Shown: piece after piece, positions 1 through 64,000 of the stretch
Numbering within the stretch: position 1 is the stretch's first letter
Layout: each line of letters starts with the position of its first letter
Source of the DNA: Actinosynnema sp. ALI-1.44
GTDB lineage: Bacteria; Actinomycetota; Actinomycetes; Mycobacteriales; Pseudonocardiaceae
Length of the DNA stretch: 64,000 nt
Reading direction: 5' to 3'
Assembly: GCF_001984155.1 (NCBI RefSeq)
Contig: NZ_MTQO01000036.1
Location: forward strand, 1 to 64,000
Translations under genes and position numbers: made by a program
Notes under the pieces: model-generated
Told to the model about the DNA's origin: nothing
The model's input: only the letters and a program-made list of their open reading frames with translations
The model's database searches: none

Positions 1-1
1 C

Positions 2-2977
2 CTCCACGGCCCCCTCAACACCACAGCCCTCCACAACGCCATCACCACCACCATCCAACGCCACGAAACACTCCGCACCACACTCCACCAACACCACCAG
101 ACCATCCACAGCGACGCCGAGTTCGCGCTCAGCCACATCGACCTGACCGACGAACCCGAGCAGGACCGCCGGTTGAGCGACCTGCTGAACCAGCAGGCAG
201 AGCTTCCGTTCGACCTGGCCGAAGGCCCGCTCTTCCGTGCTCTTCTGGTCCGGCTCGGCGACGATCACCACGCCCTGATCGTCAGCATGCACCACGCCAT
301 CTCCGACGGCTGGTCACTCGACATCCTCCTGCGGGAGATCAGCACACACTATCTCGGCACAACTGCCGCCCTGCCGCCGTTGCAGATCGGCTACGCCGAC
401 TTCGCCGCCTGGCAACGCGACCGTTTCGCCGATGGCTCGTTGGATCCACAGATCGCCTACTGGACAACGCAGCTGGCCGGTGCCGTCCCGCTGGAACTGC
501 CCACCGACTTCCCACGGCCACCGCGCCAGACTTTCAACGGTGCCGCCTGTCCGGTCCGCATCGGTGCTGATCTGGCCGGGCGTGTCGAGGACATCGCGCG
601 AGCCGAGGGCGTCACGGTGTTCATGGTGCTGCTTGCCGCGTACCAGGTGCTGCTCGCCCGAATGTCCGGCCAGGACGACATCGCGGTCGGCTCCCCGGTC
701 ACCGGACGGCAACACCCCGACGTGGCGAACCTCATTGGCTTCTTCGTCAACACACTGGTCCTCCGCACGGACCTGAGCGGCGATCCCACCTTTGCCGAGT
801 TGCTGCACCGAGTGCGGCGAACCTGTCTGGCAGGGTACGCCCACCAGGACGCGCCGTTCGAGAAGGTCGTCGAGCAACTGCAGCCGGACCGGGACCTCAG
901 CCGCAGCCCGCTGTTCCAGGCCATGCTCGTCCACCAGGACAACCCGCTCGGGACACTGGACATCGACGGCGTGGTGTCCAGTCCACTGTGGCCTGATCAG
1001 CGCACCAGCCAGTTCGACCTTACTCTCCGGCTCGAACCCACCGCGGACGGCCTCGGCGGCGAACTGGTCCACAACACGGATCTGTTCACCGCTGACACAG
1101 CCCAACGCTTCGCGGATCGGTTCCGCACGCTCCTGTCCGCCCTGACGAGCGCGCCTGACCAGCGCATTCATGACGTGCCCGTGATGCCGTCCGGTGAGGT
1201 CGAACTGCTTTCCGATTTGACGCCGGGTAAACAAACCCAGGTCTCGAGTCGGTTGTTGCACGAATGGTTCGAGGAGCAGGCCGACCGGACCCCGGACGCG
1301 ATCGCCGTCCGTGCCGCCGATGGAGAACTGACCTACCGGGAGCTCGACCAACGCGCCAACCAACTCGCCCACCACCTCCACACCGGACCAGAAGACCTCG
1401 TCGGCATCTGCCTCCCCCGCACCCTCGATCTCATCACCGCTTTGCTCGCCGTGCTCAAAACCGGCGCAGCCTACGTCCCCATAGACCCGGCGTACCCCAA
1501 GGACCGCATCACCTACATCCTCAACGACGCCAACGCCAACACACTTGTCACCAACGACGACCACGACGGCCCATGGCGCACAGTCCGAATCGACGAAGCT
1601 TCAGCAACCGCAACCAGGCTCACCACAACAGCGATCAGCAACAACCTGGCCTACGTGATCTACACATCCGGATCGACCGGACTGCCCAAAGGCGTCATGA
1701 TCGAACACCGCCACACGGCTGCCATGATCACCTGGGCAACCACCACATTCACCAAGGCCCAACTCACCAACGTCCTCGCGTCGACCTCCGTCTGCTTCGA
1801 CCTGTCGGTCTACGAGATCTTCGCCCCACTGGCCATCGGCGGCAGCATCACCCTCACCGAAAACAACGCCCTGGATCTGATCGTCACCGACCCCGGTGAC
1901 ATCACGTTGATCAACACCGTGCCCTCGGTCGCTCAGGAACTGCTGACCTCGGAAGCACTGCCGCGCACCGCCGCCACCATCAACCTGGCAGGGGAAGCAC
2001 TCAGCCCGGCACTCGTACGCGCCCTCTACGACCAGCCACACATCAAAGCGGTCAACAACCTCTACGGTCCCTCAGAGGACACCACCTACTCCACCCACGC
2101 ACTCACGACTTCCACCGACCAACGAACCCCCATAGGCAAACCCCTGCACAACACCCAGGCCTACGTCCTGGACGACAACCTTCACCCAGTACCCGTCGGC
2201 AGCATCGGCGAGCTGTACCTCGGCGGAGCCAGCATCACCCGCGGCTACCACCAACGACCAGCCCTCACCGCGGAACGCTACCTCCCCGACCCCCACAGGC
2301 CAGGGCAGCGCCTGTACCGGACTGGTGACGTGGTTCGCTGGCGCTCGGACGGCCAGCTCGACTACTTCGGCCGGACCGACCACCAGATCAAACACCACGG
2401 CCACCGCATCGAACCCGCCGAAATCGAAACCACCCTCCAAGAACACCCGGCCGTCACGGATGCCGCCATAGCACTGAAAAACGACATCCTGGTGGCCTAT
2501 GTCGTGGCGCCGGACGTCGACGAGGACCCCGCGCCTCTTCAAAGCCACCTCCGCACCACACTTCCCACGCACATGGTGCCGACCGTGTGGGTCTTCCTCG
2601 ACGCGCTGCCGCTCACCCCCAACCGCAAGATCGACCGCAAGGCGCTGCCGGAACCCACAGCCGCGCCGACGCAATACGAAGAACCCCGTACCGACGCCGA
2701 ACGACTCATCGCAGGTGTCTGGCAGGAGGTCCTGGAGAAGGACGAGATCGGCATCCGGGACAACTTCTTCACCCTCGGCGGGCACTCGCTGCTCGCCACC
2801 CGCATCACCAACAAACTCCAGACCCACCTGAACGCCACCATTCCGCTGCACCTGCTCTTCCAGCACCCCACCATCGCCGAACTGGCTGAGGCGCTGCCGG
2901 ACCTCGGCCACGGCACCACACAAGCCGCGACCATCCCGCGCCTGAGGCGCTCGCTGCGCGCGAAGGAGAGGACCTGA
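2..2977 (+). CDS. Non-ribosomal peptide synthetase, C-A-PCP module (5' partial)
   Basis: The frame is open from base 2, so the gene starts upstream of the window; the first 170 bases already read as condensation-domain sequence. The condensation domain carries an intact HHxxxDG motif (MHHAISDG, near base 290). The adenylation domain runs from about 1,255 to 2,640 with core motifs YTSGSTGLPKG, NLYGPSEDTTY, YRTGDVVR and NRKIDRK. The carrier domain has LGGHSLL with the phosphopantetheine serine near base 2,790. Aligned by hand to GrsA, the ten specificity residues read D-L-Y-N-N-A-L-T-Y-K, one change from the alanine code DLFNNALTYK; this is inference. No thioesterase or reductase follows, so the chain must pass to another protein. 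The stop lies 5 bases before the next start, so the flavin hydroxylase is probably co-transcribed. Confidence 0.93.
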   Translation, partial: LHGPLNTTALHNAITTTIQRHETLRTTLHQHHQTIHSDAEFALSHIDLTDEPEQDRRLSDLLNQQAELPFDLAEGPLFRALLVRLGDDHHALIVSMHHAISDGWSLDILLREISTHYLGTTAALPPLQIGYADFAAWQRDRFADGSLDPQIAYWTTQLAGAVPLELPTDFPRPPRQTFNGAACPVRIGADLAGRVEDIARAEGVTVFMVLLAAYQVLLARMSGQDDIAVGSPVTGRQHPDVANLIGFFVNTLVLRTDLSGDPTFAELLHRVRRTCLAGYAHQDAPFEKVVEQLQPDRDLSRSPLFQAMLVHQDNPLGTLDIDGVVSSPLWPDQRTSQFDLTLRLEPTADGLGGELVHNTDLFTADTAQRFADRFRTLLSALTSAPDQRIHDVPVMPSGEVELLSDLTPGKQTQVSSRLLHEWFEEQADRTPDAIAVRAADGELTYRELDQRANQLAHHLHTGPEDLVGICLPRTLDLITALLAVLKTGAAYVPIDPAYPKDRITYILNDANANTLVTNDDHDGPWRTVRIDEASATATRLTTTAISNNLAYVIYTSGSTGLPKGVMIEHRHTAAMITWATTTFTKAQLTNVLASTSVCFDLSVYEIFAPLAIGGSITLTENNALDLIVTDPGDITLINTVPSVAQELLTSEALPRTAATINLAGEALSPALVRALYDQPHIKAVNNLYGPSEDTTYSTHALTTSTDQRTPIGKPLHNTQAYVLDDNLHPVPVGSIGELYLGGASITRGYHQRPALTAERYLPDPHRPGQRLYRTGDVVRWRSDGQLDYFGRTDHQIKHHGHRIEPAEIETTLQEHPAVTDAAIALKNDILVAYVVAPDVDEDPAPLQSHLRTTLPTHMVPTVWVFLDALPLTPNRKIDRKALPEPTAAPTQYEEPRTDAERLIAGVWQEVLEKDEIGIRDNFFTLGGHSLLATRITNKLQTHLNATIPLHLLFQHPTIAELAEALPDLGHGTTQAATIPRLRRSLRAKERT

Positions 2978-2982
2978 AGGAC

Positions 2983-4449
2983 ATGGAGTCACGTGTTGTG
3001 ATCGTCGGAGCCGGTCCCACCGGCCTCGCGCTGGCCGCCGAGCTCGCCGGCGCGGGTATCCGGTGCACGGTGCTGGAGAAACGCACGCGACGGGCGATCC
3101 TGTCCAGGGCGTTCACCCTGGAACCCCGGACGCTGGAACTGCTCGACATGCGCGGCCGGGCCGGGCACTTCCTGGAACGCGGCCGCCTCTGCCCGAATCC
3201 GCCGCTCGGCGACAACAACGCGTACCTGGACTACTCCCTGTTGGACACGCCGTTCCCGTTCAGCCTGACCATTCCCCAGTACGAAACCGAAACCGTGCTG
3301 GAGAAGATCGCGCTCGACGCAGGCGCCACCGTGGTGCGCGGCGCCGAGGTGACCGCGCTGCGTCAGGACGAGAACGGTGTCGACGTCGACGTGCACAGCG
3401 ACATCGGCGATTCCGCGCAACGGGCGGACTTCGTCGTCGGGTGCGACGGTGTCAACAGCACCGTCCGCGCCGCCGCGGGCATCGAGTTCGACGGACGCAA
3501 CTACGAACAGTCCACGATCATGGCGGATGCGAAACTGCGCAACCCGCCCACGCCGCAGGAGTACGCCAGGATCACCAAGCGGGGCATGGTCGCGGTGTTC
3601 CCGTTCCGGGACGACGAGACGTACCGGATCATCGTCTTCGACCACGAGAAGATGATGCTGCCCGCCGACCTGCCGCTGACCCTGGACGACCTGAACGAGA
3701 GTTGCCAGGGGATACTGGACATCGACATCCAGCCGTACGACCCGGTGTGGATGTCCAGGTTCCGCAGTTCGCAGCGGCACGCCCAGTCCTACCGCTCGGG
3801 CCGCGTGCTGCTCGCCGGAGACGCCGCGCACACGCACATCCCGTCCGGTGGCCAGGGCCTGCAAACCGGCATCCAGGACGCGATGAACCTTGGCTGGAAG
3901 CTGCTCGCCGAGCTGACCGGCCGGGCGTCACCGGGGCTGTTGGACTCCTACGAGCAGGAGCGCTACCCGATCGCCGCCGAGACGCTGCGCAAGACCGATC
4001 TGTCATTCCGGTTCGAGACGTCGAACTCGATCGGCGCACGGCTCATCCGCAAGCTCGTCGTCAAGATGATGCGGTTCAAGTCGGTGCAGACAGCCAACCT
4101 CAAGCACCTGTCCGGGCTCACGTTGCGCTACCCGTCCGGCGACGACAGCAAGTGGGTGGGTATGCGAGTGCCGGACCGGCCGTTGGCCGACGGCCGAGGC
4201 CGGATCCACGAGCTGTTCCGCGACTACCGGTTCGCTTTGGTGTGGCGTGGCGGCGACGCTCCTGTGGCCCAGCCGGGCTGGGCGGACCGGGTGCGGATCG
4301 CGGAGGCGGAGCTCGATCGCGAGTGGCCCCGGCTGGTGCTGGTTCGTCCAGATGGGTACGTCGCGTGGGCCGGTGACACCGCTGACGGAAGCCTCCGGCG
4401 GGCGTTGTCGAAGTGGTGCGGCGAGCCGGTGTCGTCACACAGTTCCTGA
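2983..4449 (+). CDS. FAD-dependent aromatic hydroxylase (phenol hydroxylase class)
   Basis: A 488-residue class A flavoprotein monooxygenase. The N-terminal Rossmann motif is VVIVGAGPTGLALA, the middle DG motif is VVGCDGVNSTVR (NADPH/FAD contact), and the second FAD motif is LLAGDAAHTHIPSGGQG, followed by the thioredoxin-like C-terminal region (WRGGD ... LVRPDGYVAW) seen in PheA/RebC/MtmOII-type enzymes. Such enzymes hydroxylate phenols or quinones using NADPH and O2. It follows the NRPS by 5 bases and ends at a strong hairpin, so it belongs to the NRPS transcript and probably hydroxylates an aromatic residue of the peptide or its precursor. The exact substrate cannot be read from the sequence. 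Confidence 0.9.
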   Translation: MESRVVIVGAGPTGLALAAELAGAGIRCTVLEKRTRRAILSRAFTLEPRTLELLDMRGRAGHFLERGRLCPNPPLGDNNAYLDYSLLDTPFPFSLTIPQYETETVLEKIALDAGATVVRGAEVTALRQDENGVDVDVHSDIGDSAQRADFVVGCDGVNSTVRAAAGIEFDGRNYEQSTIMADAKLRNPPTPQEYARITKRGMVAVFPFRDDETYRIIVFDHEKMMLPADLPLTLDDLNESCQGILDIDIQPYDPVWMSRFRSSQRHAQSYRSGRVLLAGDAAHTHIPSGGQGLQTGIQDAMNLGWKLLAELTGRASPGLLDSYEQERYPIAAETLRKTDLSFRFETSNSIGARLIRKLVVKMMRFKSVQTANLKHLSGLTLRYPSGDDSKWVGMRVPDRPLADGRGRIHELFRDYRFALVWRGGDAPVAQPGWADRVRIAEAELDREWPRLVLVRPDGYVAWAGDTADGSLRRALSKWCGEPVSSHSS

Positions 4450-4462
4450 CCAGAGAAGAGAC

Positions 4463-4495
4463 GGGGCTCGTCCTTGCCGGACGAGCCCCCTTTTT
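4463..4495 (+). terminator. Rho-independent terminator between convergent genes
   Basis: A perfect 11-bp stem (4463-4473 with 4479-4489, GGGGCTCGTCC / GGACGAGCCCC) with a 5-base loop, followed by a T-run at 4491-4495. It closes the NRPS/hydroxylase transcript and directly abuts the stop codon of the convergent KASIII-like gene. Confidence 0.88.
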
Positions 4496-5517
4496 CAGAC
4501 TTCTACAAGAGTGCACGCCCAGTGCATGCCACGGCCCATCCCGGCCAGCGCGACCTTGTCCCCCGGGTTCAGGTCACCGGCGTGGCTCCGCAGGTTGAGC
4601 AGGTGGTCGGCAGCGCCGAAGTGCCCGTTCTCCATGGAGAACTCGACGTTCGTCTGTGCTGTGGTCATCCCGAACTTCTCGGCGACGGCGGTGAACGTCC
4701 GGAGGTTGTCGTTGAACAGGATCAGCTTCGCCAGGTCCGTCTTCTCGACGCCGACGCGCTTGCAAGCCTGCTGCACGACGGTGTGCACGCGCTCGTTCAT
4801 CAGGTCGATGAACTGCGAGAACCGGTCCGGGTCGTAGTCGAAGAACTCCATCATGTCCCACGCGTCCCGGACACGCGGTGCCTCGTCCTCGCCCAAGGCG
4901 GGTGGTGAGGCGTTGAACGGGTTCGCCGCGCCACCGCGGTCCATCCGGAAGAAGTCCGCGTACCGGCCGTCTGTGATCACCTCGGTCGCCAGCCACCGGT
5001 ACCGGTCGTGTCCCCGGGTGGCCACGGCCGCGGCGGCGCCGTCGGAGAACAGCAGCGAATGGGTGTCCATCCTGTTCCAGTAGGCCTCGCAGGTCCGGTT
5101 GGCGCCGATCAGCAACGCGGTGCGGTACTCCGGGTGCGTCGCGAACCGGCCCGCCAGCAGGTCGAAGCTGGTGATGCTGCCGATGCACCCCTGCGAAACG
5201 AGCACAGCCTCGGCCTTGTCGGCGCCGAGCCGGTGCTGCAGGTGGGCGGCCGCGTCCCAGTACATGTACTCCGCGATGTCCGTGGTGGCCAGTACCAACA
5301 GATCCACGTCCCCTGCGGCCATTCCGGCTTCACGCAGGGCCTCGGTCGCGGCGTCGTGCGCCAGGTCGGTCAGCCCCACCTCGGGCGCGCTCCGGTGAAT
5401 GGTCCGATAGCCGTAGTCGAGAACGCGTTCCGTGTCGTCGGTGTACTCGGACACCACGTCCTTCACGGGAGCCGGGTCGCCGAGCACAGATCCGAACGAG
5501 ACGATACCGAAGTCCAC
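4495..5517 (-). CDS. KASIII-like acyltransferase with altered catalytic triad
   Basis: A 340-residue thiolase-fold protein of ketoacyl-ACP synthase III type. The GTG start at 5517 is chosen because an AGGAGG sits just upstream, between it and the stop of the preceding gene; longer versions read into that gene. The nucleophilic cysteine is present (VSQGCIGSITS). The usual HQANxRI histidine motif is replaced by FNDNLRT, and the GN-asparagine position reads ENGHFGAAD, which puts a histidine there. A Cys plus late His is described for KASIII homologues that act as acyltransferases rather than condensing enzymes (CerJ/DpsC group). As last gene of the E1-alpha/ACP/E1-beta-E2 operon it probably moves the ACP-bound acyl unit onto the NRPS or its product; the acceptor is unknown. 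Confidence 0.82.
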   Translation of the reverse strand: MDFGIVSFGSVLGDPAPVKDVVSEYTDDTERVLDYGYRTIHRSAPEVGLTDLAHDAATEALREAGMAAGDVDLLVLATTDIAEYMYWDAAAHLQHRLGADKAEAVLVSQGCIGSITSFDLLAGRFATHPEYRTALLIGANRTCEAYWNRMDTHSLLFSDGAAAAVATRGHDRYRWLATEVITDGRYADFFRMDRGGAANPFNASPPALGEDEAPRVRDAWDMMEFFDYDPDRFSQFIDLMNERVHTVVQQACKRVGVEKTDLAKLILFNDNLRTFTAVAEKFGMTTAQTNVEFSMENGHFGAADHLLNLRSHAGDLNPGDKVALAGMGRGMHWACTLVEV

Positions 5518-5525
5518 ATTTCCTC

Positions 5526-7550
5526 CTAGTCGGACAGAAGACGGGACAGCGCTTCCTCGTCTTCCAGGAACGTCTTCACCTGCGTGAGGAACTGCACGGC
5601 GTCCCGGCCGTTGATCACCCGGTGGTCGTAGGAAAGCCCGATGTTGACGCACCGCCGCTGCACCACCGCGCCACCGTCATCGAGTCGGCATTCCGGGTAC
5701 ACCCCAGCCAACGAGACCATGCACACCTGCGGCGACAACACAATGGGCACGACGAGCAGGACGTCCGGGTCGGTGTTGATCGACAGGGTGATGTTCCCAC
5801 CGGCCAGCTCACGGGCCGCAAATTCGCCGCGGAACGCCTTCATCCGGAAGTCCATCAGCACGTCGGCGATGTCGCTCACCGAACGGTCACCCGCCGCCTC
5901 GACAACAGGAACGTACAACGCTTGGCCGGTGTCCAGGGTCACGCCGACGTTCGGCACCGAGGCGAGCGCGACTGTCTCATCGTCCGACAGCGAGCCGAAC
6001 ATCAGCGGGAAGTCCGGGTGCGCCGACGCGATCGCCTTCACGAGCAGGTCGACCAGGTCCACGGTCGCGCCGGTCTGGTCACTGAGCTCTTCCAGTCGCC
6101 GCAACGCCTCGCCGACCTCGGCCTTGACCACGGTGTAGGCCGCCGGGATCTCCCGATGGCTACGGGTGACCACAGCCGCTGTCCCACGTTGTGCCTTGTC
6201 CAACCGCCGCTGCTCAGGCCGCACATTGTCCCGTGGGGCGGGTTTCGGTGCTTCTTGCGGCTGCGCCGGGGAAGGCAGGAGATGGCCGAGCACCGCGCCG
6301 ACTTCCCGTTCCTCCCCGACCGGCACGACCTGGTGGAGGTAACCGGCTTCGGGGGCAAGGACCTCCTCGATGGCCTTCGAGGTCTCCAGTGCCACGACGG
6401 GATCCTGCGCCTCGACCCAGTCACCTTCGGCCCGCATCCATTCGACGAGCATGTAGGTGGTGTCGTTGTTGTTCAGCTTCGGCGTGGTGATCGGTGTCCC
6501 GTCGGCCGGTGGGTCGACAGGAGGTGCCCCCGGCGGTCCGGGGTCCACCGTGGTCACGTCGGCGATGGCCGCGCGGATGGTCGCGGCGTCGAGCAGGACC
6601 GACTGTTCGAGGTGCGTCGCGGTCGGGATGATCGAGTCGGCGGAGCTCAGCCGCAGCACCGGTTGCGTGAGGTCGGACCACATCCGGTCGTAGATCTGGG
6701 TGGCGACCTCGGCGCCCCACGTTCCCCCGGCCGTGCCCTCCTCCACGACGGCGATCCGGCCAGCGGCACGAAGTACGGGCAGCACCGGATCGAGGTCGAG
6801 GGGGTACAGCTGGCCGGGAACCAGGACCTCGGCGGCGATCGAGTGGTCCTTGCCCAGGCTCGCCGCGGCCTCCAGCGCCCGGTGGGCCACGCCGCCGGGA
6901 GCGATGATCACCACGTCGCCGGTGGTGGGACCGGTGACGTGCGCCCACCCCGGTGCGTCGCCGACCAGCTCGTACCCGAAGGTGTCGTCGACGCTGCCGT
7001 CCCGGAAGGCTCTGCGGGTGTACAGGACCTTGTCCTCGAACAGCACGCCGGGCACGCCCCGGTTGAGCGCGTGATCCAGCAGCTCCTCCGGGTTGTGGAA
7101 CGGCGACAGCTCGTACAGCACGAGGTTCGGGATCCCGACGAAGTGCTTTTGCAGGCTTTGGCTGTGTGTCGGCCCGTATCCGCGGTTGCCGCCGACCGGG
7201 CAACGCACGACCAGCGGCATGGGCACGCGACGGCCGTACATCGAGACGGACTTCGACGCGAAGTTCAGCACCTGGTCGAACCCCAGCGCGGCGAAGTCAC
7301 CGAACATGATCTCGGCGATGACCTTGTTGCCGCACAGGGCGAGTCCACCCGCGACGCCGATCAGCCCGCCTTCGCTCAGCGGGGTGGCCAGTACGCGGTC
7401 GGGGTACTCGGTCGACAGTCCTTTGGTGACCTTGAACGCACCGCCGTACGGGTCGAGCAGGTCCTCACCGAGCAGGTACAGCTGCTCGTCCCGGCTGAAC
7501 AGGGAGTGCAGTCCGTGGTTGAGGGTCTCCGCCACCCTCGGTGCGGTCAC
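5526..7550 (-). CDS. 2-oxo-acid dehydrogenase/transketolase-type E1-beta / lipoyl / E2 fusion
   Basis: A 674-residue single chain carrying three parts that are normally separate. Residues about 1-330 are an E1-beta subunit (GEDLLDPYGGAF, CPVGGNRGYGPTHSQ). About 355-430 is a lipoyl domain with the lipoylated lysine in ALETSKAIEEV. About 460-674 is an E2 acyltransferase core ending in the catalytic YDHRVINGRDA motif. No clear peripheral-subunit-binding domain is visible between lipoyl and E2 regions. The GTG start overlaps the ACP stop by 4 bases. With the E1-alpha gene it would make an acyl-dihydrolipoyl intermediate and pass the acyl group to the adjacent ACP. This matches the logic shown for NapB/NapD and QncN/QncL, which make glycolyl-ACP for naphthyridinomycin and quinocarcin. 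Acetyl or another acyl unit is equally possible. Confidence 0.88.
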   Translation of the reverse strand: MTAPRVAETLNHGLHSLFSRDEQLYLLGEDLLDPYGGAFKVTKGLSTEYPDRVLATPLSEGGLIGVAGGLALCGNKVIAEIMFGDFAALGFDQVLNFASKSVSMYGRRVPMPLVVRCPVGGNRGYGPTHSQSLQKHFVGIPNLVLYELSPFHNPEELLDHALNRGVPGVLFEDKVLYTRRAFRDGSVDDTFGYELVGDAPGWAHVTGPTTGDVVIIAPGGVAHRALEAAASLGKDHSIAAEVLVPGQLYPLDLDPVLPVLRAAGRIAVVEEGTAGGTWGAEVATQIYDRMWSDLTQPVLRLSSADSIIPTATHLEQSVLLDAATIRAAIADVTTVDPGPPGAPPVDPPADGTPITTPKLNNNDTTYMLVEWMRAEGDWVEAQDPVVALETSKAIEEVLAPEAGYLHQVVPVGEEREVGAVLGHLLPSPAQPQEAPKPAPRDNVRPEQRRLDKAQRGTAAVVTRSHREIPAAYTVVKAEVGEALRRLEELSDQTGATVDLVDLLVKAIASAHPDFPLMFGSLSDDETVALASVPNVGVTLDTGQALYVPVVEAAGDRSVSDIADVLMDFRMKAFRGEFAARELAGGNITLSINTDPDVLLVVPIVLSPQVCMVSLAGVYPECRLDDGGAVVQRRCVNIGLSYDHRVINGRDAVQFLTQVKTFLEDEEALSRLLSD

Positions 7551-7777
7551 GAGGTCACCCCCTTGGCTGCCAAAGCCTGCCGGAGCTCACCGACCGACCG
7601 GCAGGAGCGCGCTTCCCGTGGGCTGAGCCGGGTGCCGTAGGTCTTCTCCACCAGGGCGAGCAGTTGGACGTGTCGCAGACTGGTCCACGCGCTGGTGGTC
7701 GCGGCACCGGTCTGCTCGGTGACGTCCTCCGCCGCGATCCCGAGGACGTCGGCGACGAGCGACTCGACGGACGTCAT
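7547..7777 (-). CDS. Free-standing acyl carrier protein
   Basis: A 76-residue protein with the four-helix ACP pattern. The phosphopantetheine-bearing serine is most likely the Ser in TSAWTSLRHVQLLALVE, in place of the usual DSL. The ATG overlaps the stop of the E1-alpha gene (ATGA), and the stop overlaps the GTG of the E1-beta/E2 fusion (GTGA), so its level is tied to both. Its position between the two halves of the dehydrogenase makes it the obvious acceptor of the acyl unit built by that complex. The attachment loop is divergent (WTSL), so it may be recognised by a dedicated transferase. Confidence 0.8.
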   Translation of the reverse strand: MTSVESLVADVLGIAAEDVTEQTGAATTSAWTSLRHVQLLALVEKTYGTRLSPREARSCRSVGELRQALAAKGVTS

Positions 7778-8733
7778 CGGACCGCCTCCGCAGGCCGATC
7801 CGCCCAGTCCGACGGCGGCCTGGCTTCGACTTCCTCCACAACACGGGAGACTCGTGCCCGCTGCCGGGCGTCGACGGTCGCGAACCGCTCCCCGAACCGG
7901 GCGGCGTACTCGGTGTACCAGTCGCGGGCACGGACCCAGCGCAGTTCCTCCTCGCACCGGGTGTCGTCGCCCTTGCTGTGCGGCCCCACCCGCACGGTGT
8001 CGAACTCGACCACCGCGGGTCGGCAGGCCGTGCGCACCTCGTCCACGACGGGCTTGAGCCGGTGCCGGATCGCGCCGATGTCGGTGCTGTCCACCTCGAG
8101 GTGGGTGACGCCGAACGCGTGTGCCCGGCCCGCGATCGTGCCCGCCATCTGCATACCGGTGGGCGTGGACTGGGCGATTCCGTTGTGCTCCACGACAACC
8201 AGCAGTGGCAGGTGCCAGAGGCTCGCCATGTTCAGCGCCTCGTACACCGCGCCCTCTCCCCAGGTGCCGTCGCCGATGAACGCGACGGAGGCGCGGTTCT
8301 GCCGGGACCGCTGGAAGTGCAGCGCCACACCGGTCGCGGCGGGCATGCTCTGGCCCTGCACGCCGGTGGACAGGTAACCGTCCCGGTAGATGTGCTGGCT
8401 GCCACCGACCCCCGCGCACACCGCGCCCTGGCGTCCCATGATCTCGGCCAGCAGCCCGGCCGGGTCGTCGAACCGGGCGAGGTAGTGACCGTGGCCGCGG
8501 TGGTTGCTGAAAACGAAGTCGTCGCGAAGCAACGGCGCCAAAGCGACCGGGATGTATTCCTGCCCCAGGCAGGTGTGCGTGGTACCGTTGAGTTTTCCGG
8601 CACCGAACAATTCGAGCAGTGCCAGCTCGAAATTGCGGATCAGCAGCAGCGATTCCAGATCGTCGTCGGCTACCGTGAAATTCGATGGGCCAACCTGCTC
8701 CAGGTCGACCGACGGTCGGTGGACAACGGTCAC
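7774..8733 (-). CDS. Thiamine-diphosphate-dependent E1-alpha subunit
   Basis: A 319-residue protein of the pyruvate/branched-chain/acetoin dehydrogenase E1-alpha family. The ThDP/Mg motif is GDGTWGEGAVYEALNMAS followed by VVVEHN; the pocket segments NHRGHGHYLA and GVGGSQHIY are also present. The GTG start at 8733 has a GGGAGG five bases upstream. It is the first gene of the minus-strand operon E1-alpha / ACP / E1-beta-E2 / KASIII, with every junction overlapping or a few bases wide. With the E1-beta half of the fusion it should decarboxylate a 2-keto acid, or cleave a ketose as in the naphthyridinomycin transketolases, and acylate the lipoyl arm. Donor identity is open. Confidence 0.87.
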   Translation of the reverse strand: MTVVHRPSVDLEQVGPSNFTVADDDLESLLLIRNFELALLELFGAGKLNGTTHTCLGQEYIPVALAPLLRDDFVFSNHRGHGHYLARFDDPAGLLAEIMGRQGAVCAGVGGSQHIYRDGYLSTGVQGQSMPAATGVALHFQRSRQNRASVAFIGDGTWGEGAVYEALNMASLWHLPLLVVVEHNGIAQSTPTGMQMAGTIAGRAHAFGVTHLEVDSTDIGAIRHRLKPVVDEVRTACRPAVVEFDTVRVGPHSKGDDTRCEEELRWVRARDWYTEYAARFGERFATVDARQRARVSRVVEEVEARPPSDWADRPAEAVR

Positions 8734-8981
8734 CTGCGCCTCCCATATGCGTCCTACCTGTGACGACGACGCTATCGGCGGCGGCTCTCATGCCGGTCTC
8801 GAATCCTCCTACGCGCCACTATCACCTTCCTCTTACCGGCGCGATCGAGCCGGAAACCGCCGTCACCAGACGCTACGCTGACCATGCTTGCCTTCCAGTG
8901 ACTCGACCCGATGACTCGACACTGAATTCGGCATCCGAAGGCGTCCTGAACCACTCACAGCAACGGGAATCGGCGGGTTGT
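8734..8981. promoter_or_regulatory. Divergent promoter region between the acyl-unit operon and the pabAB operon
   Basis: A 248-bp spacer between two divergent operons of the cluster (GTG at 8733 on minus, ATG at 8982 on plus). It is less GC-rich than its surroundings and contains no convincing gene. It must hold promoters for both operons. I see no strong palindrome and do not assign -35/-10 boxes. Confidence 0.5.
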
Positions 8982-11114
8982 ATGCGTACTTTGCTTATCG
9001 ACAACCACGACTCCTACACGTACAACCTCTTCCAGCTGATGGCGAGCGTGTACCGCACGGAGCCCACAGTGCTGGCCAACGACGACCCGAGCTGGCCGCG
9101 GATGGACCTCGACGAGTTCGACGCACTCGTGATCTCCCCCGGCCCCGGGCACCCCCGCAGGCGCCGGGACCTCGGCGCCTGTCTGGACATCCTGCGCCGG
9201 ACCAGCCTGCCGGTGCTGGGCGTGTGCCTGGGCCACCAGGCGATCGCGTGGATGTGCGGTGCTGAGGTGGCCGTCGCGCCCCGCCCCCGGCACGGACACC
9301 TGACCAGGGTGACCCACAACGGCCGTCAGCTGTTCGCCGGGGTGCCCCAGGAGTTCACCGCGGTGCGGTACCACTCGCTGTGCGTCCGGTCCCAGCAGCT
9401 TCCCGCCGAACTGGAGGCGACGGCGTGGGCGGAGGACGGCGTGGTGATGGGCTTGCGGCATCTGTCCCGCCCGTTGTGGGGTGTTCAGTTCCACCCCGAG
9501 TCCGTGGCGACCGACCACGGCGCGACGCTGCTGGACAACTTCCGCCGCCTCGCCGAGAAGACAGCGGCCCGCAACGGCAGCCCTTTCGGCCGCGTCCCCC
9601 AGGCGACGGCAACGCCTCGGCCCCCTCGCGCACCGGACTGCGAGCAGCCCGGTCCGTGGCGGGTCCTGCACCGCGTGGTGGACCGGGAAGCCGACGCCGA
9701 GGCCACGTTCCGCGAGCTGTTCAGCCACTCCCGTCACGCGTTCTGGTTGGACAGCAGTCAGGTGGAGGCCGGCCTGTCCCGGTTTTCCTTCCTCGGCGCG
9801 CCGTTGGGGCCCGACGGTGAGGTGCTTTCCTACGACGTCGAACGTTCCGTGCTCACCGTGCTCCCGGCTCTCGGGCCTGCCCGGCAGGTCCGGGAGTCGG
9901 TCTTCGACGTGCTGGACGCCCGGTTGCGGGAGCGCGGCACACCCACGCCAGCCCTGCCGTTCGGGCTGAACTGCGGTTATGTCGGCTACTTCGGGTACGA
10001 GCTCAAGGCCGAACTCGGTTTCCCGAACCGGCATGCCGCCGCCACACCCGACGCGGTGTGGGTGTCCGCGACGAGGATGGTCGCCGTCGACCACGCCGAA
10101 GGGCGTACCTATCTGCTCGCCCTCGCGCGGGACGGCAACGTCGCGCAAGCCACGGCGTGGCTGGACGAGACGGAGACACGGCTCGCTCTCAGCGGCAACG
10201 GGTCCGGTGGTCCGGCCGCGCACACCACCGCCGACATCGACCCCGAGCCGTGGCTGCGGCGCCCCCGGCCTGGTTATCTCGCCGACGTCACCGACTGCCA
10301 GCACGAACTGCACGCCGGTGAGAGCTACGAGATCTGCCACACCACGACCGCGACCATGCCGTTCGCCGGGGACCCGCTGGAGCGCTACCTGCGCCAGCGC
10401 CGTGCCAACCCCGCGCCCTACGCGGCGTACCTGCGGCTCGGTGACGCCTACGTGCTGTGCTCGTCCCCGGAACGGTTCCTCAGGGTGGACAAGGACCACG
10501 TCGTGCAGAGCAAGCCGATCAAGGGGACGGCACCGCGCCACCCCGATCCGGCACAGGACGAGCGCCTGCGCGAGGAACTGGCCCGCAGCGCCAAGGCCCG
10601 TGCCGAGAACCTGATGATCGTCGACCTGCTCCGCAACGACCTCGGCCGGGTGTGCGAGGTGGGCACGATCAGCGTCCCCCGGTTCATGGTGGTGGAGAGC
10701 TACGCGACAGTGCACCAGCTCGTATCCACAGTGGAGGGACGGCTGCGACCGGGCATCACCGCCATCGACTGCGTCCGGGCCTGTTTCCCCGGTGGCTCGA
10801 TGACCGGGGCGCCCAAACAGCGCACCGTGGAGATCATCGACCGACTGGAGAACGGCCCGAGGGGGATCTACTCGGGCACGCTCGGCTGGTTCGGTCTCGA
10901 CGGCACCGCGGACCTCAACATCGTCATCCGCACGGCGGTGATCACCGGCGGAGAGCTGACCGTCGGCGCGGGCGGGGCGATCGTGCTCGACTCCGACCCC
11001 GTCGACGAGTACGAGGAAATGCTGCTCAAGGCGCGTGCTCCCCTGCGTGGACACACCGGCGGCCGTGCCGCGCCGCCCAGCGCGTTGCTGCCGTCCGCGA
11101 CCAACCCGGCCTGA
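8982..11114 (+). CDS. pabAB: Fused 4-amino-4-deoxychorismate synthase (PabA-PabB)
   Basis: A 710-residue bifunctional enzyme. Residues about 1-190 form a class I glutamine amidotransferase (ISPGPGHP, catalytic Cys in GVCLGHQAIA, and HPE in VQFHPES). The rest is a chorismate-binding aminase component with PIKGTAPR, ENLMIVDLLRNDLG and FPGGSMTGAPK. The lysine in PIKGT, where anthranilate synthases have PIAGT, and the amidotransferase-first order point to aminodeoxychorismate rather than anthranilate or ADIC synthase. Fusions of this kind feed p-aminobenzoate or p-aminophenylalanine starters in candicidin- and chloramphenicol-type clusters. No PabC lyase or PapBC pair lies in the window, so the route after ADC must use genes elsewhere or outside the left edge. 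The ATG at 8982 begins the conserved MRTLLIDNHDSYTYN start. Confidence 0.92.
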   Translation: MRTLLIDNHDSYTYNLFQLMASVYRTEPTVLANDDPSWPRMDLDEFDALVISPGPGHPRRRRDLGACLDILRRTSLPVLGVCLGHQAIAWMCGAEVAVAPRPRHGHLTRVTHNGRQLFAGVPQEFTAVRYHSLCVRSQQLPAELEATAWAEDGVVMGLRHLSRPLWGVQFHPESVATDHGATLLDNFRRLAEKTAARNGSPFGRVPQATATPRPPRAPDCEQPGPWRVLHRVVDREADAEATFRELFSHSRHAFWLDSSQVEAGLSRFSFLGAPLGPDGEVLSYDVERSVLTVLPALGPARQVRESVFDVLDARLRERGTPTPALPFGLNCGYVGYFGYELKAELGFPNRHAAATPDAVWVSATRMVAVDHAEGRTYLLALARDGNVAQATAWLDETETRLALSGNGSGGPAAHTTADIDPEPWLRRPRPGYLADVTDCQHELHAGESYEICHTTTATMPFAGDPLERYLRQRRANPAPYAAYLRLGDAYVLCSSPERFLRVDKDHVVQSKPIKGTAPRHPDPAQDERLREELARSAKARAENLMIVDLLRNDLGRVCEVGTISVPRFMVVESYATVHQLVSTVEGRLRPGITAIDCVRACFPGGSMTGAPKQRTVEIIDRLENGPRGIYSGTLGWFGLDGTADLNIVIRTAVITGGELTVGAGGAIVLDSDPVDEYEEMLLKARAPLRGHTGGRAAPPSALLPSATNPA

Positions 11115-11167
11115 CCCCCGACGAGCCCCTGACGAGCCCCTTGACGAGCACTGGCGTGGAGGATGCC

Positions 11168-12637
11168 ATGACACGCACCGGATCCGAGTACATCGAGTCT
11201 CTTCGCGACGGTCGCGAAGTCTGGTACGACGGCGAACGCGTCAAAGACATCACCGTCCACCCGGCCTTCCACAACACGATCCGCTCGATCGCCGGGCTCT
11301 ACGACCGCACGCACGAGCCTGACCTGCGTGACGTGCTGACCGTGCGCGCCCCCGACGGCGGCCGGGTGCTGCGCGCCTACCAGGTTCCCATGACCCGCAT
11401 GGACCTTGTGGCCAAACGGGTGGCGTTCAAGGCGTGGGCCGAGGCGAGCTTCGGTTTCCTCGGCCGGTCACCGGACTACATGGCGACCGCGATCTCCGGG
11501 TTCGCCGCCGCGCCGCACGTCTTCACCGGCGCGACGTTCGACGGCGCGCCGAACGTCCTCGACTTCCACGCCCGGATGGCCCGCAACGACCTGTTCGAGG
11601 CCCACACCCTGGTCAACCCCCAGATCGACCGGACGAAAACGCCGTCCCAACAGGAAGAGGACGATCTCTACCTGCGTGTGGTGCGGGAACGCGACGACGG
11701 GATCGTGGTGCGGGGCGCGAAGATGGTCGGCACCGGCGCGGTGTTCGGCGACGAGATCCTGGTGGGCACCACCCAGCGGCTGGCTCCGGCCGACGCCGAC
11801 TACGCGTTGTCGTTCTCGGTCCCCGTGTCCTCACCCGGCGTGAAGTTCGTCTCCCGGGCGTCCTATGAGGACAAGGCCAGGAGCGTGTTCGACTACCCGC
11901 TCGCCTCGCGTTTCGACGAGAACGACGCCTTGGTCGTCTACGACAACGTCTTCGTCCCGTGGGAGAACGTCCTGGTCTACCGGGACGTGGACGTCTGCAA
12001 CTCGCAGTGGTGGAAGACGCCCGCGTTCGTCAACTTCGTGCACCACGGGGCGACCCGGCTGTGGACGAAGTTCGAGTTCCTCACCGGGATCGCGTTGCTG
12101 ATCGCCAAGGCCAACAACACGGCCAAGCTGCCACCCGTCCAGGCCCAGATCGGCAAACTGATGGGCTGGCTCAACACGATGCGCTCGATGGTGCTGGCGC
12201 TGGAGGCCGCGTGCGAAACGGTGGACGGGCCGGGCGGGCCGGTGCAGCCGAACAAGGAGATCAGCTGCGCTCAGCTGGCCGTCGGGCCGGAGCTGTACCC
12301 CCAGGTGCTCAACGAGATCAAGCTGCTCGCGGGCGGCGGTTTGATCCAGCTGCCCGCGTCCTTCCAGGACCTGCTGAATCCGGAAACCGTGCCGCTGCTG
12401 CGCAAGTACATCCGCTCACCCGGCTGTCCCACCGAGGAACGCGTCAAGCTGTTCAAACTCGCCTGGGACGCGCTGGGTAGCGAGTTCGCCGGGCGGCACG
12501 AGCACTACGAGCGCTTTTACCACGGCGCGCCACACGTGTACCTGAGCGCGATCGTCCGCGAAGGCGACACCGACGCGTACGAACGACTCGCCCAAACCTG
12601 CCTCGACGGCTACGAGTTGCACGAGGAGGCGCCGTGA
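11168..12637 (+). CDS. HpaB-family FADH2-dependent aromatic hydroxylase
   Basis: A 489-residue member of the 4-hydroxyphenylacetate 3-monooxygenase large-subunit family, at the usual family length and without an attached reductase domain. Recognisable segments are GRSPDYMATAISGF, DRTKTPSQQE and FVPWENVLVYRDVD. The ATG has a GGAGG 6 bases upstream. These two-component enzymes use FADH2 from a separate flavin reductase to ortho-hydroxylate phenols; relatives act on tyrosyl-carrier intermediates (SgcC) or free aromatics. No reductase gene is visible, so a general cellular flavin reductase must serve. Its place after pabAB suggests a 4-amino- or 4-hydroxy-aryl substrate. The stop overlaps the next start by 4 bases. 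Confidence 0.9.
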   Translation: MTRTGSEYIESLRDGREVWYDGERVKDITVHPAFHNTIRSIAGLYDRTHEPDLRDVLTVRAPDGGRVLRAYQVPMTRMDLVAKRVAFKAWAEASFGFLGRSPDYMATAISGFAAAPHVFTGATFDGAPNVLDFHARMARNDLFEAHTLVNPQIDRTKTPSQQEEDDLYLRVVRERDDGIVVRGAKMVGTGAVFGDEILVGTTQRLAPADADYALSFSVPVSSPGVKFVSRASYEDKARSVFDYPLASRFDENDALVVYDNVFVPWENVLVYRDVDVCNSQWWKTPAFVNFVHHGATRLWTKFEFLTGIALLIAKANNTAKLPPVQAQIGKLMGWLNTMRSMVLALEAACETVDGPGGPVQPNKEISCAQLAVGPELYPQVLNEIKLLAGGGLIQLPASFQDLLNPETVPLLRKYIRSPGCPTEERVKLFKLAWDALGSEFAGRHEHYERFYHGAPHVYLSAIVREGDTDAYERLAQTCLDGYELHEEAP

Positions 12638-13176
12638 CCACTATCGCCGGGAGGACCCCACGGATCGCGAGGCGCACCATCGTCCTTTCGGTCAACTGGT
12701 TGGCGTCGTTCTCGCTCGTCCAGGCCGTCGCCGTCGCGTGGGTGCTGTCACAGCAACGCACCGTCGTGTTCGACGGCCGTGCCAGCGGGCACACGCACCA
12801 CGGAGCGGGCGGTACGCACTACGCGCCGCCGATCAGCCTCGAACGGGCGCCATATCTGGCCGGAATCACGTTCCTCACGGCGCACATCCTGTTCGTGCTG
12901 CTGGCCGCGAGCGCGTACGTTCTGCGCAAGACCCTGGTGCGGATCGGCAAGCAGGTTCCGTCCCTGCCGGTTCACCTCGCTTTCGCAGGCCTGGCAACCG
13001 TTGTCACGACCGTCGCGACTCCCGTGGTGGCGTGGATCAGCCTGGGTGAACAGCCGTCGGCGACGGTCGTCGCCGAGGCCGTCGACGCCGCCAGGGCCGC
13101 GTTCGTGATCTCCGTACTGTTCATCGCCCTGTTCGGCATGCCATGGCCACGACGCCCCGACCGGCCTGCCGACTGA
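12634..13176 (+). CDS. Small integral membrane protein with His-rich extracytoplasmic loop
   Basis: A 180-residue protein I cannot assign to a family. About four hydrophobic segments are visible (residues ~18-38, 75-93, 112-133, 152-170). Between the first two lies a His-rich loop, GHTHHGAGGTHY, a possible metal (copper?) site. The GTG start overlaps the HpaB stop by 4 bases, and the gene ends 21 bases before the multicopper oxidase. Being placed between a hydroxylase and an exported copper oxidase suggests a role in copper supply to, or membrane anchoring of, the oxidase. That role is inference from context. Confidence 0.72.
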   Translation: MTTIAGRTPRIARRTIVLSVNWLASFSLVQAVAVAWVLSQQRTVVFDGRASGHTHHGAGGTHYAPPISLERAPYLAGITFLTAHILFVLLAASAYVLRKTLVRIGKQVPSLPVHLAFAGLATVVTTVATPVVAWISLGEQPSATVVAEAVDAARAAFVISVLFIALFGMPWPRRPDRPAD

Positions 13177-13196
13177 AGACGAGTTAGGGGAAGACC

Positions 13197-14636
13197 ATGC
13201 TCAAACGGCGGGAATTCGTGAAACTGCTCGGTGCGGGCGGCGCCGCCCTCGCGCTCACCAGCGAATGCGGTGTGGGGTCCAGAGCGGCGGCCATCCCGTC
13301 CCTGCCGCCGTTCTCGACGCCGCTGCACATCCCACCGGTGGCACGCCCGGAGCGCACCGACGGCACGACCGACTTCTACCGGGTCAAGATGGCCGAGACC
13401 CAGGCCGAGATCTTCCCCGGCCTGCAGACCAAGGTGCTCACCTACAACGGGGAGTTCCCGGCCGCCACCATCCGCGCCCAGCGCGGCAGGAAGGTCGCCA
13501 TCACCCAGCAGAACCAGACCAAGCAGCCCACGGCGGTGCACCTGCACGGCGCCCATCTGCCCAGGAAGGACGACGGGCACCCGATGGACGTGATCGAGCC
13601 GGGCGGACAGCGCGACTACCTGTATCCCAACACCCAACTCGGCGCGACCCTCTGGTACCACGACCACGCCCACCACACCGAGGCCGAACACGTCTACCGC
13701 GGCCTGGCAGGCATGTACATCCTGGAGGACGAGCAGGAGAAGGCCCTCGGCCTGCCGGAGGGCGAGTTCGACGTTCCGCTGCTGTTGCGCGACTCGCAGT
13801 TCGACGCGGCCGGTCAGCTCGTCTGGATGCTCGCCGGGTTCGCGGGCCGGACGACGCTGCTGGTCAACGGCAGCCCGCAGCCGTACTTCGAGGTGGCCGC
13901 GCGCAAGTACCGGTTCCGTTTCCTCAACTGCGCCAACGACCGCAGCTACACCCTGCGGCTCGGCGACGGCAAAGGCGTCCCGATGCACCTGATCGGCTCG
14001 GACGGCGGCCTGCTGCCCGCACCGGTCACGGTCACCAGCTTCGACATCACCCCCGGTGAACGCGTCGAGGCGGTCATCGACTTCTCCCAGTTCCCCATCG
14101 GCACCCAACTGACGCTCACCAACGACATCGGCGAGGTCGAGGACGTGAAGCCGGTGATGCGGTTCGACGTCCTGCGCACCGCACCGGACACCAGCCGGGT
14201 CCCCGCCACTCTGCGGCCGCGCGCCGACCTCGGCGAGGCCACGGTCGAGCGCGACATCGAGATGCACGTGGAACTGACGCCCAACCCCGCCGACATCAAG
14301 AGCACGCTCGACCGGAAGCTGTACGACCCCAACCGGATCGACCAGCGCGGCAAGCTCGGCACCACCGAGATGTGGACGATCCGCAACACCGACACCGAAC
14401 TCGGCATCCCGCACAACATGCATCTGCACCTGGAACAGTTCCACATCATCGACCGCAACGGCAAACCCGTCGGCGGCCACGAGACCGGGCTTAAGGACAC
14501 GGTGGTCATCCCGCCTGGCGGCAACGTCCGGATCAAGGTGCGGTTCACCGAGCACGCGGGCACGTTCGTGTACCACTGCCACATGCTGGACCACTCCGCG
14601 CTGGGAATGATGGGACAGCTGGAACTCACCACGTGA
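13197..14636 (+). CDS. Tat-exported multicopper oxidase
   Basis: A 479-residue three-cupredoxin oxidase of the CotA / bilirubin oxidase / phenoxazinone synthase type. It starts with a twin-arginine signal (KRREFVKLLGAGGAALAL) ending near a Cys (LTSECG), so it may be a lipoprotein. Four copper motifs are intact: HLHGAH, WYHDHAHH, HNMHLHLEQFH and the C-terminal YHCHMLDHSALGMMG with the type 1 Cys, His and axial Met. Such enzymes take single electrons from aminophenols or phenols and reduce O2 to water. In this operon, after an aminochorismate synthase and a hydroxylase, oxidation of an aminophenol to a quinone-imine, or a radical coupling outside the membrane, is likely. Confidence 0.92.
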   Translation: MLKRREFVKLLGAGGAALALTSECGVGSRAAAIPSLPPFSTPLHIPPVARPERTDGTTDFYRVKMAETQAEIFPGLQTKVLTYNGEFPAATIRAQRGRKVAITQQNQTKQPTAVHLHGAHLPRKDDGHPMDVIEPGGQRDYLYPNTQLGATLWYHDHAHHTEAEHVYRGLAGMYILEDEQEKALGLPEGEFDVPLLLRDSQFDAAGQLVWMLAGFAGRTTLLVNGSPQPYFEVAARKYRFRFLNCANDRSYTLRLGDGKGVPMHLIGSDGGLLPAPVTVTSFDITPGERVEAVIDFSQFPIGTQLTLTNDIGEVEDVKPVMRFDVLRTAPDTSRVPATLRPRADLGEATVERDIEMHVELTPNPADIKSTLDRKLYDPNRIDQRGKLGTTEMWTIRNTDTELGIPHNMHLHLEQFHIIDRNGKPVGGHETGLKDTVVIPPGGNVRIKVRFTEHAGTFVYHCHMLDHSALGMMGQLELTT

Positions 14637-14660
14637 CGAGACCACCGGGGAGTGGTGCGG

Positions 14661-16499
14661 ATGTGCCGGATCTACGGACATTTCAGCTCGACGGTCTCCC
14701 AGGCCGAACTGGACAACGTCGCGGCGTTGCAGCGGCACGGCGGTCCGGACGCGCACTGGAGCACGACCGGCCCGACGTGGGCACTGGGCACGAACCGGCT
14801 CGCGATCATGGATCCCGCCGGCGGCACGCAACCGTACGAACTGCCCGGCGGGCAGGTCAAAGTCGTGTTCAACGGCGAGATCTACAACCACCACGAGCTG
14901 CGCAGGCTGCTCAGCGCCCGCGGCTACCACTTCGCGGACCACTGCGACGGCTCGATTCTGCCTGCGCTGTACGACCTCTACGGTGATTGCTTCACCGATC
15001 ACCTGGACGGCATGTACGCGGTCGCGGTGCTGGACACGCGTCATCGGCCGCGTTTGGTGCTGGCGACCGACCACATCGGGATGAAGCCGCTGTTCTACTC
15101 GTGGTTCCCGGGGACCGGCGGCTTGATCTTCTCCTCGGAGATCCCGGCGTTGCTGGCCGTCGACGCCGTGCCGAGCACCGAGTGGACACCCGGCCTGGAT
15201 TCCTATCTGGCGGCCAAGACCCCGTTCGGTGATCAGACCATGTTCGCCGCGATCAAGGCAGTACCGCCGGCCACCACGATGGTCTGTGACAGCGACGGGC
15301 TGTGCCTGACCCGGCGTGAACGCCCCGATCCCCCAGCGGTCGTGCCGTCGAGTCTCGAATCGGCGGGCGTCACGCTCCAGGAGCGGTTGCGCGACGAGGT
15401 GCACCGACTGCTCGACGCCGACGTCCCCGTCGCCACCATCACCTCGGGTGGGCTGGATTCCAGCCTGGTCACCGCGCTGGCCGCGGACGTCGTCCCGGAT
15501 CTGCACACCTTCAACATCGGTTACACCGGTTCGTGGCCGGACGACGAACGCCGGTTCGCGCGCCTGGTCGCGGCCGAGACCGGGGCGACCTACCACCAGG
15601 TCGAGATCGACCCGGCCGGTTTCCCCGACCGGCTGCCGGAAGTGGTCCGGCACCTCGGGCAGCCCAACGCCGACCCGATCACCCTGAGCAGCCACGCCCT
15701 GTTCCGGCACGTCCGCGACGCCGGGTTCAAGGTCGTCCTGACCGGCGACGGGGCCGACGAGGTGTTCGGCGGGTACGGGCGGATGCGCAGCGCGGCCCGC
15801 TCGACCGAGACGGGCGCGCCGTGGCGTGAATCCTATTTGGACGAGGTGGCCGTCCTCCCCGCGAGACAACGGGCGAAGCTGTACACGTCGGACTACGCCC
15901 TCGCACTGGACGACGCCGGTCCTGCACTGCCTGCGGCGGCCACGGCGGCACTACGGCACGGCTCGGGCAGCGTGCTGGACCGGATCACCGGGTTCGAGCT
16001 GGCCTACCGGCTGCCCGCGTACCACCTGCGCAGGGTCGACCACATGAGCATGGCCAGTTCGGTCGAGGCCCGGCTGCCGTTCTGCCAGCGCGGGATCGTC
16101 GAAATGGGCCGGGCACTGCCCGACCGGCTGCGCATCGACGGCGACCAGGTCAAGCGCGCGCTGTACGCGGCCGCCGCCGACCGGCTGCCCTCAGCGGTGC
16201 TGACCCGGCCCAAGCAACCCTTCACCCTGCCGATCGTCGCGATGCTCGCACCGGGCTGGCCGTTGTGGGAGTACGCCAGGGACCTGCTGTCGGCGCAACG
16301 GCTGCGCCGGGCGGGCCAGCTCGACCCCCGGGCTGTGCAGCGGCTGTTCACCACCCAGGCGACGTCCCCGGACAGCACCGTGGCCCTGACCATCTGGGCG
16401 CTGCTGATCCACGAGGTCTGGCGCGAGCTGTTCGTCGGCGGTCCCCGGCCGCGGATGTCGCCGAGCATGTCCACAGTGGAAGGGAAGGTGACGTCGTGA
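14661..16499 (+). CDS. Asparagine-synthetase-like glutamine-dependent amidotransferase
   Basis: 612 residues. The ATG at 14661 is chosen because it makes the catalytic Cys residue 2 (MCRIYG), as required for class II glutaminase domains; a GGGGAG lies upstream. The N-terminal glutaminase shows HGGPDA, NGEIYNH and a degenerate DGS. The C-terminal synthetase shows the PP-loop SGGLDSSLV and LTGDGADEVFGGY. Members in secondary metabolism amidate a carboxylate of the product through an acyl-adenylate. It lies 24 bases after the oxidase, and its stop overlaps the start of the PrpF-like gene (GTGA). Together with the following three genes it probably builds or closes an amide-containing side structure. 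Aspartate as true substrate is unlikely in this setting. Confidence 0.88.
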   Translation: MCRIYGHFSSTVSQAELDNVAALQRHGGPDAHWSTTGPTWALGTNRLAIMDPAGGTQPYELPGGQVKVVFNGEIYNHHELRRLLSARGYHFADHCDGSILPALYDLYGDCFTDHLDGMYAVAVLDTRHRPRLVLATDHIGMKPLFYSWFPGTGGLIFSSEIPALLAVDAVPSTEWTPGLDSYLAAKTPFGDQTMFAAIKAVPPATTMVCDSDGLCLTRRERPDPPAVVPSSLESAGVTLQERLRDEVHRLLDADVPVATITSGGLDSSLVTALAADVVPDLHTFNIGYTGSWPDDERRFARLVAAETGATYHQVEIDPAGFPDRLPEVVRHLGQPNADPITLSSHALFRHVRDAGFKVVLTGDGADEVFGGYGRMRSAARSTETGAPWRESYLDEVAVLPARQRAKLYTSDYALALDDAGPALPAAATAALRHGSGSVLDRITGFELAYRLPAYHLRRVDHMSMASSVEARLPFCQRGIVEMGRALPDRLRIDGDQVKRALYAAAADRLPSAVLTRPKQPFTLPIVAMLAPGWPLWEYARDLLSAQRLRRAGQLDPRAVQRLFTTQATSPDSTVALTIWALLIHEVWRELFVGGPRPRMSPSMSTVEGKVTS

Positions 16500-17542
16500 T
16501 CGGTCATCTCGCGTACGCGGAAGGCAGTCCGTGCCCCACCCTGGTGCTGGACGCCGACCACATGCCGCAGGACGAGGAGAACCTGCTGGCCGCGCTCACC
16601 GATGTCCGCCGGTGGCTGGAGGACGCGGGCGGCGGCCATGTGCTCAAGATCGCCCTCGTGCGACCGTCGGACAACCCGATGTTCGATCTCGACTACCGGT
16701 TCGTGCAGGCGCTGCCGGACGGACCCGGCCGGTTCGACCTGCGCGGCTCCTGCGGGCATTCGATCCTGTCGTCGATCCTGGCCGCGTCCGCGTCCGGGAT
16801 GCTGCCGAGGCTGTCCCCCGGCGTGCGGGTCGGGGTGCACGTGCGGAACAACGACGACCACGTCGTGTGCGAGATCGACGAGGTGCACCGGGACAACGCG
16901 CGGTTCAGCGTCCACTTCGTGCACCAGCCGACCATGCCGTTCCGCGAGTTGTTGCTGACCGGGCAGCCGGTGACCACATTGGACGTGCACGGTGATGAGG
17001 TTCCGGTGTCGCTCGTCTCGGCCGGGAACCCGTACGTGTTCGTGGCGGCCGAGACGGTTGGTGTTACCACCAAGGAGGACTTGTTCGCCGACGACCCCGA
17101 CCTGTACGCCCGGCTCGTCGACATCCGCGCCACCGCCGCGGCCCGGCTCGGCTGGTCGGCCAGGGGCGCGTTCCCGAAGATCGCCGTCACCCTGCCCCTG
17201 GGCCAAGGCCGGATCGCCGTACGCGCGATCTCGGTACCCAGCTGGCATCCCACGCTGGCGCTCACCGGAGCCGCGTGCCTCGGTGCCGCGACCGGCATCA
17301 CCGGCACGATTCCCTGGCAGGTCACCGGACGCGATCCCTTCTCGTCCGGTCCCGTGCGCATCGACACGCCGGGCGGGAGTTCGTCCGTGGCGGCGGCCAC
17401 CCGGGTGGTCGACGGCAGGCGTGAACTCGGCTGGATCACCGTCGGCAACCGGCGCGCCACCCTCTACGGCTCGTTCCTGCTCCAGCCGCTCGCAGACCTC
17501 CAGGTGAAGGAGCTGTCCGAATGTCTGTCGATTTCGATGTGA
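16496..17542 (+). CDS. PrpF-family (DUF453) isomerase-like protein
   Basis: 348 residues from a GTG that overlaps the upstream stop. The fold signature is that of PrpF / 4-oxalomesaconate tautomerase: an N-terminal ALVLD-like segment (CPTLVLDADHMPQDE), a mid-protein Cys in RGSCGHSILSSI equivalent to the PrpF CGN motif, and the late KIAVTLPL strand. Characterised relatives move a double bond in small unsaturated di- or tricarboxylates (2-methylaconitate, 4-oxalomesaconate). Sequence identity to these looks low by eye, so the substrate may differ. Its end overlaps the next gene by 22 bases, which argues for a joint function with the dehydrogenase-like flavoprotein. Confidence 0.75.
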   Translation: MIGHLAYAEGSPCPTLVLDADHMPQDEENLLAALTDVRRWLEDAGGGHVLKIALVRPSDNPMFDLDYRFVQALPDGPGRFDLRGSCGHSILSSILAASASGMLPRLSPGVRVGVHVRNNDDHVVCEIDEVHRDNARFSVHFVHQPTMPFRELLLTGQPVTTLDVHGDEVPVSLVSAGNPYVFVAAETVGVTTKEDLFADDPDLYARLVDIRATAAARLGWSARGAFPKIAVTLPLGQGRIAVRAISVPSWHPTLALTGAACLGAATGITGTIPWQVTGRDPFSSGPVRIDTPGGSSSVAAATRVVDGRRELGWITVGNRRATLYGSFLLQPLADLQVKELSECLSISM

Positions 17543-18636
17543 CCCAGCCGGCCCGGTTCCTCCCGGCGGGCCTGACCGCCCTGCTGCACGGGTCCGCTAC
17601 CGACACCGTCCGCAGTGGACAGCCGGATCGCGCCGTGCTGGATGAGGTTCGGCGCTCGGGTCTGCTCGCGGCCGGTGTGCCTGTCGAGTACGGCGGCAGC
17701 GGGGGCGACGCCGCACTGGTCAACCAGGTGGTCGAGCGTGTGGCGACGGTCAACCCCTCCGTGGCGATCATCGTGTTCCAGCACTTCGCGGTGAGCGCGC
17801 GGATCACCGAATGGGGCACCGGTTCACAGAAGGACAGGCTGTTGCCCCGGCTGGCCCGCGGGGACCTGCTCGCCGCGTCGGCGTGGAGCGAACCAGGCGC
17901 GGGCGCGGCCAAGAAGAAGATCAGCACGACCGCGACGCCGTTACCCGGTGGCCGCTGGGTGCTCGACGGCGCCAAGTCGTTCACCACCGGAGCCGGGGTG
18001 GCCGATCTGTACCTCGTGCTGGCCGGTACGGGACCGCCGCACGAGAACACTCGAAGCGACTACGGCTCGGCCGGGCAGTCCTTCTTCCTCGTGCCTGCCG
18101 AAAGCCGGGGTGTGGTCCCGGATCTCAGCATGGACCTGGTCGGCATGCGGGGTTCGGCGACCGGGTTCGTGACACTGCGGCGGTGTGAGGTCTCCGACGC
18201 GGACCGGCTCGGGCCGGTGGGCCACGCACCGGCGATCATCGCCGGTGTCCGGGAGTCCGGCGTGACCCTGGGGGCTGTCTCAGTGGGAATCGGGCAGGCG
18301 TTGCTCGACCTCGCCGCCGCGCGGGTGGCCAACGGCAAGCTGCCCGCGGCTCGGCTCGTCGACCTCGCCACCCGGGTGGAGGCAGCTCGGGCGCTGGTGA
18401 CGTGCGCGGGGCAACGGGTTTCGCCGAACGTCGGAATGACCACGTTGCACAGCAAGCTGTTCGCCTCCGTGGTGGCCGAGCAGGTCGGCTCTGAGGTGGC
18501 GCGGCTGATGGGCTCGGCGGGTTACGTCGTCGGCAACGAGGTCAACAGGCTGCTGGCCGATGCCCGCGCGGTGGCGTTGATGGGCCCCACCAACGAGCTG
18601 TGCCGAGAGTTGGTGACGAACGCATGGCGCACGTGA
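17521..18636 (+). CDS. Acyl-CoA-dehydrogenase-fold flavoprotein lacking the usual C-terminal Glu
   Basis: 371 residues with the acyl-CoA dehydrogenase pattern: VPVEYGGSGGD early, SAWSEPGAGA and KSFTTGAGVADLYLVL in the middle beta-domain, then the helical C-terminal half. The motif that normally reads YEGTNE, with the catalytic base in many members, reads LMGPTNELC, so the glutamate position is Gly. The enzyme may use another base, or belong to the branch that works as an N- or C-oxygenase or acts on carrier-bound substrates. AAGGAG lies 8 bases before the ATG, inside the PrpF-like gene, and its stop is overlapped by the amidohydrolase start. It probably desaturates or oxidises the intermediate handled by its neighbours. 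Confidence 0.8.
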   Translation: MSVDFDVTQPARFLPAGLTALLHGSATDTVRSGQPDRAVLDEVRRSGLLAAGVPVEYGGSGGDAALVNQVVERVATVNPSVAIIVFQHFAVSARITEWGTGSQKDRLLPRLARGDLLAASAWSEPGAGAAKKKISTTATPLPGGRWVLDGAKSFTTGAGVADLYLVLAGTGPPHENTRSDYGSAGQSFFLVPAESRGVVPDLSMDLVGMRGSATGFVTLRRCEVSDADRLGPVGHAPAIIAGVRESGVTLGAVSVGIGQALLDLAAARVANGKLPAARLVDLATRVEAARALVTCAGQRVSPNVGMTTLHSKLFASVVAEQVGSEVARLMGSAGYVVGNEVNRLLADARAVALMGPTNELCRELVTNAWRT

Positions 18637-19979
18637 ACCTCGCGGTCACAGGCGGCCGGGTGGTGACGCCCGACGGCGTACAGAACAGCTCGGTACTCGT
18701 CACCGACGGGCGAATCACTGAGGTCACTGCGGATGTACCCGCCGATGTCCCGGTGATCGACGCCCAAGGCCACTACGTGCTGCCGGGGCTGATCGACTCG
18801 CACGTCCATTTCCGCACGCCAGGCCTGGAGCACAAGGAGGACTGGGCGCACGGCAGCAGAGCCGCCGTCGCCGGTGGCGTCACGACCGTGATGGACATGC
18901 CCAACACCGTGCCACCCGGCCTGGACGCGCAAGCGCTGGCGGCCAAGGCGGACCTGGTCACCGGTCAGTCCCTTGTGGACTTCCGGTTCCACCACGGCGC
19001 GGACCCGGACCGGCCGGAACTGCTGGCCGACGTGGATCACGCGACCGCGACCAGCGCCAAGGTCTTCATGGCCGGGCACCACACGGCACCGACGGTGGTG
19101 CGCACCCCCGACCAGCTCGAGAAGATCTTCGCGGCCGCGGCGCGCAACGACATCCAGTTGGTGCTGCACGCCGAAGACAGCTCGTTGTTCGACCTGCTCG
19201 ACCAGTGGCGAGGAGAACCCGCCCACTACCGGGACTACGAGCGCCGGCGCCCCCGTAGCGGCGGCATCTCCGCCGTGGCGCAGGTTCTCGCTCTCGTTCG
19301 GCGGCACGGCACCAAAGCGCACGTCCTGCACCTGTCGAGTGCCGAGGAGGCCGACTTGATGGCCGCCGCGGCGGCCGCCGGACTACCGGTGACCTTCGAG
19401 GTGACCGGTCACCACCTGTCGTTCACCGACGCCGACACCCTGCGGCTCGGCGCCAGGACACGGCTGTCGCCCGCCATCCGCGGCCAAGCCGACCAGGACC
19501 GGCTCTGGTCCGCGTTGCGGGCAGGCGAAGCAGCGACCATCGGCAGTGATCACGCGCCGCACACGTACGCCGAGAAGACCCGCGACGTGGCCGACGCGCC
19601 ACCGGGTTTGCCCGGCGTCCAGGAACTCGCCACGGCGGTCTGGACCGGCATGCGCCGCCGCTGGCCCGACGAGCACCCCGACACCGCGATCACCAGGCTC
19701 GTCGACCACTTGGCGGCGCGTCCGGCGGATCTGTTCACCCTGCCAGGTAAAGGGCGGTTGGCGCCCGGCGCCGACGCGGACCTCGTGATCTTCGACCCGG
19801 ACCGGCGCTGGATGCTCAACTCGGCCGACGTGCACGCCAAGTGCGGCTGGTCGGCGTACGAGGGCTGGAGCATGACCGGCCGGGTCCTGACGACCATCAG
19901 GGCCGGTGAGGTCATGTGGAACCAGGAACGGGCCCACTTCGGCAGCCCGACCGGCCGCCTGCTGACACCGGCCCGGTAG
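18624..19979 (+). CDS. Dihydroorotase/allantoinase-type amidohydrolase
   Basis: 451 residues, starting at the ATG that overlaps the upstream gene by 13 bases. The metal-dependent cyclic amidohydrolase set is complete: GLIDSHVHFRTPG (HxH), the carboxylated lysine candidate in TSAKVFMAGHH, HAED, HLSS and the catalytic aspartate in GSDHAPHT. Family members open or close cyclic imides, ureides and hydantoins (dihydroorotate, allantoin, dihydropyrimidines). A housekeeping pyrimidine role is unlikely because the gene is embedded in a biosynthetic operon and translationally coupled to the flavoprotein. Ring closure of an amide made by the AsnB-like enzyme is an attractive but unproven role. Confidence 0.85.
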   Translation: MAHVNLAVTGGRVVTPDGVQNSSVLVTDGRITEVTADVPADVPVIDAQGHYVLPGLIDSHVHFRTPGLEHKEDWAHGSRAAVAGGVTTVMDMPNTVPPGLDAQALAAKADLVTGQSLVDFRFHHGADPDRPELLADVDHATATSAKVFMAGHHTAPTVVRTPDQLEKIFAAAARNDIQLVLHAEDSSLFDLLDQWRGEPAHYRDYERRRPRSGGISAVAQVLALVRRHGTKAHVLHLSSAEEADLMAAAAAAGLPVTFEVTGHHLSFTDADTLRLGARTRLSPAIRGQADQDRLWSALRAGEAATIGSDHAPHTYAEKTRDVADAPPGLPGVQELATAVWTGMRRRWPDEHPDTAITRLVDHLAARPADLFTLPGKGRLAPGADADLVIFDPDRRWMLNSADVHAKCGWSAYEGWSMTGRVLTTIRAGEVMWNQERAHFGSPTGRLLTPAR

Positions 19980-20004
19980 CACCGGGAAAGAAAGGAGCGC
20001 CACC

Positions 20005-21039
20005 ATGTCCGCCGGTTCCGAGATCACCGAGGACCAGCTGTACCGCATCATGTACGGGTCCATCGCGTTCGAGATGCTGCACGCGGCCAGCGAACTGGGA
20101 GTCTTCGACTGTCTCGCCCGGACTCCGGGAGCGGGCACGCTGGACGTCGGCGAGGCGATCGGGCTGGACCCGTACCCCTGCGACATCCTGATGACCGGCC
20201 TGCGCGGCCTCGGGCTGGTGCTGGGCGACGAGTCCGGCATGTCCAACGCCCCGCTGGTCGACCAGTGTTTCGTCAAGGGTGAGGACGGCAGGCACCTGCC
20301 GTTCATCCACGACATCGTCAACCCGGGGATGCGTGAGTTCATCGCCGCGGCACGGCAGTCGGCCAACCTCGGCCTTGAGCACTTCCCCGGCAACGGCGAC
20401 AGCCTGTACGACCGGCTGGAGAGCGATCCGGACAAGCTGCGATCGTTGCACGACCACCTGCGTGCCACGTCCAACGCCGTACTGGCCGATCTGATCAGGA
20501 CCGATGTGCTGGCCACCAGCCATCATCTGCTGGACATCGGGGGTGGCACCGGCACCAACGCGATCACGCTGGCGAAGCGGTACCCGGATCTGCGGATCAC
20601 GGTGCTGGACCTGGAGAAGGTGGTCACCGAGGCTGCAGGGAACATCGCGAGCCACGGCCTCTCGGACCGGATCGCGGTCCAGGCCTGTGACGTGTTCGAC
20701 GACGCGCTGCCCACCGACGCGGACACCGCGCTGCTGGCCCACATGCTGCCGATCTGGTCCCCCGAGCAGGACCGGAAGCTGATCAGGAAGGTGCACGACG
20801 CGCTGCCGGACGAGGGCCGGATACTGCTGTTCGACCCGCTGCAGAACGACGAGCGCAACGGCCCGGACTACGCGGTCCTGTTCCCGGCGTACTACCTGAC
20901 GATCGCCTCCGGACACGGCACCTTCTACTCGTGGTCGACCTACGAGGACTGGATGCGGGAGGCCGGGTTCACGCGCTTCCAGCGATTCGGCGACCTCGCC
21001 GTCGCACACGGCCTGCACGTGGGGGTGAAGCAGTCGTGA
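20005..21039 (+). CDS. SAM-dependent O-methyltransferase
   Basis: 344 residues of the small-molecule O-methyltransferase type (acetylserotonin/DnrK group). An N-terminal helical dimerisation region is followed by the SAM-binding motif LLDIGGGTGTNAI and an acidic post-motif LDLEKVV; the C-terminal part carries the conserved AGF segment (MREAGFTRFQ). AAGGAG precedes the ATG. It probably methylates a phenolic hydroxyl installed by one of the hydroxylases. The stop overlaps the next GTG by 4 bases (GTGA), tying it to the second flavin hydroxylase. Confidence 0.88.
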   Translation: MSAGSEITEDQLYRIMYGSIAFEMLHAASELGVFDCLARTPGAGTLDVGEAIGLDPYPCDILMTGLRGLGLVLGDESGMSNAPLVDQCFVKGEDGRHLPFIHDIVNPGMREFIAAARQSANLGLEHFPGNGDSLYDRLESDPDKLRSLHDHLRATSNAVLADLIRTDVLATSHHLLDIGGGTGTNAITLAKRYPDLRITVLDLEKVVTEAAGNIASHGLSDRIAVQACDVFDDALPTDADTALLAHMLPIWSPEQDRKLIRKVHDALPDEGRILLFDPLQNDERNGPDYAVLFPAYYLTIASGHGTFYSWSTYEDWMREAGFTRFQRFGDLAVAHGLHVGVKQS

Positions 21040-22169
21040 CGGCCGCGGTGGTCGCCGGCGGCGGAATCGGGGGCCTCGCCACCGGCATCATATTGCGCCG
21101 CAACGGCTTCCTCGTCACGGTGGTCGAGAGGAAGAACCGGGTGGACCAGGCGGGCTCCGGCATCATGCTGTATCCCAACGGAGTGAAGGCACTGGACACG
21201 ATCAGTCCGCGGCTCGGCAGGCGCGTCCGCGCGGCGGGGCACGTCACGGCCCCTGACGAGATACGGCCGCTGCTCACCCCGGACGGGAAGGTGTTCGCCG
21301 AGGACCCGGTAGGCCAACTCGGCCAACGGTTCGGGACACCGCAGGTCTCGCTGCTGCGTTCGGCGCTGCTGCAGTCGTTGCTTGAGGAGGCCTTGGCCCA
21401 CGGGGTGACGATCCTGTCCGGGGTGGCCGTGGAGGACCACTTCGACGACGGCGGACAGGTCAAGGTCGCGTTGTCGGGCGGGGACGCGCTGTGGGCAGAC
21501 TGTTTGATCGGCGCAGACGGGATCAACTCGGGCGTCCGGCAGCGTGTCCTCGCCGACGGTCGGGCCGCGTACTGCGGTTTCACCACGATCCGCTGCCGGA
21601 CCAGGGCGCCGAGCCGGTTCCCGTCCGGGTTCGTGGTCAAAGGGCCCGGCCTCGACATCTTCGCCGCGCCGGTCGGCGGCGGAGACGTCTACTGGACCGC
21701 GAAGATCATGGCTCCGGCAGGCGACTGGCCCGCCCGCGCACCCGACGAGGCGTTCGCCGAGTTGGTGGAGCTGGTCCAGGACTGGGATGCCGACATCGGA
21801 GACGTCATCCGTGGCACGGACATCCGCGAGGGGATCGTGCTGACCGACATCCGGGACCGCGAGCCCACGGCCGACTGGACCTGCGGGCTGGTGACGTTGC
21901 TGGGCGACGCCGCCCACCCGATGACACCCGCCCTTGGCCAGGGCGCGGGCATGGCCTTCGAGGACAGTGTCGTGCTGACCGAATGCCTGCTCGACGCGTC
22001 CAGCACCGCGGACGCGCTCGCCGCCTACCCGGCTCGGCGTGCGGACCGGACGGCGGATGTGGTGCGGTTGTCCCGGTGGAAGGGACCGGATGGGGATCCG
22101 TCCGGCTTCAGCACCGGTGAGGATCTGCTGGCCAAGCTGTACAGCTGGGATCCACGCCGCGGCGGCTGA
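21036..22169 (+). CDS. FAD-dependent monooxygenase, salicylate-hydroxylase type
   Basis: 377 residues from a GTG overlapping the methyltransferase stop. It shows AVVAGGGIGGLATGI, the GADGINSGVRQ motif and GDAAHPMTPALGQGAGM. It is shorter than the enzyme at 2983-4449 and lacks the thioredoxin-like C-terminus, so it belongs to the salicylate hydroxylase / zeaxanthin epoxidase branch. Hydroxylation or oxidative decarboxylation of an aromatic ring is the usual activity. It is the last gene of the plus-strand operon; the following ~100 bases and a change of gene type mark the probable right edge of the cluster. Confidence 0.88.
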   Translation: MTAAVVAGGGIGGLATGIILRRNGFLVTVVERKNRVDQAGSGIMLYPNGVKALDTISPRLGRRVRAAGHVTAPDEIRPLLTPDGKVFAEDPVGQLGQRFGTPQVSLLRSALLQSLLEEALAHGVTILSGVAVEDHFDDGGQVKVALSGGDALWADCLIGADGINSGVRQRVLADGRAAYCGFTTIRCRTRAPSRFPSGFVVKGPGLDIFAAPVGGGDVYWTAKIMAPAGDWPARAPDEAFAELVELVQDWDADIGDVIRGTDIREGIVLTDIRDREPTADWTCGLVTLLGDAAHPMTPALGQGAGMAFEDSVVLTECLLDASSTADALAAYPARRADRTADVVRLSRWKGPDGDPSGFSTGEDLLAKLYSWDPRRGG

Positions 22170-22267
22170 ACCAGACTCGCCGACGCCGCTGTGGCCTCCC
22201 GGTGAACCAGGTTTTCCAGCTGGGTGTAACCTTCCGCAGCCGACTCGCCTCGGGAGGAGTTCGTTAC

Positions 22268-23116
22268 ATGGCGAACGCACCGGAAGATGAAGCCACAGAC
22301 GGAGACGCGTCGTATCTCGACAAGACGCTCAGGCACACCCCGACGGACCTGCTGCTCGAGGAATCGAGTGCCGACAACGATGTGCGGGCGGTGTCGCGGA
22401 GCGCGATCAGGTTGGCGATAGGCACGTTCGTGCTGTTCCTCGCCATGTGGATCTTCAGTGGCGGGTTCGTCGCGACGACGACGCGCAGCAGCTCCGACGA
22501 CAGCGCCGTGATCCTGATCGTCGGCCTCGTCCTCGCGGTTGTCGTGTTCATCGTGCGTTGGGCCGCGTTCCTCAGCGGTGAGAAACAAGAAGCGATCAGC
22601 GAATGGTGCACGTTGCTGGCAGGCAAGGCAGCGGCCGCGGACTCCGTGTACAGCCACATCGCCGGTCGGCTGCGGGAGCGCGAGTTCCCCATCTACAACT
22701 ACCTGACGCGGCGGAGGACCACGCTCGGCGGGACCGGGAACCGGTTGGTCCTCGTCGACGGATACCACTACATCTACGTTTCCGTGTTCAGCTACGGCAC
22801 CAGTCTGTACCTGGGGTGGACGATGTGGCGCGTCCGGAAGGGAAGCGTTCTGCTGCGGCAGCGGTTGCATGGCTCGGCACACGGCGCGGGTACCGATCCG
22901 ATCGGGCGGATCCTGAACCTGGAACAGCTCAAAGCCATGCGGGAGGCCGTGCACGCGATCTGCCGCGAAGCGCTCCACACCGCCGTCAAGGACATCAACG
23001 TTCCTGAGGACTACGGCTTCCCGTCCGGGTTGCCTCCGATCGAAAACCTCCCCTACAGCGCGGCTCCGCAACCTGGTGGCGAGCACACGTGGCCACAACA
23101 GCCCGCACCGCGATGA
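22268..23116 (+). CDS. Two-TM membrane protein of unknown function
   Basis: 282 residues, ATG at 22268 with GGGAGGAG upstream. An acidic N-terminus is followed by two predicted membrane spans (about residues 47-68 and 80-101). A cytoplasmic or envelope domain of about 180 residues follows, including YNYLTRRRTTLGG and a Tyr-rich strand DGYHYIYVSVFSYG. The tail is rich in Pro. I do not recognise the family. The stop overlaps the start of the next gene (ATGA), so the two proteins are likely partners; the partner carries an amyloid-signalling-like motif. Confidence 0.75.
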   Translation: MANAPEDEATDGDASYLDKTLRHTPTDLLLEESSADNDVRAVSRSAIRLAIGTFVLFLAMWIFSGGFVATTTRSSSDDSAVILIVGLVLAVVVFIVRWAAFLSGEKQEAISEWCTLLAGKAAAADSVYSHIAGRLREREFPIYNYLTRRRTTLGGTGNRLVLVDGYHYIYVSVFSYGTSLYLGWTMWRVRKGSVLLRQRLHGSAHGAGTDPIGRILNLEQLKAMREAVHAICREALHTAVKDINVPEDYGFPSGLPPIENLPYSAAPQPGGEHTWPQQPAPR

Positions 23117-24306
23117 CTGGAGTGATCTCCGCCCAGGGCGGCGGCCAGTGGTGGGCCTGGGCGGCGAATCGAGTCACGCCGCTCAAGGTTGTCCGGAAGG
23201 GTGGCGACACCGAAACGTCCCAGCGGCAGGCACCGGCCTCCCCCGTCCACCTTGACTACTCCGGAACGGCCCACAACATGGTGCAGGCCGGTCAGATCCA
23301 TGGGGACGTGCATTTCCACGGCGGCGATCGGCCCGCGTTGGCGCCCGACGACTCGGCCTGGCTGCGGTCGTGCTGGGACACACTCGCCCGGACAGGCGCC
23401 AACGTCGAAATGCGTTACCTCACTCGCCCCGGCGAGTCGTGTCTCGATGCGTTCCTGATCGTGCGCACCACTGGGACCAACCGGGATGAAGCCGAACGTC
23501 AGGCGCTCACCGCGCGCACCCAACTCGGCATCGTGCCCAGGCACCTCACATCGGAGCCGGTCACCGACCCGGCGCTGGCACACCGGGTTCTCGAGCCGTT
23601 CCAGCCGCACAGTGCGGGAATCGCCGAGGTTCGCAAGCGGATGACGGTACAGCGAACCAGCCGGGACGACGCACGGAATCCTTGGCTGACAGCCGTAACG
23701 CCGTTGGCTTACCGGCGGCAACCTTGGGACGCCTTGTGGTCCGAACTTGGCGGACTGCCCTTTCACGCCATGGTGTCGGTCGGCGTCGCGCCTTACCCGA
23801 TCGGGCCCGGCCTGCGATCCCACCTCGCAGCCCGAGCGGCTGACCTCGCCCGCCTCGCCCGGCAGGGGCCGCCTCCCACCGGGGTGTGGAGCGTTGCCCG
23901 TCCACCGGACGAGTTCGCCATCGCAGCGCACGCATTGGCTTCCGACGCCGCGCGACGGTACACGGATCGCGCCTTCCTCCTCCGTGTCTCCGTCGTTGCC
24001 GAGCGCCCGATGCCCGGTCTGCTCAGCGAACTGGTCGCCGACACGATCTCAGCCCGGACCGAGCACCACGGGTTGCCCGTGGTGGTCCGGCCGGAACCAG
24101 CCGACATGCCCACCATGTGGAACAACGTCACCGCGCTCAACTTCGCGCCGCTGACCGCATACGACCAGGGCAACCCGGCCGAGGCGATCGGCGAGTTGGA
24201 ACGAGTCCTCGGCTCGATCGCCGATCTCGACGAAGCCGCGGCTGCCTTCCGGCTTCCCTATCGAAGCCCTGGGAAGCCGTCGCCGTTCGGGACTGAACGA
24301 TCCTGA
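23113..24306 (+). CDS. Unknown protein with VQAG-x-IHGDVHFHG (BASS/RHIM-like) motif
   Basis: 397 residues from the ATG that overlaps the upstream stop; an in-frame ATG at 23089 is possible but lies inside the neighbour. Residues about 52-71 contain AHNMVQAGQIHGDVHFHGG, the Asn-x-Val-Gln-Ala-Gly ... His-Gly pattern known from actinobacterial amyloid-signalling motifs that link NLR-like receptors to effectors. The remaining ~320 residues are an alpha/beta-looking region with no motif I know (PYPIGPGLRSHLAARAADLA, WNNVTALNFAPLTAYDQGN). The pairing with a membrane protein suggests a signalling or defence role; this is inference. Confidence 0.7.
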   Translation: MTGVISAQGGGQWWAWAANRVTPLKVVRKGGDTETSQRQAPASPVHLDYSGTAHNMVQAGQIHGDVHFHGGDRPALAPDDSAWLRSCWDTLARTGANVEMRYLTRPGESCLDAFLIVRTTGTNRDEAERQALTARTQLGIVPRHLTSEPVTDPALAHRVLEPFQPHSAGIAEVRKRMTVQRTSRDDARNPWLTAVTPLAYRRQPWDALWSELGGLPFHAMVSVGVAPYPIGPGLRSHLAARAADLARLARQGPPPTGVWSVARPPDEFAIAAHALASDAARRYTDRAFLLRVSVVAERPMPGLLSELVADTISARTEHHGLPVVVRPEPADMPTMWNNVTALNFAPLTAYDQGNPAEAIGELERVLGSIADLDEAAAAFRLPYRSPGKPSPFGTERS

Positions 24307-24548
24307 GTTCATGCGCCTGCGTGCGCAGACGCTCGGCCTGCAGGCGGATACGGGTACGCAACACCGCGATATCAGCGTCAAACGCCATGCCTGACGTTGC
24401 GTCGCCCTCGGTAGACCTGTCACCCATCGCGGGCGCCACCGTCCTTCCGTGCACACCACCCAGCGACTACCCAGTTCTGGTCACGCGGTAAACCACGCCA
24501 CTGTCGGGTATGTCCTGGTACTGGACCGGAGGAGCAGCGGAGGTGTCC

Positions 24549-25448
24549 ATGCGCGTTGGTGTTGTCGGAGTCGGCCGGATGGGCGCCCCTATGGTGGCTC
24601 GCTTGGTGGGGGCTGGGCACGAGGTCGTCGCTACCGACATCCGGTCGGAGCGCCGCGAGGCGGTCGACGGGGCGGGCGCCAGATGGGCAGCGGACCCATC
24701 GGAGGCAGTGGCTGGCAGCGACGTCGTTCTGACGGTGTTGCCGGGAAACCCTGAGCTCCAAGAGTTCGTACTCGATTCGGATCAGCTGCTGTCAGCCGTG
24801 CACGACGAAGCGGTCTGGGTCGACCTGACAAGCGCGTCGTTCGAACTGGGTCAGGAGTGTGCACGCCGAGCGCGAACTCGGGACGTGGCTTACCTCGACG
24901 CGCCTTGCGGAGGTGGAGTGCCAGCCATGCGGGACGGCACGGTGACGCTGTACGTGGGCGGCGAAGTCGATGTTCTGGAGAGAACCGTTCCGGTTCTGCG
25001 TTCCTTCGCGGGGACCATCCACCACCTCGGAGATCACGGGACGGGGTATCTGACCAAGCTCCTGGTCAACCTCCTGTGGTTCGGCCAGGCAGCGCTGACC
25101 ACCGAGGCGTTGTTGCTGGCCCAGCGACACGGTGGATCGCCGCAACGGATGCGTGACGTTCTGCTGGGTAGCGCGGGTGACAGCGCCTTCGTCACCCGTC
25201 ATCTGCCAGCCTTGCTGGAGGGCGATTATCTCAGCGACTTCAGCCTGGACCGGTGCGTGGAGGAACTGGCCGCCATCGAGCACAGCGCCGATCGGGCGGG
25301 CACTCCCCATTCTCTGACATCGGCCGTCACTGATCTGCATCGCGCGGCGTTGCACCACTTCGGTGCCGTTGACGGGGAACTGATGGCTTCCGCGTGGCTG
25401 GAAGAACAAGCAGGCTCACGGTTGCGTGGCGACGAAGATCAATCGTAA
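24549..25448 (+). CDS. NAD(P)-dependent 3-hydroxyisobutyrate/6-phosphogluconate-type dehydrogenase
   Basis: 299 residues. The ATG at 24549 has CGGAGG upstream and begins directly with the nucleotide-binding motif MRVGVVGVGRMGAPM. Other family marks are VVLTVLPGN, the substrate loop DAPCGGGVPAMRDGTV (family pattern DAPVSGG) and the catalytic lysine in GYLTKLLVNLLWF. Enzymes of this beta-hydroxyacid dehydrogenase family oxidise or reduce 3-hydroxy acids or imines. The gene is isolated, with spacers of 242 and 153 bases, so the substrate cannot be inferred from neighbours. Confidence 0.85.
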   Translation: MRVGVVGVGRMGAPMVARLVGAGHEVVATDIRSERREAVDGAGARWAADPSEAVAGSDVVLTVLPGNPELQEFVLDSDQLLSAVHDEAVWVDLTSASFELGQECARRARTRDVAYLDAPCGGGVPAMRDGTVTLYVGGEVDVLERTVPVLRSFAGTIHHLGDHGTGYLTKLLVNLLWFGQAALTTEALLLAQRHGGSPQRMRDVLLGSAGDSAFVTRHLPALLEGDYLSDFSLDRCVEELAAIEHSADRAGTPHSLTSAVTDLHRAALHHFGAVDGELMASAWLEEQAGSRLRGDEDQS

Positions 25449-25601
25449 GGGCTGTCAAGGTCGAGCATCTGCCCGGTCCGGACTTTGAGGGCCGGTTCCC
25501 CGTCGGCGACCAGCTTGACCCACACCCGATCCGTGTCACCCAGAACCCAGTAAGACGCATGGCCGTTTTCGCTCTGGGTACTCCCGCGCAGGGAGGTGAC
25601 C

Positions 25602-26534
25602 ATGGCGAAACACATCAAGGGCCCGACAGACTTACCGAAGCGCTCGTGGTGGGCGGTGCTGAAACGGACCGTCCGGGAATTCCGGCAGGACAGCGTGGAC
25701 GACTGGGCGGCGGCGCTGACGTACTACAGCGTGTTGTCGTTGTTCCCCGGCATCATCGTGCTGACGTCGCTATTGGCTCTGCTCGGGCCGGAGTCCACGA
25801 AGGCGCTGACAGACAGCATCCAGCAGATGGCGCCCGGACCGGCCCGCGACCTCGTGCTCAACGCGGTCGGTGAACTCAAGGACGCCAGCCACCTGGCCGG
25901 GCCGTTCGCGATCATCAGCCTGGTGCTGGCGTTGTGGACGGCGTCGGGGTACATCGGCGCGTTCATCCGTGCGGCCAATGCGATCTACGACGTCGAGGAA
26001 GGCCGGTCGCTGGTCAAGACGATCTTGTTGCGGCTCGGGATCACGGTGGGCATCGTCGCCCTGCTGGGTGTGTGTGCCATCGGTGTCGTGGTCACCGGTG
26101 GCCTGGCCGACCGGGCCGGGCAGGTGCTCGGGATCGGGTCGACCGGTGTGCTGATCTGGGACATCGCCAAGTGGCCGGTGATCGCGATCCTGATCAGCCT
26201 CGCGTTCGCCCTGCTGTACTGGGCCGCACCGAACGTCCGGCACCCCGGTTTCCGGTGGCTGACGCCGGGCAGTGCGTTCGCTGTGCTGCTGTGGCTGCTC
26301 GCGTCGGCCGGTTTCAGTCTGTACGTGGCCAACTTCGGTTCGTACAACAAGACCTACGGTTCGCTCGCCGGGATCGTCGTCTTCCTGATCTGGCTGTGGA
26401 TCTCCAACCTCGCGGTGCTGCTCGGCGCCGAACTCGACGCGGAACTGGCTCGTGGCAAGCAGATCGAGCAGGGGCAGCCACCGGACAAGGAACCGTTCCT
26501 GCCGCCGCGTGACACCGCCGCCGAGACCGGCTGA
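25602..26534 (+). CDS. yihY: YihY/BrkB-family inner membrane protein
   Basis: 310 residues with GGGAGG just before the ATG at 25602. The conserved family start is visible (DDWAAALTYYSVLSLFPGII), followed by about six membrane spans and the family segments GYIGAFIRAANAIY, YWAAPNVRHPGFRWLTPG and FGSYNKTYGSLAGIVVFLIWLW. The C-terminus is Pro-rich and charged. YihY/BrkB proteins are widespread and their transport role is unsettled; once called ribonuclease BN, that name is not supported. It ends 36 bases from a convergent hydroxylase gene. Confidence 0.92.
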   Translation: MAKHIKGPTDLPKRSWWAVLKRTVREFRQDSVDDWAAALTYYSVLSLFPGIIVLTSLLALLGPESTKALTDSIQQMAPGPARDLVLNAVGELKDASHLAGPFAIISLVLALWTASGYIGAFIRAANAIYDVEEGRSLVKTILLRLGITVGIVALLGVCAIGVVVTGGLADRAGQVLGIGSTGVLIWDIAKWPVIAILISLAFALLYWAAPNVRHPGFRWLTPGSAFAVLLWLLASAGFSLYVANFGSYNKTYGSLAGIVVFLIWLWISNLAVLLGAELDAELARGKQIEQGQPPDKEPFLPPRDTAAETG

Positions 26535-26570
26535 ACCCTGTGCCTGCACCGTTGGCTCGGAACTGGCTTG

Positions 26571-28115
26571 TCAACGTGGCTGGCAGGGGCCGAACCAGTG
26601 GGACAGTGCGTCATGCAAGTTGGACCCGGTTGCTCCTTGCGGTGCGCTGGTTTGATCTGCCCAGGCCACGTGGCCGTCTGGCCGGATCAGCAGCGCGTCG
26701 GCGGGTGCCTGGTCGTTGTGCGCGGTGACGATCGTGATGTGATTTGTCCATCCGTGTGCCGCATGGTGGTGGTCATGGCGGTCGGAGAGGTCGAGCAGTA
26801 CGGGCTTGCCGGTACGCAGGAGTTCGGCTACACGGGTGGGACCGTCGGCGGTCGTCAGGGCCAGGTCGGGCACGAAACAGCCCACGAGCGGGTGTGAGCC
26901 GCCGCCGGGCATGGGGTAGCGGATGTCGGAGCCGTGGAGTATCTCGCCGAGGTGCCGTAGCGGCTGCTCGAACTGGACGAGTTCGGTGAGCAGGGCGCGC
27001 AGCGCCACGCCGTCTTCGCCTGGCGCGCGGTCCAGTGCGGCTTGGGCGCGGGTCTGCATCAGCGCTCGCGCCGCGACCGGGTGCCGCTCGGCGTGGTACG
27101 TGTCCAGCAGCCCGGACGGTGCCCGACCCTGGACCTCGGCGGCCAGTTTCCAGCCGAGGTTGACCGTGTCCAGCAGGCCGACGTTGAGCGACGATCCGCC
27201 GGCGGGGAACAGATGCGCGGCGTCACCGGCCAGCAGAACACGTCCGGCGCGGTAGGTCTGGGCCAGACGGGCCTGGCTGACCGTTCGGGACAGCCAGATC
27301 GGCTCGCCCAGCGGCAGGTCCGTGCCGAGCACTCGCCGGACGCTGGCCTGGAACTCCTGCAACGTCATGGGGGTGGCGAGGCTGGCCTCCGCCTGATCGT
27401 TCTCGCGGACGCCGACGACGTGGACGCCGGGCTGAAGCGTGGTGACGATGAACCTGCCGAGCGGAGTGCGGTTCCATCCCGGTTGCAGGCGTCCGAAGCC
27501 GGGTACCTCGACCTCCGGGTCGTCGAACATGCCGCCGGCCTCGGGTGCGGTGAAGTGCCCGAGCCGCAACACCTCCGAGTCGGTGGTGCCGGGGAACCCG
27601 ATCCCGGCCCGATCCCGCACCAGGCTGCGTCCTCCGTCGCACCCCACCAGGTGGCGGGTGGACAGTTGACGGTCGCCGTCGGGCCCACGCACATCGAGCG
27701 TGACTCCCCCGTCGTCCTGGGAGAAGTCGAGCAGTTCGTGCCCGCGCCGGATCTCCACACCAAGTTCGCGCGCCCGGTCACCGAGCAGCTTTTCCATGCG
27801 CGGCTGTTGGATCGCGATCCCGAGCAGCGGACTGGAGTCCAAGGTGGCGAAGTTCAGCGGTACCGAACCGAACGGGAAGCCGGGAAACGGTCCGACGAAC
27901 GACGCCTCGGCGCGGAACCGGTCCAGCAGACCCCGGTAGTCCAGCATCTCCACGATCCGGCCGCCCAGTCCGTTGGCCTTGGGGATCTGGCCGGGTTCGG
28001 CGCGTCGTTCCAGGACCACCGGGCGCACACCCGCCAGTCGCAGTTCGCACGCCAGCATCAACCCGGTCGGGCCCGCTCCTACCACCACCACATCTGCCGG
28101 GACATCCACTGTCAT
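26571..28115 (-). CDS. FAD-dependent aromatic hydroxylase (PheA/Rox-like)
   Basis: 514 residues with the class A flavin monooxygenase set: VVVVGAGPTGLMLACEL, LVGCDGGRSLVRDRAGI, LLAGDAAHLFPAGGSSLN and a thioredoxin-like tail (LLIRPDGHVAW). It is closer to the antibiotic-inactivating or polyketide hydroxylase group than to simple phenol hydroxylases, for example the ELRLAGVRPVVLERR start. It is divergent from a small HTH gene, and its promoter lies within a 64-bp spacer that carries two 18-bp palindromes, so it is probably inducible and repressed from those sites. A xenobiotic or antibiotic detoxification role fits but is not proven. Confidence 0.88.
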   Translation of the reverse strand: MTVDVPADVVVVGAGPTGLMLACELRLAGVRPVVLERRAEPGQIPKANGLGGRIVEMLDYRGLLDRFRAEASFVGPFPGFPFGSVPLNFATLDSSPLLGIAIQQPRMEKLLGDRARELGVEIRRGHELLDFSQDDGGVTLDVRGPDGDRQLSTRHLVGCDGGRSLVRDRAGIGFPGTTDSEVLRLGHFTAPEAGGMFDDPEVEVPGFGRLQPGWNRTPLGRFIVTTLQPGVHVVGVRENDQAEASLATPMTLQEFQASVRRVLGTDLPLGEPIWLSRTVSQARLAQTYRAGRVLLAGDAAHLFPAGGSSLNVGLLDTVNLGWKLAAEVQGRAPSGLLDTYHAERHPVAARALMQTRAQAALDRAPGEDGVALRALLTELVQFEQPLRHLGEILHGSDIRYPMPGGGSHPLVGCFVPDLALTTADGPTRVAELLRTGKPVLLDLSDRHDHHHAAHGWTNHITIVTAHNDQAPADALLIRPDGHVAWADQTSAPQGATGSNLHDALSHWFGPCQPR

Positions 28116-28132
28116 CTCCGTTCCTCACTTCA

Positions 28133-28176
28133 TGTCAGGCTAGACTGACACAGCTCCCTGTCAAGCTAGACTGACA
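28133..28176. promoter_or_regulatory. Two copies of an 18-bp palindromic operator
   Basis: TGTCAGGCTAGACTGACA at 28133-28150 and TGTCAAGCTAGACTGACA at 28159-28176, start-to-start spacing 26 bp. Each has TGTCA/TGACA arms around GCTAGAC. They fill most of the spacer between the hydroxylase (ATG at 28115, minus) and the HTH gene (GTG at 28180, plus). TAGACT inside the right copy lies about 8-13 bases before the GTG, so it may also be a -10 box of a nearly leaderless transcript. Binding by the adjacent HTH protein is inference. Confidence 0.75.
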
Positions 28177-28179
28177 GGT

Positions 28180-28383
28180 GTGGACTTGGGTGATCTGTCG
28201 GAGCGCGTCAGGGCGACCGACCCCGCTGTCGGGTTGCGGGCGGTGGGTGCCCTGCACCGGCTGGCCGAACGGGTGGAAGCGACCTCGGTCGCGCTCGCCA
28301 GGGAGCAGGGATGGACCTGGGAGCAGATCGGCGACGCGCTCGGCATGTCCCGTCAGTCCGTGCACGCGAAGTACGGGAAGTGA
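28180..28383 (+). CDS. Small helix-turn-helix protein
   Basis: 67 residues from a GTG at 28180. The C-terminal half is a clear HTH: EQGWTWEQIGDALGMSRQSVHAKY. No ligand domain is present. The GTG lies 4 bases after a palindromic operator and has no Shine-Dalgarno sequence, which suggests leaderless translation. It is followed after 6 bases by a Clp-N domain gene and is divergent from a flavin hydroxylase. Most likely it is the repressor (or co-regulator) of both, acting through the two palindromes. Confidence 0.82.
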   Translation: MDLGDLSERVRATDPAVGLRAVGALHRLAERVEATSVALAREQGWTWEQIGDALGMSRQSVHAKYGK

Positions 28384-28389
28384 GCGCCC

Positions 28390-28872
28390 GTGTTCCAGCG
28401 AATGATCAGGAAAAGCCCTTTCGCGGTCATCGTCACGGCAGCCCTGGACGAAGCCAGACGCCGTGGCGACCGACGCCTGGGCACCGAGCATCTGTTGCTC
28501 GGCCTGCTCCACGACCCGGACTCGCTCCCCGCGCGAGCACTGGGATTCGACCTCGACACCGCCCGCGCGGCCCTGGACGCACTCGATCACGCCGCGCTGG
28601 CGGCGATCGGCTTCGACGTCGAAGCACTTCGAACAGCTCATGTCGCACGCAGACACCCGCCGGTGACCTTGAGCGCGCTGAGCTCCAAAGCCCGGTCCAT
28701 CCTCAACCACGCGGTCAACGCGACCACCGCCAGAACTCGGCGCACCGCGCCGAACCATCTGCTGCGCGCGCTCCTCGAGTGCGAGCACCCAGACCCAGTG
28801 GGACAGCTACTGGCACGCCTGAACGTCGACCGTTCAGGCGTACGCAACCGACTTGAGCAGCGCGACACCTGA
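28390..28872 (+). CDS. Clp N-terminal-domain protein
   Basis: 160 residues with two Clp-N repeats: LGTEHLLLGLLHDPDS in the first and SSKARSILNHAVNATT ... PNHLLRALLECEHPDPV in the second. There is no AAA+ module, so it is not a chaperone ATPase. Stand-alone Clp-N proteins next to small HTH genes are common in actinomycetes and are thought to bind degrons or regulate the partner. The gap to the HTH gene is 6 bases, so the two are co-translated. It may sense the inducer or control stability of the HTH protein; this is inference. Confidence 0.83.
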   Translation: MFQRMIRKSPFAVIVTAALDEARRRGDRRLGTEHLLLGLLHDPDSLPARALGFDLDTARAALDALDHAALAAIGFDVEALRTAHVARRHPPVTLSALSSKARSILNHAVNATTARTRRTAPNHLLRALLECEHPDPVGQLLARLNVDRSGVRNRLEQRDT

Positions 28873-28962
28873 CCGTCCGACGACGGCAGACCAGAGCGAC
28901 GACGGTCGCTGGCTACGTGTCAGGTAATCGACCGAACGCGCCAAGATCGACATCCTTGGGGC

Positions 28963-29847
28963 ATGGCGAAAGCAAGAGGTTTGATCGCTCTGGTGGCCGC
29001 GGTGTTGATGTCCGTCGCGGTACCGGCCGGATCGGCGTACGCGAGCGCGTTACCGGCGAACGTCCGCGAGTTCATGCACAGCTATCGGCAATGGGGCGCG
29101 GCTCCGACCGTCGAGGCGTACATGAACCTGTTCACGCCGGACGCCACACTCATGGACAGCGGATTGGCGGCACCGATCGACGGCCCGAAAATCCGTGCGC
29201 AGATCGTCGGCGTGCTGGAGGTGGTTCCGGACTACCGGTTCGATCCGTTCACCGCCACAGCGAGCCCGGACGGGAAAGTCGTGTTCGTGCAGGCGCGCAA
29301 CACCGGCACGGTCCAGGGCAAACCGGTCAGCTTCACCACGATGCACCGGCTGGTGCTCGAAGGCGCACAAGTTCGGCAGGGACGGCGGTTCTGGGATCAG
29401 ACCGAGCTGTTCCGGCCGGTGGCGCCGGATCTGCCGAACCTGTTCGCCGGGCTCGGCGAGAGCGCGTCTACGGCCGAGGAGAAGCCGCGGCAGCGGGCGT
29501 GGAACAGCGAGCGCCCAGCCGCTCTGATCGTCGGCACCGGCCTGACAGGGCCGGGTCTGTCCACGCCGCTGTCCTCACGTGCCGCCAAGGCGGCGTACCT
29601 ACGACGACTGTTCGGCGCCGTGGATCTCGACCTGCGGGCAGGCCATGCGGTGCGGCAGAACGGGATCGCGTACCTGGAATGGATCGGGACCGCGTCCGTG
29701 GCCGGTGACCACCCGCGGACTGTGCAGTTCGGCATCGTCGAACGCCTGAACCGCGACGGCGAATGGACGCTCGCGTTCGACACGCTCGACGTGGTGGCCT
29801 CGCCCGAACGGATCGCGCAGCTGCGTGCGTTGATCTTCGGCCGGTGA
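28963..29847 (+). CDS. Secreted protein with SnoaL/NTF2-like domains
   Basis: 294 residues. A signal peptide (about residues 1-29: positive start, long hydrophobic run, AYASA cleavage) is followed by what look like two NTF2/SnoaL-like units. The first is near residues 30-145 (VEAYMNLFTPDATLMDSG, typical of the fold); the second is near 205-290 (WIGTASVAGDHPRTVQFGIVERLN). SnoaL-like domains bind or isomerise small hydrophobic ligands, but secretion suggests a binding or envelope role. It ends 23 bases before a convergent regulator gene. No specific function can be assigned. Confidence 0.75.
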   Translation: MAKARGLIALVAAVLMSVAVPAGSAYASALPANVREFMHSYRQWGAAPTVEAYMNLFTPDATLMDSGLAAPIDGPKIRAQIVGVLEVVPDYRFDPFTATASPDGKVVFVQARNTGTVQGKPVSFTTMHRLVLEGAQVRQGRRFWDQTELFRPVAPDLPNLFAGLGESASTAEEKPRQRAWNSERPAALIVGTGLTGPGLSTPLSSRAAKAAYLRRLFGAVDLDLRAGHAVRQNGIAYLEWIGTASVAGDHPRTVQFGIVERLNRDGEWTLAFDTLDVVASPERIAQLRALIFGR

Positions 29848-29870
29848 CCTGCTGCGGTGACCTGCTGCGG

Positions 29871-30857
29871 CTATCCGATCCGGAACCGTTCCCGGTACTC
29901 GCTCGGCGTCGTGTTCAACGTCCGCCGGAAGGACCGGGTCAGCGTCGAGACAGTGCCGAAACCACAGGTGCCCGCGATCCGGGACAGGGTCTCGTCCGTG
30001 GTTTCCAACCGCTGCCGGGCCGCCTCCACCCGGGCGCGTTCGACGTAGGCAGCGGGAGTCATCCCGAGTTCGGCCTTGAACACACGCGTGATCTGCCTGT
30101 CCGTGACGTGCGCGTACGCGGCGAGGTCGGCGACCGTCAACGGCTCCGCCAGGTGGGCGGCGATGTGGTGCCGCAACTCGTCGACCCGCCGCGTCGCCGA
30201 CGCGGGCTCGACCGACACGCTGAACTGGCTCTGCCCGCCCGGCCGCCGCAGGAACATCACCAGCTGGCGGGCGACCCGGGAGGCCAGTTCGGCACCGAAG
30301 TCGTCGGCCACCAGCGCCAACGCCAGATCGAGGCAGGCACTCAGCCCGGCACCGGTCCACACGCTGCCGTCGCGGATGAAGATCGGGTCGGCGTCGACGG
30401 TCACCGCCGGGTGCTCCGCGGCGAGTTGCCGGGCGGTGGACCAGTGCGTGGTGGCGCGCTTGCCGTCGAGCAGCCCGGCAGCGGCGAGGATGTGCGCCCC
30501 GACGCAGACGGACGCCACCCGGCGGGTGTGCACGGCCAGCAGACGGACCGTCTCGACCACGGCGGGGTCGCAGCGGGCCGTGATCTCGCGGTCCTCGCCG
30601 ACCGTCACCGCTCCCGGCACGACCAGGGTGTCGATCGCCGTCCCGGACAGCTCCCCGAAGGTCACGTCCGGCAGGACGCGCACCCCGGCGAAGGTGGTCA
30701 CCGGGTCCGGCGACTCGGCGGCGAGGACGACGCGGTAGCCCGTCGGACGCTCCATTTCCCGTTGGAGCAACGAGAAGACCTCGGCGGGGCCGGTCACGTC
30801 GAGCAGGTCGATCCGGTCGAACAGCACCACCACGACCAGCCGTTCCCGTGTCGCCAT
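29871..30857 (-). CDS. GlxA-family transcriptional regulator (DJ-1/PfpI + AraC)
   Basis: 328 residues from the ATG at 30857, which has GGAG six bases upstream; an ATG at 30887 is also in frame. The N-terminal DJ-1/PfpI-like domain has an elbow Cys in VASVCVGAHILAAAG and the adjacent THW. The C-terminal AraC domain shows two HTHs (LTVADLAAYAHVTDRQITRVF and SRIAGTCGFGTVSTLTRSFR) and the PSEYRERF end. Regulators of this type control neighbouring catabolic genes. Here the divergent neighbour is an isochorismatase-like hydrolase, a common pairing. Confidence 0.9.
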   Translation of the reverse strand: MATRERLVVVVLFDRIDLLDVTGPAEVFSLLQREMERPTGYRVVLAAESPDPVTTFAGVRVLPDVTFGELSGTAIDTLVVPGAVTVGEDREITARCDPAVVETVRLLAVHTRRVASVCVGAHILAAAGLLDGKRATTHWSTARQLAAEHPAVTVDADPIFIRDGSVWTGAGLSACLDLALALVADDFGAELASRVARQLVMFLRRPGGQSQFSVSVEPASATRRVDELRHHIAAHLAEPLTVADLAAYAHVTDRQITRVFKAELGMTPAAYVERARVEAARQRLETTDETLSRIAGTCGFGTVSTLTRSFRRTLNTTPSEYRERFRIG

Positions 30858-30995
30858 CGTGCTCCGTCCGGTCAGGTCCGACGCCATGTCGGTTTCTGCA
30901 TGTTACATGTCATTGCCGACATCCACGCCCGAGTCTAGCGTCACAAGTGCCTGGTCAGGAACCTGGCAGGCAAACGATCGAGAGGATATCCGAAC

Positions 30996-31586
30996 ATGGC
31001 GAGGACGACGCTGCGGGAGCTCAACGGGCTCGGCCAGACCCCGGCGACGCTGGCCGAATCGACGCTGATCATGGTCGACTACCAGAACACGTACACGCGG
31101 GGTGTGATGGAACTGGACGGGTGGCGGCCCGCGCTGACCGCCGCCAAGGACCTGCTCGCCCGAGCCCGCGCCGCCGGGACGGCAGTCATCCACGTCGTCA
31201 ACGACGGCGGACCGGGCACGCCGTACGACGTGCGGGCCGAGATCGGCGGCATCCACCCGGACGTCGCCCCGGCCGAGGGCGAACCGGTCGTCGTCAAAGG
31301 CGCACCGAACGCCTTCGTCAACACCGACCTGGGCGAGCGGGTCGACGCGGCCGGCCACGAGAACGTGGTCATCGCCGGCTTCATGACCAACATGTGCGTC
31401 ACCTTCACCACCGAAGGCGCGTTCCTGCGTGGCAACCACCCGACTGTGGTCGCCGACGCCTGCGCCACCCGCCCGTTGACGACACCGGTCGCGGAAGTGA
31501 GCGCCGAGCAACTGCACAACAGCGCATTGGCGACCATCACCGACCTCTACGGCGTGGTCGTCGCGAGCGTGGCCGACCTCAAGTAG
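30996..31586 (+). CDS. Isochorismatase-family cysteine hydrolase
   Basis: 196 residues at the usual family length. The catalytic triad is visible: Asp in LIMVDYQNTY, Lys in VVVKGAPNAF and Cys in AGFMTNMCVTFT, the last preceded by the cis-peptide-type segment of this family. These enzymes hydrolyse amides, ureides or enol-ethers (nicotinamidase, N-carbamoylsarcosine amidase, isochorismatase). AGAGGAT precedes the ATG. It is divergent from the GlxA-type regulator across 138 bp and is probably its target. It is not linked to the biosynthetic cluster. Confidence 0.9.
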   Translation: MARTTLRELNGLGQTPATLAESTLIMVDYQNTYTRGVMELDGWRPALTAAKDLLARARAAGTAVIHVVNDGGPGTPYDVRAEIGGIHPDVAPAEGEPVVVKGAPNAFVNTDLGERVDAAGHENVVIAGFMTNMCVTFTTEGAFLRGNHPTVVADACATRPLTTPVAEVSAEQLHNSALATITDLYGVVVASVADLK

Positions 31587-31596
31587 ACCGGTCGCC

Positions 31597-31808
31597 TCAT
31601 CTCGGCGAGGGCACCGCCATCGAGCGGGCGTCCGGCGGGTCGAGCAACCGGTGCAGCGCCTTCGAAGGCACGCCGCACCGGCGCTCGATCGCCACGCTGA
31701 GGTCGTCGAGCGTCGAGGTGATCGACGGCACCGACGTCAGCGAAGGCTCATCGTGCGTGGCTGTGTCGATCACAGCACCCGCACACCGTCCCCGGCCAGG
31801 TCGGTCAT
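31597..31808 (-). pseudogene. Remnant of a caspase-like effector gene (frameshifted, truncated)
   Basis: The ATG at 31808 overlaps the stop of the EACC1 gene (ATGA), as expected for a coupled effector. Reading gives MTDLAGDGVRVL and then a stop. In another frame from 31773 the text continues as VIDTATHDEPSLTSVPSITS ... LDDLSVAIERRCG ... LLDPPDARSM and stops at 31597. Joining the two by one missing base gives the N-terminal strand and first helix of actinobacterial caspase-like (peptidase C14) proteins. No catalytic His/Cys region remains, so the effector is dead. A sequencing error could explain the frameshift but not the truncation. Confidence 0.65.
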
Positions 31809-32203
31809 GGACCGTCCGGCCGGTCCATCCAGTCCTTTCCGTCGCTGGCGATCAATCTGCTCAGCTCGGCGACCTGTTTCTCGACAGCCTCGGCATCGAG
31901 TCCGGCCACGCTCTTGGCTGCCAGCTCGACCGTTCGGCGGTCGGACAGCGTCAGCTTGACCCGGATCTCGCCGTGCCGGTCACGCAGCCACGCGACCAGG
32001 CCGGTCGCCAAGGCTGTCGTCGTGGCACCAGGCCCCAGCGCCACCACGAGAGCGTCCGGCACCGGGCCCAAGGCCCCCGGCGCCGGTGGGCTTTCCACCG
32101 CGGTGACCCTCCCCCGCAACTCGTCCACGTCCGAAAGCCACTGCCGCAACGACCGAAGCTCGTCAGCGGTTTCGTCAGGCTCCACGTTCACAGTCAGATC
32201 CAT
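31805..32203 (-). CDS. Effector-associated constant component (EACC1-like) protein
   Basis: 132 residues; the ATG at 32203 has GGGGGAC upstream, whereas a longer version (32230) has none. The pattern is that of the EACC1 family: an N-terminal strand LTVNVEPDE, the DELRSLRQWLSDVDELRG helix, a central hydrophobic Gly-rich strand (ALVVALGPGATTTALATGL) and the conserved LSDRRTVELAA strand-turn-helix. EACC1 proteins accompany caspase, trypsin or other effectors in predicted NTP-dependent conflict systems. Here the downstream coupled gene is a broken caspase-like remnant, leaving EACC1 as an orphan. Confidence 0.75.
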   Translation of the reverse strand: MDLTVNVEPDETADELRSLRQWLSDVDELRGRVTAVESPPAPGALGPVPDALVVALGPGATTTALATGLVAWLRDRHGEIRVKLTLSDRRTVELAAKSVAGLDAEAVEKQVAELSRLIASDGKDWMDRPDGP

Positions 32204-32452
32204 TGTCCCCCACTCGGATTGCGCAACCATGTGCCAGTCGCAAACAGTAGCGCGTCACGAAGGACAAGCAGGGGTCCCGGTACCGCCAATCGGCCCTCAT
32301 GTTGCATAACAGGGATACGAATCCTGTTGGCGGACCGCAAGAAAACCACATACCAGTCGGGCAGGGACACCGGTAGTGTTCTGCCGTTGCGGGGAGCCAG
32401 ACAAACGGCGTGGGGCCGACACTGGCCGATCCCCCTGGGGAGGAAAACCAGC

Positions 32453-33862
32453 ATGACCGTGTTCGCGCGCGCGATCAGCGTGCTCACCGCCTTGTTCCTG
32501 CTGTTGGGCGGACTTCTGGTGGCTCCGGCGAGCGCCGACGACACTCTTCGGGTGAGTGCGTCGGTGACCAGCGCGGGGCCTTTCGTCGCCGGTAACCGGG
32601 AAGACATCCCGATCAGGTTCAGCGTCACCAACACCGGTACCGAGGCGCGCAGGCTCTGGGGAGCGGCGCGCAGCGTCGAAGGGTCGCCGTTCGACATCCG
32701 CTACGGCACCTGGGGCGACATGGAACGGCCCGGCCCCGGCGCGGTGGTGGCTCCCGGCGAGACCAAGACCCTCGACCTGGTCGGGTACACGACCAGTTGG
32801 GCAGGTCAGCCACGGGTCACGATCGGCGTGATGACCTCTCCCCAGCACTGGGAGTTGGCCGCCGCGACCGAGTTCACCTTCCCACTCGTACCGGGAGACG
32901 TGACCGACAGGATCGCGGGCGTGGTGTTCACCGACGCCAACGAGAACCGCGTGCTCGACCCCGGCGAGGAGCTCCCCGGGATCTCCTTGAAGGTGGAGAA
33001 GGACTACAAGCCCTACCGGGAATCGGTCAGCGGCCCGGACGGCCGGTTCTCCTTCACCGACGTCCCCGTCGGGTTCTACGACCTGAACTACGGCAAGGCG
33101 CCCGCGGGCCTGCTGCTTCCGTACAACTCCAGGCTGCGGCTGGACGGCACGGGCACGGCGGCCGAGCTGAAGGTGCGGGCGCGGCGTCCGATGTCCGAGA
33201 GCCTGAAGGCGTCGGTGGCGCTGGACCGGGGTTCGTACGGGGCAGGCGACTCGGCGAGGCTGTTGGTCACCCTGACCAACACCGGCCGGTATCCGCTGAC
33301 CGAGATCAAAGCAGGCTGCGATCGCTACGGCGCGGCACAGCACCTGGTGACCACACCGCCCGCGTGGGGTGAACTGGCCTACGGCGGGCCGGGTGCGGCC
33401 ATCAAGCCGGGGCAGACCAGGGTGTTCCGCGTCTCGGGCACTGTCCCGCAGCGCGGGGACGACTACGGCATAGTGTCCGTGGCTTGCGATTTCGTCGACG
33501 ACGAGGCGTACCTGGACGGCGCGGCACAAGCGCCGATGGTCTATGCCAAGGTGCGGAGCACGAAGACCGGTGACACCTCTGGCGAGATCTTCCACGACAA
33601 GGATGGCGACTACACCGTCGACGAAGGCGAGGCGGTGACCAACACCAAGGTCGGGCTGCGGGACGTGGTCACCGGGCGCATGGCGGCCTTCGCCACGAGC
33701 GGCCCCAACGGCAAGCTCGACTTCACCAAGGTGCCCGTCGGCCGGTACCAGGCGCAGGTCTTCGGTCCGTGGACCCGGATCGACGACTACTACGTCGACG
33801 TATGGCCTAACCAGGGCTCCATGCCACTCGGCGCGTTGCGCGTCGTACCGCGCCAGGGCTGA
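32453..33862 (+). CDS. Secreted protein with two SdrD/CnaB-like repeats
   Basis: 469 residues with GGGGAGG upstream of the ATG. It has a signal peptide (about residues 1-29, cleavage near APASA). Two bacterial-Ig/NEW3-like segments with NTG repeats (FSVTNTGTEARR, VTLTNTGRYPL) alternate with two SdrB/CnaB-like modules: IAGVVFTDANENRVLDPGEE ... DGRFSFTDVPVGFYDL and GEIFHDKDGDYTVDEGEAV ... KLDFTKVPVGRYQAQV. The D-x-N/D-x-D clusters are typical calcium sites. There is no LPXTG sorting signal or C-terminal TM, so it is probably released or held non-covalently at the cell surface. Function unknown; adhesion or matrix are guesses. Confidence 0.83.
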   Translation: MTVFARAISVLTALFLLLGGLLVAPASADDTLRVSASVTSAGPFVAGNREDIPIRFSVTNTGTEARRLWGAARSVEGSPFDIRYGTWGDMERPGPGAVVAPGETKTLDLVGYTTSWAGQPRVTIGVMTSPQHWELAAATEFTFPLVPGDVTDRIAGVVFTDANENRVLDPGEELPGISLKVEKDYKPYRESVSGPDGRFSFTDVPVGFYDLNYGKAPAGLLLPYNSRLRLDGTGTAAELKVRARRPMSESLKASVALDRGSYGAGDSARLLVTLTNTGRYPLTEIKAGCDRYGAAQHLVTTPPAWGELAYGGPGAAIKPGQTRVFRVSGTVPQRGDDYGIVSVACDFVDDEAYLDGAAQAPMVYAKVRSTKTGDTSGEIFHDKDGDYTVDEGEAVTNTKVGLRDVVTGRMAAFATSGPNGKLDFTKVPVGRYQAQVFGPWTRIDDYYVDVWPNQGSMPLGALRVVPRQG

Positions 33863-33870
33863 CCGGAATC

Positions 33871-33910
33871 CACGCGCCCCACCGGCTGTGCGTCGCCGGT
33901 GGGGCGCGTG
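33871..33910. terminator. Bidirectional hairpin between convergent genes
   Basis: A perfect 16-bp stem (33871-33886 with 33895-33910, arms ending ACCGGC/GCCGGT) with an 8-base loop, between the stop at 33862 and the convergent histidine kinase end at 33916. No T-run follows, as is common for actinomycete terminators. Confidence 0.78.
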
Positions 33911-33915
33911 TCCAC

Positions 33916-35658
33916 TCAGGATGATTGCGGCAGCCGGAGCGTGAACGTCGCGCCTTCGCCCGGTGGACTCGCCGCGGTCACTGTTCCGTTGTGTGCGTGC
34001 GCGAGTTGGCGCACGATGGCCAGGCCTAGGCCGCTACCGCCCGTTTGCCTGCTGCGGGACTTGTCCGCCCGCCAGAAACGGTCGAACACGTGCGGCAGGT
34101 CTGTCGCACTGATGCCGCTGCCTGTGTCGCTCACCTCGATCACGACGTCGTCCAGTGCGGTCCAGGTTCGGACAGTCACGCAGCCACCCGGCGGTGTGTG
34201 GCGGATCGCGTTGGACAGCAGGTTCGCCACGACTTGACGGATTCGCACCGGGTCGGCGACCAACTCGGGATCGCCGTGCACCCGAACGGCGACGCGCACG
34301 TCAGCCGCGGCCGCCTGGTCGCGATGGGTGCCCACGACGAGGCCGAGCAGATCGGCGACCCGGACCGGTTCGGGGTGCAGCCGCAGTTCCCCGGCGTCCA
34401 CAGTGGCCAGCATCTGCAGATCGTCCACGATGTGCTGCAGGAGGACGGTTTCCTCAAGCAGGGACGCGGTCAGCTCCTCGTCCGTCGGCAGGTGCCCGTC
34501 CTGGGCGGCTTCCAACTGGCCTCGCATGGCGGTCAACGGGTTCCGCAGTTCGTGTGCGATGTCGCCGACCATGCGTTTGCGTTGTTCCTCGGTGATCTCC
34601 CGCCGTTCGGACAGGTCGTTGAACGCCGCCGCCAGGTACCCGATCTCGTCGTTCGAACGGACGGCCGCCCGCCGATTGTGTTGTGCCGCTTCTGTCAGCA
34701 CGCGCAACGGCCGGGTAAGACGGGTCGCTGTCAGGACAGTGAGCAGCACTGTCAACGCCAGCACCACGACGGCGAGCGTGACGATCCGCGTGACGTTGTC
34801 GCCGGACAGCTCGAATCCGGGGGTCGCCGGTGCGCCGGATGGACTGCTGACGAACAAGAACACGGCGGGAGCCACGTACGGTCGCAGCAGATCGCGTCTG
34901 CTGGAGTTCACGCAGGCATCGGCGACTTGCGCGCTGCCGCCGACGCTCGTGGTGGTGTAGTCGAGACTCACCTTCACCGGCGGCATACCCTGTGAGCTCA
35001 GGCATTCGTTCACCTTCGTGGTGAGCCGCGCGATGGCCTGCTCCTCGGTCGGAGTCGCCCGGTCCACCGGGATCAAGTCGCACTTCCACGGTGGCACGGA
35101 CTCCTTCGAGCCACCGGCGGGCTCGACCTGGATCCTGCGGTTCGGCAACTCGTGGACCGTCGCGGCGAATCCGTTGTCGTGCAGGCAGTACGAACGCTGG
35201 GTGGCGAGATCTTGTTGACCGACGTACTCCGTGTCGGTCAGCCGGAACGGGCCGACCGCCAGGGGGTGGATGCCGCTGGGTGCGGCCTCGGGAACCAGCG
35301 GCAGGTCCGTGTGCAGCGGGTCGACGACCGCGGCGGGCTCGGCAGGCAGCGGCGTCCGTGGCCCACCGGTGTCGGCGATCGTCCTGCGGTCCGGTGTGGT
35401 GAGCACGATGTGACGGCCGGTGGCCGACGCGAGGTGGCCCGCGAACGAGTCGACGTGCTGCCAGTCGGTGCTCATGGCCGCGAACCGGACCAGTTCGCGG
35501 TAGATGGTGGCGTCCCCGGCCAGTGCCTGGCCTTGGTCCTGCTGGATCGCGTTCGTCGTGGTGCGTACGGCCAGCCAGGTGGTGGCGGCGATGGCGCCGA
35601 CGGCGATGAGCACGGACACGGTGATCAGCCGCACCACCAGGCTGCGGCGTTTACGCAT
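33916..35658 (-). CDS. Sensor histidine kinase
   Basis: 580 residues. TM1 is about residues 8-30, followed by an extracytoplasmic sensor of ~250 residues, TM2 about 289-311, HAMP, HisKA with the phospho-His in DIAHELRNPLTAMRGQ (near residue 370), and the HATPase domain with N box NLLSNAIRHTPPGG, DTGSGI and GGSGLGLAIV. The sensor part is long and Pro-rich with a few cysteines, and gives no ligand clue. The ATG overlaps the end of the response regulator gene by 8 bases. The pair is divergent from a lipoprotein/adaptor/ABC exporter operon, which it probably controls. Confidence 0.93.
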   Translation of the reverse strand: MRKRRSLVVRLITVSVLIAVGAIAATTWLAVRTTTNAIQQDQGQALAGDATIYRELVRFAAMSTDWQHVDSFAGHLASATGRHIVLTTPDRRTIADTGGPRTPLPAEPAAVVDPLHTDLPLVPEAAPSGIHPLAVGPFRLTDTEYVGQQDLATQRSYCLHDNGFAATVHELPNRRIQVEPAGGSKESVPPWKCDLIPVDRATPTEEQAIARLTTKVNECLSSQGMPPVKVSLDYTTTSVGGSAQVADACVNSSRRDLLRPYVAPAVFLFVSSPSGAPATPGFELSGDNVTRIVTLAVVVLALTVLLTVLTATRLTRPLRVLTEAAQHNRRAAVRSNDEIGYLAAAFNDLSERREITEEQRKRMVGDIAHELRNPLTAMRGQLEAAQDGHLPTDEELTASLLEETVLLQHIVDDLQMLATVDAGELRLHPEPVRVADLLGLVVGTHRDQAAAADVRVAVRVHGDPELVADPVRIRQVVANLLSNAIRHTPPGGCVTVRTWTALDDVVIEVSDTGSGISATDLPHVFDRFWRADKSRSRQTGGSGLGLAIVRQLAHAHNGTVTAASPPGEGATFTLRLPQSS

Positions 35659-36349
35659 CGCCGCTCACCAGCTTGTACCCGACGCCGAACACGGTGACGA
35701 GGTGCGCGGGCCGTTGCGGATCGGGTTCGATCTTCTTGCGGAGGTTGGAGATGTGCACGTCGATTGTGCGTTCGGTGACGTAGGAATCGTCGCCCCTCGC
35801 GTGACCCAGCAGTTGTGGACGGGTGAAAACGCGGCCCGGCCGTTTCGCCATCGCCGTGATGACGCGGAACTCACCCGGCGTGCAGTCGATCGCACGCCCG
35901 GCCATGGTGACCTCGTGCCTGGCCGGGTCCACGAGCAGCGGACCGACGCACAGCACCTGTTCGTCGTCGGCGACGACCGTTTCCTGGCGAACCCGGCGCA
36001 GCAGGGTACGGACGCGCGTGGTGAGCTCACGGGGACTGTACGGCTTCGTCATGTAGTCGTCCGCGCCGAGGTCGAGCCCGAGCAGCAGGTCGTCCTCACT
36101 GGTCCGGGCGGTGAGCATGAGCACGAGGACGTCGGACTCCCGCCGCAGGATCCGGCACACGTCCATACCGTCCACACCGGGCATCATCACGTCCAGCACG
36201 AGCAGGTCGGGCCGGTGTGCACGGACGTAGTCGATCGCCGCGCGGCCGTCGGATGCCAGCACGACGGTGTGGCCTTCGGCGAGGAGATAACGGCGAAGGA
36301 CATCCGCCTGTTTCTCGTCGTCCTCGGCGACCAGGACATGAGCGCACAT
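35651..36349 (-). CDS. OmpR-family response regulator
   Basis: 232 residues from the ATG at 36349, which directly begins the receiver domain (CAHVLVAEDDEKQA). A TTG 57 bases upstream is in frame but unlikely. The phospho-acceptor is in LLVLDVMMPGVDG, with the switch Thr/Lys in MLTARTS and YMTKPYSP. The C-terminal winged helix ends RTIDVHISNLRKKIEPDPQ. The start lacks a clear Shine-Dalgarno, so the transcript may be leaderless. It forms a two-component pair with the overlapping kinase gene. Confidence 0.93.
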   Translation of the reverse strand: MCAHVLVAEDDEKQADVLRRYLLAEGHTVVLASDGRAAIDYVRAHRPDLLVLDVMMPGVDGMDVCRILRRESDVLVLMLTARTSEDDLLLGLDLGADDYMTKPYSPRELTTRVRTLLRRVRQETVVADDEQVLCVGPLLVDPARHEVTMAGRAIDCTPGEFRVITAMAKRPGRVFTRPQLLGHARGDDSYVTERTIDVHISNLRKKIEPDPQRPAHLVTVFGVGYKLVSGDA

Positions 36350-36395
36350 GGCGGCGAGAATAGCCGCGGTTCGCCGTGGGGAAACCTCTGAACAC

Positions 36396-36406
36396 TTGTC
36401 TGACAA
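36396..36406. promoter_or_regulatory. Short palindrome in the divergent RR/lipoprotein spacer
   Basis: TTGTCTGACAA, 5-bp arms around one base, in the 89-bp spacer between the response regulator start (36349) and the lipoprotein start (36439). It could be part of a regulator-binding site. It is short enough that chance is possible. Confidence 0.3.
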
Positions 36407-36438
36407 ATTCTTAATACCCGCCCGGCAGGATGATCGCC

Positions 36439-37038
36439 ATGAGACGACTCTTGGTGCCGTCGCTGGCGATCACCGCGCTGACAGTTCTGACGGTGCTGGC
36501 CGGGTGTTCCGGCGAGACCGGCGGCGCGCAGGTCAGCGGCCCCGCTCAGGACGTGGCGTCCATCAGTACGCCCGCCGCGCCACCGGCGACTGGCGGAGGT
36601 GGAGCGCAGGCCGGGCGACGCCCACAAGCCACCTTGGACACCACGGACGAGGAAACGGCGCGCTGGTGGCAGACGTTCTTGCAGTGCCTTGTCGACAACG
36701 GCGTCCCGATCAGCCAGAAACCCGCGTCGAACGGCAAACCGGGGACAGTGCTGGCGCCGGACAACAACAGCATGGACCGCACCAAGTACGCCGCGCAGTA
36801 CGCGAAGTGCGCGCAGCTGGAACCGTTGCAGCCGCCCGAGTTGGATCCGCGGACGAATCCGAGGTACATGGACAGCTACCGGGCGATGATCAACTGCTTC
36901 AACCAGCGCGGCTTGAAGGTCACGCCCCTGCCCAACGGCGGCGGGTGGAACTACGACGGACCGCAGACCCTGTCGGCCGAGCAGCAGTCGAAGGTCCAGT
37001 TCGAGTGCCAGAAGGAAGCCTTCAGTGGCGACCTCTAG
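36439..37038 (+). CDS. Small lipoprotein of an ABC exporter operon
   Basis: 199 residues from the ATG at 36439; an ATG at 36430 is in frame, but GCAGGA is better spaced for 36439. A lipoprotein signal ends in VLAGCSG. The mature part is Gly/Pro-rich and then carries several Cys (LQCLVDNG, AKCAQL, INCFNQRG, FECQKEAF) that may form disulfides. The family is unknown to me, but such lipoproteins commonly lead adaptor/MacB-type operons. Its end overlaps the adaptor gene start (GTG at 37025), implying a joint function at the cell surface. Confidence 0.82.
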   Translation: MRRLLVPSLAITALTVLTVLAGCSGETGGAQVSGPAQDVASISTPAAPPATGGGGAQAGRRPQATLDTTDEETARWWQTFLQCLVDNGVPISQKPASNGKPGTVLAPDNNSMDRTKYAAQYAKCAQLEPLQPPELDPRTNPRYMDSYRAMINCFNQRGLKVTPLPNGGGWNYDGPQTLSAEQQSKVQFECQKEAFSGDL

Positions 37039-38194
37039 GACCAAGGGGTGGATCATCGGAGGCTGCGCCGCCGCGGTGGTGGCGGTGGGCGGGACGTTGT
37101 GGCTCACCGGTGGCGGTTCCCCACCGCCCCCGTCCACGCCCGCCGACCAGCAGCTGAAGACGGTCGCAGTCGCGCGGACCGATCTGTCCGCGGCGCAGAC
37201 CCTGCCAGGCACGCTGGGGTACGGCACACCGCGCACCGTGAAGGGAATCGAAGGACGGGTGACCTGGTTGCCCGCGCCCGGGACCACCGTGTCCCGGGGC
37301 CAGCCGCTCTACCGGGTCGACGACCGCCCGGCAGCGTTGTTCTACGGCGGCACTCCGTTGTTCCGGCGGCTCGACACGCCGGATCTGGTGGGCCGGGACG
37401 TCCGCGTGGTGGCGGACAACCTGAAAGCCCTCGGCTACCCCATCGGAACGCAACCTCGTGTGGGCAGCACCATCACCCAGCACGCCCCGCAAGCAGGCTC
37501 CCCGCCACCGTCGGGCACGGCCCCGGCTCCACCACCCACCAGCCCGCCGCCGGTCAAGGTCGGGCCTGAGGACGCGGTGCTCACCCCCGCCCTCATCGAG
37601 GCGATCAAACGCTGGCAGGGCGCGACCGGCCGCCCCCGCACGGGCGCGCTCGAAATCAGCGACATCGTGGTGCAGAACGACGCCGTACGGGTCACGGCGG
37701 TCAAGGCGCAGCCCGGCGACCTGGCGACGAGCGAACTGATGGTGGTCAGCGCACAGGCCAAGGTGGTCACCGTCCAGATGGAACCGAGCACCACCACATC
37801 GGTCAAAAAGGACGACAAGGTCCGCCTGACGCTGCCGGGCGAATCCACCACCTCGGGGACTGTCAGCTCCATCGGAACCGTCGTCGAGAAGACGTCCGCG
37901 CAAACCACCGGCCACCCGCAGCAGAAACTGGCGGTGGCGATCGCGCTGGACGACCCGCAGGCCGTCGCCGCCATCGACTCGGCACCCGTCCGCGCCGAAT
38001 TCACCGGCCAGACGCGCACCGGGGTGCTGGCCGTGCCCGTCGGCGCGCTGCTGGCCCTGCGCGAGGGCGGATACGCGTTGCAGCCGAAGGACGGCCCGCT
38101 GATCCCGGTCGAAATCGGGTTGTTCGCCAAGGGGATGGTGGAGGTCAGCGGCCCGAAAGTGGCCGAGGGGCTGCAGGTGGTGACGACGTCGTGA
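37025..38194 (+). CDS. Membrane-fusion/adaptor subunit with peptidoglycan-binding region
   Basis: 389 residues from a GTG inside the end of the lipoprotein gene. One N-terminal membrane anchor (about residues 9-28) is followed by a split biotinyl-lipoyl-like domain ([21 protein letters not shown]), then a peptidoglycan-binding-like segment ([11 protein letters not shown] ... [14 protein letters not shown]) with a Pro-rich insert, a beta-barrel ([10 protein letters not shown]) and the membrane-proximal end. This is the usual architecture of HlyD/MacA-like adaptors of Gram-positive ABC exporters. It overlaps the ATPase gene by 4 bases. Confidence 0.9.
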
Positions 38195-38871
38195 CGCCGG
38201 TGCTGACCGTGTCCGACGTCAGCATGGTCTACCCGGGTGACGTGCGCGCCCTCGACCGGGTCTCGCTGACGATCCACGAACGGGAGCTGCTCGCGATCGT
38301 CGGGCCGTCCGGATCGGGCAAATCGACCCTGCTCACGATCATGGGCACGCTGACGCGGCCGAGCGACGGCGTCGTGCGCATCGCCGGGCAGGACGTGGCC
38401 GGGCTGCCCGACCGACGGCTCTCCCTGCTGCGCAGCCGATCCCTCGGCTTCGTCTTCCAGCAGTGCCACCTGCTCGACGGCCTGTCCGCCGCGGAGAACG
38501 TGACCACCGGACTGGCCTACGCGGGCACACCACGCCGACACCGGCGCCCCCGGGCGTTGGAGGCGTTGGCCCGGGTGGGACTGTCGCACCGGTCCGGACA
38601 CATGCCACACCAGCTGTCCGGCGGGGAACGCCAACGCGTCGCGATCGCCAGGGCGCTGGTCAACGAGCCCGCCCTCGTCCTCGCCGACGAACCCACCGGC
38701 GCACTGGACAGCACCAACAGCGCCGCCGTGCTCGAGCTGTTGGTCAAGTTGAACTCGGAAGGATCCACCATCGCCGTGATCACCCACGAACGCGACATCG
38801 CCGCCGCGCTGCCCCGGCGGATCGAGATCCGCGACGGTCGTGTCGTCGCCGACACGCGGGCGGCCCGGTGA
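38191..38871 (+). CDS. ABC transporter ATP-binding protein (MacB/LolD type)
   Basis: 226 residues. Walker A is [11 protein letters not shown]-loop FVFQQCHLL, signature [15 protein letters not shown], Walker [14 protein letters not shown] and H-loop VITHE. It is closest to the LolD/MacB class that works with FtsX-like permeases. GTG start and GTGA stop overlap the neighbours on both sides, so adaptor, ATPase and permease are made in fixed ratio. Substrates of such systems are peptides, antibiotics or lipoproteins. Confidence 0.95.
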
Positions 38872-40025
38872 CGCCGCGCGATCTGCTCTCCGTCGGCCTG
38901 CTGGGAATCCGGACACGCAAACTGCGTGCCGCGTTGTCGGCGTTGGGGATCTCCGTCGGGATAGCCACCCTCATGGTCGTGACCGGTATCCCCGCGTCCG
39001 CGCAGCAGGCACTGATGGACGAGCTGTCCGCGTTGGGTACCAACACCTTGCGCGCCGCGCGGGTGCCGCAGCTGCGACCGCCGGTGCCGCTGCCCCGGGA
39101 GTCCGTCGAGATGGTGCGGCGGATCGGGCCGGTCAGCGCGGCCAGTGCCACCGCGAACACGGAAACCACGGTGCGCCGGTCGGATCGCGCCGACCCCACC
39201 GAAGCGACCGGCCTGACCGTGCTCGCCAGCAGGGTCGACCTGCTCACGGCGATCAACGGCCACGTGTCCCGAGGGCGGTTCCTCGACGCCGCGACCGAAC
39301 GGTTCCCCACCGCCGTGCTGGGGTCCGTCGCGGCCGTCCGGCTCGGTGTCACCGAGCCGGGACACCAGATCATGGTCGAGAACCGCTGGTTCACGGTGAT
39401 CGGCACCCTCGACACCACACCGCTGTCGCCGGAGATCGACCGGGCCGTGCTGATCGGCTGGGCGGCGGCGACCGCAGAGCTGGGCTTCGACGGCCACCCG
39501 ACCACGATCTACCTCAAAGCGACGGAATCGGCGATCGAAGCCGTCCAGGCGGTCCTCCCGGCGACGGTGAACCCCGAGCGGCCGGACGCGGTGCAGGTGA
39601 CCAGGCCCAGCGACGCACTGGCCGCCAAACGCCTGACCGAAGCGGGCCTGTCCGCGCTGTTCCTCGCGTTGTCCGGGGTCGCGCTGCTGGTCGGCGGGAT
39701 CGGGGTGGCGAACACCATGGTCGTGTCCGTCCTGGAACGACGCAAGGAGATCGGCTTGCGACGCGCGCTGGGCGCCAGCCGTGGCCAGATCCGCGGTCAG
39801 TTCCTGACCGAGTCGGTCGCGTTGGCCGGTCTCGGCGGCGTGACGGGTGTGCTGGTCGGCGTCATCGGCACGGTGGGATACGCCGCCCGCCAGGACTGGC
39901 CGGTTGTGCTGCCGGTGCAGGCTGTCGCGGCCGGACTGGGCGGCGCGGTGGTCATCGGCGTGCTGGCGGGCGTCTACCCGGCGATCCGTGCCGCCCGGCT
40001 GCCCCCGACCGAGGCCTTGGCATAA
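38868..40025 (+). CDS. FtsX-like ABC transporter permease
   Basis: 385 residues from a GTG overlapping the ATPase stop. An N-terminal TM (about residues 18-40) is followed by a MacB-type extracytoplasmic domain of ~220 residues. Three C-terminal TMs follow, with the FtsX-fold hallmark [17 protein letters not shown] then [19 protein letters not shown] and the end [13 protein letters not shown]. It completes the lipoprotein/adaptor/ATPase/permease operon divergent from the two-component system. A mechanotransmission-type exporter or sensor for envelope-active compounds is likely. Confidence 0.93.
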
Positions 40026-40074
40026 CGGGCAGGCTCGCACTGACCTCGGACGGCTCGTCCTGACCACCGGGTGA

Positions 40075-40698
40075 TCAGGAGCAGGGACGGGTCTCGGCTG
40101 CGGCCTTGAGGTCCTTCAGCCAGGCCTCCAGTCCCATGTCGGAGTTCGGGTCAGCCTGCTCGCCGCTGTGGCTCTCCTCGGTGCGCACGAGTACACCGCC
40201 GGGGACCTTGACGAAGTTCCAGACGTGGACGCCGTCGATGTGGTAGCCGGGTCCGTCGGCCGGTCCGGTCCAGCGGATGCATTTGCCGTGCTGCAACTGC
40301 CGCACGGTGGAGCTGATGACCACTGTGCCGGGCGGGGCGGGCGGGTTGGGTGGCAACTGGATCGTTGCCCTGAAGCGCGAGTGCTTGCGCAGCGGGCCTG
40401 GGTCCAGTCGCTTGATGGTCATGGGCGCTGCGGGTTTCTGCCACGACGGCCAGTCCTCCACGTCGGTCTGGAGGTTCCAGATCGTGTGCAACGGCGCGTG
40501 GATGACGATCTCGGACCGGTAGCGAGCCTTGGCGGTCCGGTCGACGCCCTGGCCCTGACAGGTCAGTGCGGCCTGACTGGTGGTGCCCTGAGCGGCCTGC
40601 GCGGGTGCGGCGGTGGCGCCGAGGACAGCCAACGGCACAGCGAGCAGGACACCACAGGCGCCGATCAAGCGGCGGGGAGAAGAGCCAGCGCTGGACAT
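40075..40698 (-). CDS. Secreted SRPBCC (START-like) protein
   Basis: 207 residues from the ATG at 40698, chosen because GGAGG is 8 bases upstream; the ATG at 40704 is only 2 bases from it. A signal peptide of about 38 residues ends near PAQAAQ. The mature part has the polyketide-cyclase/START-like pattern: SEIVIHAPLHTIWNLQTDVEDWPSW, then strands with KHSRFRATI and WTGPADGPGYHIDGVHVWNF. Cytosolic relatives bind hydrophobic ligands; export is unusual but recurrent in actinomycetes. No operon partner is visible. Confidence 0.82.
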   Translation of the reverse strand: MSSAGSSPRRLIGACGVLLAVPLAVLGATAAPAQAAQGTTSQAALTCQGQGVDRTAKARYRSEIVIHAPLHTIWNLQTDVEDWPSWQKPAAPMTIKRLDPGPLRKHSRFRATIQLPPNPPAPPGTVVISSTVRQLQHGKCIRWTGPADGPGYHIDGVHVWNFVKVPGGVLVRTEESHSGEQADPNSDMGLEAWLKDLKAAAETRPCS

Positions 40699-40802
40699 GA
40701 TCATTTCCTCCGTTCACGGGGTACGGAGCCCACTCTTCGCGACGGCAGGCGTGATCGCGTCGGTGAGAACTACGTAGATCATCCGCTGGCCCGTTCGGAC
40801 TC

Positions 40803-41225
40803 CTAGGTGGCCGCGACGACCCCGTCCGCCACGAGACCGGCGTGGATCGCCTCGCTGACGGTGACCAACGCCGACATCGGCCGGATCATCACGGTGAACG
40901 TGGCGATCCGGTCGTTCCCGTCGAGCTGGATCAGGTGGATGCCCTCGACCTTCTTGCCGTTGACGAGCGTGCGGAAGTGCAACATGTGCGTCTCCACTTC
41001 CGGCCCGCCGTCGCCCGCCTCGCCGCGGCCGGACAGGGCGCCGACGTAGCGGAACTCCTCGAAGGTGCGGCCCAGTACGCGGAACAGGGCGCTCACGGTC
41101 TCGATGCCCTTGAACGGCGTGAACTTCACCGGGCTGTGGAACACGATGTCGTCGGTGAACTCCCGCACCGCCGCGTCGAAGTCGCCAGCCTCGATCGCGG
41201 CGCGGAACCGGTCTGCTGCGTTCAT
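40803..41225 (-). CDS. SnoaL/NTF2-like small protein
   Basis: 140 residues with the cone-shaped NTF2-like pattern: ADRFRAAIEAGDFDAAVREFTDD, then IVFHSPVKFTPFKG and a hydrophobic strand HLIQLDGNDRIATFTVMIRP. It starts 11 bases after the FadH-like gene ends, so it is the third gene of a PadR-controlled operon. Proteins of this type often bind or isomerise the substrate of a neighbouring oxidoreductase. No catalytic residues can be assigned with certainty. Confidence 0.82.
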   Translation of the reverse strand: MNAADRFRAAIEAGDFDAAVREFTDDIVFHSPVKFTPFKGIETVSALFRVLGRTFEEFRYVGALSGRGEAGDGGPEVETHMLHFRTLVNGKKVEGIHLIQLDGNDRIATFTVMIRPMSALVTVSEAIHAGLVADGVVAAT

Positions 41226-41236
41226 GTCCTGTCCCT

Positions 41237-43815
<2,579 letters not shown>

Positions 43816-43846
43816 GCGGCCGACAGTAATATGCAACGCGACGCAG

Positions 43847-43860
43847 TGCAACTAGTTGCA
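43847..43860. promoter_or_regulatory. Palindromic PadR operator candidate
   Basis: TGCAACTAGTTGCA is a perfect 14-bp palindrome, 31 bases upstream of the padR start; a half-site TGCAAC also occurs at 43832. The position and symmetry fit autoregulation of the padR-fadH-NTF2 operon. Binding is not shown by sequence alone. Confidence 0.65.
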
Positions 43861-43877
43861 TAAGACGGCCCGTAACG

Positions 43878-44088
43878 GATCGCGAGCAAGGGCAGAGCGA
43901 CCAGGGTCGGCTCGCGCGCAAGCGCAGTGCAGGCGCCCTGCGCGCAAGCGCAGAGTGGTGCTTCGGGGGTGTCTCCTGCCCGTCGGCCTGGGCGAAGCCA
44001 ACCACGGGCTGTCAGGCGGTCCGCCTCCCCAACTGGCGGGCCCGGCGATAGCGATACGGACCTCTTGACTGTCCGTGGTTCCCTGGGG
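43878..44088 (+). repeat. Dispersed ~210-bp repeat, copy 1
   Basis: Inverted relative to copy 2 at 57688-57896; positions 43939-44014 match 57759-57834 without a mismatch over 76 bp, and the rest is clearly homologous. The copy begins with three degenerate units built on GCGCAAGCGCAG, 27-31 bases apart. It then has an internal inverted repeat (AACCACGGGCTGTCA against TTGACTGTCCGTGGTT) around a variable centre, and ends at CCCTGGGG. No coding potential is convincing. It separates the PadR operon from the recombinase gene. Confidence 0.85.
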
Positions 44089-44209
44089 AAGACCCAAGTT
44101 CATACTTATGGTGTTTAGACATGACAGGAATTCAGGGGCATCCTTGCAGGTCAGCGGTAGTATTGATCACGTCTGATGGTCGGTCTGCTGATCTGTGGGG
44201 GATGCAGAA

Positions 44210-45996
44210 ATGAGTCTGGCGTTAGCGGCGGGCATTCGCCGGTTGAAGGGGTTGCCGAAGCTGCGGGGCGTGTTGTACGTGCGGGCGTCGGAGGACGGGG
44301 GCGCCAGCGGCACGTCGGTCGAGTCGCAGGAGTTCGAGGGTCGGGAGTTCTGCGAGGCGTTCGAGGTCGAGATCGTGGCGGTGTTGGTCGACAACGATTT
44401 CTCGGCGTCGTGGTATGCCAAGGAGGACCGGCCGAACTACGAGAAGCTGTTGGCGATGCTGGCCGCTGGCGAGATCAACTTCGTGTGGACGTTCAACAAC
44501 GCTCGGATGCAGCGCTCGTTGGATGACTACACGGCACTGCGCAGGCTGCTGAGCGAGACGGGTGGGTACTGGGGGTACGGCAACCGGGTCTACGCCATGA
44601 GCGACCCGGCTGACCGGAAGGCCACTGCCCGGGACGCCACGGAGTCGGAGGCGTTCGTTGACGATCTGTCGCAGACGTCAAGCGCGGGTTGAAGAACAAG
44701 GCCCGGCATGGTGAGCCGTCGGGGTGGGTGGCGTATGGGTATCGGCTCCAGTACGACCCGGACAGCGGTAAATCACTCGGGTGGGTGATCGACCCGGAGC
44801 AGGCCAAGGTCGTCCGGATGATCGTTGATGACATCTTGGCGGGTAAGTCGCGGTCGGGTATCGCGAAGCGGTTGAACGCCCAGGGTGTGCCGCCGCCACG
44901 GCCGCGGTGGTTCTTGCAGAGGATCCGTGGCCTGGTCGAGGCGCACCAGAACCCAGATGAGTGGGCGCGGCTGCTGGCCAGGATGAGCAGCGAGGAGCAC
45001 CGCGCGGTGGCCACGAAGATCGTGGAACGGGTGCGGGCGGGCGAGGCGCCGCGCAACATCCGCGCGCAGCTGAACAAGGACAACGTGCCGTATGTGCTGC
45101 CGATGCAGTGGAGCCTGACCACGATCACCAAGATCGCCCTGTCGAAACCAGCGGCGGGCCTGCGGGTGTATCAGGGCCAGGTGATGACCGAGGTCGTCAC
45201 CGACCAGGACGGCCGCACGGTCACGGACGAGCATGGCGAGCCGGTGACGCGGCCGATCAAGGTTCAGTGGGAGCCGATCATCACCCGGGACGAGCACACC
45301 CGGCTGTCGTTGTTGCTGTCCAAGACTCGTACCGGGCCGCTGCGTGATGGTGAGCGGGTGAAGTACTGGTGGTCGGGTATCGCGGTGTGCGGGGTGTGTG
45401 ACTCGCCGGTGACCCGCTCGACCGACGAGGGCACGGGCCGCTATCAGTGCCGGGCGCGGGGGTGTGTGTCGCGTCAGCAGGATCTGCTGGACGCGTGGCT
45501 GATGGAGCAGGCGGTGCAGCTGTTGGAGCGGCCAGACGCGGCCCGGTTGTTCCGGTTGCAGGAGCAGGCCGCGGACGCGTCCAAGGCGGAGCGTGAGCTG
45601 GTGGCGGCGCGTGCGGAGTTGGAGAAGTGGCGCACAGCGGCCGGTGCGGGTGAGGTGTCGTTGGAGAGTTTCAGCGCGATCGAGCCTGGTCTGTTGGATC
45701 GGGTGGGCAGGGCGCAGCGGCACTGGGACCGGGCGACGGCGGTCGCGCCGATTCTCCAGGACGTGATCGGACCCCAGGCGCGGCAGGTGCTGGCCGAGTT
45801 GACCATCACCCAGTTGCGGGCCGTGCTGCGGCACACCGCGCGTTCGTCACTGCGCGGGATGGTCGAGATCTCCGCCCGGTACTTCTTCGAGCCTTGTGTG
45901 GTTTCGACGAACTTCATGCCCCCGAAGTACGCGGACAGGACCGCAGCTTTGGTTTCCTGGAACACCGACGCCACCGTGAGCGACTGTCCGGTGTAG
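44210..45996 (+). pseudogene. Large serine recombinase, frameshifted
   Basis: The ATG at 44210 has GGGGG upstream. The N-terminal resolvase domain shows the catalytic Ser in LYVRASEDGGASG, then DNDFSASWYAKEDRPNYEKLL. The frame stops at 44692 after DDLSQTSSAG. The continuing text VKRGLKNKARHGEPSGW is in another frame, so one base has been lost near 44668-44674. The second part (to 45996) holds the recombinase domain (GWVAYGYRL, IAKRLNAQGVPPP), the zinc ribbon (CGVCDSPVTRS ... YQCRARGC) and a coiled coil. From about 45,840 it runs into sequence that on the other strand is a phage tail gene, so the natural C-terminus is lost or fused. Confidence 0.8.
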
Positions 45997-46208
45997 ACGT
46001 AACGGGCCGGGGTGAGCTGCTGCCAGTGCTCCGTGCCTTCCTTCTCCACGGTGCGATTGATCGTCACACCGTCCGACGTGGACAAGCCCAGACCGGCCCA
46101 CGGCGCGGCGAGCGCGGTGACCAGGTCGACGGGCTCCTGGGTGCCGGGCGGGCCGAGTGACACCTCGCCGACGCCCGCGACACGGACCAGCGCTGAGTTG
46201 AGCGCCAT
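45474..46208 (-). CDS. Truncated phage major tail (tube) protein
   Basis: The ATG at 46208 has AGGAGG upstream. The first ~120 residues are a phage tail-tube protein (DGVTINRTVEKEGTEHWQQ, the FGG segment, YRAEISTIP). After ERA, near 45,840, the frame continues only as antisense of the recombinase gene, to a stop at 45474. The authentic C-terminal part is therefore missing. It is the last gene of the head-to-tail series coming from the portal at 52,550; nothing of the remaining tail, lysis or replication genes is present. Function is almost certainly lost. Confidence 0.7.
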   Translation of the reverse strand: MALNSALVRVAGVGEVSLGPPGTQEPVDLVTALAAPWAGLGLSTSDGVTINRTVEKEGTEHWQQLTPARYVYTGQSLTVASVFQETKAAVLSAYFGGMKFVETTQGSKKYRAEISTIPRSDERAVCRSTARNWVMVNSASTCRAWGPITSWRIGATAVARSQCRCALPTRSNRPGSIALKLSNDTSPAPAAVRHFSNSARAATSSRSALDASAACSCNRNNRAASGRSNSCTACSISHASSRSC

Positions 46209-46231
46209 GAATACGAAACCTCCTGTGTGGA

Positions 46232-46657
46232 TTAGGGGCGGGTGGGAGTGCGAGCGGTGATCGCCACGGCCGCGGTCGCCAGCGGCGCGTGGGTGTAGGG
46301 GTCGGTCCCGGCCAGCGGCCCCGTCACCGGCCGCCCGGTCAGCTGGTCGCCGGTCAGGACGGGATCGCACAACACCGCGAGCGCCAGCGCGGCAAGGGCC
46401 TTGCTGGCATGCAGGCTGCGGTGCCACACCGACAACCGGACCGTGGCCGTCTGCACAGCGGGCCAGGCCCAGGTGTGCGCGTCCTCGGCGACCAGCAGCC
46501 ACGGCAGCGACGGCGGCCCACCATCCCGACCGCGCCCCACCTCCGTGGACACCTGCACGCCCGCCGCGACCGGGTCCGGCCGGACGGCGAGCAGGCGCCG
46601 CAGCTCCCACACCACCAGCTCGGCCAGGTCACGCGGCACCGGCATCGGGTGGGTCAC
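46232..46657 (-). CDS. Phage tail terminator-like protein
   Basis: 141 residues from a GTG overlapping the preceding gene by 4 bases. The size, the place between the gp10-like gene and the tail-tube gene, and the alternating strand pattern (VQVSTEVGRG ... WLLVAEDA ... TVRLSVWHRSLHASKALAAL) fit phage tail terminator / tail-completion proteins. The identification rests mostly on gene order. Confidence 0.6.
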   Translation of the reverse strand: MTHPMPVPRDLAELVVWELRRLLAVRPDPVAAGVQVSTEVGRGRDGGPPSLPWLLVAEDAHTWAWPAVQTATVRLSVWHRSLHASKALAALALAVLCDPVLTGDQLTGRPVTGPLAGTDPYTHAPLATAAVAITARTPTRP

Positions 46658-46953
46658 GTGTCCTCGTCCAGGCCGTGCACGTCCAGCCCGACTGTGTCCG
46701 CGGCGCGCTTGAGCACGCCGTGGTGGGCTTCCATCCCGACCCCGGCCGGGTGGCGGATCGCGACGGTGAACCCGAGCCGCTCAAGGCTCGGGTCGGCGAA
46801 CACCTCCACCGGCAGCGGTTCACCAGAGGTGACCTGGTGGCCCTGTGCGCGGGCGATGGCGGCGACCTGCTCGGCCGCTTCGCGCACGGCGTCGGCGAAC
46901 TGCGGCGAGCGCAGCAGCTCGGCGACCCCGACCCGGTCGACCTCGAATTCCAT
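46654..46953 (-). CDS. Phage HK97-gp10-like head-tail protein
   Basis: 99 residues from the ATG at 46953 (GGAGGGG upstream). The helix LLRSPQFADAVREAAEQVAAIARAQ and the following VFADPSLERLGFTVAI strands with HHGVLKRAAD fit small HK97 gp10 / neck proteins. Gene order (after the head-closure protein, before the tail terminator) supports this. Confidence 0.62.
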   Translation of the reverse strand: MEFEVDRVGVAELLRSPQFADAVREAAEQVAAIARAQGHQVTSGEPLPVEVFADPSLERLGFTVAIRHPAGVGMEAHHGVLKRAADTVGLDVHGLDEDT

Positions 46954-46958
46954 GACGG

Positions 46959-47288
46959 TCACCCCTCCACGTGCGTCAGCGTGGCCTGATAGTGGATGCG
47001 TCCGAACCGGACCGCCCACGTCGCGGGGCTGCCCTCGATCAGCAGCACCAGGCCGCGCCATTCGACGCGTTCCCTCGCTGCGATCGGCGAGTAGGTGAAC
47101 AACGACCACGACGCGGTGATCGGATCTCGGCCGGGTGCGGGATCGCCGCGTGACCGGGCGGGTTGGACGTTGGCCCAGATCTCGCGGCGGTCCGCGCCCG
47201 GCCCGTAGTGCAGGGTCGGGCTGGGGTTGCCGTACTCGTCGACCACCGCGACCGGGGTCACGATCGTCAGCCGGTGAGGCAGCTGCAT
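46959..47288 (-). CDS. Phage head-closure (head-tail adaptor) protein
   Basis: 109 residues; the ATG at 47288 shares one base with the stop of the upstream gene. The pattern LPHRLTIVTPVAVVDEYGNP ... ANVQPARS ... RERVEWRGLVLLIEG is typical of SPP1 gp16-like head-tail adaptors. It is part of an unbroken series of overlapping minus-strand phage genes. Confidence 0.68.
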   Translation of the reverse strand: MQLPHRLTIVTPVAVVDEYGNPSPTLHYGPGADRREIWANVQPARSRGDPAPGRDPITASWSLFTYSPIAARERVEWRGLVLLIEGSPATWAVRFGRIHYQATLTHVEG

Positions 47289-47671
47289 CACGCCTCCCCA
47301 GGTCGGTGTGGGCTGGTGGTCCAGATCGAGAACGCCGCCCGAGGTGCCGGGGATGGCGGACGCAACAGGTCGAGCTCGTCCTCCGTGAGATAGAGCCCGC
47401 CGCCCTCATGCGCGGCGGTGCGGGTGTGCTCCCCGATCGTCTCGGACTTGTTGCCGTCCGCAGGAGACGCCATCGCACGAAGCACAGCCGTACAGATCAC
47501 ACCCACCGCCGTAGCCGGTGGCGGCTGAGACAAGTCCGGGACCTTGGCGTACACGATCGCCGACGCGTCCGCGATCAACACCGCTGCCCGGCTGAGTTGC
47601 TCCGCGTTCAGCACGACCTCGGTACGAGCCTGAACGTCTACGGCAGTCGCCAAACCAGCTGGTAGGGGCAT
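47288..47671 (-). CDS. Phage head-tail connector (gp6/gp15-like)
   Basis: 127 residues from the ATG at 47671 (MPLPAGLATAVDVQAR). The helical pattern LNAEQLSRAAVLIADASAIVYAKVPDL ... VICTAVLRAMASPADGNKSETIGE matches the actinophage Gp19/Gp15/Gp42-like connector family, which sits under the portal. It is coupled to the head-closure gene by a one-base overlap. Confidence 0.72.
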   Translation of the reverse strand: MPLPAGLATAVDVQARTEVVLNAEQLSRAAVLIADASAIVYAKVPDLSQPPPATAVGVICTAVLRAMASPADGNKSETIGEHTRTAAHEGGGLYLTEDELDLLRPPSPAPRAAFSIWTTSPHRPGEA

Positions 47672-47910
47672 CCGAACACCCCACATCTGTCGGCCGTTAC
47701 AATTCTGGCGCGATTTAGAGACGCACGTCGGTTGGCGCTGAGGTGAGTCTCTGAACCCCACCACCTCAACCGGGGGAAGCAACCCGGTTGGCGCCCGGCG
47801 ACGCCAAAAGCCCTCTACGAGGGCTGCTGCTTACGACAACTGAATAGCCAGACACAACATCCACATCAACCGACGAGGCCGGGACCGTCGGCGATGAATG
47901 GCGGTTGTGA
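47672..47910. other. Non-coding spacer inside the phage remnant
   Basis: About 240 bp between the connector gene (minus) and a short plus-strand ORF. It contains an imperfect hairpin near 47,765-47,795 and no gene I can support. Confidence 0.4.
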
Positions 47911-48093
47911 ATGGATTCGTTGGCAGTACTGGCTTCGGCACCGATCGTTGTGACCATCGGAGTCGTGGTGTGTTTTCTCGCGTTGCTTCGCTTCGCCGGG
48001 AACCGCAACAGCGAAGAGCTAGAAGCGCTCGCCAAAGTGGTCAAGGCATTCGCCGATGTCGTCCGTGCGTTCTTGTGGGGCAGAAAGCGATGA
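47911..48093 (+). CDS. 60-residue single-TM protein on the opposite strand to the phage genes
   Basis: An ATG at 47911 opens a 60-codon frame: one membrane span (about residues 8-27, APIVVTIGVVVCFLALL), then a charged amphipathic helix (NSEELEALAKVVKAFADVVRAF) and a basic end. There is no good Shine-Dalgarno. It is the only plus-strand gene between connector and capsid genes. Size and topology recall small phage moron, holin-like or toxin peptides, but nothing specific can be claimed; it may be spurious. Confidence 0.42.
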   Translation: MDSLAVLASAPIVVTIGVVVCFLALLRFAGNRNSEELEALAKVVKAFADVVRAFLWGRKR

Positions 48094-48096
48094 CGA

Positions 48097-48276
48097 CTAC
48101 TCGATGCTGGAGTCCTTCGCCGGTCGACCGCCTGCTGCCCGTACTCCCATCTCTGCGGGGAGCGCCTTCAAGGCGTCGATGGTGGGTTTCGTCGTCACGT
48201 CGGCTTCGCCGTCTACGAAGGTCACGTCGAGGTCGTGGACCACCAGTTGCGGGTAGCGGCTGCTGGTGAACTTCAT
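48097..48276 (-). CDS. Small capsid-associated protein of phage remnant
   Basis: 59 residues; its ATG overlaps the TAA of the major capsid gene (TAATG). The sequence MKFTSSRYPQLVVHD ... LDVTFVDGEADVTTKP ... LKALPAEMG resembles the small proteins often encoded directly after the capsid gene in actinophages (a beta-strand plus a HeH/LEM-like helix). Function unknown. Confidence 0.6.
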   Translation of the reverse strand: MKFTSSRYPQLVVHDLDVTFVDGEADVTTKPTIDALKALPAEMGVRAAGGRPAKDSSIE

Positions 48277-49262
48277 TAGGCGGCCCCGGTGGTTGTCAGG
48301 CCGGTGATCTTGCCGTGGGCGATCTCTGGGCCGTATTCCAGGGAGATCTCGCCGTAGATCTGGGCCTTGTCGGTGGAGCCGGTCTTGGCGAGCGGTTCGG
48401 AGAACAAGAACCCTTTGCCGGGGGTTTCGAGCAGGACGGGTGCGCACTGGTCGAGGCTGGCGACCTGGACGACGTCGGCGGGTATGTAGCGGTTGAGCAT
48501 GACGTTCAGGCGGCCGAAGTCGGTTTCGATGGTGGTCACGCTGACGCCTGCGAGGTTGCGGGTCTCTTCCTTGTAGTTCTTCTTGGTGATGAACTCGTTG
48601 GTGAGCATGCGTTTCTGCCAGGCGTTGCACATCAGCGTGGCGGTCTCGCTGATCTGGATGCCGCCGTTCTCCCAGACTTTCTGCAACAGGTCGAGGACCA
48701 TCTTCTCGGTCAACGGCGCGGGCTGGGCGTTGGTGATCACGTTGGTCTTGGTGGCCTCCATGATGCCCTTGGTCTTGCGTACCGTGGAGTTGTCGGTGGG
48801 TTCGGCCATCTTGCCGACCAGGAACCCCACCTCCACGTCCCGGCCGATCTGCACGAGGGCCTGGCGGGTCTGCCAATCCATCTCGTTGAACACCGCCTTC
48901 GTGCCGCCGATCGCGGCGGCGTTCGGGTTCGGGGAGCCGGTGGCGGCGTACATGTTCTGGGCTGCCTGGCGGGTGTAGGAGACGCCCACGGTTTCCTGGT
49001 GGATTTCCAGGACGTTGCGGTCCTGGCCGCGTACCCGGGTGTCCGGGTTAGGGGCGTCGGCGCCTTCGGGGCGCTGCCGGTTGGGGTCCGGTGGGCGCAG
49101 ATCGTACACGCTCCAGGTGTGCACGATCCCGTTGGCGCGCTTGCCGCCCGTGAGTCCGCCGATGGCGGACAGGAACGGCGTGTCGGTCGGGGTGAGAGCG
49201 AACAACTCGCCCACGAAGTTGGGGCTGTTGTAGGTGTTGGCGATCGCGGCCACACCGGGCAT
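48276..49262 (-). CDS. Phage major capsid protein (SU10/DUF5309-like)
   Basis: 328 residues from the ATG at 49262, for which GGAG is 8 bases upstream; the ATG at 49268 is also possible. N-terminal SPNFVGELFALTPTDTPFLS, the helix QETVGVSYTRQAAQNMYA, the spine segment NGGIQISETATLMCNAWQKR and the late FGRLNVMLNRYIPADVVQVA are characteristic of SU10-type HK97-fold capsid proteins. It follows the scaffold-like gene after 40 bases. The frame is intact. Confidence 0.85.
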   Translation of the reverse strand: MPGVAAIANTYNSPNFVGELFALTPTDTPFLSAIGGLTGGKRANGIVHTWSVYDLRPPDPNRQRPEGADAPNPDTRVRGQDRNVLEIHQETVGVSYTRQAAQNMYAATGSPNPNAAAIGGTKAVFNEMDWQTRQALVQIGRDVEVGFLVGKMAEPTDNSTVRKTKGIMEATKTNVITNAQPAPLTEKMVLDLLQKVWENGGIQISETATLMCNAWQKRMLTNEFITKKNYKEETRNLAGVSVTTIETDFGRLNVMLNRYIPADVVQVASLDQCAPVLLETPGKGFLFSEPLAKTGSTDKAQIYGEISLEYGPEIAHGKITGLTTTGAA

Positions 49263-49302
49263 AAGCATGACTCCAAACAGGACAGAAGGAACGGGGTGTG
49301 GG

Positions 49303-49968
49303 TTAGCGCGGCTGGGTGGTGGCTTGCTGGGCCAGGCGCTGGTTTTTCAGGCTGATCGCGGTGGCCCAGTCGCCGGTGCGTTCGGCCTCGGCGATCTGCG
49401 CGTCGACCCCGGCCGGGCCGAGCGTCCGTGCACCCTGCGAATGGTCCGGCGCAGGCCGCCGCGCACCGTCCCCGGCCGGACTGTCGGTGGGGCGGGCGAG
49501 GTGCGGCCGGGCGAGCAGTACCGCCGCCAGGTCCGCGGTGATCGCGGCCGTGTCGACCGTCCCGGCCTGGGTGAGGTACTTGTCGCGGTCGTCGAGGTAG
49601 CGCGGCGCGTCGGTCGGATCGGCCCACCGGGACGCGGCGGCGCGGATCTCCGCGTCGACCGCCAACCGCCGCAGCGCGGTGACCTGCTGCTCGGCCGCGT
49701 CCGCTCGCGCGGTGGCCTTCTCGGTATCGGTCAGCTGGGTGGCTTCGTACTGGTCATACTTGGCGGCCTTGTCGGCGTGCTCGCGGGCGGTCTGCTCGGC
49801 TGTGGTCAGCCGGGCGTGGGCCTGTTCGTAGAGCGCCTTGTAGTCCACCGGGGCCTGATCAGCGGGCGGCACCGCACCAGCTGGTGGTGCGGGTGGCTGG
49901 TCCGGCGCGGCCGGGGCCGGGGCTGGTGTGGGGTGCGCTGGGGCGGTTGGGTTCTGGTCGTCGGGCAC
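49303..49968 (-). CDS. Phage scaffolding-like protein
   Basis: 221 residues from a GTG at 49968. The N-terminus is very Pro/Ala-rich (PAPAAPDQPPAPPAG), followed by a coiled coil (YEQAHARLTTAEQTAREHA to RADAAEQQVTALRRLA) and a charged helical tail. This is the usual look of scaffold proteins directly upstream of a capsid gene in actinophages. No protease motif is visible. Confidence 0.7.
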   Translation of the reverse strand: MPDDQNPTAPAHPTPAPAPAAPDQPPAPPAGAVPPADQAPVDYKALYEQAHARLTTAEQTAREHADKAAKYDQYEATQLTDTEKATARADAAEQQVTALRRLAVDAEIRAAASRWADPTDAPRYLDDRDKYLTQAGTVDTAAITADLAAVLLARPHLARPTDSPAGDGARRPAPDHSQGARTLGPAGVDAQIAEAERTGDWATAISLKNQRLAQQATTQPR

Positions 49969-50030
49969 GGTGAGACGAACTCCTTTCCACGAAACGAGGA
50001 GGGACAGAGGGACAGAGGGGAAAATCGGGG

Positions 50031-51002
50031 TTAGCGGAGGTAGTCGAAGCGGCGCAGCAGCTGCCGCAGCTCGGCGTCGTCGCTGGCGGTGTTGACCAGC
50101 TGGGCGGCGGTCGGCCGGGCGAGCTGAGTGGAGCGGTAACGGTCGCCGGGGCGACGCGACAGCTGGCCCATCTGGCGACCGGCGCCGCGCACGGTGGTGG
50201 CGTCGCGGGTGTACTCATGGCCGCCCGCGACATACAGCGCACCCGGGCGGCGGGCGTTGACCACGCGGCCGATGTCGGCCCCGGCCCGGATCGCCTCCGC
50301 ATCACCGTGGCCGAACGCCTTGTCCTGCTGGGCGCGGGTCATCGCGGCGAACAACGCCTTCGGGTTGTTGTCCCGGTGGGATTCCCACTGGCCGCGAGTG
50401 ACCGGGAGCATTCCGCAGTCACAGCGCGGATGCCGCTGGAAGCCGGTCGAGAACCGATACAGCCGACCGGCCAACAGGATGCACCGGCCACACGCCGGAA
50501 GGTGCACGATCCGCTCATACCCCGCCACCTCAGGGTGTGCGACCGACGCGGCCGTGATCGCCGTGCGGTGCGTGTCGCTCAGCTCGGTCGCGATGTAGGT
50601 CAGCAGCCACGACAACCCCAGCGCACGGGCTTCGCGGTCCGGGACGTCCAACGCGGTGGCGCGCTGGTAGCGGCCGAACGCGGCATCGAACAGCATCGCC
50701 AACGGTCGACCGTTCGAGGCGTACCCGGCGAACGCCGCCGCCAGGAGGACAGCTGGGACGGCGATGACCCCGGTGGCCACGAGCACTGCCGCGACGTACC
50801 ACGCGGCCAGCGACGCGGTCTCTGTCTGGGCTTGCTCGACCGCGTCGACCGTGCGGGGCCGGACCTGTTCGGTCCACGACTCGACCGGGGCGGCCGGGTC
50901 GAGTTCGGCCCACGCGGTCTGGGCTTGGTCGACGACCTGGCGGACGAGCTGGTGGTGAGCGCGGTAGACCTCGTCCACGGGCGCCGTCGTGGGTGCGGTC
51001 AC
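50031..51002 (-). CDS. Phage minor capsid / MuF-like head morphogenesis protein
   Basis: 323 residues from a GTG. The N-terminal helices (YRAHHQLVRQVVDQAQTAWA) contain a hydrophobic stretch VAAVLVATGVIAVPAVLLAA. The central metal-like site LPACGRCILLAGR ... FQRHPRCDCGMLPV matches the C-x2-C ... HPxCxC signature of the phage VG5/MuF-type minor heads. Its position between portal and scaffold is the normal one. The C-terminus contains RRPGALYVAGGHEYTRDAT, also found in the family. Confidence 0.78.
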   Translation of the reverse strand: MTAPTTAPVDEVYRAHHQLVRQVVDQAQTAWAELDPAAPVESWTEQVRPRTVDAVEQAQTETASLAAWYVAAVLVATGVIAVPAVLLAAAFAGYASNGRPLAMLFDAAFGRYQRATALDVPDREARALGLSWLLTYIATELSDTHRTAITAASVAHPEVAGYERIVHLPACGRCILLAGRLYRFSTGFQRHPRCDCGMLPVTRGQWESHRDNNPKALFAAMTRAQQDKAFGHGDAEAIRAGADIGRVVNARRPGALYVAGGHEYTRDATTVRGAGRQMGQLSRRPGDRYRSTQLARPTAAQLVNTASDDAELRQLLRRFDYLR

Positions 51003-51101
51003 GGCCCCGCCCGCCCTGCTCGTGCGGGTTCACGGAACTCGACCGCCCGCGGCGGACGCCTAGCCCGCGGTGGAGGTGCCGCCCGTGGCGCGAGCTGCGG
51101 C

Positions 51102-52550
51102 TCATCGTCTTCCGGGGCGTCGCCCGTGGTGGGGGGCGTCGGGCAGTGGGCGGGGTTTCGGGCCGTACTGCGCGGCGAGGTCACCGCCCGCGACGCGGGC
51201 GTAAGCCTGCTGGTCCTCGGCTTCCATGTCCTGGATCTGCGCGTCGGAGTAGCCCAACGCCCGCCGTGCGGAACGGCGCGGCAACAACCGGTCGGCGCTG
51301 TAGAGCTTGACCACCCCATCGGCCTGCGCGGCGAACGTCGGCGTGGCCGGGTCGGTCCACTGACACTCCACCCGCACCGCTTCCTCCGGCACCCGACCAT
51401 CGCGCACATGCAGAATCCGTTGCGCCACTTGGTTCCACCCGTCGCCAAAGGAGCGTTGGCGGCGTTCCGCGCGTTTGATGTGCCGGGCCTCGGACGAGCG
51501 GATGCCGTCCGCGCTCGCGGGGTTTTCTGTGGCGTAGCCCAGGAAGTGCGGCGGCAGGCCGGAGATCGAGGCCACCAGACGAGCCAGCGCGTTGAGTGTG
51601 TTGTGGAAGTTGGACAGGTCCGCTTCCGGGAACTGCCCGACCGCGACACCATCCTCTTTGGGCGACTTCGACGACGCCCACAGCACACCCGCGACCGCTT
51701 CCCACGGCGTGAGCGGACGGCCTTGCGCGTCTACGAAGTCTTCCTTGTCGAACCCGAGCGCGTACCGTCGCGGCATCGCGTGAAACTCTGCGGAGATCAT
51801 CATGTCGGTGGCGATCTTGGATGCCGCGTCCGACAACGGCAGCACACTCGCCAGCTCCGAACGCCCAAGTCGCGGGGGCGAGTTGCGGCGGCGCCGGGTC
51901 CGGGGCCGGTTGATCAACGGCACGACCGGGACCACGCCCATGCCGTGCCCGTCGCGGTCGTACTCCTCCCAGACCGCACCGCCATTGTCCGAGCTGTACC
52001 AGATCGTCTCGTCCGGGAGGTATAGCGTGGCCCAGGCTTCGGACAGGTCACCGTCGCCGTACTCGGCGTACTGGCGTTTCAACGCCGCCCGGACCTCCCG
52101 CGTGCGCGGGTCAATGTCCACGTGCACATCGAACGGGGACTCCACCGTCACGATCGGGAACGCGGGCCGTTTCTCGTTGGTGCCCACAATGGCGAACGAC
52201 CGGCCCAGCACAAGCGCGTCGATGTGGGCCTGCTCGGAGTGCAGACCGAGCCGGTTCGCTTTCCAGATCTGCCATAGCTCCCGGTCGGCCGCCTGCTCCC
52301 CACCCAGCCGAAACCCCGTGACATCGAGCCGCTCGTCCAGCGAATCCACGACCAGCTCGGGCCAGTTGATCACGACTTGGCGGACGCGGTTGTCCAAGCG
52401 CCGCAACAGTTCCGGATGCATGTACGAGAGGGGTTGTTCGCCCTCGTAGTACGCGTCCAGCAGTTCCAGCTGGGCCAGCTGCGCGTTGTGCTGGCGGGTA
52501 ATGCGGATGACCCACTGGTCGGGCGTGAGGTCCAACGGAGTCAGTGCCAC
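51102..52550 (-). CDS. Phage portal protein (SPP1 gp6-like)
   Basis: 482 residues; the GTG at 52550 has GGGAGG upstream. Conserved parts are YYEGEQPLSYMHPEL, NRVRQVVINWPELVVDSLDERL, the Gly-rich linker region, LPLSDAASKIATDMMISAEF and SGLPPHFLGYATENPASADGIRSSEARH, all typical of actinophage portals. The C-terminus is basic. No terminase gene precedes it: phage-like sequence ends within about 20 bases upstream of the start. It is the first gene of the seven-to-nine gene head series. Confidence 0.85.
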   Translation of the reverse strand: MALTPLDLTPDQWVIRITRQHNAQLAQLELLDAYYEGEQPLSYMHPELLRRLDNRVRQVVINWPELVVDSLDERLDVTGFRLGGEQAADRELWQIWKANRLGLHSEQAHIDALVLGRSFAIVGTNEKRPAFPIVTVESPFDVHVDIDPRTREVRAALKRQYAEYGDGDLSEAWATLYLPDETIWYSSDNGGAVWEEYDRDGHGMGVVPVVPLINRPRTRRRRNSPPRLGRSELASVLPLSDAASKIATDMMISAEFHAMPRRYALGFDKEDFVDAQGRPLTPWEAVAGVLWASSKSPKEDGVAVGQFPEADLSNFHNTLNALARLVASISGLPPHFLGYATENPASADGIRSSEARHIKRAERRQRSFGDGWNQVAQRILHVRDGRVPEEAVRVECQWTDPATPTFAAQADGVVKLYSADRLLPRRSARRALGYSDAQIQDMEAEDQQAYARVAGGDLAAQYGPKPRPLPDAPHHGRRPGRR

Positions 52551-52930
52551 GGGCGCTCACCTCCCGCCAGGCCACCGGGTGGTCGACTGGTGTTCCAGTC
52601 CTAAAGGGACTGAAACAGTCAGGCTTGGCAGACTCTTGTTCCGCCATCGTCTTGACGTATTCGACTCAACCTGTGACGGCCACGGCGAACGACCGGGATA
52701 CCGCTCTCATCGACCGGCCCATCGCGCAGCTAACAAATGGAATAGAATCGCATGTCCAATTGGATGGACTAGTATCCAACTGGATCGACAAGGCGCATGC
52801 CGTTGCGATCATTCAATTCATCATCACCCCAATGGCGGATGCGTCGACTTGTCTTGCAACCCTACAGTCCAAGACGGTGTTTCATAACACCTATTAGGGG
52901 CGATTTATTAAAGGGGTGGAATTCTTGAAT
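52551..52930. other. Spacer between phage remnant and exported amidase-like gene
   Basis: 380 bp, noticeably lower in GC than the phage genes. It holds a short inverted repeat near 52,595-52,612 (CAGTCC / GGACTG) and a tract with repeated TCCAA/TTGGA elements around 52,755-52,785. No terminase or other gene can be read on either strand. The promoter of the downstream gene must lie here (AAAGGGG at about 52,909-52,915). Confidence 0.5.
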
Positions 52931-54112
52931 ATGCGCACAGTGGCCGCCGTGGGCTTGGCCACTATTGTAGCTGTCACTACTGGCTCGCCGGTCGCGGCGA
53001 GCGATTCCAGGACTATCCAAGCTGACACGAAGGAAAATCTTCTCAGACAGGCCGAGAGATACCTCTCCGACAGAGCCGAGCGGGTCACCGAAAAGTATCA
53101 CACAGTGCAGAACGGCTCACGAATCAACCTGACGTCGGTCTCGGCTACGGATGCCTTCTCGGCCAGGCTAGTGCAGGAATCATCGGAACTTGACGCACGC
53201 AGAGAACGCCTGCGCGGTTACGGAGGCGGCTTCTCCAGCGCCGATGTCCGCCTCGATGTTCAGTCCATCGAGATAGCCTCCGACACTGCTCATCTTCGGA
53301 CGATAGAGCATGCGAAGCTCTTCTACAGCAAGGTGTCGCCTGGCGCTCCGACTCATTCGTCCTACTCTCTACAGCACAATCTCACCTTCGTGTTCAACCC
53401 GCAGACCGGCTGGTTGCTGTCGGGCGACCAAACGAACGTCCCCGCATCCGCCATCGGCCCCTTTACCCACGTAACAGAAGGCCAACGGACTCCGGCAAGC
53501 TCACCAGGCGTCACGCCCACACTTCCTGGCGACGCAGCGGTAATGTCGATCAAACCCGCGGAGGTTCGGTCGTCGGCGCCAGAGAAGAACACGGTAGACG
53601 GACCGCCCTACGACTACGCCAAGATGGCCGAATACGCACGCCGGTGGGCGAAACTCAGAAATCCAGCCTTTCCGCAATTCGGCAACGACTGCATGAACTT
53701 CGTATCTCAATCACTTCTTATCGGCGAATGGGATCAGGTAAGAGGAGACCCCAACAATGCGTCTTCGTGGTACGTCAACTCGACTTCAGACTACTCCCGC
53801 ACGTGGTCAATTTCGCATGAATGGTACTTCTTTGCCCGAGTGCACTCGCAACGCACGACACCGCTGACCTACTTCGAGGATCTTCGGATCGCCGATGTTG
53901 TTCAAGTTGACTGGGACAACGCGAACGGCACACCCACTCCCGATGGGCATCTGGATCACACGATGATCGTCACGCAGTTCATACGCCCGGCACTCGACGG
54001 GATCTATCTGAGTTACCACACCAACGACACTCTCGATCGCCGACTGGACGACCTCCTGGCACAAGTACCGGCAGATCCGGGCCGAGCCAACTACTACGGC
54101 CATCGAACCTGA
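52931..54112 (+). CDS. Secreted putative amidase-domain (amidase_6-like) protein
   Basis: 393 residues from the ATG at 52931; in-frame GTG 52916 and TTG 52925 are nearer the AAAGGGG. A signal peptide is about residues 1-25 (AVGLATIVAVTTGSPVAA). A helical/beta N-terminal part with WLLSGDQ is followed by the amidase-like domain YDYAKMAEYARRWAKLRNP ... FGNDCMNFVSQSLLIG, with the catalytic Cys candidate in NDCMNFVSQ and His in HLDHTMIVTQF, the Cys/His pattern of the putative amidase domain family. It is more AT-rich than its neighbours and lies in the mobile segment, so it may be imported. Confidence 0.82.
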   Translation: MRTVAAVGLATIVAVTTGSPVAASDSRTIQADTKENLLRQAERYLSDRAERVTEKYHTVQNGSRINLTSVSATDAFSARLVQESSELDARRERLRGYGGGFSSADVRLDVQSIEIASDTAHLRTIEHAKLFYSKVSPGAPTHSSYSLQHNLTFVFNPQTGWLLSGDQTNVPASAIGPFTHVTEGQRTPASSPGVTPTLPGDAAVMSIKPAEVRSSAPEKNTVDGPPYDYAKMAEYARRWAKLRNPAFPQFGNDCMNFVSQSLLIGEWDQVRGDPNNASSWYVNSTSDYSRTWSISHEWYFFARVHSQRTTPLTYFEDLRIADVVQVDWDNANGTPTPDGHLDHTMIVTQFIRPALDGIYLSYHTNDTLDRRLDDLLAQVPADPGRANYYGHRT

Positions 54113-54135
54113 TCGTCGTCAACTGTGAGTTGAAA

Positions 54136-54175
54136 TGTGCGGCGCGCTCACGTGCAACTGCGAGCGCGCCGCACA
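54136..54175 (+). terminator. Hairpin terminator after the amidase-like gene
   Basis: A perfect 14-bp stem (54136-54149 with 54162-54175, TGTGCGGCGCGCTC / GAGCGCGCCGCACA) with a 12-base loop, 24 bases after the stop at 54112. There is no T-run. Confidence 0.78.
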
Positions 54176-54234
54176 CATCCTCTCCTCGCCCAATACCAGA
54201 TAAGTCGGTACCGTTGGTGAGCGTGACACATCCG

Positions 54235-54894
54235 ATGAAGCTGCTAGCGATCTTGGTGTTGTGTCTTACGACCTCACTGACAACGTCAGCCTGTGCGATC
54301 ACCTCAGCATCCAGGGATGTCGCCGAGCCTGCTCCGCCGCTGTCACGATCCGACGAGCCCGGTTCCGCTGCATGGTCACACGAGGTCCAACGCGTCGACA
54401 ACAGCCAAGACGGTTCCCAGAAGTCGGCGAAACTACGAGCCTCGCTTCGAGACTTTGTCACCCGTGTCCGGCCAGACCTCCACGTCGACCAGGACGCAGC
54501 CAGCCTCACGCAGAACGGAACAAGCTCAGTGGTGACTGTGGCCGTCCTGGTCTCGGACAGCCAGAAGCGTTACGGCGTCCTCATCGCCATCCTCACAGAC
54601 CCACCGATCACACGAACAGATGGCCAGTGCCCACCATGGTTGACCGGTCGCTGCTCCACCCATGACTTGCCCGCAGGACGTGCTGTGACTGTGGACAACA
54701 GCTCCCTATCTCCAGGACAGCGGCTGGTCACCGCAGAGCTCATCAGAAGCGACGGCTTTGCCCCCGCTACCGTCCGGGCGATCGACCGGCCATACAGCTC
54801 GACGGGCAAATTCTGGCACGGCGGCAACCCGCTGCCGACCGTGCCGCTGACCGTCGACCAGACAGTTGAATTGCTTGGCATGCTCGCTTCGTAA
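54235..54894 (+). CDS. Putative lipoprotein of unknown function
   Basis: 219 residues from the ATG at 54235 (an in-frame GTG at 54217 would add six residues). A lipoprotein signal ends in LTTSACA. The mature part begins with a Ser/Pro-rich linker, then a small domain (RDFVTRVRPDLHVDQDAAS, VVTVAVLVSDSQKRYGVLIAIL) with one Cys pair around CPPWLTGRC. I do not recognise the family. It is followed 4 bases later by the left CTAG target site of the IS701-like element. Confidence 0.72.
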   Translation: MKLLAILVLCLTTSLTTSACAITSASRDVAEPAPPLSRSDEPGSAAWSHEVQRVDNSQDGSQKSAKLRASLRDFVTRVRPDLHVDQDAASLTQNGTSSVVTVAVLVSDSQKRYGVLIAILTDPPITRTDGQCPPWLTGRCSTHDLPAGRAVTVDNSSLSPGQRLVTAELIRSDGFAPATVRAIDRPYSSTGKFWHGGNPLPTVPLTVDQTVELLGMLAS

Positions 54895-54898
54895 CTGC

Positions 54899-56318
54899 CT
54901 AGTACTACAGCCGCATGGCGTGATCTTGCTTGATGACCTGGTGGGGACGTGAGACGGCCACCGTGATCAACTTCGAGGTGTGTTGGGACTCGAAGCGAAA
55001 CGGTGGCCGCGTTGCCGATCTTAGACCTGGACGCGTGGCGGGCCGGGTTCGACGACCTGTTCGCCCGGTTCGCGGGCCGGTTCGTGCAGGTCCAGACCCG
55101 CAGGCGGGCACGGGCTTATGTGCTGGGCCTGCTGTCACGGACCGAACGCAAGAACGGATGGACCCTGGCCGAGCAGGCAGGCGATGCCACCCCGGACGGC
55201 ATGCAACGCCTGCTCAACCACGCGGCGTGGGACGCGGACAAGGTCCGTGACGATCTGCGCGGATATGTGGTGGACCATCTCGGGCATGAGCAGGCGGTGC
55301 TGGTCGCTGACGAGACCGGGTTGCTGAAGAAGGGCGTCAAATCCGCCGGGGTGCAACGGCAGTACTCCGGCACCGCCGGGCGGATCGAGAACTGCCAGCT
55401 CGGAGTGTTTCTGGCCTACGCCTGCCCGCATGGACGGGCGCTGATCGACCGTGAGCTCTACCTGCCCCAGGACAGCTGGTGCGCTGACCGGGACCGATGC
55501 CGTGAGGCCGGGATCGGCGACGAGGTCGAGTTCGCGACCAAGCCGGAACTGGCCCGCCGCATGCTCGAACGGGCCATCGACGCCGAGGTGCCGTTCTCCT
55601 GGTTCACCGCCGACGAGGCCTACGGCCAGAACCCCGGCCTGCGGTCCTGGCTGGAGGAGACGAGCATCGCTTACGTCATGGCGATCCCCTGCAAGCAGGA
55701 ACTGCTCACCGCCGCGGGCAAACGACGCGCCGACACACTGGCCAGGCTCGTGCCGGAGACGGCCTGGCAACGCCGCTCCTGTGGGGATGGCGCCAAGGGA
55801 CCACGGTTGTATGACTGGGGGCTGGTCGAGGCCGGTGAACACCATCGTCTGCTGATCCGCCGGTCGCTCACCCCCGGCACCAAGAGCGTCCGTGAACTGG
55901 CCTACTTCCTCTGTCACACACCGAATCCGGCGCCGTTGGACGTGCTGGTGCGGGTGGCCGGGAGCCGGTGGGCGGTCGAGGAATGCTTCCAAGCGGCCAA
56001 GAACGAGGTCGGCATGGACCACTACCAGGTCCGCAAGTACCACGCCTGGTACCGACATATCACCCTCGCGATGCTCGCCCACGCCTTCCTCGCGGTCACC
56101 ACGAAGACCCAAAAGGGGGCTCTGCATGTCCCGATGACGGCCTGATCCCGTTGAGCGTCAACGAGATCAGGCGCCTGCACGCCGCCCTAACCTTCACCCC
56201 GCATCCGCGTTCGCACACCGAGGCCTGGTCACACTGGCGACGACGCCACCAACACCGAGCCCGACAATGCCATTACCAGCGGAGACTCACAGATCACGGC
56301 CTGCGGCTGTAGTACTAG
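54899..56318. mobile_element. IS701-family insertion sequence with CTAG target duplication
   Basis: CTAG at 54899-54902 and 56315-56318 flank the element. Terminal inverted repeats are TACTACAGCCGCA at 54903 and TGCGGCTGTAGTA ending at 56314, with imperfect similarity extending about 10 bases further inward. Length between targets is about 1.41 kb. It contains one DDE transposase gene whose C-terminal part is out of frame. The right CTAG is shared with the next insertion. Confidence 0.85.
55003..56145 (+). CDS. IS701-family transposase, C-terminus shifted out of frame
   Basis: 380 residues from a GTG at 55003. DDE-type catalytic residues are in VLVADETGLLKKG, WFTADEAYGQN and WAVEECFQAAKNEVG; typical IS701 segments YSGTAGRIENCQLGVFLAY and YHAWYRHITLAMLAHA follow. 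The frame stops at 56145 after HVPMTA. The expected family tail (GLIPLSVNEIRRL ... WRRRHQHRARQCHYQRR) continues to about 56,312 in another frame, so a one-base shift near 56,135 has cut it. The enzyme is probably inactive or weak unless frameshifting occurs. Confidence 0.85.
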   Translation: MAALPILDLDAWRAGFDDLFARFAGRFVQVQTRRRARAYVLGLLSRTERKNGWTLAEQAGDATPDGMQRLLNHAAWDADKVRDDLRGYVVDHLGHEQAVLVADETGLLKKGVKSAGVQRQYSGTAGRIENCQLGVFLAYACPHGRALIDRELYLPQDSWCADRDRCREAGIGDEVEFATKPELARRMLERAIDAEVPFSWFTADEAYGQNPGLRSWLEETSIAYVMAIPCKQELLTAAGKRRADTLARLVPETAWQRRSCGDGAKGPRLYDWGLVEAGEHHRLLIRRSLTPGTKSVRELAYFLCHTPNPAPLDVLVRVAGSRWAVEECFQAAKNEVGMDHYQVRKYHAWYRHITLAMLAHAFLAVTTKTQKGALHVPMTA

Positions 56319-57360
56319 GCAGTGTCTCAAAGTCGTAGCCACTCGTTGATCGCCGCGACGGTCACGGTGGCCTCGTAGCGAACGGCGAGTTTGTCGTAGC
56401 GTGTGGCGACGGCCCGGTTTCGTTTGAGGCGGTTGATCCCGCACTCCACCGCGTGCCTCTGCTTGTAGACCTCCGGGTCGAACGCGGGTGGCCGACCACC
56501 CGCTCGGCCTTTGGCCTTGCGGTTGCGTTCCTGGTCGGCCTTCTGCGGAATCGTGCATCGAATGCCACGAGTGCGCAGGTAGGCCCGGTTGGCGCGCGAG
56601 CCATACGCCTTGTCGGCCAGCACCCGGCACGGCCGGGTACGAGGCCTGCCACCGCCCGTGCGAGCGACCCGGATCCGGCCCAGCACCACCTGAAACTGTG
56701 GCGAGTCTCCCCGCTGACCAGCAGTGACCACCAGCGCCAACGGTTTCTGTCCCTGCTCGGTGGCCAGATGCAGCTTGGTCGTCCATCCACCTCGGGACCG
56801 TCCGAGCCCGTGATCGGCTGGTTCCGCAGGACCGGCACCACCCGGCGGTTCGTTCTGAGCATCCCCATCTCTTCGCGCCCCGGCGGCGTGCTGATGCGCC
56901 CGGGCCACGGTCGAATCGACGCTCACATCCCAGGTGATCAACCCCTCGGCATCGGCACGAGCCTGTAACCGCGACAGCATCCGCGCCCAGACACCCGAAC
57001 GTTGCCAACGCCGGAACAACCCGTACACCGCCTGCCACGAGCCATAAGCCGCGGGCACGTCCCGCCACGGCGCACCCACCCGAACCCGCCATCGAACACC
57101 GTCGATGAGTTGACGTTTCGTCCATTGTGGTGGGCGGCCAGGTTTCTTCCCGACCGGCACGAGGGGCTCCAGAATCGCCCACTGCGCGTCGGCCAAGTCT
57201 GCCCGCCCCGTCACCGCTACGCTGGTCACGAGGTCTCCGGTGTACTGGTCTTCTTGGTCGACGACCGATCTACCGGAGACCTCACCTATTCGATCAACGA
57301 CACGCCGACACAACCACCACCCGTGATATCAGCTGGTCAGCACTTCGAAACACTGGCTAG
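56319..57360. mobile_element. IS5-family insertion sequence adjoining the IS701-like element
   Basis: The ends are GCAGTGTCTCAAAG at 56319 and, inverted, CTTCGAAACACTGG ending at 57356 (11 of 14 positions agree). CTAG lies on both sides (56315-56318 and 57357-57360), the kind of 4-bp target used by IS5 relatives. The element is about 1.04 kb with one transposase on the minus strand. It sits exactly in the CTAG copy that bounds the IS701-like element, so the two insertions are tandem. Confidence 0.82.
56327..57229 (-). CDS. IS5-family transposase
   Basis: 300 residues from the GTG at 57229 (GGAG upstream); longer versions read into the element end. An N-terminal DUF4096-type domain ([38 protein letters not shown]) is followed by a DDE_Tnp_1 core with Asp in [16 protein letters not shown], Asp in [13 protein letters not shown] and Glu in [23 protein letters not shown]. 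The frame is intact from end to end, so this copy could still be active. Confidence 0.9.
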
Positions 57361-57686
57361 GTCGACGGGCAGGAGGCGCCCGCGCCCTGAAACCCCGGGT
57401 CATGAAAAGTATGCGCCGGGAGCAACACGGCGCGAAGACCTCCTGCTCAGAGGTCTGCCACCCGGCGAGGGTCTGCCTTTCACCCCCCGGGTGATCCCGA
57501 GCGTGGCATGGGCTGCGGCGTGGCCACCAGCCCCGGAAAACATGAGATGCACGGGTCTGAAAAGACACAAGAGTCCCTCGCCGGGAGCAGACCTCCGGGC
57601 AGGAGGTTTCCTGGTGGTGTTTCTCCCCGCGCATAATTTTCATGCCCCGGGGTTGGAGGGCGCGGGCGTCCCCTGCCCGTCGACCT
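57359..57686. repeat. Long imperfect palindrome (two 113-bp arms)
   Basis: Arm 1 (57359-57471) begins AGGTCGACGGGCAG and ends CCCGGCGAGGG; arm 2 (57574-57686) is its reverse complement, beginning CCCTCGCCGGG and ending CTGCCCGTCGACCT. By eye about 85% of positions pair, and the two arms have equal length. The spacer is 102 bp (57472-57573). Transcribed, it would fold into a very long stem. It lies directly after the IS5 target CTAG and directly before repeat copy 2. No protein-coding pattern is visible. Confidence 0.78.
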
Positions 57687-57687
57687 G

Positions 57688-57896
57688 CCCCAGGGAACCA
57701 CGGACTATCAAGAGGATCGGTTTGGCTGTCGCTGGGGCTCTTTTGGAGGCCGACCTCTTGACAGCCCGTGGTTGGCTTCGCCCAGGCCGACGGGCAGGAG
57801 ACACCCCCGAAGCACCACTCTGCGCTTGCGCGCAAGCCGCCTGCCCTGCGCTTGCGCGCGAACCGACCGTGGTTGCTCTGCGCTTGCGTGCGAGCC
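57688..57896 (-). repeat. Dispersed ~210-bp repeat, copy 2 (inverted)
   Basis: The reverse complement matches copy 1 (43878-44088), including the three GCGCAAGCGCAG-type units near the outer end, the 76-bp identical block (57759-57834), the internal inverted repeat around a diverged centre, and the CCCTGGGG end. The outer end abuts the haloperoxidase/PAP2 gene fragment, suggesting that insertion or recombination at the repeat cut that gene. Confidence 0.85.
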
Positions 57897-57899
57897 GCA

Positions 57900-58058
57900 A
57901 ACCTCCACAGCCTCTCCCAGGCCATGGCCGAAGTGAACGTGGCCAGGATCTGGGCCGGAGTGCACTACCGCTTCGCATCCAAGGACGGCCATCGGCTCGG
58001 CTCCACCGTGACCCGCGACGTTCTCGACCAGGCCTTCGGTCCCACGGACGGCCACTGA
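57900..58058 (+). pseudogene. 3' fragment of a vanadium-haloperoxidase / PAP2-family gene
   Basis: The frame reads NLHSLSQAMAEVNVARIWAG and then VHYRFASKDGHRLGST, ending QAFGPTDGH. The R-x3-G-x-H pattern (RIWAGVH) is the last vanadate/phosphate-binding motif of the vanadium-dependent haloperoxidase/PAP2 superfamily, and DGHRLG is its usual follow-up. Everything upstream of about 57,900 is repeat sequence, so the N-terminal nine-tenths of the gene is missing. An ATG at 57924 would give only 44 residues. It is a remnant. Confidence 0.7.
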
Positions 58059-58079
58059 CCCCGAAGGACTCGACGACCG

Positions 58080-60995
58080 CTAGGCCTGGTCCACCGTGGC
58101 GGCGAGTTCGCCGAGCGCCTTCCGGTTGGGCAGGCCGGTTTTCGTGAGCAGGCTGGAGATGTGCCGTTCCACGGTCCGCGGTGACAGGTGCAGCTGGTCG
58201 GCGATTTCCCGGTTGCCCGGTCTGTCCACGAGCAGGCGCAGCACCTCGTACTCACGAACCGTCACGCCCGCCGCTCGCAACGCCGCCGGAATCTCCTCGG
58301 CGCCGCTGCGCCGCTGGGCGACTTTCGCCCCCGCGCCACGCATCAGCGCCCGGCAGGCACCGGCCACGGCGGGGATGTCGGCTTTGTGGAAGTACTCCTC
58401 AGCCATCCGCAGCCAGTCGACCGGGGTTCCCCATCCGTCGGCCAGCGCCGCCTCTCCCACGAGGCGCAACCCGAGGTGCCGCCCCATCGCGTACGGCTCA
58501 CCCACCGCCAACGCCTCCGCGACGGCCTCGCCCGCTTCGGCGTGCCGTCCGGACCGACCGGCCAGCACGGCCCGGCCGAACGCCTGGAACTGCCGGTCCC
58601 ACCGGAACCGGCTGGCCGGATCGTCGGTGATCTCCCGGTACGCGTCCCAGCCCGCTTCCCCCGCCAGGATCCGCAACAGCAACTGGACGCCGTACTTCCC
58701 GGCGTACGCGTAGATCGTGGGGTTCCTGGCCTCGTACGCCACCGCCGTGGACAGTTCGATCACCGCGCGTGGGCGGTCCTCCTCGAGCAACGCGCAGGTC
58801 GCCTTCGCCAAGCCGTGCACTCGCGGCGCGTGCTGGATCTGGTTGCCTCGTTCGTGGTCGAAGAAGTCGTCCAGTGCCCGGGCCAGTTCCTGTCCCTGGC
58901 CGCGGTGCCCGGCGAGCACCACCCGCATCAGGCGGACGTACCGTGCGGGATCCCACAGGCCCAGGCGGGTCGTCGCGCCCAGCACGTCGTCGATCAACGC
59001 CTCGGCGGCGTCGAATTCGCCACGCAGAACCAGCTGCAACGACATGCTGGCGTCGGCGTGGTACCTGGCGGTCACGGCACCGATCCGCGACGCCTTCTGC
59101 CTCGCCTGTCTCATCCGGTCGAGGCTGCCGTCGTTCATCGCGTCGTCGTTGCCGAGCCGGGCCAGTGCGTGGATCTCCCAGATCGGCAGGTCGTGCCGGA
59201 CGGCGATCGCTCTGCTGCGTTCCAGGCAGGTGGAGGCCCTGGCCGGGTCACGCGGCCGCACCAGCGCGCCGAGCAGCTGCCAAGCCTGGCACGCCACGAC
59301 GTGCAGGTTCGCCGGTTCCGCCGCGGTCGCCGCCCGCCGCGCCAACGTCTCGGCCTCCCGCAACTGCTCCGCGCCCGGCTGGTCCACCGCCAGGTACGCC
59401 TCGACGATGTCGATCGGCGCGGAATCGGCCGCGGTCGCGTCCGCACCGAGCAGCGCCCTGGCGGCGTCGACCTGGGCAAGACCGTCGGTGTAGCGCCCGG
59501 CGACGTGAGCGGCCCACGCCAGGCGGGTGCGCAGCCGGGCCCGTCGCTGCCGGTCCAGTCCGCCGCCGACCTCGTCCAAGGCGGTGACGGACGCGAGCGC
59601 CCGGTCGATCTGCCCCGCCTCGGCGAGCGCGTACAGCAGGGTCTCCAGCACGTCCGCCCGTAGAGCACCGCCGCCGTGCGCGAGCAACTCCCACGCGCGG
59701 TCGAGCAGTGCGACGGCCGAGTCGGCAGCGCCCTGGTTGAGGGCACGCCGCCCGGCTTCGAGGAACAGCCGCCCGGCCGCCATGACGTCACCGGCGTCCA
59801 GACGCAACGTCGCGCACGTCTGGCACCACTCACCCGGCAGCCCCGGATAGACGATCTCCACCGCGTCGGCGACCCGCGCCGACAGCCGTGAACGGCCCGC
59901 CGCGCCGAGCAGCTTCAGCAGCGCTTCCACGATCAACTGGTGTTGGAAGCCGTACCAGCCCGGCGCCTGGTCGTCGGCCACGATCAACTGCGCGGCGCGG
60001 TCGGTGTGCAGGTGGCTGAGCAGATCCCGGTACGACAGGCCGGTCACTTCCCGCATGAGCGCGAGCGGGAACCGTCGGCCCAGCACGGCCGCCGCCGACA
60101 CCAGCTCGCGTGTGCGGGGGTCGAGCGACTCGACGCGCCGGGCCACGCTCCGCACGAACGTCTGCGGCGCCGTGGCTCGGGCGGTCGCCCGCAACCGCCA
60201 CTGCCCCTCCTCGGCCACCAGCAGGCCGCCGTCCACCATCCCGCCGAGCACTTCCTCGACCAGGAACGGATTTCCGCCACTGCCCGCCCACAACACGTCG
60301 GCGGCGTCCAGCGGCACGTCCTCGTGCTCGACGCCGAGACAGGACGCGGCCAGCACGCGCACGTCGGACCGGTCGAGCCTGCCCAGCTCCACCATCATGG
60401 CGGCACCACGCCGAGCCGCGGACTGGGCGAGCGCCAGCGCCGGTCCGTCGTCGGCCCGGACGGTGCAGAGCAGCACGGCCGGTTGGCGGTCGATGTTGTC
60501 AGCCAGGTATTCGACCACGGCCAGTGTTTCCGGGTCGGCGTCGTGCATGTCCTCGATCGTCACCAGGCAGCCGTTGCCGCGACCGGCCAGCCCGATCAGC
60601 CGCAGCACCGCCTCGGCCAGGATGACCAGCGACCCGTCGTCGTCGCCCGCGACCGGCGGTCCCCAATCCGGGATCAGCCGACCCAGAACCGGCCGGTACG
60701 GGCCGAGTGCCGCCACGTCGACCGGGCTGTCCAGCCGGGTCAGCGACAGCAACGCCTCGGTCAGCGTCCGGAACGGGGCGGGCGGGCCCATCGCGCTGCC
60801 ACGGCCGCGTAACAGCCGCATGTCGGCGGCGAAGCCGAGGTCGGCGGCCGTCGCGGCGAGGCGCGTCTTGCCGATACCGCCCTCACCGACGAGGAAGATC
60901 GCGGCGCCTTGCCCGTCGCGTGCCGACTCCAGCAGTTCGCGCAGGGTGCGCAGTTCGCCATCCCGGCCGACGACGGCAGACGACTTTTGCCCCAC
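58080..60995 (-). CDS. LAL-type LuxR-family transcriptional regulator
   Basis: 971 residues from a GTG at 60995. N-terminal AAA/STAND ATPase: Walker A in VGEGGIGKTRLA (about residues 36-47) and Walker B-like GCLVTIEDMHDADP. A long helical TPR-like middle follows. The C-terminal LuxR HTH (about residues 905-965) reads VTVREYEVLRLLVDRPGNREIADQLHL ending TVERHISSLL. Large ATP-binding LuxR regulators usually activate secondary-metabolite clusters. It lies downstream of the lanthipeptide precursor on the same strand, separated by a 12-bp inverted repeat, and is the likely pathway regulator. Confidence 0.92.
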   Translation of the reverse strand: MGQKSSAVVGRDGELRTLRELLESARDGQGAAIFLVGEGGIGKTRLAATAADLGFAADMRLLRGRGSAMGPPAPFRTLTEALLSLTRLDSPVDVAALGPYRPVLGRLIPDWGPPVAGDDDGSLVILAEAVLRLIGLAGRGNGCLVTIEDMHDADPETLAVVEYLADNIDRQPAVLLCTVRADDGPALALAQSAARRGAAMMVELGRLDRSDVRVLAASCLGVEHEDVPLDAADVLWAGSGGNPFLVEEVLGGMVDGGLLVAEEGQWRLRATARATAPQTFVRSVARRVESLDPRTRELVSAAAVLGRRFPLALMREVTGLSYRDLLSHLHTDRAAQLIVADDQAPGWYGFQHQLIVEALLKLLGAAGRSRLSARVADAVEIVYPGLPGEWCQTCATLRLDAGDVMAAGRLFLEAGRRALNQGAADSAVALLDRAWELLAHGGGALRADVLETLLYALAEAGQIDRALASVTALDEVGGGLDRQRRARLRTRLAWAAHVAGRYTDGLAQVDAARALLGADATAADSAPIDIVEAYLAVDQPGAEQLREAETLARRAATAAEPANLHVVACQAWQLLGALVRPRDPARASTCLERSRAIAVRHDLPIWEIHALARLGNDDAMNDGSLDRMRQARQKASRIGAVTARYHADASMSLQLVLRGEFDAAEALIDDVLGATTRLGLWDPARYVRLMRVVLAGHRGQGQELARALDDFFDHERGNQIQHAPRVHGLAKATCALLEEDRPRAVIELSTAVAYEARNPTIYAYAGKYGVQLLLRILAGEAGWDAYREITDDPASRFRWDRQFQAFGRAVLAGRSGRHAEAGEAVAEALAVGEPYAMGRHLGLRLVGEAALADGWGTPVDWLRMAEEYFHKADIPAVAGACRALMRGAGAKVAQRRSGAEEIPAALRAAGVTVREYEVLRLLVDRPGNREIADQLHLSPRTVERHISSLLTKTGLPNRKALGELAATVDQA

Positions 60996-61016
60996 TGGCC
61001 CGACATTAGCTCAGCC

Positions 61017-61048
61017 GCTGACAACCGGTCCAACAACCGGTTGTCAGC
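61017..61048. promoter_or_regulatory. 12-bp inverted repeat between precursor and LAL regulator
   Basis: GCTGACAACCGG (61017-61028) and CCGGTTGTCAGC (61037-61048), 8-base spacer, perfect arms. It is 9 bases after the precursor stop and 22 bases before the regulator start on the minus strand. It could be a terminator/attenuator for the precursor transcript or an operator for the regulator gene. No T-run follows. Confidence 0.65.
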
Positions 61049-61057
61049 AACCAGGTC

Positions 61058-61303
61058 TCAAAGGACCACGGGATCGCGGCGGCTGCAGACCGGCAAGGTC
61101 GGCGCGATGCCACCACCCGGCTGTTCCGCCGTCCCGGCCACGGCCAGGCCCGCGGTGACGACCAGTCCGGCGAGCGCCGCCGCGCGTAAACCGAACGGCG
61201 ACGTCATGGGCAGGAGTTCGAATCGGTCGACCGTCCCGAGCGGTGACTGCCCGATACCTTCGGCGTTTCCGGGTTCGACCATTTCCTTGACGTTGTTCGA
61301 CAC
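61058..61303 (-). CDS. Candidate class II lanthipeptide precursor, single Cys
   Basis: 81 residues from a GTG at 61303 with AGGGGAG upstream, 37 bases after the LanM stop. The leader is acidic to neutral (NNVKEMVEPGNAEGIG, VDRFELLP). A hydrophobic run is at about residues 38-58 (LRAAALAGLVVTAGLAVAG), then EQPGGG and the probable core IAPTLPVCSRRDPVVL. The Gly63-Gly65 step is a candidate leader cleavage site, which would leave a 16-residue core with one Thr, one Ser and one Cys, enough for one methyllanthionine ring (Thr69-Cys73). The assignment rests on adjacency to LanM; the sequence is unlike precursors I know. Confidence 0.65.
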   Translation of the reverse strand: MSNNVKEMVEPGNAEGIGQSPLGTVDRFELLPMTSPFGLRAAALAGLVVTAGLAVAGTAEQPGGGIAPTLPVCSRRDPVVL

Positions 61304-61340
61304 TGCACTCTCCCCTTTCGAGGTATCGGAAAAACGGTTT

Positions 61341-64000
61341 TCATTTCTTTCCCGGCGTGGCTTCCAGCAACAGCACCGACGGCACCCGGTCGGGGAATCC
61401 GAGCCTGAGCAGCCCGTACCCGATCCCGGCCAACCCGGTGAGCAGCCCGGGGGTGGGCACGGCATTGGGTGTCCCGCACCAGGCCCCGTAGCGGTTCACC
61501 ACGTCCAGCACCATCCCCGCGCGGCTGCGCAGAGCTGGTACCGCCGACGGCTGGCGTCCGGCCATCACGGTCAATGCCTCCGTGATGCCCAGTTCGCCGT
61601 GACACAAGCTGAGGTCACGCAGCACCGGGCGGTCGGCGAAGTGCCGCACGGCCCGTCCGAGCTCCGTGTCGTCCGCGACGAGTGTCCGCGCGGCCACGAC
61701 ACCGGCCAGGCCGGAACACCAGCCGTCGTGGTCCTGGTGTTTCGCCGCCGCCAGCAGATCCCGGCCCGTGCGGGCGTGGTGTGCGTCGGCGTCGCCGAAC
61801 CTTGCCAGCGCCAAGCCGATCCCGGCACTGCCGTCGGCGAAGCCGTGCCCACCGACCGAATCGAGCAACCGGTCCGCACAGCTGACGGCCAGTCGTGCCG
61901 CTGACGGCATGCCCAGTTCCGCGTGCACGGCGGTCATCGCCGCCAAGCACCCGGCTGTCCCGTGTGCCCAGTCGGCGGCAGCCCAGCCCGCAGCGGCCAC
62001 AATGTCCACTACGGACTCGACGACCGGTTCCAACTCAGTGTCCGGCAACAGGGTCGCCATCCGCGCCAGCGCGTAGGCGATGCCACCGAACCCGTGGTAC
62101 GCGCCGGGGCCGACCGCCGCCACGAGCGCCGGTTGCGTCGCGAGCGCCTCCACCAGCGGCGCCACAGCCGAAACAGCACGGCACGCCACATCGCCGTAGT
62201 GCGCAACGCCGGTCAGGTTGGCCAGTTGCGCCAGGAACAACGCGATGCCGGTGTAGCCGTTGGCCAGGCCCGCACCCATGGGCAGCAACAACCACTGCCT
62301 GTCGTCGACGAGTTCCAGGCCGAGCCAGTTGACACGGTCGCCCGCGACCGCGCTTCGGGCGACGATCTGGTCGGCGACACCGCAGGCCGCCGCGAGCAGA
62401 CGCTCCGGCTGCGCCGCGACGACCTCGACCGGACCGGGCAACGGCACAGTGCTGACGTGCCCGTCGTACGGCCGTCTGGTGGCCAGGGTGGCCGAGACGA
62501 TCCACTCCTGGTCGCGCCGGTCGGCCTCGTCGTGGCCGTCGATCCTGGCGCGGACCTGGTCGAGCACGGTGTGGCCGAGGACGTCCGGCACGCGTCGGCC
62601 GTCGGAGTCCCACAGGTCACGCCGATCCGGGCGGCCGGTGAACAGCGGCATGTCCCCCGCCCACAGGTCCACGACCTCGTACCGTGACAGTGTTCGGCGC
62701 AGCGGGTACCCGGCCGACTGTGTCCACAGCAGATCGAACAGGCGGTCGCGGTCGAGTGCGTCCCGCAACAGGTCGGGGTGGGTGGACGCGGCGAGCAGGT
62801 TCGCGTAGCCCTGCGTGGGACGCACGAGGACGCGGACCTCCATGCCCGCGCTGTCCTCAACGAGGCCAGCGAATTCCTCGCGGTGCAGCATCACCGCGTC
62901 GTAGCCGAGCCGGAAGCCTTGGATCAGCGACGTTTCGTGGTCACAGGGATCGAGGTCGCGGTCATCGAACCGGGGCCGGTTGGCCGCGCCGGTGAACTGC
63001 CACGGCCGCCGGACCAGGCGCATGCGGTCGGTGGCTGGGAACTCCCACACCGCCCCGCTGCTCGGCGAGACCGTTCCCTGGTCGCCGCCGAGTCCGGACA
63101 TGTCGGCCGCGCCGTGTTCGCCGACCACGACCATGGGGAGCAAGGCAGTGCGGTACACCGAGGTGGCCAGCGCCTGTGCCGCCGGATCAGGTGCTTGGTC
63201 CTCGGGTCCCGGGAGCACGGGCTGCAACAGTGTTTCGGTGTCCACCAGGACAGGTTGGTCACCGCACGCGATCAGGTTCTCGCAGTGGATGTCCGATGAG
63301 GACGTCGCGTGCAGCAGCGCGAGCAGTGCGCCTTGGCGGAGATAGAACACGTCCGCATCGGCGGGATTCGCCAGCGGGCGTGCGGTCACGAACTCGACCC
63401 AGCCGTAGCCCGGTTTGGCCACGACGGCCGCGGTCCGCAGGCCGAGCTGGGGCACTGCGCGGTTGAGCAACCCGACCGCCGCGTTGAACCACACGTGTGT
63501 CCGCAGGTCACGGGGCTTGTAGACGACTCGCGCGCCATCGGCGAACGACAGGAACGCCACCGAACGGCCGCCCTGGTGCATGTCGCCGCAGCCGCTCTCG
63601 ATCGTCACCAGTGGACCGGGGTCGACGCCGTGCAGCAGCCGTTCGACGACCTCGTCGCGGTCGGCGGCGAACCGGCCGAGCAGTTCGATCCGCGCGTCGG
63701 CGGCGAACCGGCTCGTCTGGCCGAGCAGCCTGGCGAGCACGGGGTACTTGCCGAGCAGGGCGGCGAGACCGGCCGGGCCGGATGTCCGCCGGACGAAGTC
63801 GGCGAATCGCGCGTTGCCGTCGTCACCGGCCAGGTGTCCACGGGATTCATGCATTTCCTGAACCAAAGTCCGGGCGGCCAGCCGGGCCAGTCCGTTTCCC
63901 AGTTCGACAGCGAACTGTCCGGCCATGGCAACGAGATCGGCCGAATCCTGACGCGCGGCGACGACGACACGGTCGGTGGCCTCGGTGACGAACGGACGGA
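61341..64000 (-). CDS. lanM: LanM class II lanthipeptide synthetase (5' partial)
   Basis: The frame is open through the right edge; the first ATG in view (63926) is internal to the dehydratase domain, whose text continues upstream (RPFVTEATDRVVVAAR). The dehydratase part shows GCGDMHQGGRSVAFLSFADG, VVYKPRDLRTH and SSSDIHCENLIACGDQPVLVD. The C-terminal LanC-like cyclase has HGFADGSAGIGLALAR and zinc ligands in GWCSGLAG and LCHGELGI. Such enzymes phosphorylate and eliminate Ser/Thr of the precursor and then add Cys to form thioether rings. The stop is 37 bases before the precursor gene, giving the order lanM - precursor - LAL regulator. Confidence 0.94.
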   Translation of the reverse strand, partial: RPFVTEATDRVVVAARQDSADLVAMAGQFAVELGNGLARLAARTLVQEMHESRGHLAGDDGNARFADFVRRTSGPAGLAALLGKYPVLARLLGQTSRFAADARIELLGRFAADRDEVVERLLHGVDPGPLVTIESGCGDMHQGGRSVAFLSFADGARVVYKPRDLRTHVWFNAAVGLLNRAVPQLGLRTAAVVAKPGYGWVEFVTARPLANPADADVFYLRQGALLALLHATSSSDIHCENLIACGDQPVLVDTETLLQPVLPGPEDQAPDPAAQALATSVYRTALLPMVVVGEHGAADMSGLGGDQGTVSPSSGAVWEFPATDRMRLVRRPWQFTGAANRPRFDDRDLDPCDHETSLIQGFRLGYDAVMLHREEFAGLVEDSAGMEVRVLVRPTQGYANLLAASTHPDLLRDALDRDRLFDLLWTQSAGYPLRRTLSRYEVVDLWAGDMPLFTGRPDRRDLWDSDGRRVPDVLGHTVLDQVRARIDGHDEADRRDQEWIVSATLATRRPYDGHVSTVPLPGPVEVVAAQPERLLAAACGVADQIVARSAVAGDRVNWLGLELVDDRQWLLLPMGAGLANGYTGIALFLAQLANLTGVAHYGDVACRAVSAVAPLVEALATQPALVAAVGPGAYHGFGGIAYALARMATLLPDTELEPVVESVVDIVAAAGWAAADWAHGTAGCLAAMTAVHAELGMPSAARLAVSCADRLLDSVGGHGFADGSAGIGLALARFGDADAHHARTGRDLLAAAKHQDHDGWCSGLAGVVAARTLVADDTELGRAVRHFADRPVLRDLSLCHGELGITEALTVMAGRQPSAVPALRSRAGMVLDVVNRYGAWCGTPNAVPTPGLLTGLAGIGYGLLRLGFPDRVPSVLLLEATPGKK

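Follow-up and report, generated by a model that had tools for sequence, protein, structure and literature searches.

A probable dnacin/naphthyridinomycin-type tetrahydroisoquinoline gene cluster with additional linked genes in Actinosynnema sp. ALI-1.44

Gene content of the locus

The window analysed here, a stretch of 64,000 nucleotides from Actinosynnema sp. ALI-1.44, begins at base 1 of contig C32, and there is therefore no sequence to its left on that contig. It opens with the 3' end of a DinO/NapO-like NRPS (2..2977, + strand; 50 per cent identical to DinO), which ends in a stop codon. Pfam identifies a C domain (2-1210; 319 bits, with the first 34 profile positions missing because the contig end cuts its start), an A domain (1268-2629; 246 bits), and a PCP domain (2705-2896; 58 bits). 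Read at what we take to be the core-motif positions, the ten code residues of the A domain are DLYNNALTYK, the same as in an earlier, sequence-only reading of this DNA. A FAD monooxygenase orthologous to DinX/NapA (2983..4449, + strand; reciprocal best match, 64–66 per cent), absent from that reading, sits between the NRPS and an operon on the - strand.

Four genes of this operon had been proposed to form an acyl-loading cassette, and Pfam confirms their domains. From the 5' end, they encode an E1-alpha protein orthologous to DinU/NapB (7774..8733; ThDP motif GDG...N; Pfam E1_dh, 151 bits), a free acyl carrier protein (ACP) similar to DinT/NapC (7547..7777; motif WTSL; 28 bits against a Pfam cut-off of 20.8), an E1-beta/lipoyl/E2 fusion orthologous to DinS/NapD (5526..7550; Pfam Transket_pyr, Transketolase_C, lipoyl, and 2-oxoacid_dh; E2 motif DHRxxNG), and a KASIII-like protein orthologous to DinQ/NapE (4495..5517; 48 and 32 bits to two Pfam KASIII domains; 56 per cent identical to DinQ, reciprocal best match). 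The fusion and ACP genes overlap by 4 nt, as do the ACP and E1-alpha genes, and the gap between the KASIII and fusion genes is 8 nt with the KASIII start chosen here. The coordinates also bear out that the operon converges with the NRPS.

Two genes on the + strand extend the set beyond the earlier account (8982-12637): a fused aminodeoxychorismate synthase in glutaminase–PabB order, orthologous to DinV (8982..11114; Pfam, NCBIfam; 60 per cent identical to DinV), and an HpaB-type flavin hydroxylase orthologous to DinW (11168..12637). Anthranilate or ADIC chemistry was considered for the chorismate enzyme and dropped: the glutaminase comes first, the pabB model (TIGR00553) scores above its cut-off, the anthranilate-synthase models shown score below theirs, and PapB and PapC homologues are present on another contig, C46.

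The remainder of the cluster

In the same genome, contig C46 ends with an AL-PCP loader, an Ala module, a module with an inactive A domain, a C-A-PCP-reductase protein, MbtH, a thioesterase II, an oxygenase, an aromatic A protein, and homologues of PapB (DinE; 56 per cent) and PapC (DinF; 47 per cent). The module with the inactive A domain is DinL-like (C-A-PCP; 49 per cent identical to DinL over 549 aa); its A domain lacks core motifs A3, A5, A7/8, and A10, and its C domain keeps HHxxxDG. The oxygenase is a homologue of the DinI-type dehydroarginine oxygenase (58 per cent), and the stand-alone aromatic A protein is a homologue of DinH (44–48 per cent). The sequence-only reading had named a terminal reductase domain and a Pictet-Spengler C domain as features to look for in the rest of the cluster. 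The reductase domain is present in the C-A-PCP-reductase protein (65 per cent identical to DinJ over 1478 aa; motifs GATGYLG and YPRTK), and the C domain of the same protein, which lacks HHxxxDG as in dnacin, is a candidate for the latter.

A further Ala module lies on the 3.6-kb contig C2. The AL-PCP loader and Ala-coded C-A-PCP modules are thus spread over C46, C2, and C32, each of which shows the code DLYNNALTYK. End-to-end overlaps of at least 12 nt are absent (0 for each pair of these contigs), and we therefore infer the order C46–C2–C32; the number of Ala modules is likewise an estimate. Contig C2 is unsafe as proof of at least four Ala modules, because its first 527 nt are identical to its last 527 nt.

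The missing overlap could mean that C32 and the C46 end belong to two separate clusters and that the cassette serves another NRPS. We regard this as very improbable: all three contig ends lie in one and the same region of repeated modules, an exact copy of the first 99 bases of C32 is present in C2 (at 548), and DinN, DinO, and the cassette sit together both in U. tangerina and in the stretch with the dnacin genes. Moreover, Actinocrispum wychmicini has an orthologous cluster with the same gene order, and its assembly breaks inside the same NRPS gene, where contigs C7 and C21 share 77 bases, at the end of the former and the start of the latter. By homology, positions 2-12637 of the window are thus very probably the right half of a cluster of the dnacin/naphthyridinomycin tetrahydroisoquinoline (THIQ) type working as proposed, with the left half at the end of C46 and at least one Ala module (C2) between them. 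Gene content, orthology, motifs, and synteny are the observed parts of this assignment.

Relationship to known THIQ clusters

DNA alkylation is a property of THIQ natural products, among which is ET-743, a drug in clinical use (PMC9570651). The dnacin B1 cluster (din) comes from Actinosynnema pretiosum, and its gene names are used here as given in Table 1 and the text of PMC7570522. In an 80-kb stretch of genome G059, ORF lengths agree exactly with that table for 18 entries (DinR1, ORF4, DinR2, DinC, DinD, DinR3, DinF, DinH, DinN, DinO, DinR4, DinQ, DinS, DinT, DinU, DinR7, DinR8, and DinY); other lengths differ because the ORF caller takes the first start (for example DinE, 104 versus 103; DinR6, 632 versus 613) or merges frames.

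Between this stretch and Actinosynnema sp. ALI-1.44, reciprocal best matches were found for DinR3, E, F, H, I, J, L, N, O, Q, S, U, V, X, R6, and R7, which together with DinT and DinW, matched by tblastn in locus L036 (59 and 66 per cent, respectively), are the orthologues shared with dnacin. DinP is also a reciprocal best match (at 33 per cent), and two other weak pairs (29 per cent; 39 per cent over 114 aa) were left out of the count. The PapA/B/C route to p-aminophenylalanine and the Ala modules are likewise shared, whereas the gene order differs and the Ala code is DLYNNALTYK rather than the DLFNNALTYK of dnacin. Because PapA/B/C homologues are present, the aromatic unit is probably p-aminophenylalanine, as in dnacin, and not tyrosine. 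The THIQ-like product class suggested by the sequence-only reading is supported by the DinJ-like protein on C46, but tyrosine as the aromatic unit is not; overall, what that reading observed is real and its guess was essentially right. Clusters of the p-aminophenylalanine type are few among the loci seen: the dnacin stretch, a Saccharothrix deserti locus, and those of Actinosynnema sp. ALI-1.44 and A. wychmicini.

Unlike dnacin, the latter two clusters have no close DinC homologue and no clustered DinA oxidase; what they add is a reductase similar to NapW, a multicopper oxidase whose start looks Tat-like, and an operon of six genes linked to the cluster. For the peptidase DinC, no match in Actinosynnema sp. 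ALI-1.44, A. wychmicini, or genome G192 exceeds 34 bits, and its relatives in G060 and G223 are remote (37–38 per cent); we therefore treat the NapG/DinC leader peptidase as an accessory feature. The NapU/DinA secreted flavin oxidase is treated likewise: the best DinA-like oxidase in the ALI-1.44 genome is 49 per cent identical, and none lies within the cluster stretches compared. DinA, DinC, DinD, DinR8, and DinY have no match in these stretches, and the UvrA-like DinR8 has a best match of 43 per cent in Actinosynnema sp. ALI-1.44 versus 77 per cent in G032.

The naphthyridinomycin cluster (nap) of Streptomyces lusitanus was compared through the din proteins, with NapW alone compared directly. 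Counterparts of NapB/C/D/E, J, L, H, I, N, and O are present (PMC7570522, PMC8648761), and the short-chain reductase (SDR) scores 378 bits to the NapW structures 7bsx/7btm. In naphthyridinomycin, NapW provides self-protection, and the table and text of PMC7570522 that we used do not list it for dnacin. The ALI-1.44 cluster would differ from naphthyridinomycin in deriving its aromatic unit from p-aminophenylalanine instead of tyrosine, and it has neither a close homologue of the NapG-like DinC nor a clustered homologue of the NapU-like DinA.

The two-carbon loading cassette and the KASIII homologue

All parts of a NapB/D/C-type cassette (E1-alpha, fusion, and free ACP) are present, and the earlier proposal of such a cassette holds, since its enzymes are orthologous to DinU/DinS and, by extension, to NapB/NapD. 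The chemistry of NapB and NapD yields glycolyl-ACP, and quinocarcin (qnc) is similar in the logic of its glycolyl loading. For DinU/T/S/Q (NapB/C/D/E), a ketose is the reported source of the two-carbon unit that they load (PMC7570522), and quinocarcin/SF-1739 is treated in a review (PMC9268379).

The nearest NCBIfam families of the cassette enzymes are pyruvate dehydrogenase E1-alpha, E1-beta, and E2, which would fit a cassette that uses pyruvate or a branched 2-oxo acid to load acetyl or some other acyl group, and a product bearing acetyl or a short acyl group instead of glycolyl-derived carbon. That reading is improbable, however, because every such match falls below its family cut-off (the curated E1 and E2 families gave no match above cut-off), other matches to the fusion in the same genome are 25–33 per cent identical, and the enzymes are orthologous to DinU/DinS and so to NapB/NapD; branched-chain loading was dropped on this last ground. 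A literature search for glycolyl-ACP with pyruvate dehydrogenase and nonribosomal found no paper.

Judged from the loci compared, the cassette by itself is not diagnostic for THIQ clusters, because loci L071, L072, and L077 have it whole, and genome G142 most of it, with no NapJ-type protein at 61 per cent or more in view. Conversely, the NapE-type KASIII occurs without the cassette in L068, L069, and others. Where cassette and NapE-type KASIII occur together, the NapJ-type C-A-PCP-reductase is found at no less than 61 per cent in seven of seven genomes, including that of Actinosynnema sp. ALI-1.44 (61–83 per cent in the six others). Among the 18 genomes with other KASIIIs, the best match listed is at most 44 per cent in 16, and G006 and G165 have only weaker matches, which fall outside those listed.

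The KASIII homologue keeps C111, with F268 at the position of FabH His244 and H299 at that of FabH Asn274. Across an alignment of 23 rows, C111, H299, and D304 are invariant and position 268 is never His; some rows, that of A. wychmicini among them, have His at the adjoining position 269. Its predicted fold is KASIII-like (pLDDT 87), and in Foldseek FabH, DpsC, NatS, and ChlB3 score alike, so that transferases and condensing enzymes are not separated. The acyltransferases ChlB3 and CerJ resemble it in fold and overall likeness, at about 21–22 per cent identity. In a tree that does not contain DinQ, it branches outside an 11-row clade with the dnacin-like S. deserti sequence.

We consider it more likely that this protein takes glycolyl from the ACP and places it on the PCP of the DinL-like module than that it makes a carbon–carbon bond. 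Carbon–carbon or ester-forming condensation, or loading of the ACP itself, is a tenable but less favoured role: acyl loading onto DinT has been proposed by the dnacin authors (PMC7570522), condensing FabH enzymes are among the fold neighbours, and some rows have the His at 269. Against it, His is absent at the FabH His244 position in all 23 rows and occupies the Asn274 position in all 23, acylation of the ACP should already fall to the E2 domain, and the DinL module with its dead A domain would need its PCP charged. A tetronate-type role (glycolyl-ACP plus beta-ketoacyl) was dropped on synteny with dnacin.

Proposed pathway

The reaction steps in Actinosynnema sp. ALI-1.44, the roles of the KASIII homologue and the multicopper oxidase, and the product are what we infer. 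E1-alpha (DinU/NapB) would use ThDP to take up two carbons of a ketose phosphate, and the fusion (DinS/NapD) would transfer them by way of lipoyl onto the free ACP, giving glycolyl-ACP. The A domain of the DinL-like module has lost its core motifs, and the KASIII homologue would charge the PCP of this module with glycolyl. The AL-PCP protein and, by analogy, the Ala modules would build an N-acyl-Ala leader, to be joined to the glycolyl unit on that module. The PapA/B/C and HpaB homologues would supply 3-hydroxy-p-aminophenylalanine, with HpaB proposed to 3-hydroxylate the aminophenylalanine ring. The DinJ-like protein would release an aldehyde through its reductase domain and close the THIQ ring with this amino acid through its HHxxxDG-less C domain; a dehydroarginine unit would follow by a Mannich-type step. 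Inside the cell, the NapW-like SDR would hold the product in reduced form, and the multicopper oxidase may replace NapU/DinA in oxidation outside the cell.

Additional genes beside the core

The core of the cluster is of a kind already known, but the extra genes that accompany it in both Actinosynnema sp. ALI-1.44 and A. wychmicini are unusual. HpaB is followed on the + strand by a small protein, membrane-like by eye (12634..13176; 52 per cent in A. wychmicini; no Pfam or NCBIfam match at E 0.001), and by the multicopper oxidase (13197..14636), with a Tat-like N terminus (RRxFxK) and four copper motifs of the form HxH. The oxidase adjoins HpaB only in these two of the four p-aminophenylalanine-type clusters seen. 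The six-gene operon begins 15 nt later, also on the + strand, and encodes an asparagine-synthase-like amidotransferase (AsnB; 14652..16499), a PrpF-like isomerase (16496..17542), an acyl-CoA-dehydrogenase-like protein (17539..18636), a dihydroorotase/allantoinase-like cyclic amidohydrolase (18624..19979), an O-methyltransferase (20005..21039), and a second FAD monooxygenase (21036..22169). A search of a limited literature collection for the AsnB–PrpF–dihydroorotase set found no paper.

The operon (14652-22169) and the oxidase may be chance neighbours with other functions, a serious possibility to which we give slightly less than even weight. A four-gene core occurs alone in other actinobacteria and as a second copy in the same genome, and the linkage is seen only in two genomes of one genus. 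The oxidase has bilirubin oxidase and other multicopper oxidases as its nearest solved structures, and it matches the o-aminophenol oxidase PhsA far below cut-off (NF045554; 205.7 bits against 950). On the other hand, the operon is linked to the cluster in both genomes, on opposite sides: in A. wychmicini some 2 kb separate it from the block that C46 also has.

We speculate, with low confidence, that both clusters make a hybrid of a p-aminophenylalanine-derived THIQ core and a second heterocycle, in which the secreted multicopper oxidase replaces NapU and converts the exported o-aminophenol ring to the quinone form. The second heterocycle may be, for example, a cyclic imide or amide formed by the AsnB, PrpF, acyl-CoA-dehydrogenase-like, and dihydroorotase-like enzymes and then hydroxylated and O-methylated. 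With no obvious leader peptidase and no clustered NapU, but with a multicopper oxidase and a conserved set of linked enzymes, this THIQ variant offers a test of prodrug maturation in the class, and also of whether THIQ can be made to carry a second ring system.

Gene content and assembly context

The window starts at the first base of contig C32, within a C domain. The plus strand encodes the end of an NRPS (C-A-PCP; 2–2977) and a FAD monooxygenase (2983–4449), convergent with a minus-strand operon for a KASIII, an E1-beta/lipoyl/E2 fusion, an ACP and an E1-alpha (4495–8733). Divergent from the latter, on the plus strand, lie an aminodeoxychorismate synthase (8982–11114), an HpaB-type hydroxylase (11168–12637) and then a small protein and a multicopper oxidase (together 12634–14636). 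The sequence-only reading had described an NRPS with an alanine-like code beside a C2/acyl-ACP loading cassette and proposed a tetrahydroisoquinoline-like or otherwise glycolyl/acetyl-bearing peptide; the observation is real and was well named, the code D-L-Y-N-N-A-L-T-Y-K is confirmed, and the core belongs to the naphthyridinomycin/dnacin class. Farther along (about 44200–52550), recombinase-like and phage-structural-looking ORFs, labeled by eye, lie mainly on the minus strand.

A search of the same genome found two close relatives of window 1–3000, at C46:592007–594082 and C2:548–3424 (both 81 per cent). Contig C46 ends (594138) 56 bases past the last aligned base, just beyond a PCP, and contig C2 (3569 bp) begins inside an A domain and finishes in the start of a C domain. 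No end overlaps were found for any pair among C46, C2 and C32. Bases 1–99 of C32 are found again, without mismatch, at C2:548–646, as expected for an assembly break at a repeat. C2 begins and ends with the same 527 bases; it probably represents a tandem NRPS module that was collapsed or unrolled in assembly, and so does not fix the number of Ala modules, of which the contig pieces require at least three. Toward the C46 end (C46:535001–594138) lie genes for PapB-like, PapC-like, methyltransferase-like and A-domain proteins, a TauD-family oxygenase, a C-A-PCP-reductase, MbtH, a C-A-PCP, a thioesterase II, an AL-PCP and a C-A-PCP. At the cluster's left (C46 stretch L060:6013–11015), a PF04199 cyclase-family protein, a FAD monooxygenase and a class-V aminotransferase/kynureninase-like protein are grouped, a trio conserved in Actinocrispum wychmicini.

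Relationship to the dnacin cluster

Table 1 of the dnacin B1 paper (PMC7570522) lists DinE–DinO, DinQ and DinS–DinX with matching functions, and Nap counterparts for many of them. Eighteen entries of that table correspond to ORFs of identical length in an 80-kb stretch of genome G059 (L036), which we take, from these lengths, to be the dnacin cluster itself or one closely related to it. Reciprocal best matches connect this stretch with our cluster for DinR3, E, F, H, I, J, L, N, O, Q, S, U, V, X, R6 and R7; another two reciprocal pairs were too weak to be counted. DinP matches at 33 per cent, and tblastn recovers DinT (59 per cent) and DinW (66 per cent) in that stretch.

The aminodeoxychorismate synthase is 60 per cent identical to DinV, and C46 carries homologs of PapB (56 per cent to DinE) and PapC (47 per cent to DinF), which together argue for a p-aminophenylalanine route, reported in PMC7570522 as confirmed in Escherichia coli for dinV, dinE and dinF. 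DinV and DinW homologs occur together in the window, in the dnacin stretch and, among 26 named loci, in two, those of A. wychmicini (L067) and Saccharothrix deserti (L082), several loci being cut by contig ends. Judged by its core genes, the cluster appears to be of the p-aminophenylalanine type, like that of dnacin.

Distribution of the cassette

Among 249 family genomes searched, 25 carry a KASIII relative scoring above 200 bits, and in seven of these a NapE-type KASIII adjoins E1-alpha, ACP and the fusion. All seven (our genome included) encode a DinJ-type protein 61–100 per cent identical to ours; in the other 18, the best DinJ-type match among those listed is at most 44 per cent (16 genomes) or falls under the listing level (G006 and G165). 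Cassette and DinJ-type protein do not always go together: in G142, E1-alpha and E1-beta/E2 homologs lie within 5 kb of a 46 per cent KASIII and no DinJ-type protein of that level is in view, and the whole cassette is present in L071, L072 and L077, again with none in view, the loci spanning 18–21 kb. Streptomyces sp. CBMA156 (L068, L069) has KASIIIs 60–63 per cent identical to the window's with no E1/ACP/E2 cassette inside 20–21 kb, so this KASIII type exists without the cassette too.

A named relative is A. wychmicini DSM 45934 (NZ_SLWS01000021.1), grouped in the window's genus, where two of eight genomes have a fusion of the window type (74 per cent or more). Its cluster has a contig break inside the same NRPS gene, the last 77 bases of its C7 being the first 77 of its C21. 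A KASIII tree of 23 rows pairs the window with A. wychmicini (support 100/99). Another 11 cassette-linked rows, dnacin-like S. deserti among them, form a separate clade (100/99), and the node that unites this clade with the pair has support of 83/82.

Proposed function of the cassette and NRPS

Two sequence features, one in the E2 domain and one in the KASIII, are relevant to the mechanism. The usual E2 motif is HRxxDG; HRxxNG is present in all 24 DinS-type rows (20 distinct loci) of a scan that required DHR, and would thus miss other forms, and from which three chance frames were dropped. Since its enzymes are orthologs of DinU/DinS and NapB/NapD, the cassette would probably make glycolyl-ACP from a ketose phosphate, a loading chemistry taken partly from PMC7570522 and partly from general background.

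In the KASIII (window plus 22 of the 26 named loci; FabH positions placed by alignment with 2ebd), Cys111 is kept and Asp304 is invariant in the 23 rows. The FabH His244 position (268) is Phe in the window and never His in any row, and the Asn274 position (299) is His in all 23. His at the adjacent position 269 in six of the 23 rows, including A. wychmicini, counts against a simple reading. Motifs A3, A5, A7/8 and A10 were not found in the DinL-like A domain, so its PCP needs another acyl source. From these KASIII changes and the inactive A domain, we propose that the KASIII would move glycolyl from the ACP to the DinL-like PCP; the dnacin authors proposed loading onto the ACP (PMC7570522). 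The modeled KASIII has a normal fold (pLDDT 87) compatible with either role.

Naphthyridinomycin biosynthesis uses an acyl-Ala leader, and by analogy the Ala modules would build one here. The DinJ-like protein has a reductase domain with GATGYLG and YPRTK, predicted to release an aldehyde, and a C domain lacking HHxxxDG that would carry out Pictet–Spengler closure.

Differences from known clusters

The cluster is a new variant by its accessory genes and of a known class by its core. For the DinC/NapG-type peptidase, neither our genome nor A. wychmicini nor G192 has a match above 34 bits; G032 has one at 49 per cent, and the matches in G060 and G223 (37–38 per cent) lie far from the cassette. 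A Peptidase_S9-type protein on C46 (L060:11440–13140; 62 per cent in A. wychmicini) is a candidate replacement. DinA/NapU has 59–65 per cent copies in G032, G060, G223 and G192; the best matches are 49 per cent in our genome and 50 per cent in A. wychmicini. Also distinguishing the cluster is a NapW-like SDR on C46, which scores 378 bits against 7bsx/7btm, the structure entries for NapW-NADP and NapW.

The multicopper oxidase has an N-terminal RRxFxK and adjoins HpaB in two of four p-aminophenylalanine-type clusters, both of the window's genus; in S. deserti, an ABC-transporter-looking frame (by eye) follows HpaB instead. Relatives in G060 (62 per cent) and G192 (50 per cent) lie away from the cassette. 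Its best NCBIfam match, CueO, is under the cut-off, that to PhsA is far under, and among structures it comes closest to bilirubin oxidases and other multicopper oxidases. NapU is described in PMC11375781 as Tat-secreted and prodrug-oxidizing; we guess that the multicopper oxidase takes over its role here, a possible reason being that a 3-hydroxy-4-amino ring is an o-aminophenol.

A linked six-gene operon

Fifteen base pairs past the multicopper oxidase begins an operon of six genes (14652–22169): AsnB, PrpF-like, acyl-CoA-dehydrogenase-like, dihydroorotase-like, OMT and FMO. A. wychmicini has the same six in the same order (72–77 per cent), about 2 kb outside the C46-shared block and on the opposite side of the cluster. 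Linkage kept at opposite sides suggests, without proving, that operon and tetrahydroisoquinoline cluster share a pathway. From enzyme types only, the product might be guessed to be a cyclic amide or imide.

Fourteen loci (12 of 249 genomes) have a PrpF match above 260 bits, and in 11 of them the four-gene core from AsnB to the dihydroorotase-like gene (14652–19979 in the window) is contiguous; we found no published account of this core in the literature searched. It recurs in same-family relatives (L103:8339–14804) and on linear plasmids of Streptomyces goshikiensis, S. zaomyceticus and Streptomyces NBC_01383 (L115–L117). In all three Streptomyces plasmid regions inspected, among 42 records with a match, dioxygenase, citrate-lyase-like and cysteine-synthase-like genes are no more than 10 kb from the core. 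Beside one copy (L110:4277–5934), ORFs that by eye resemble a pseudouridine-glycosidase-type protein and a HAD phosphatase hint, from the translation only, at a C-nucleoside context.
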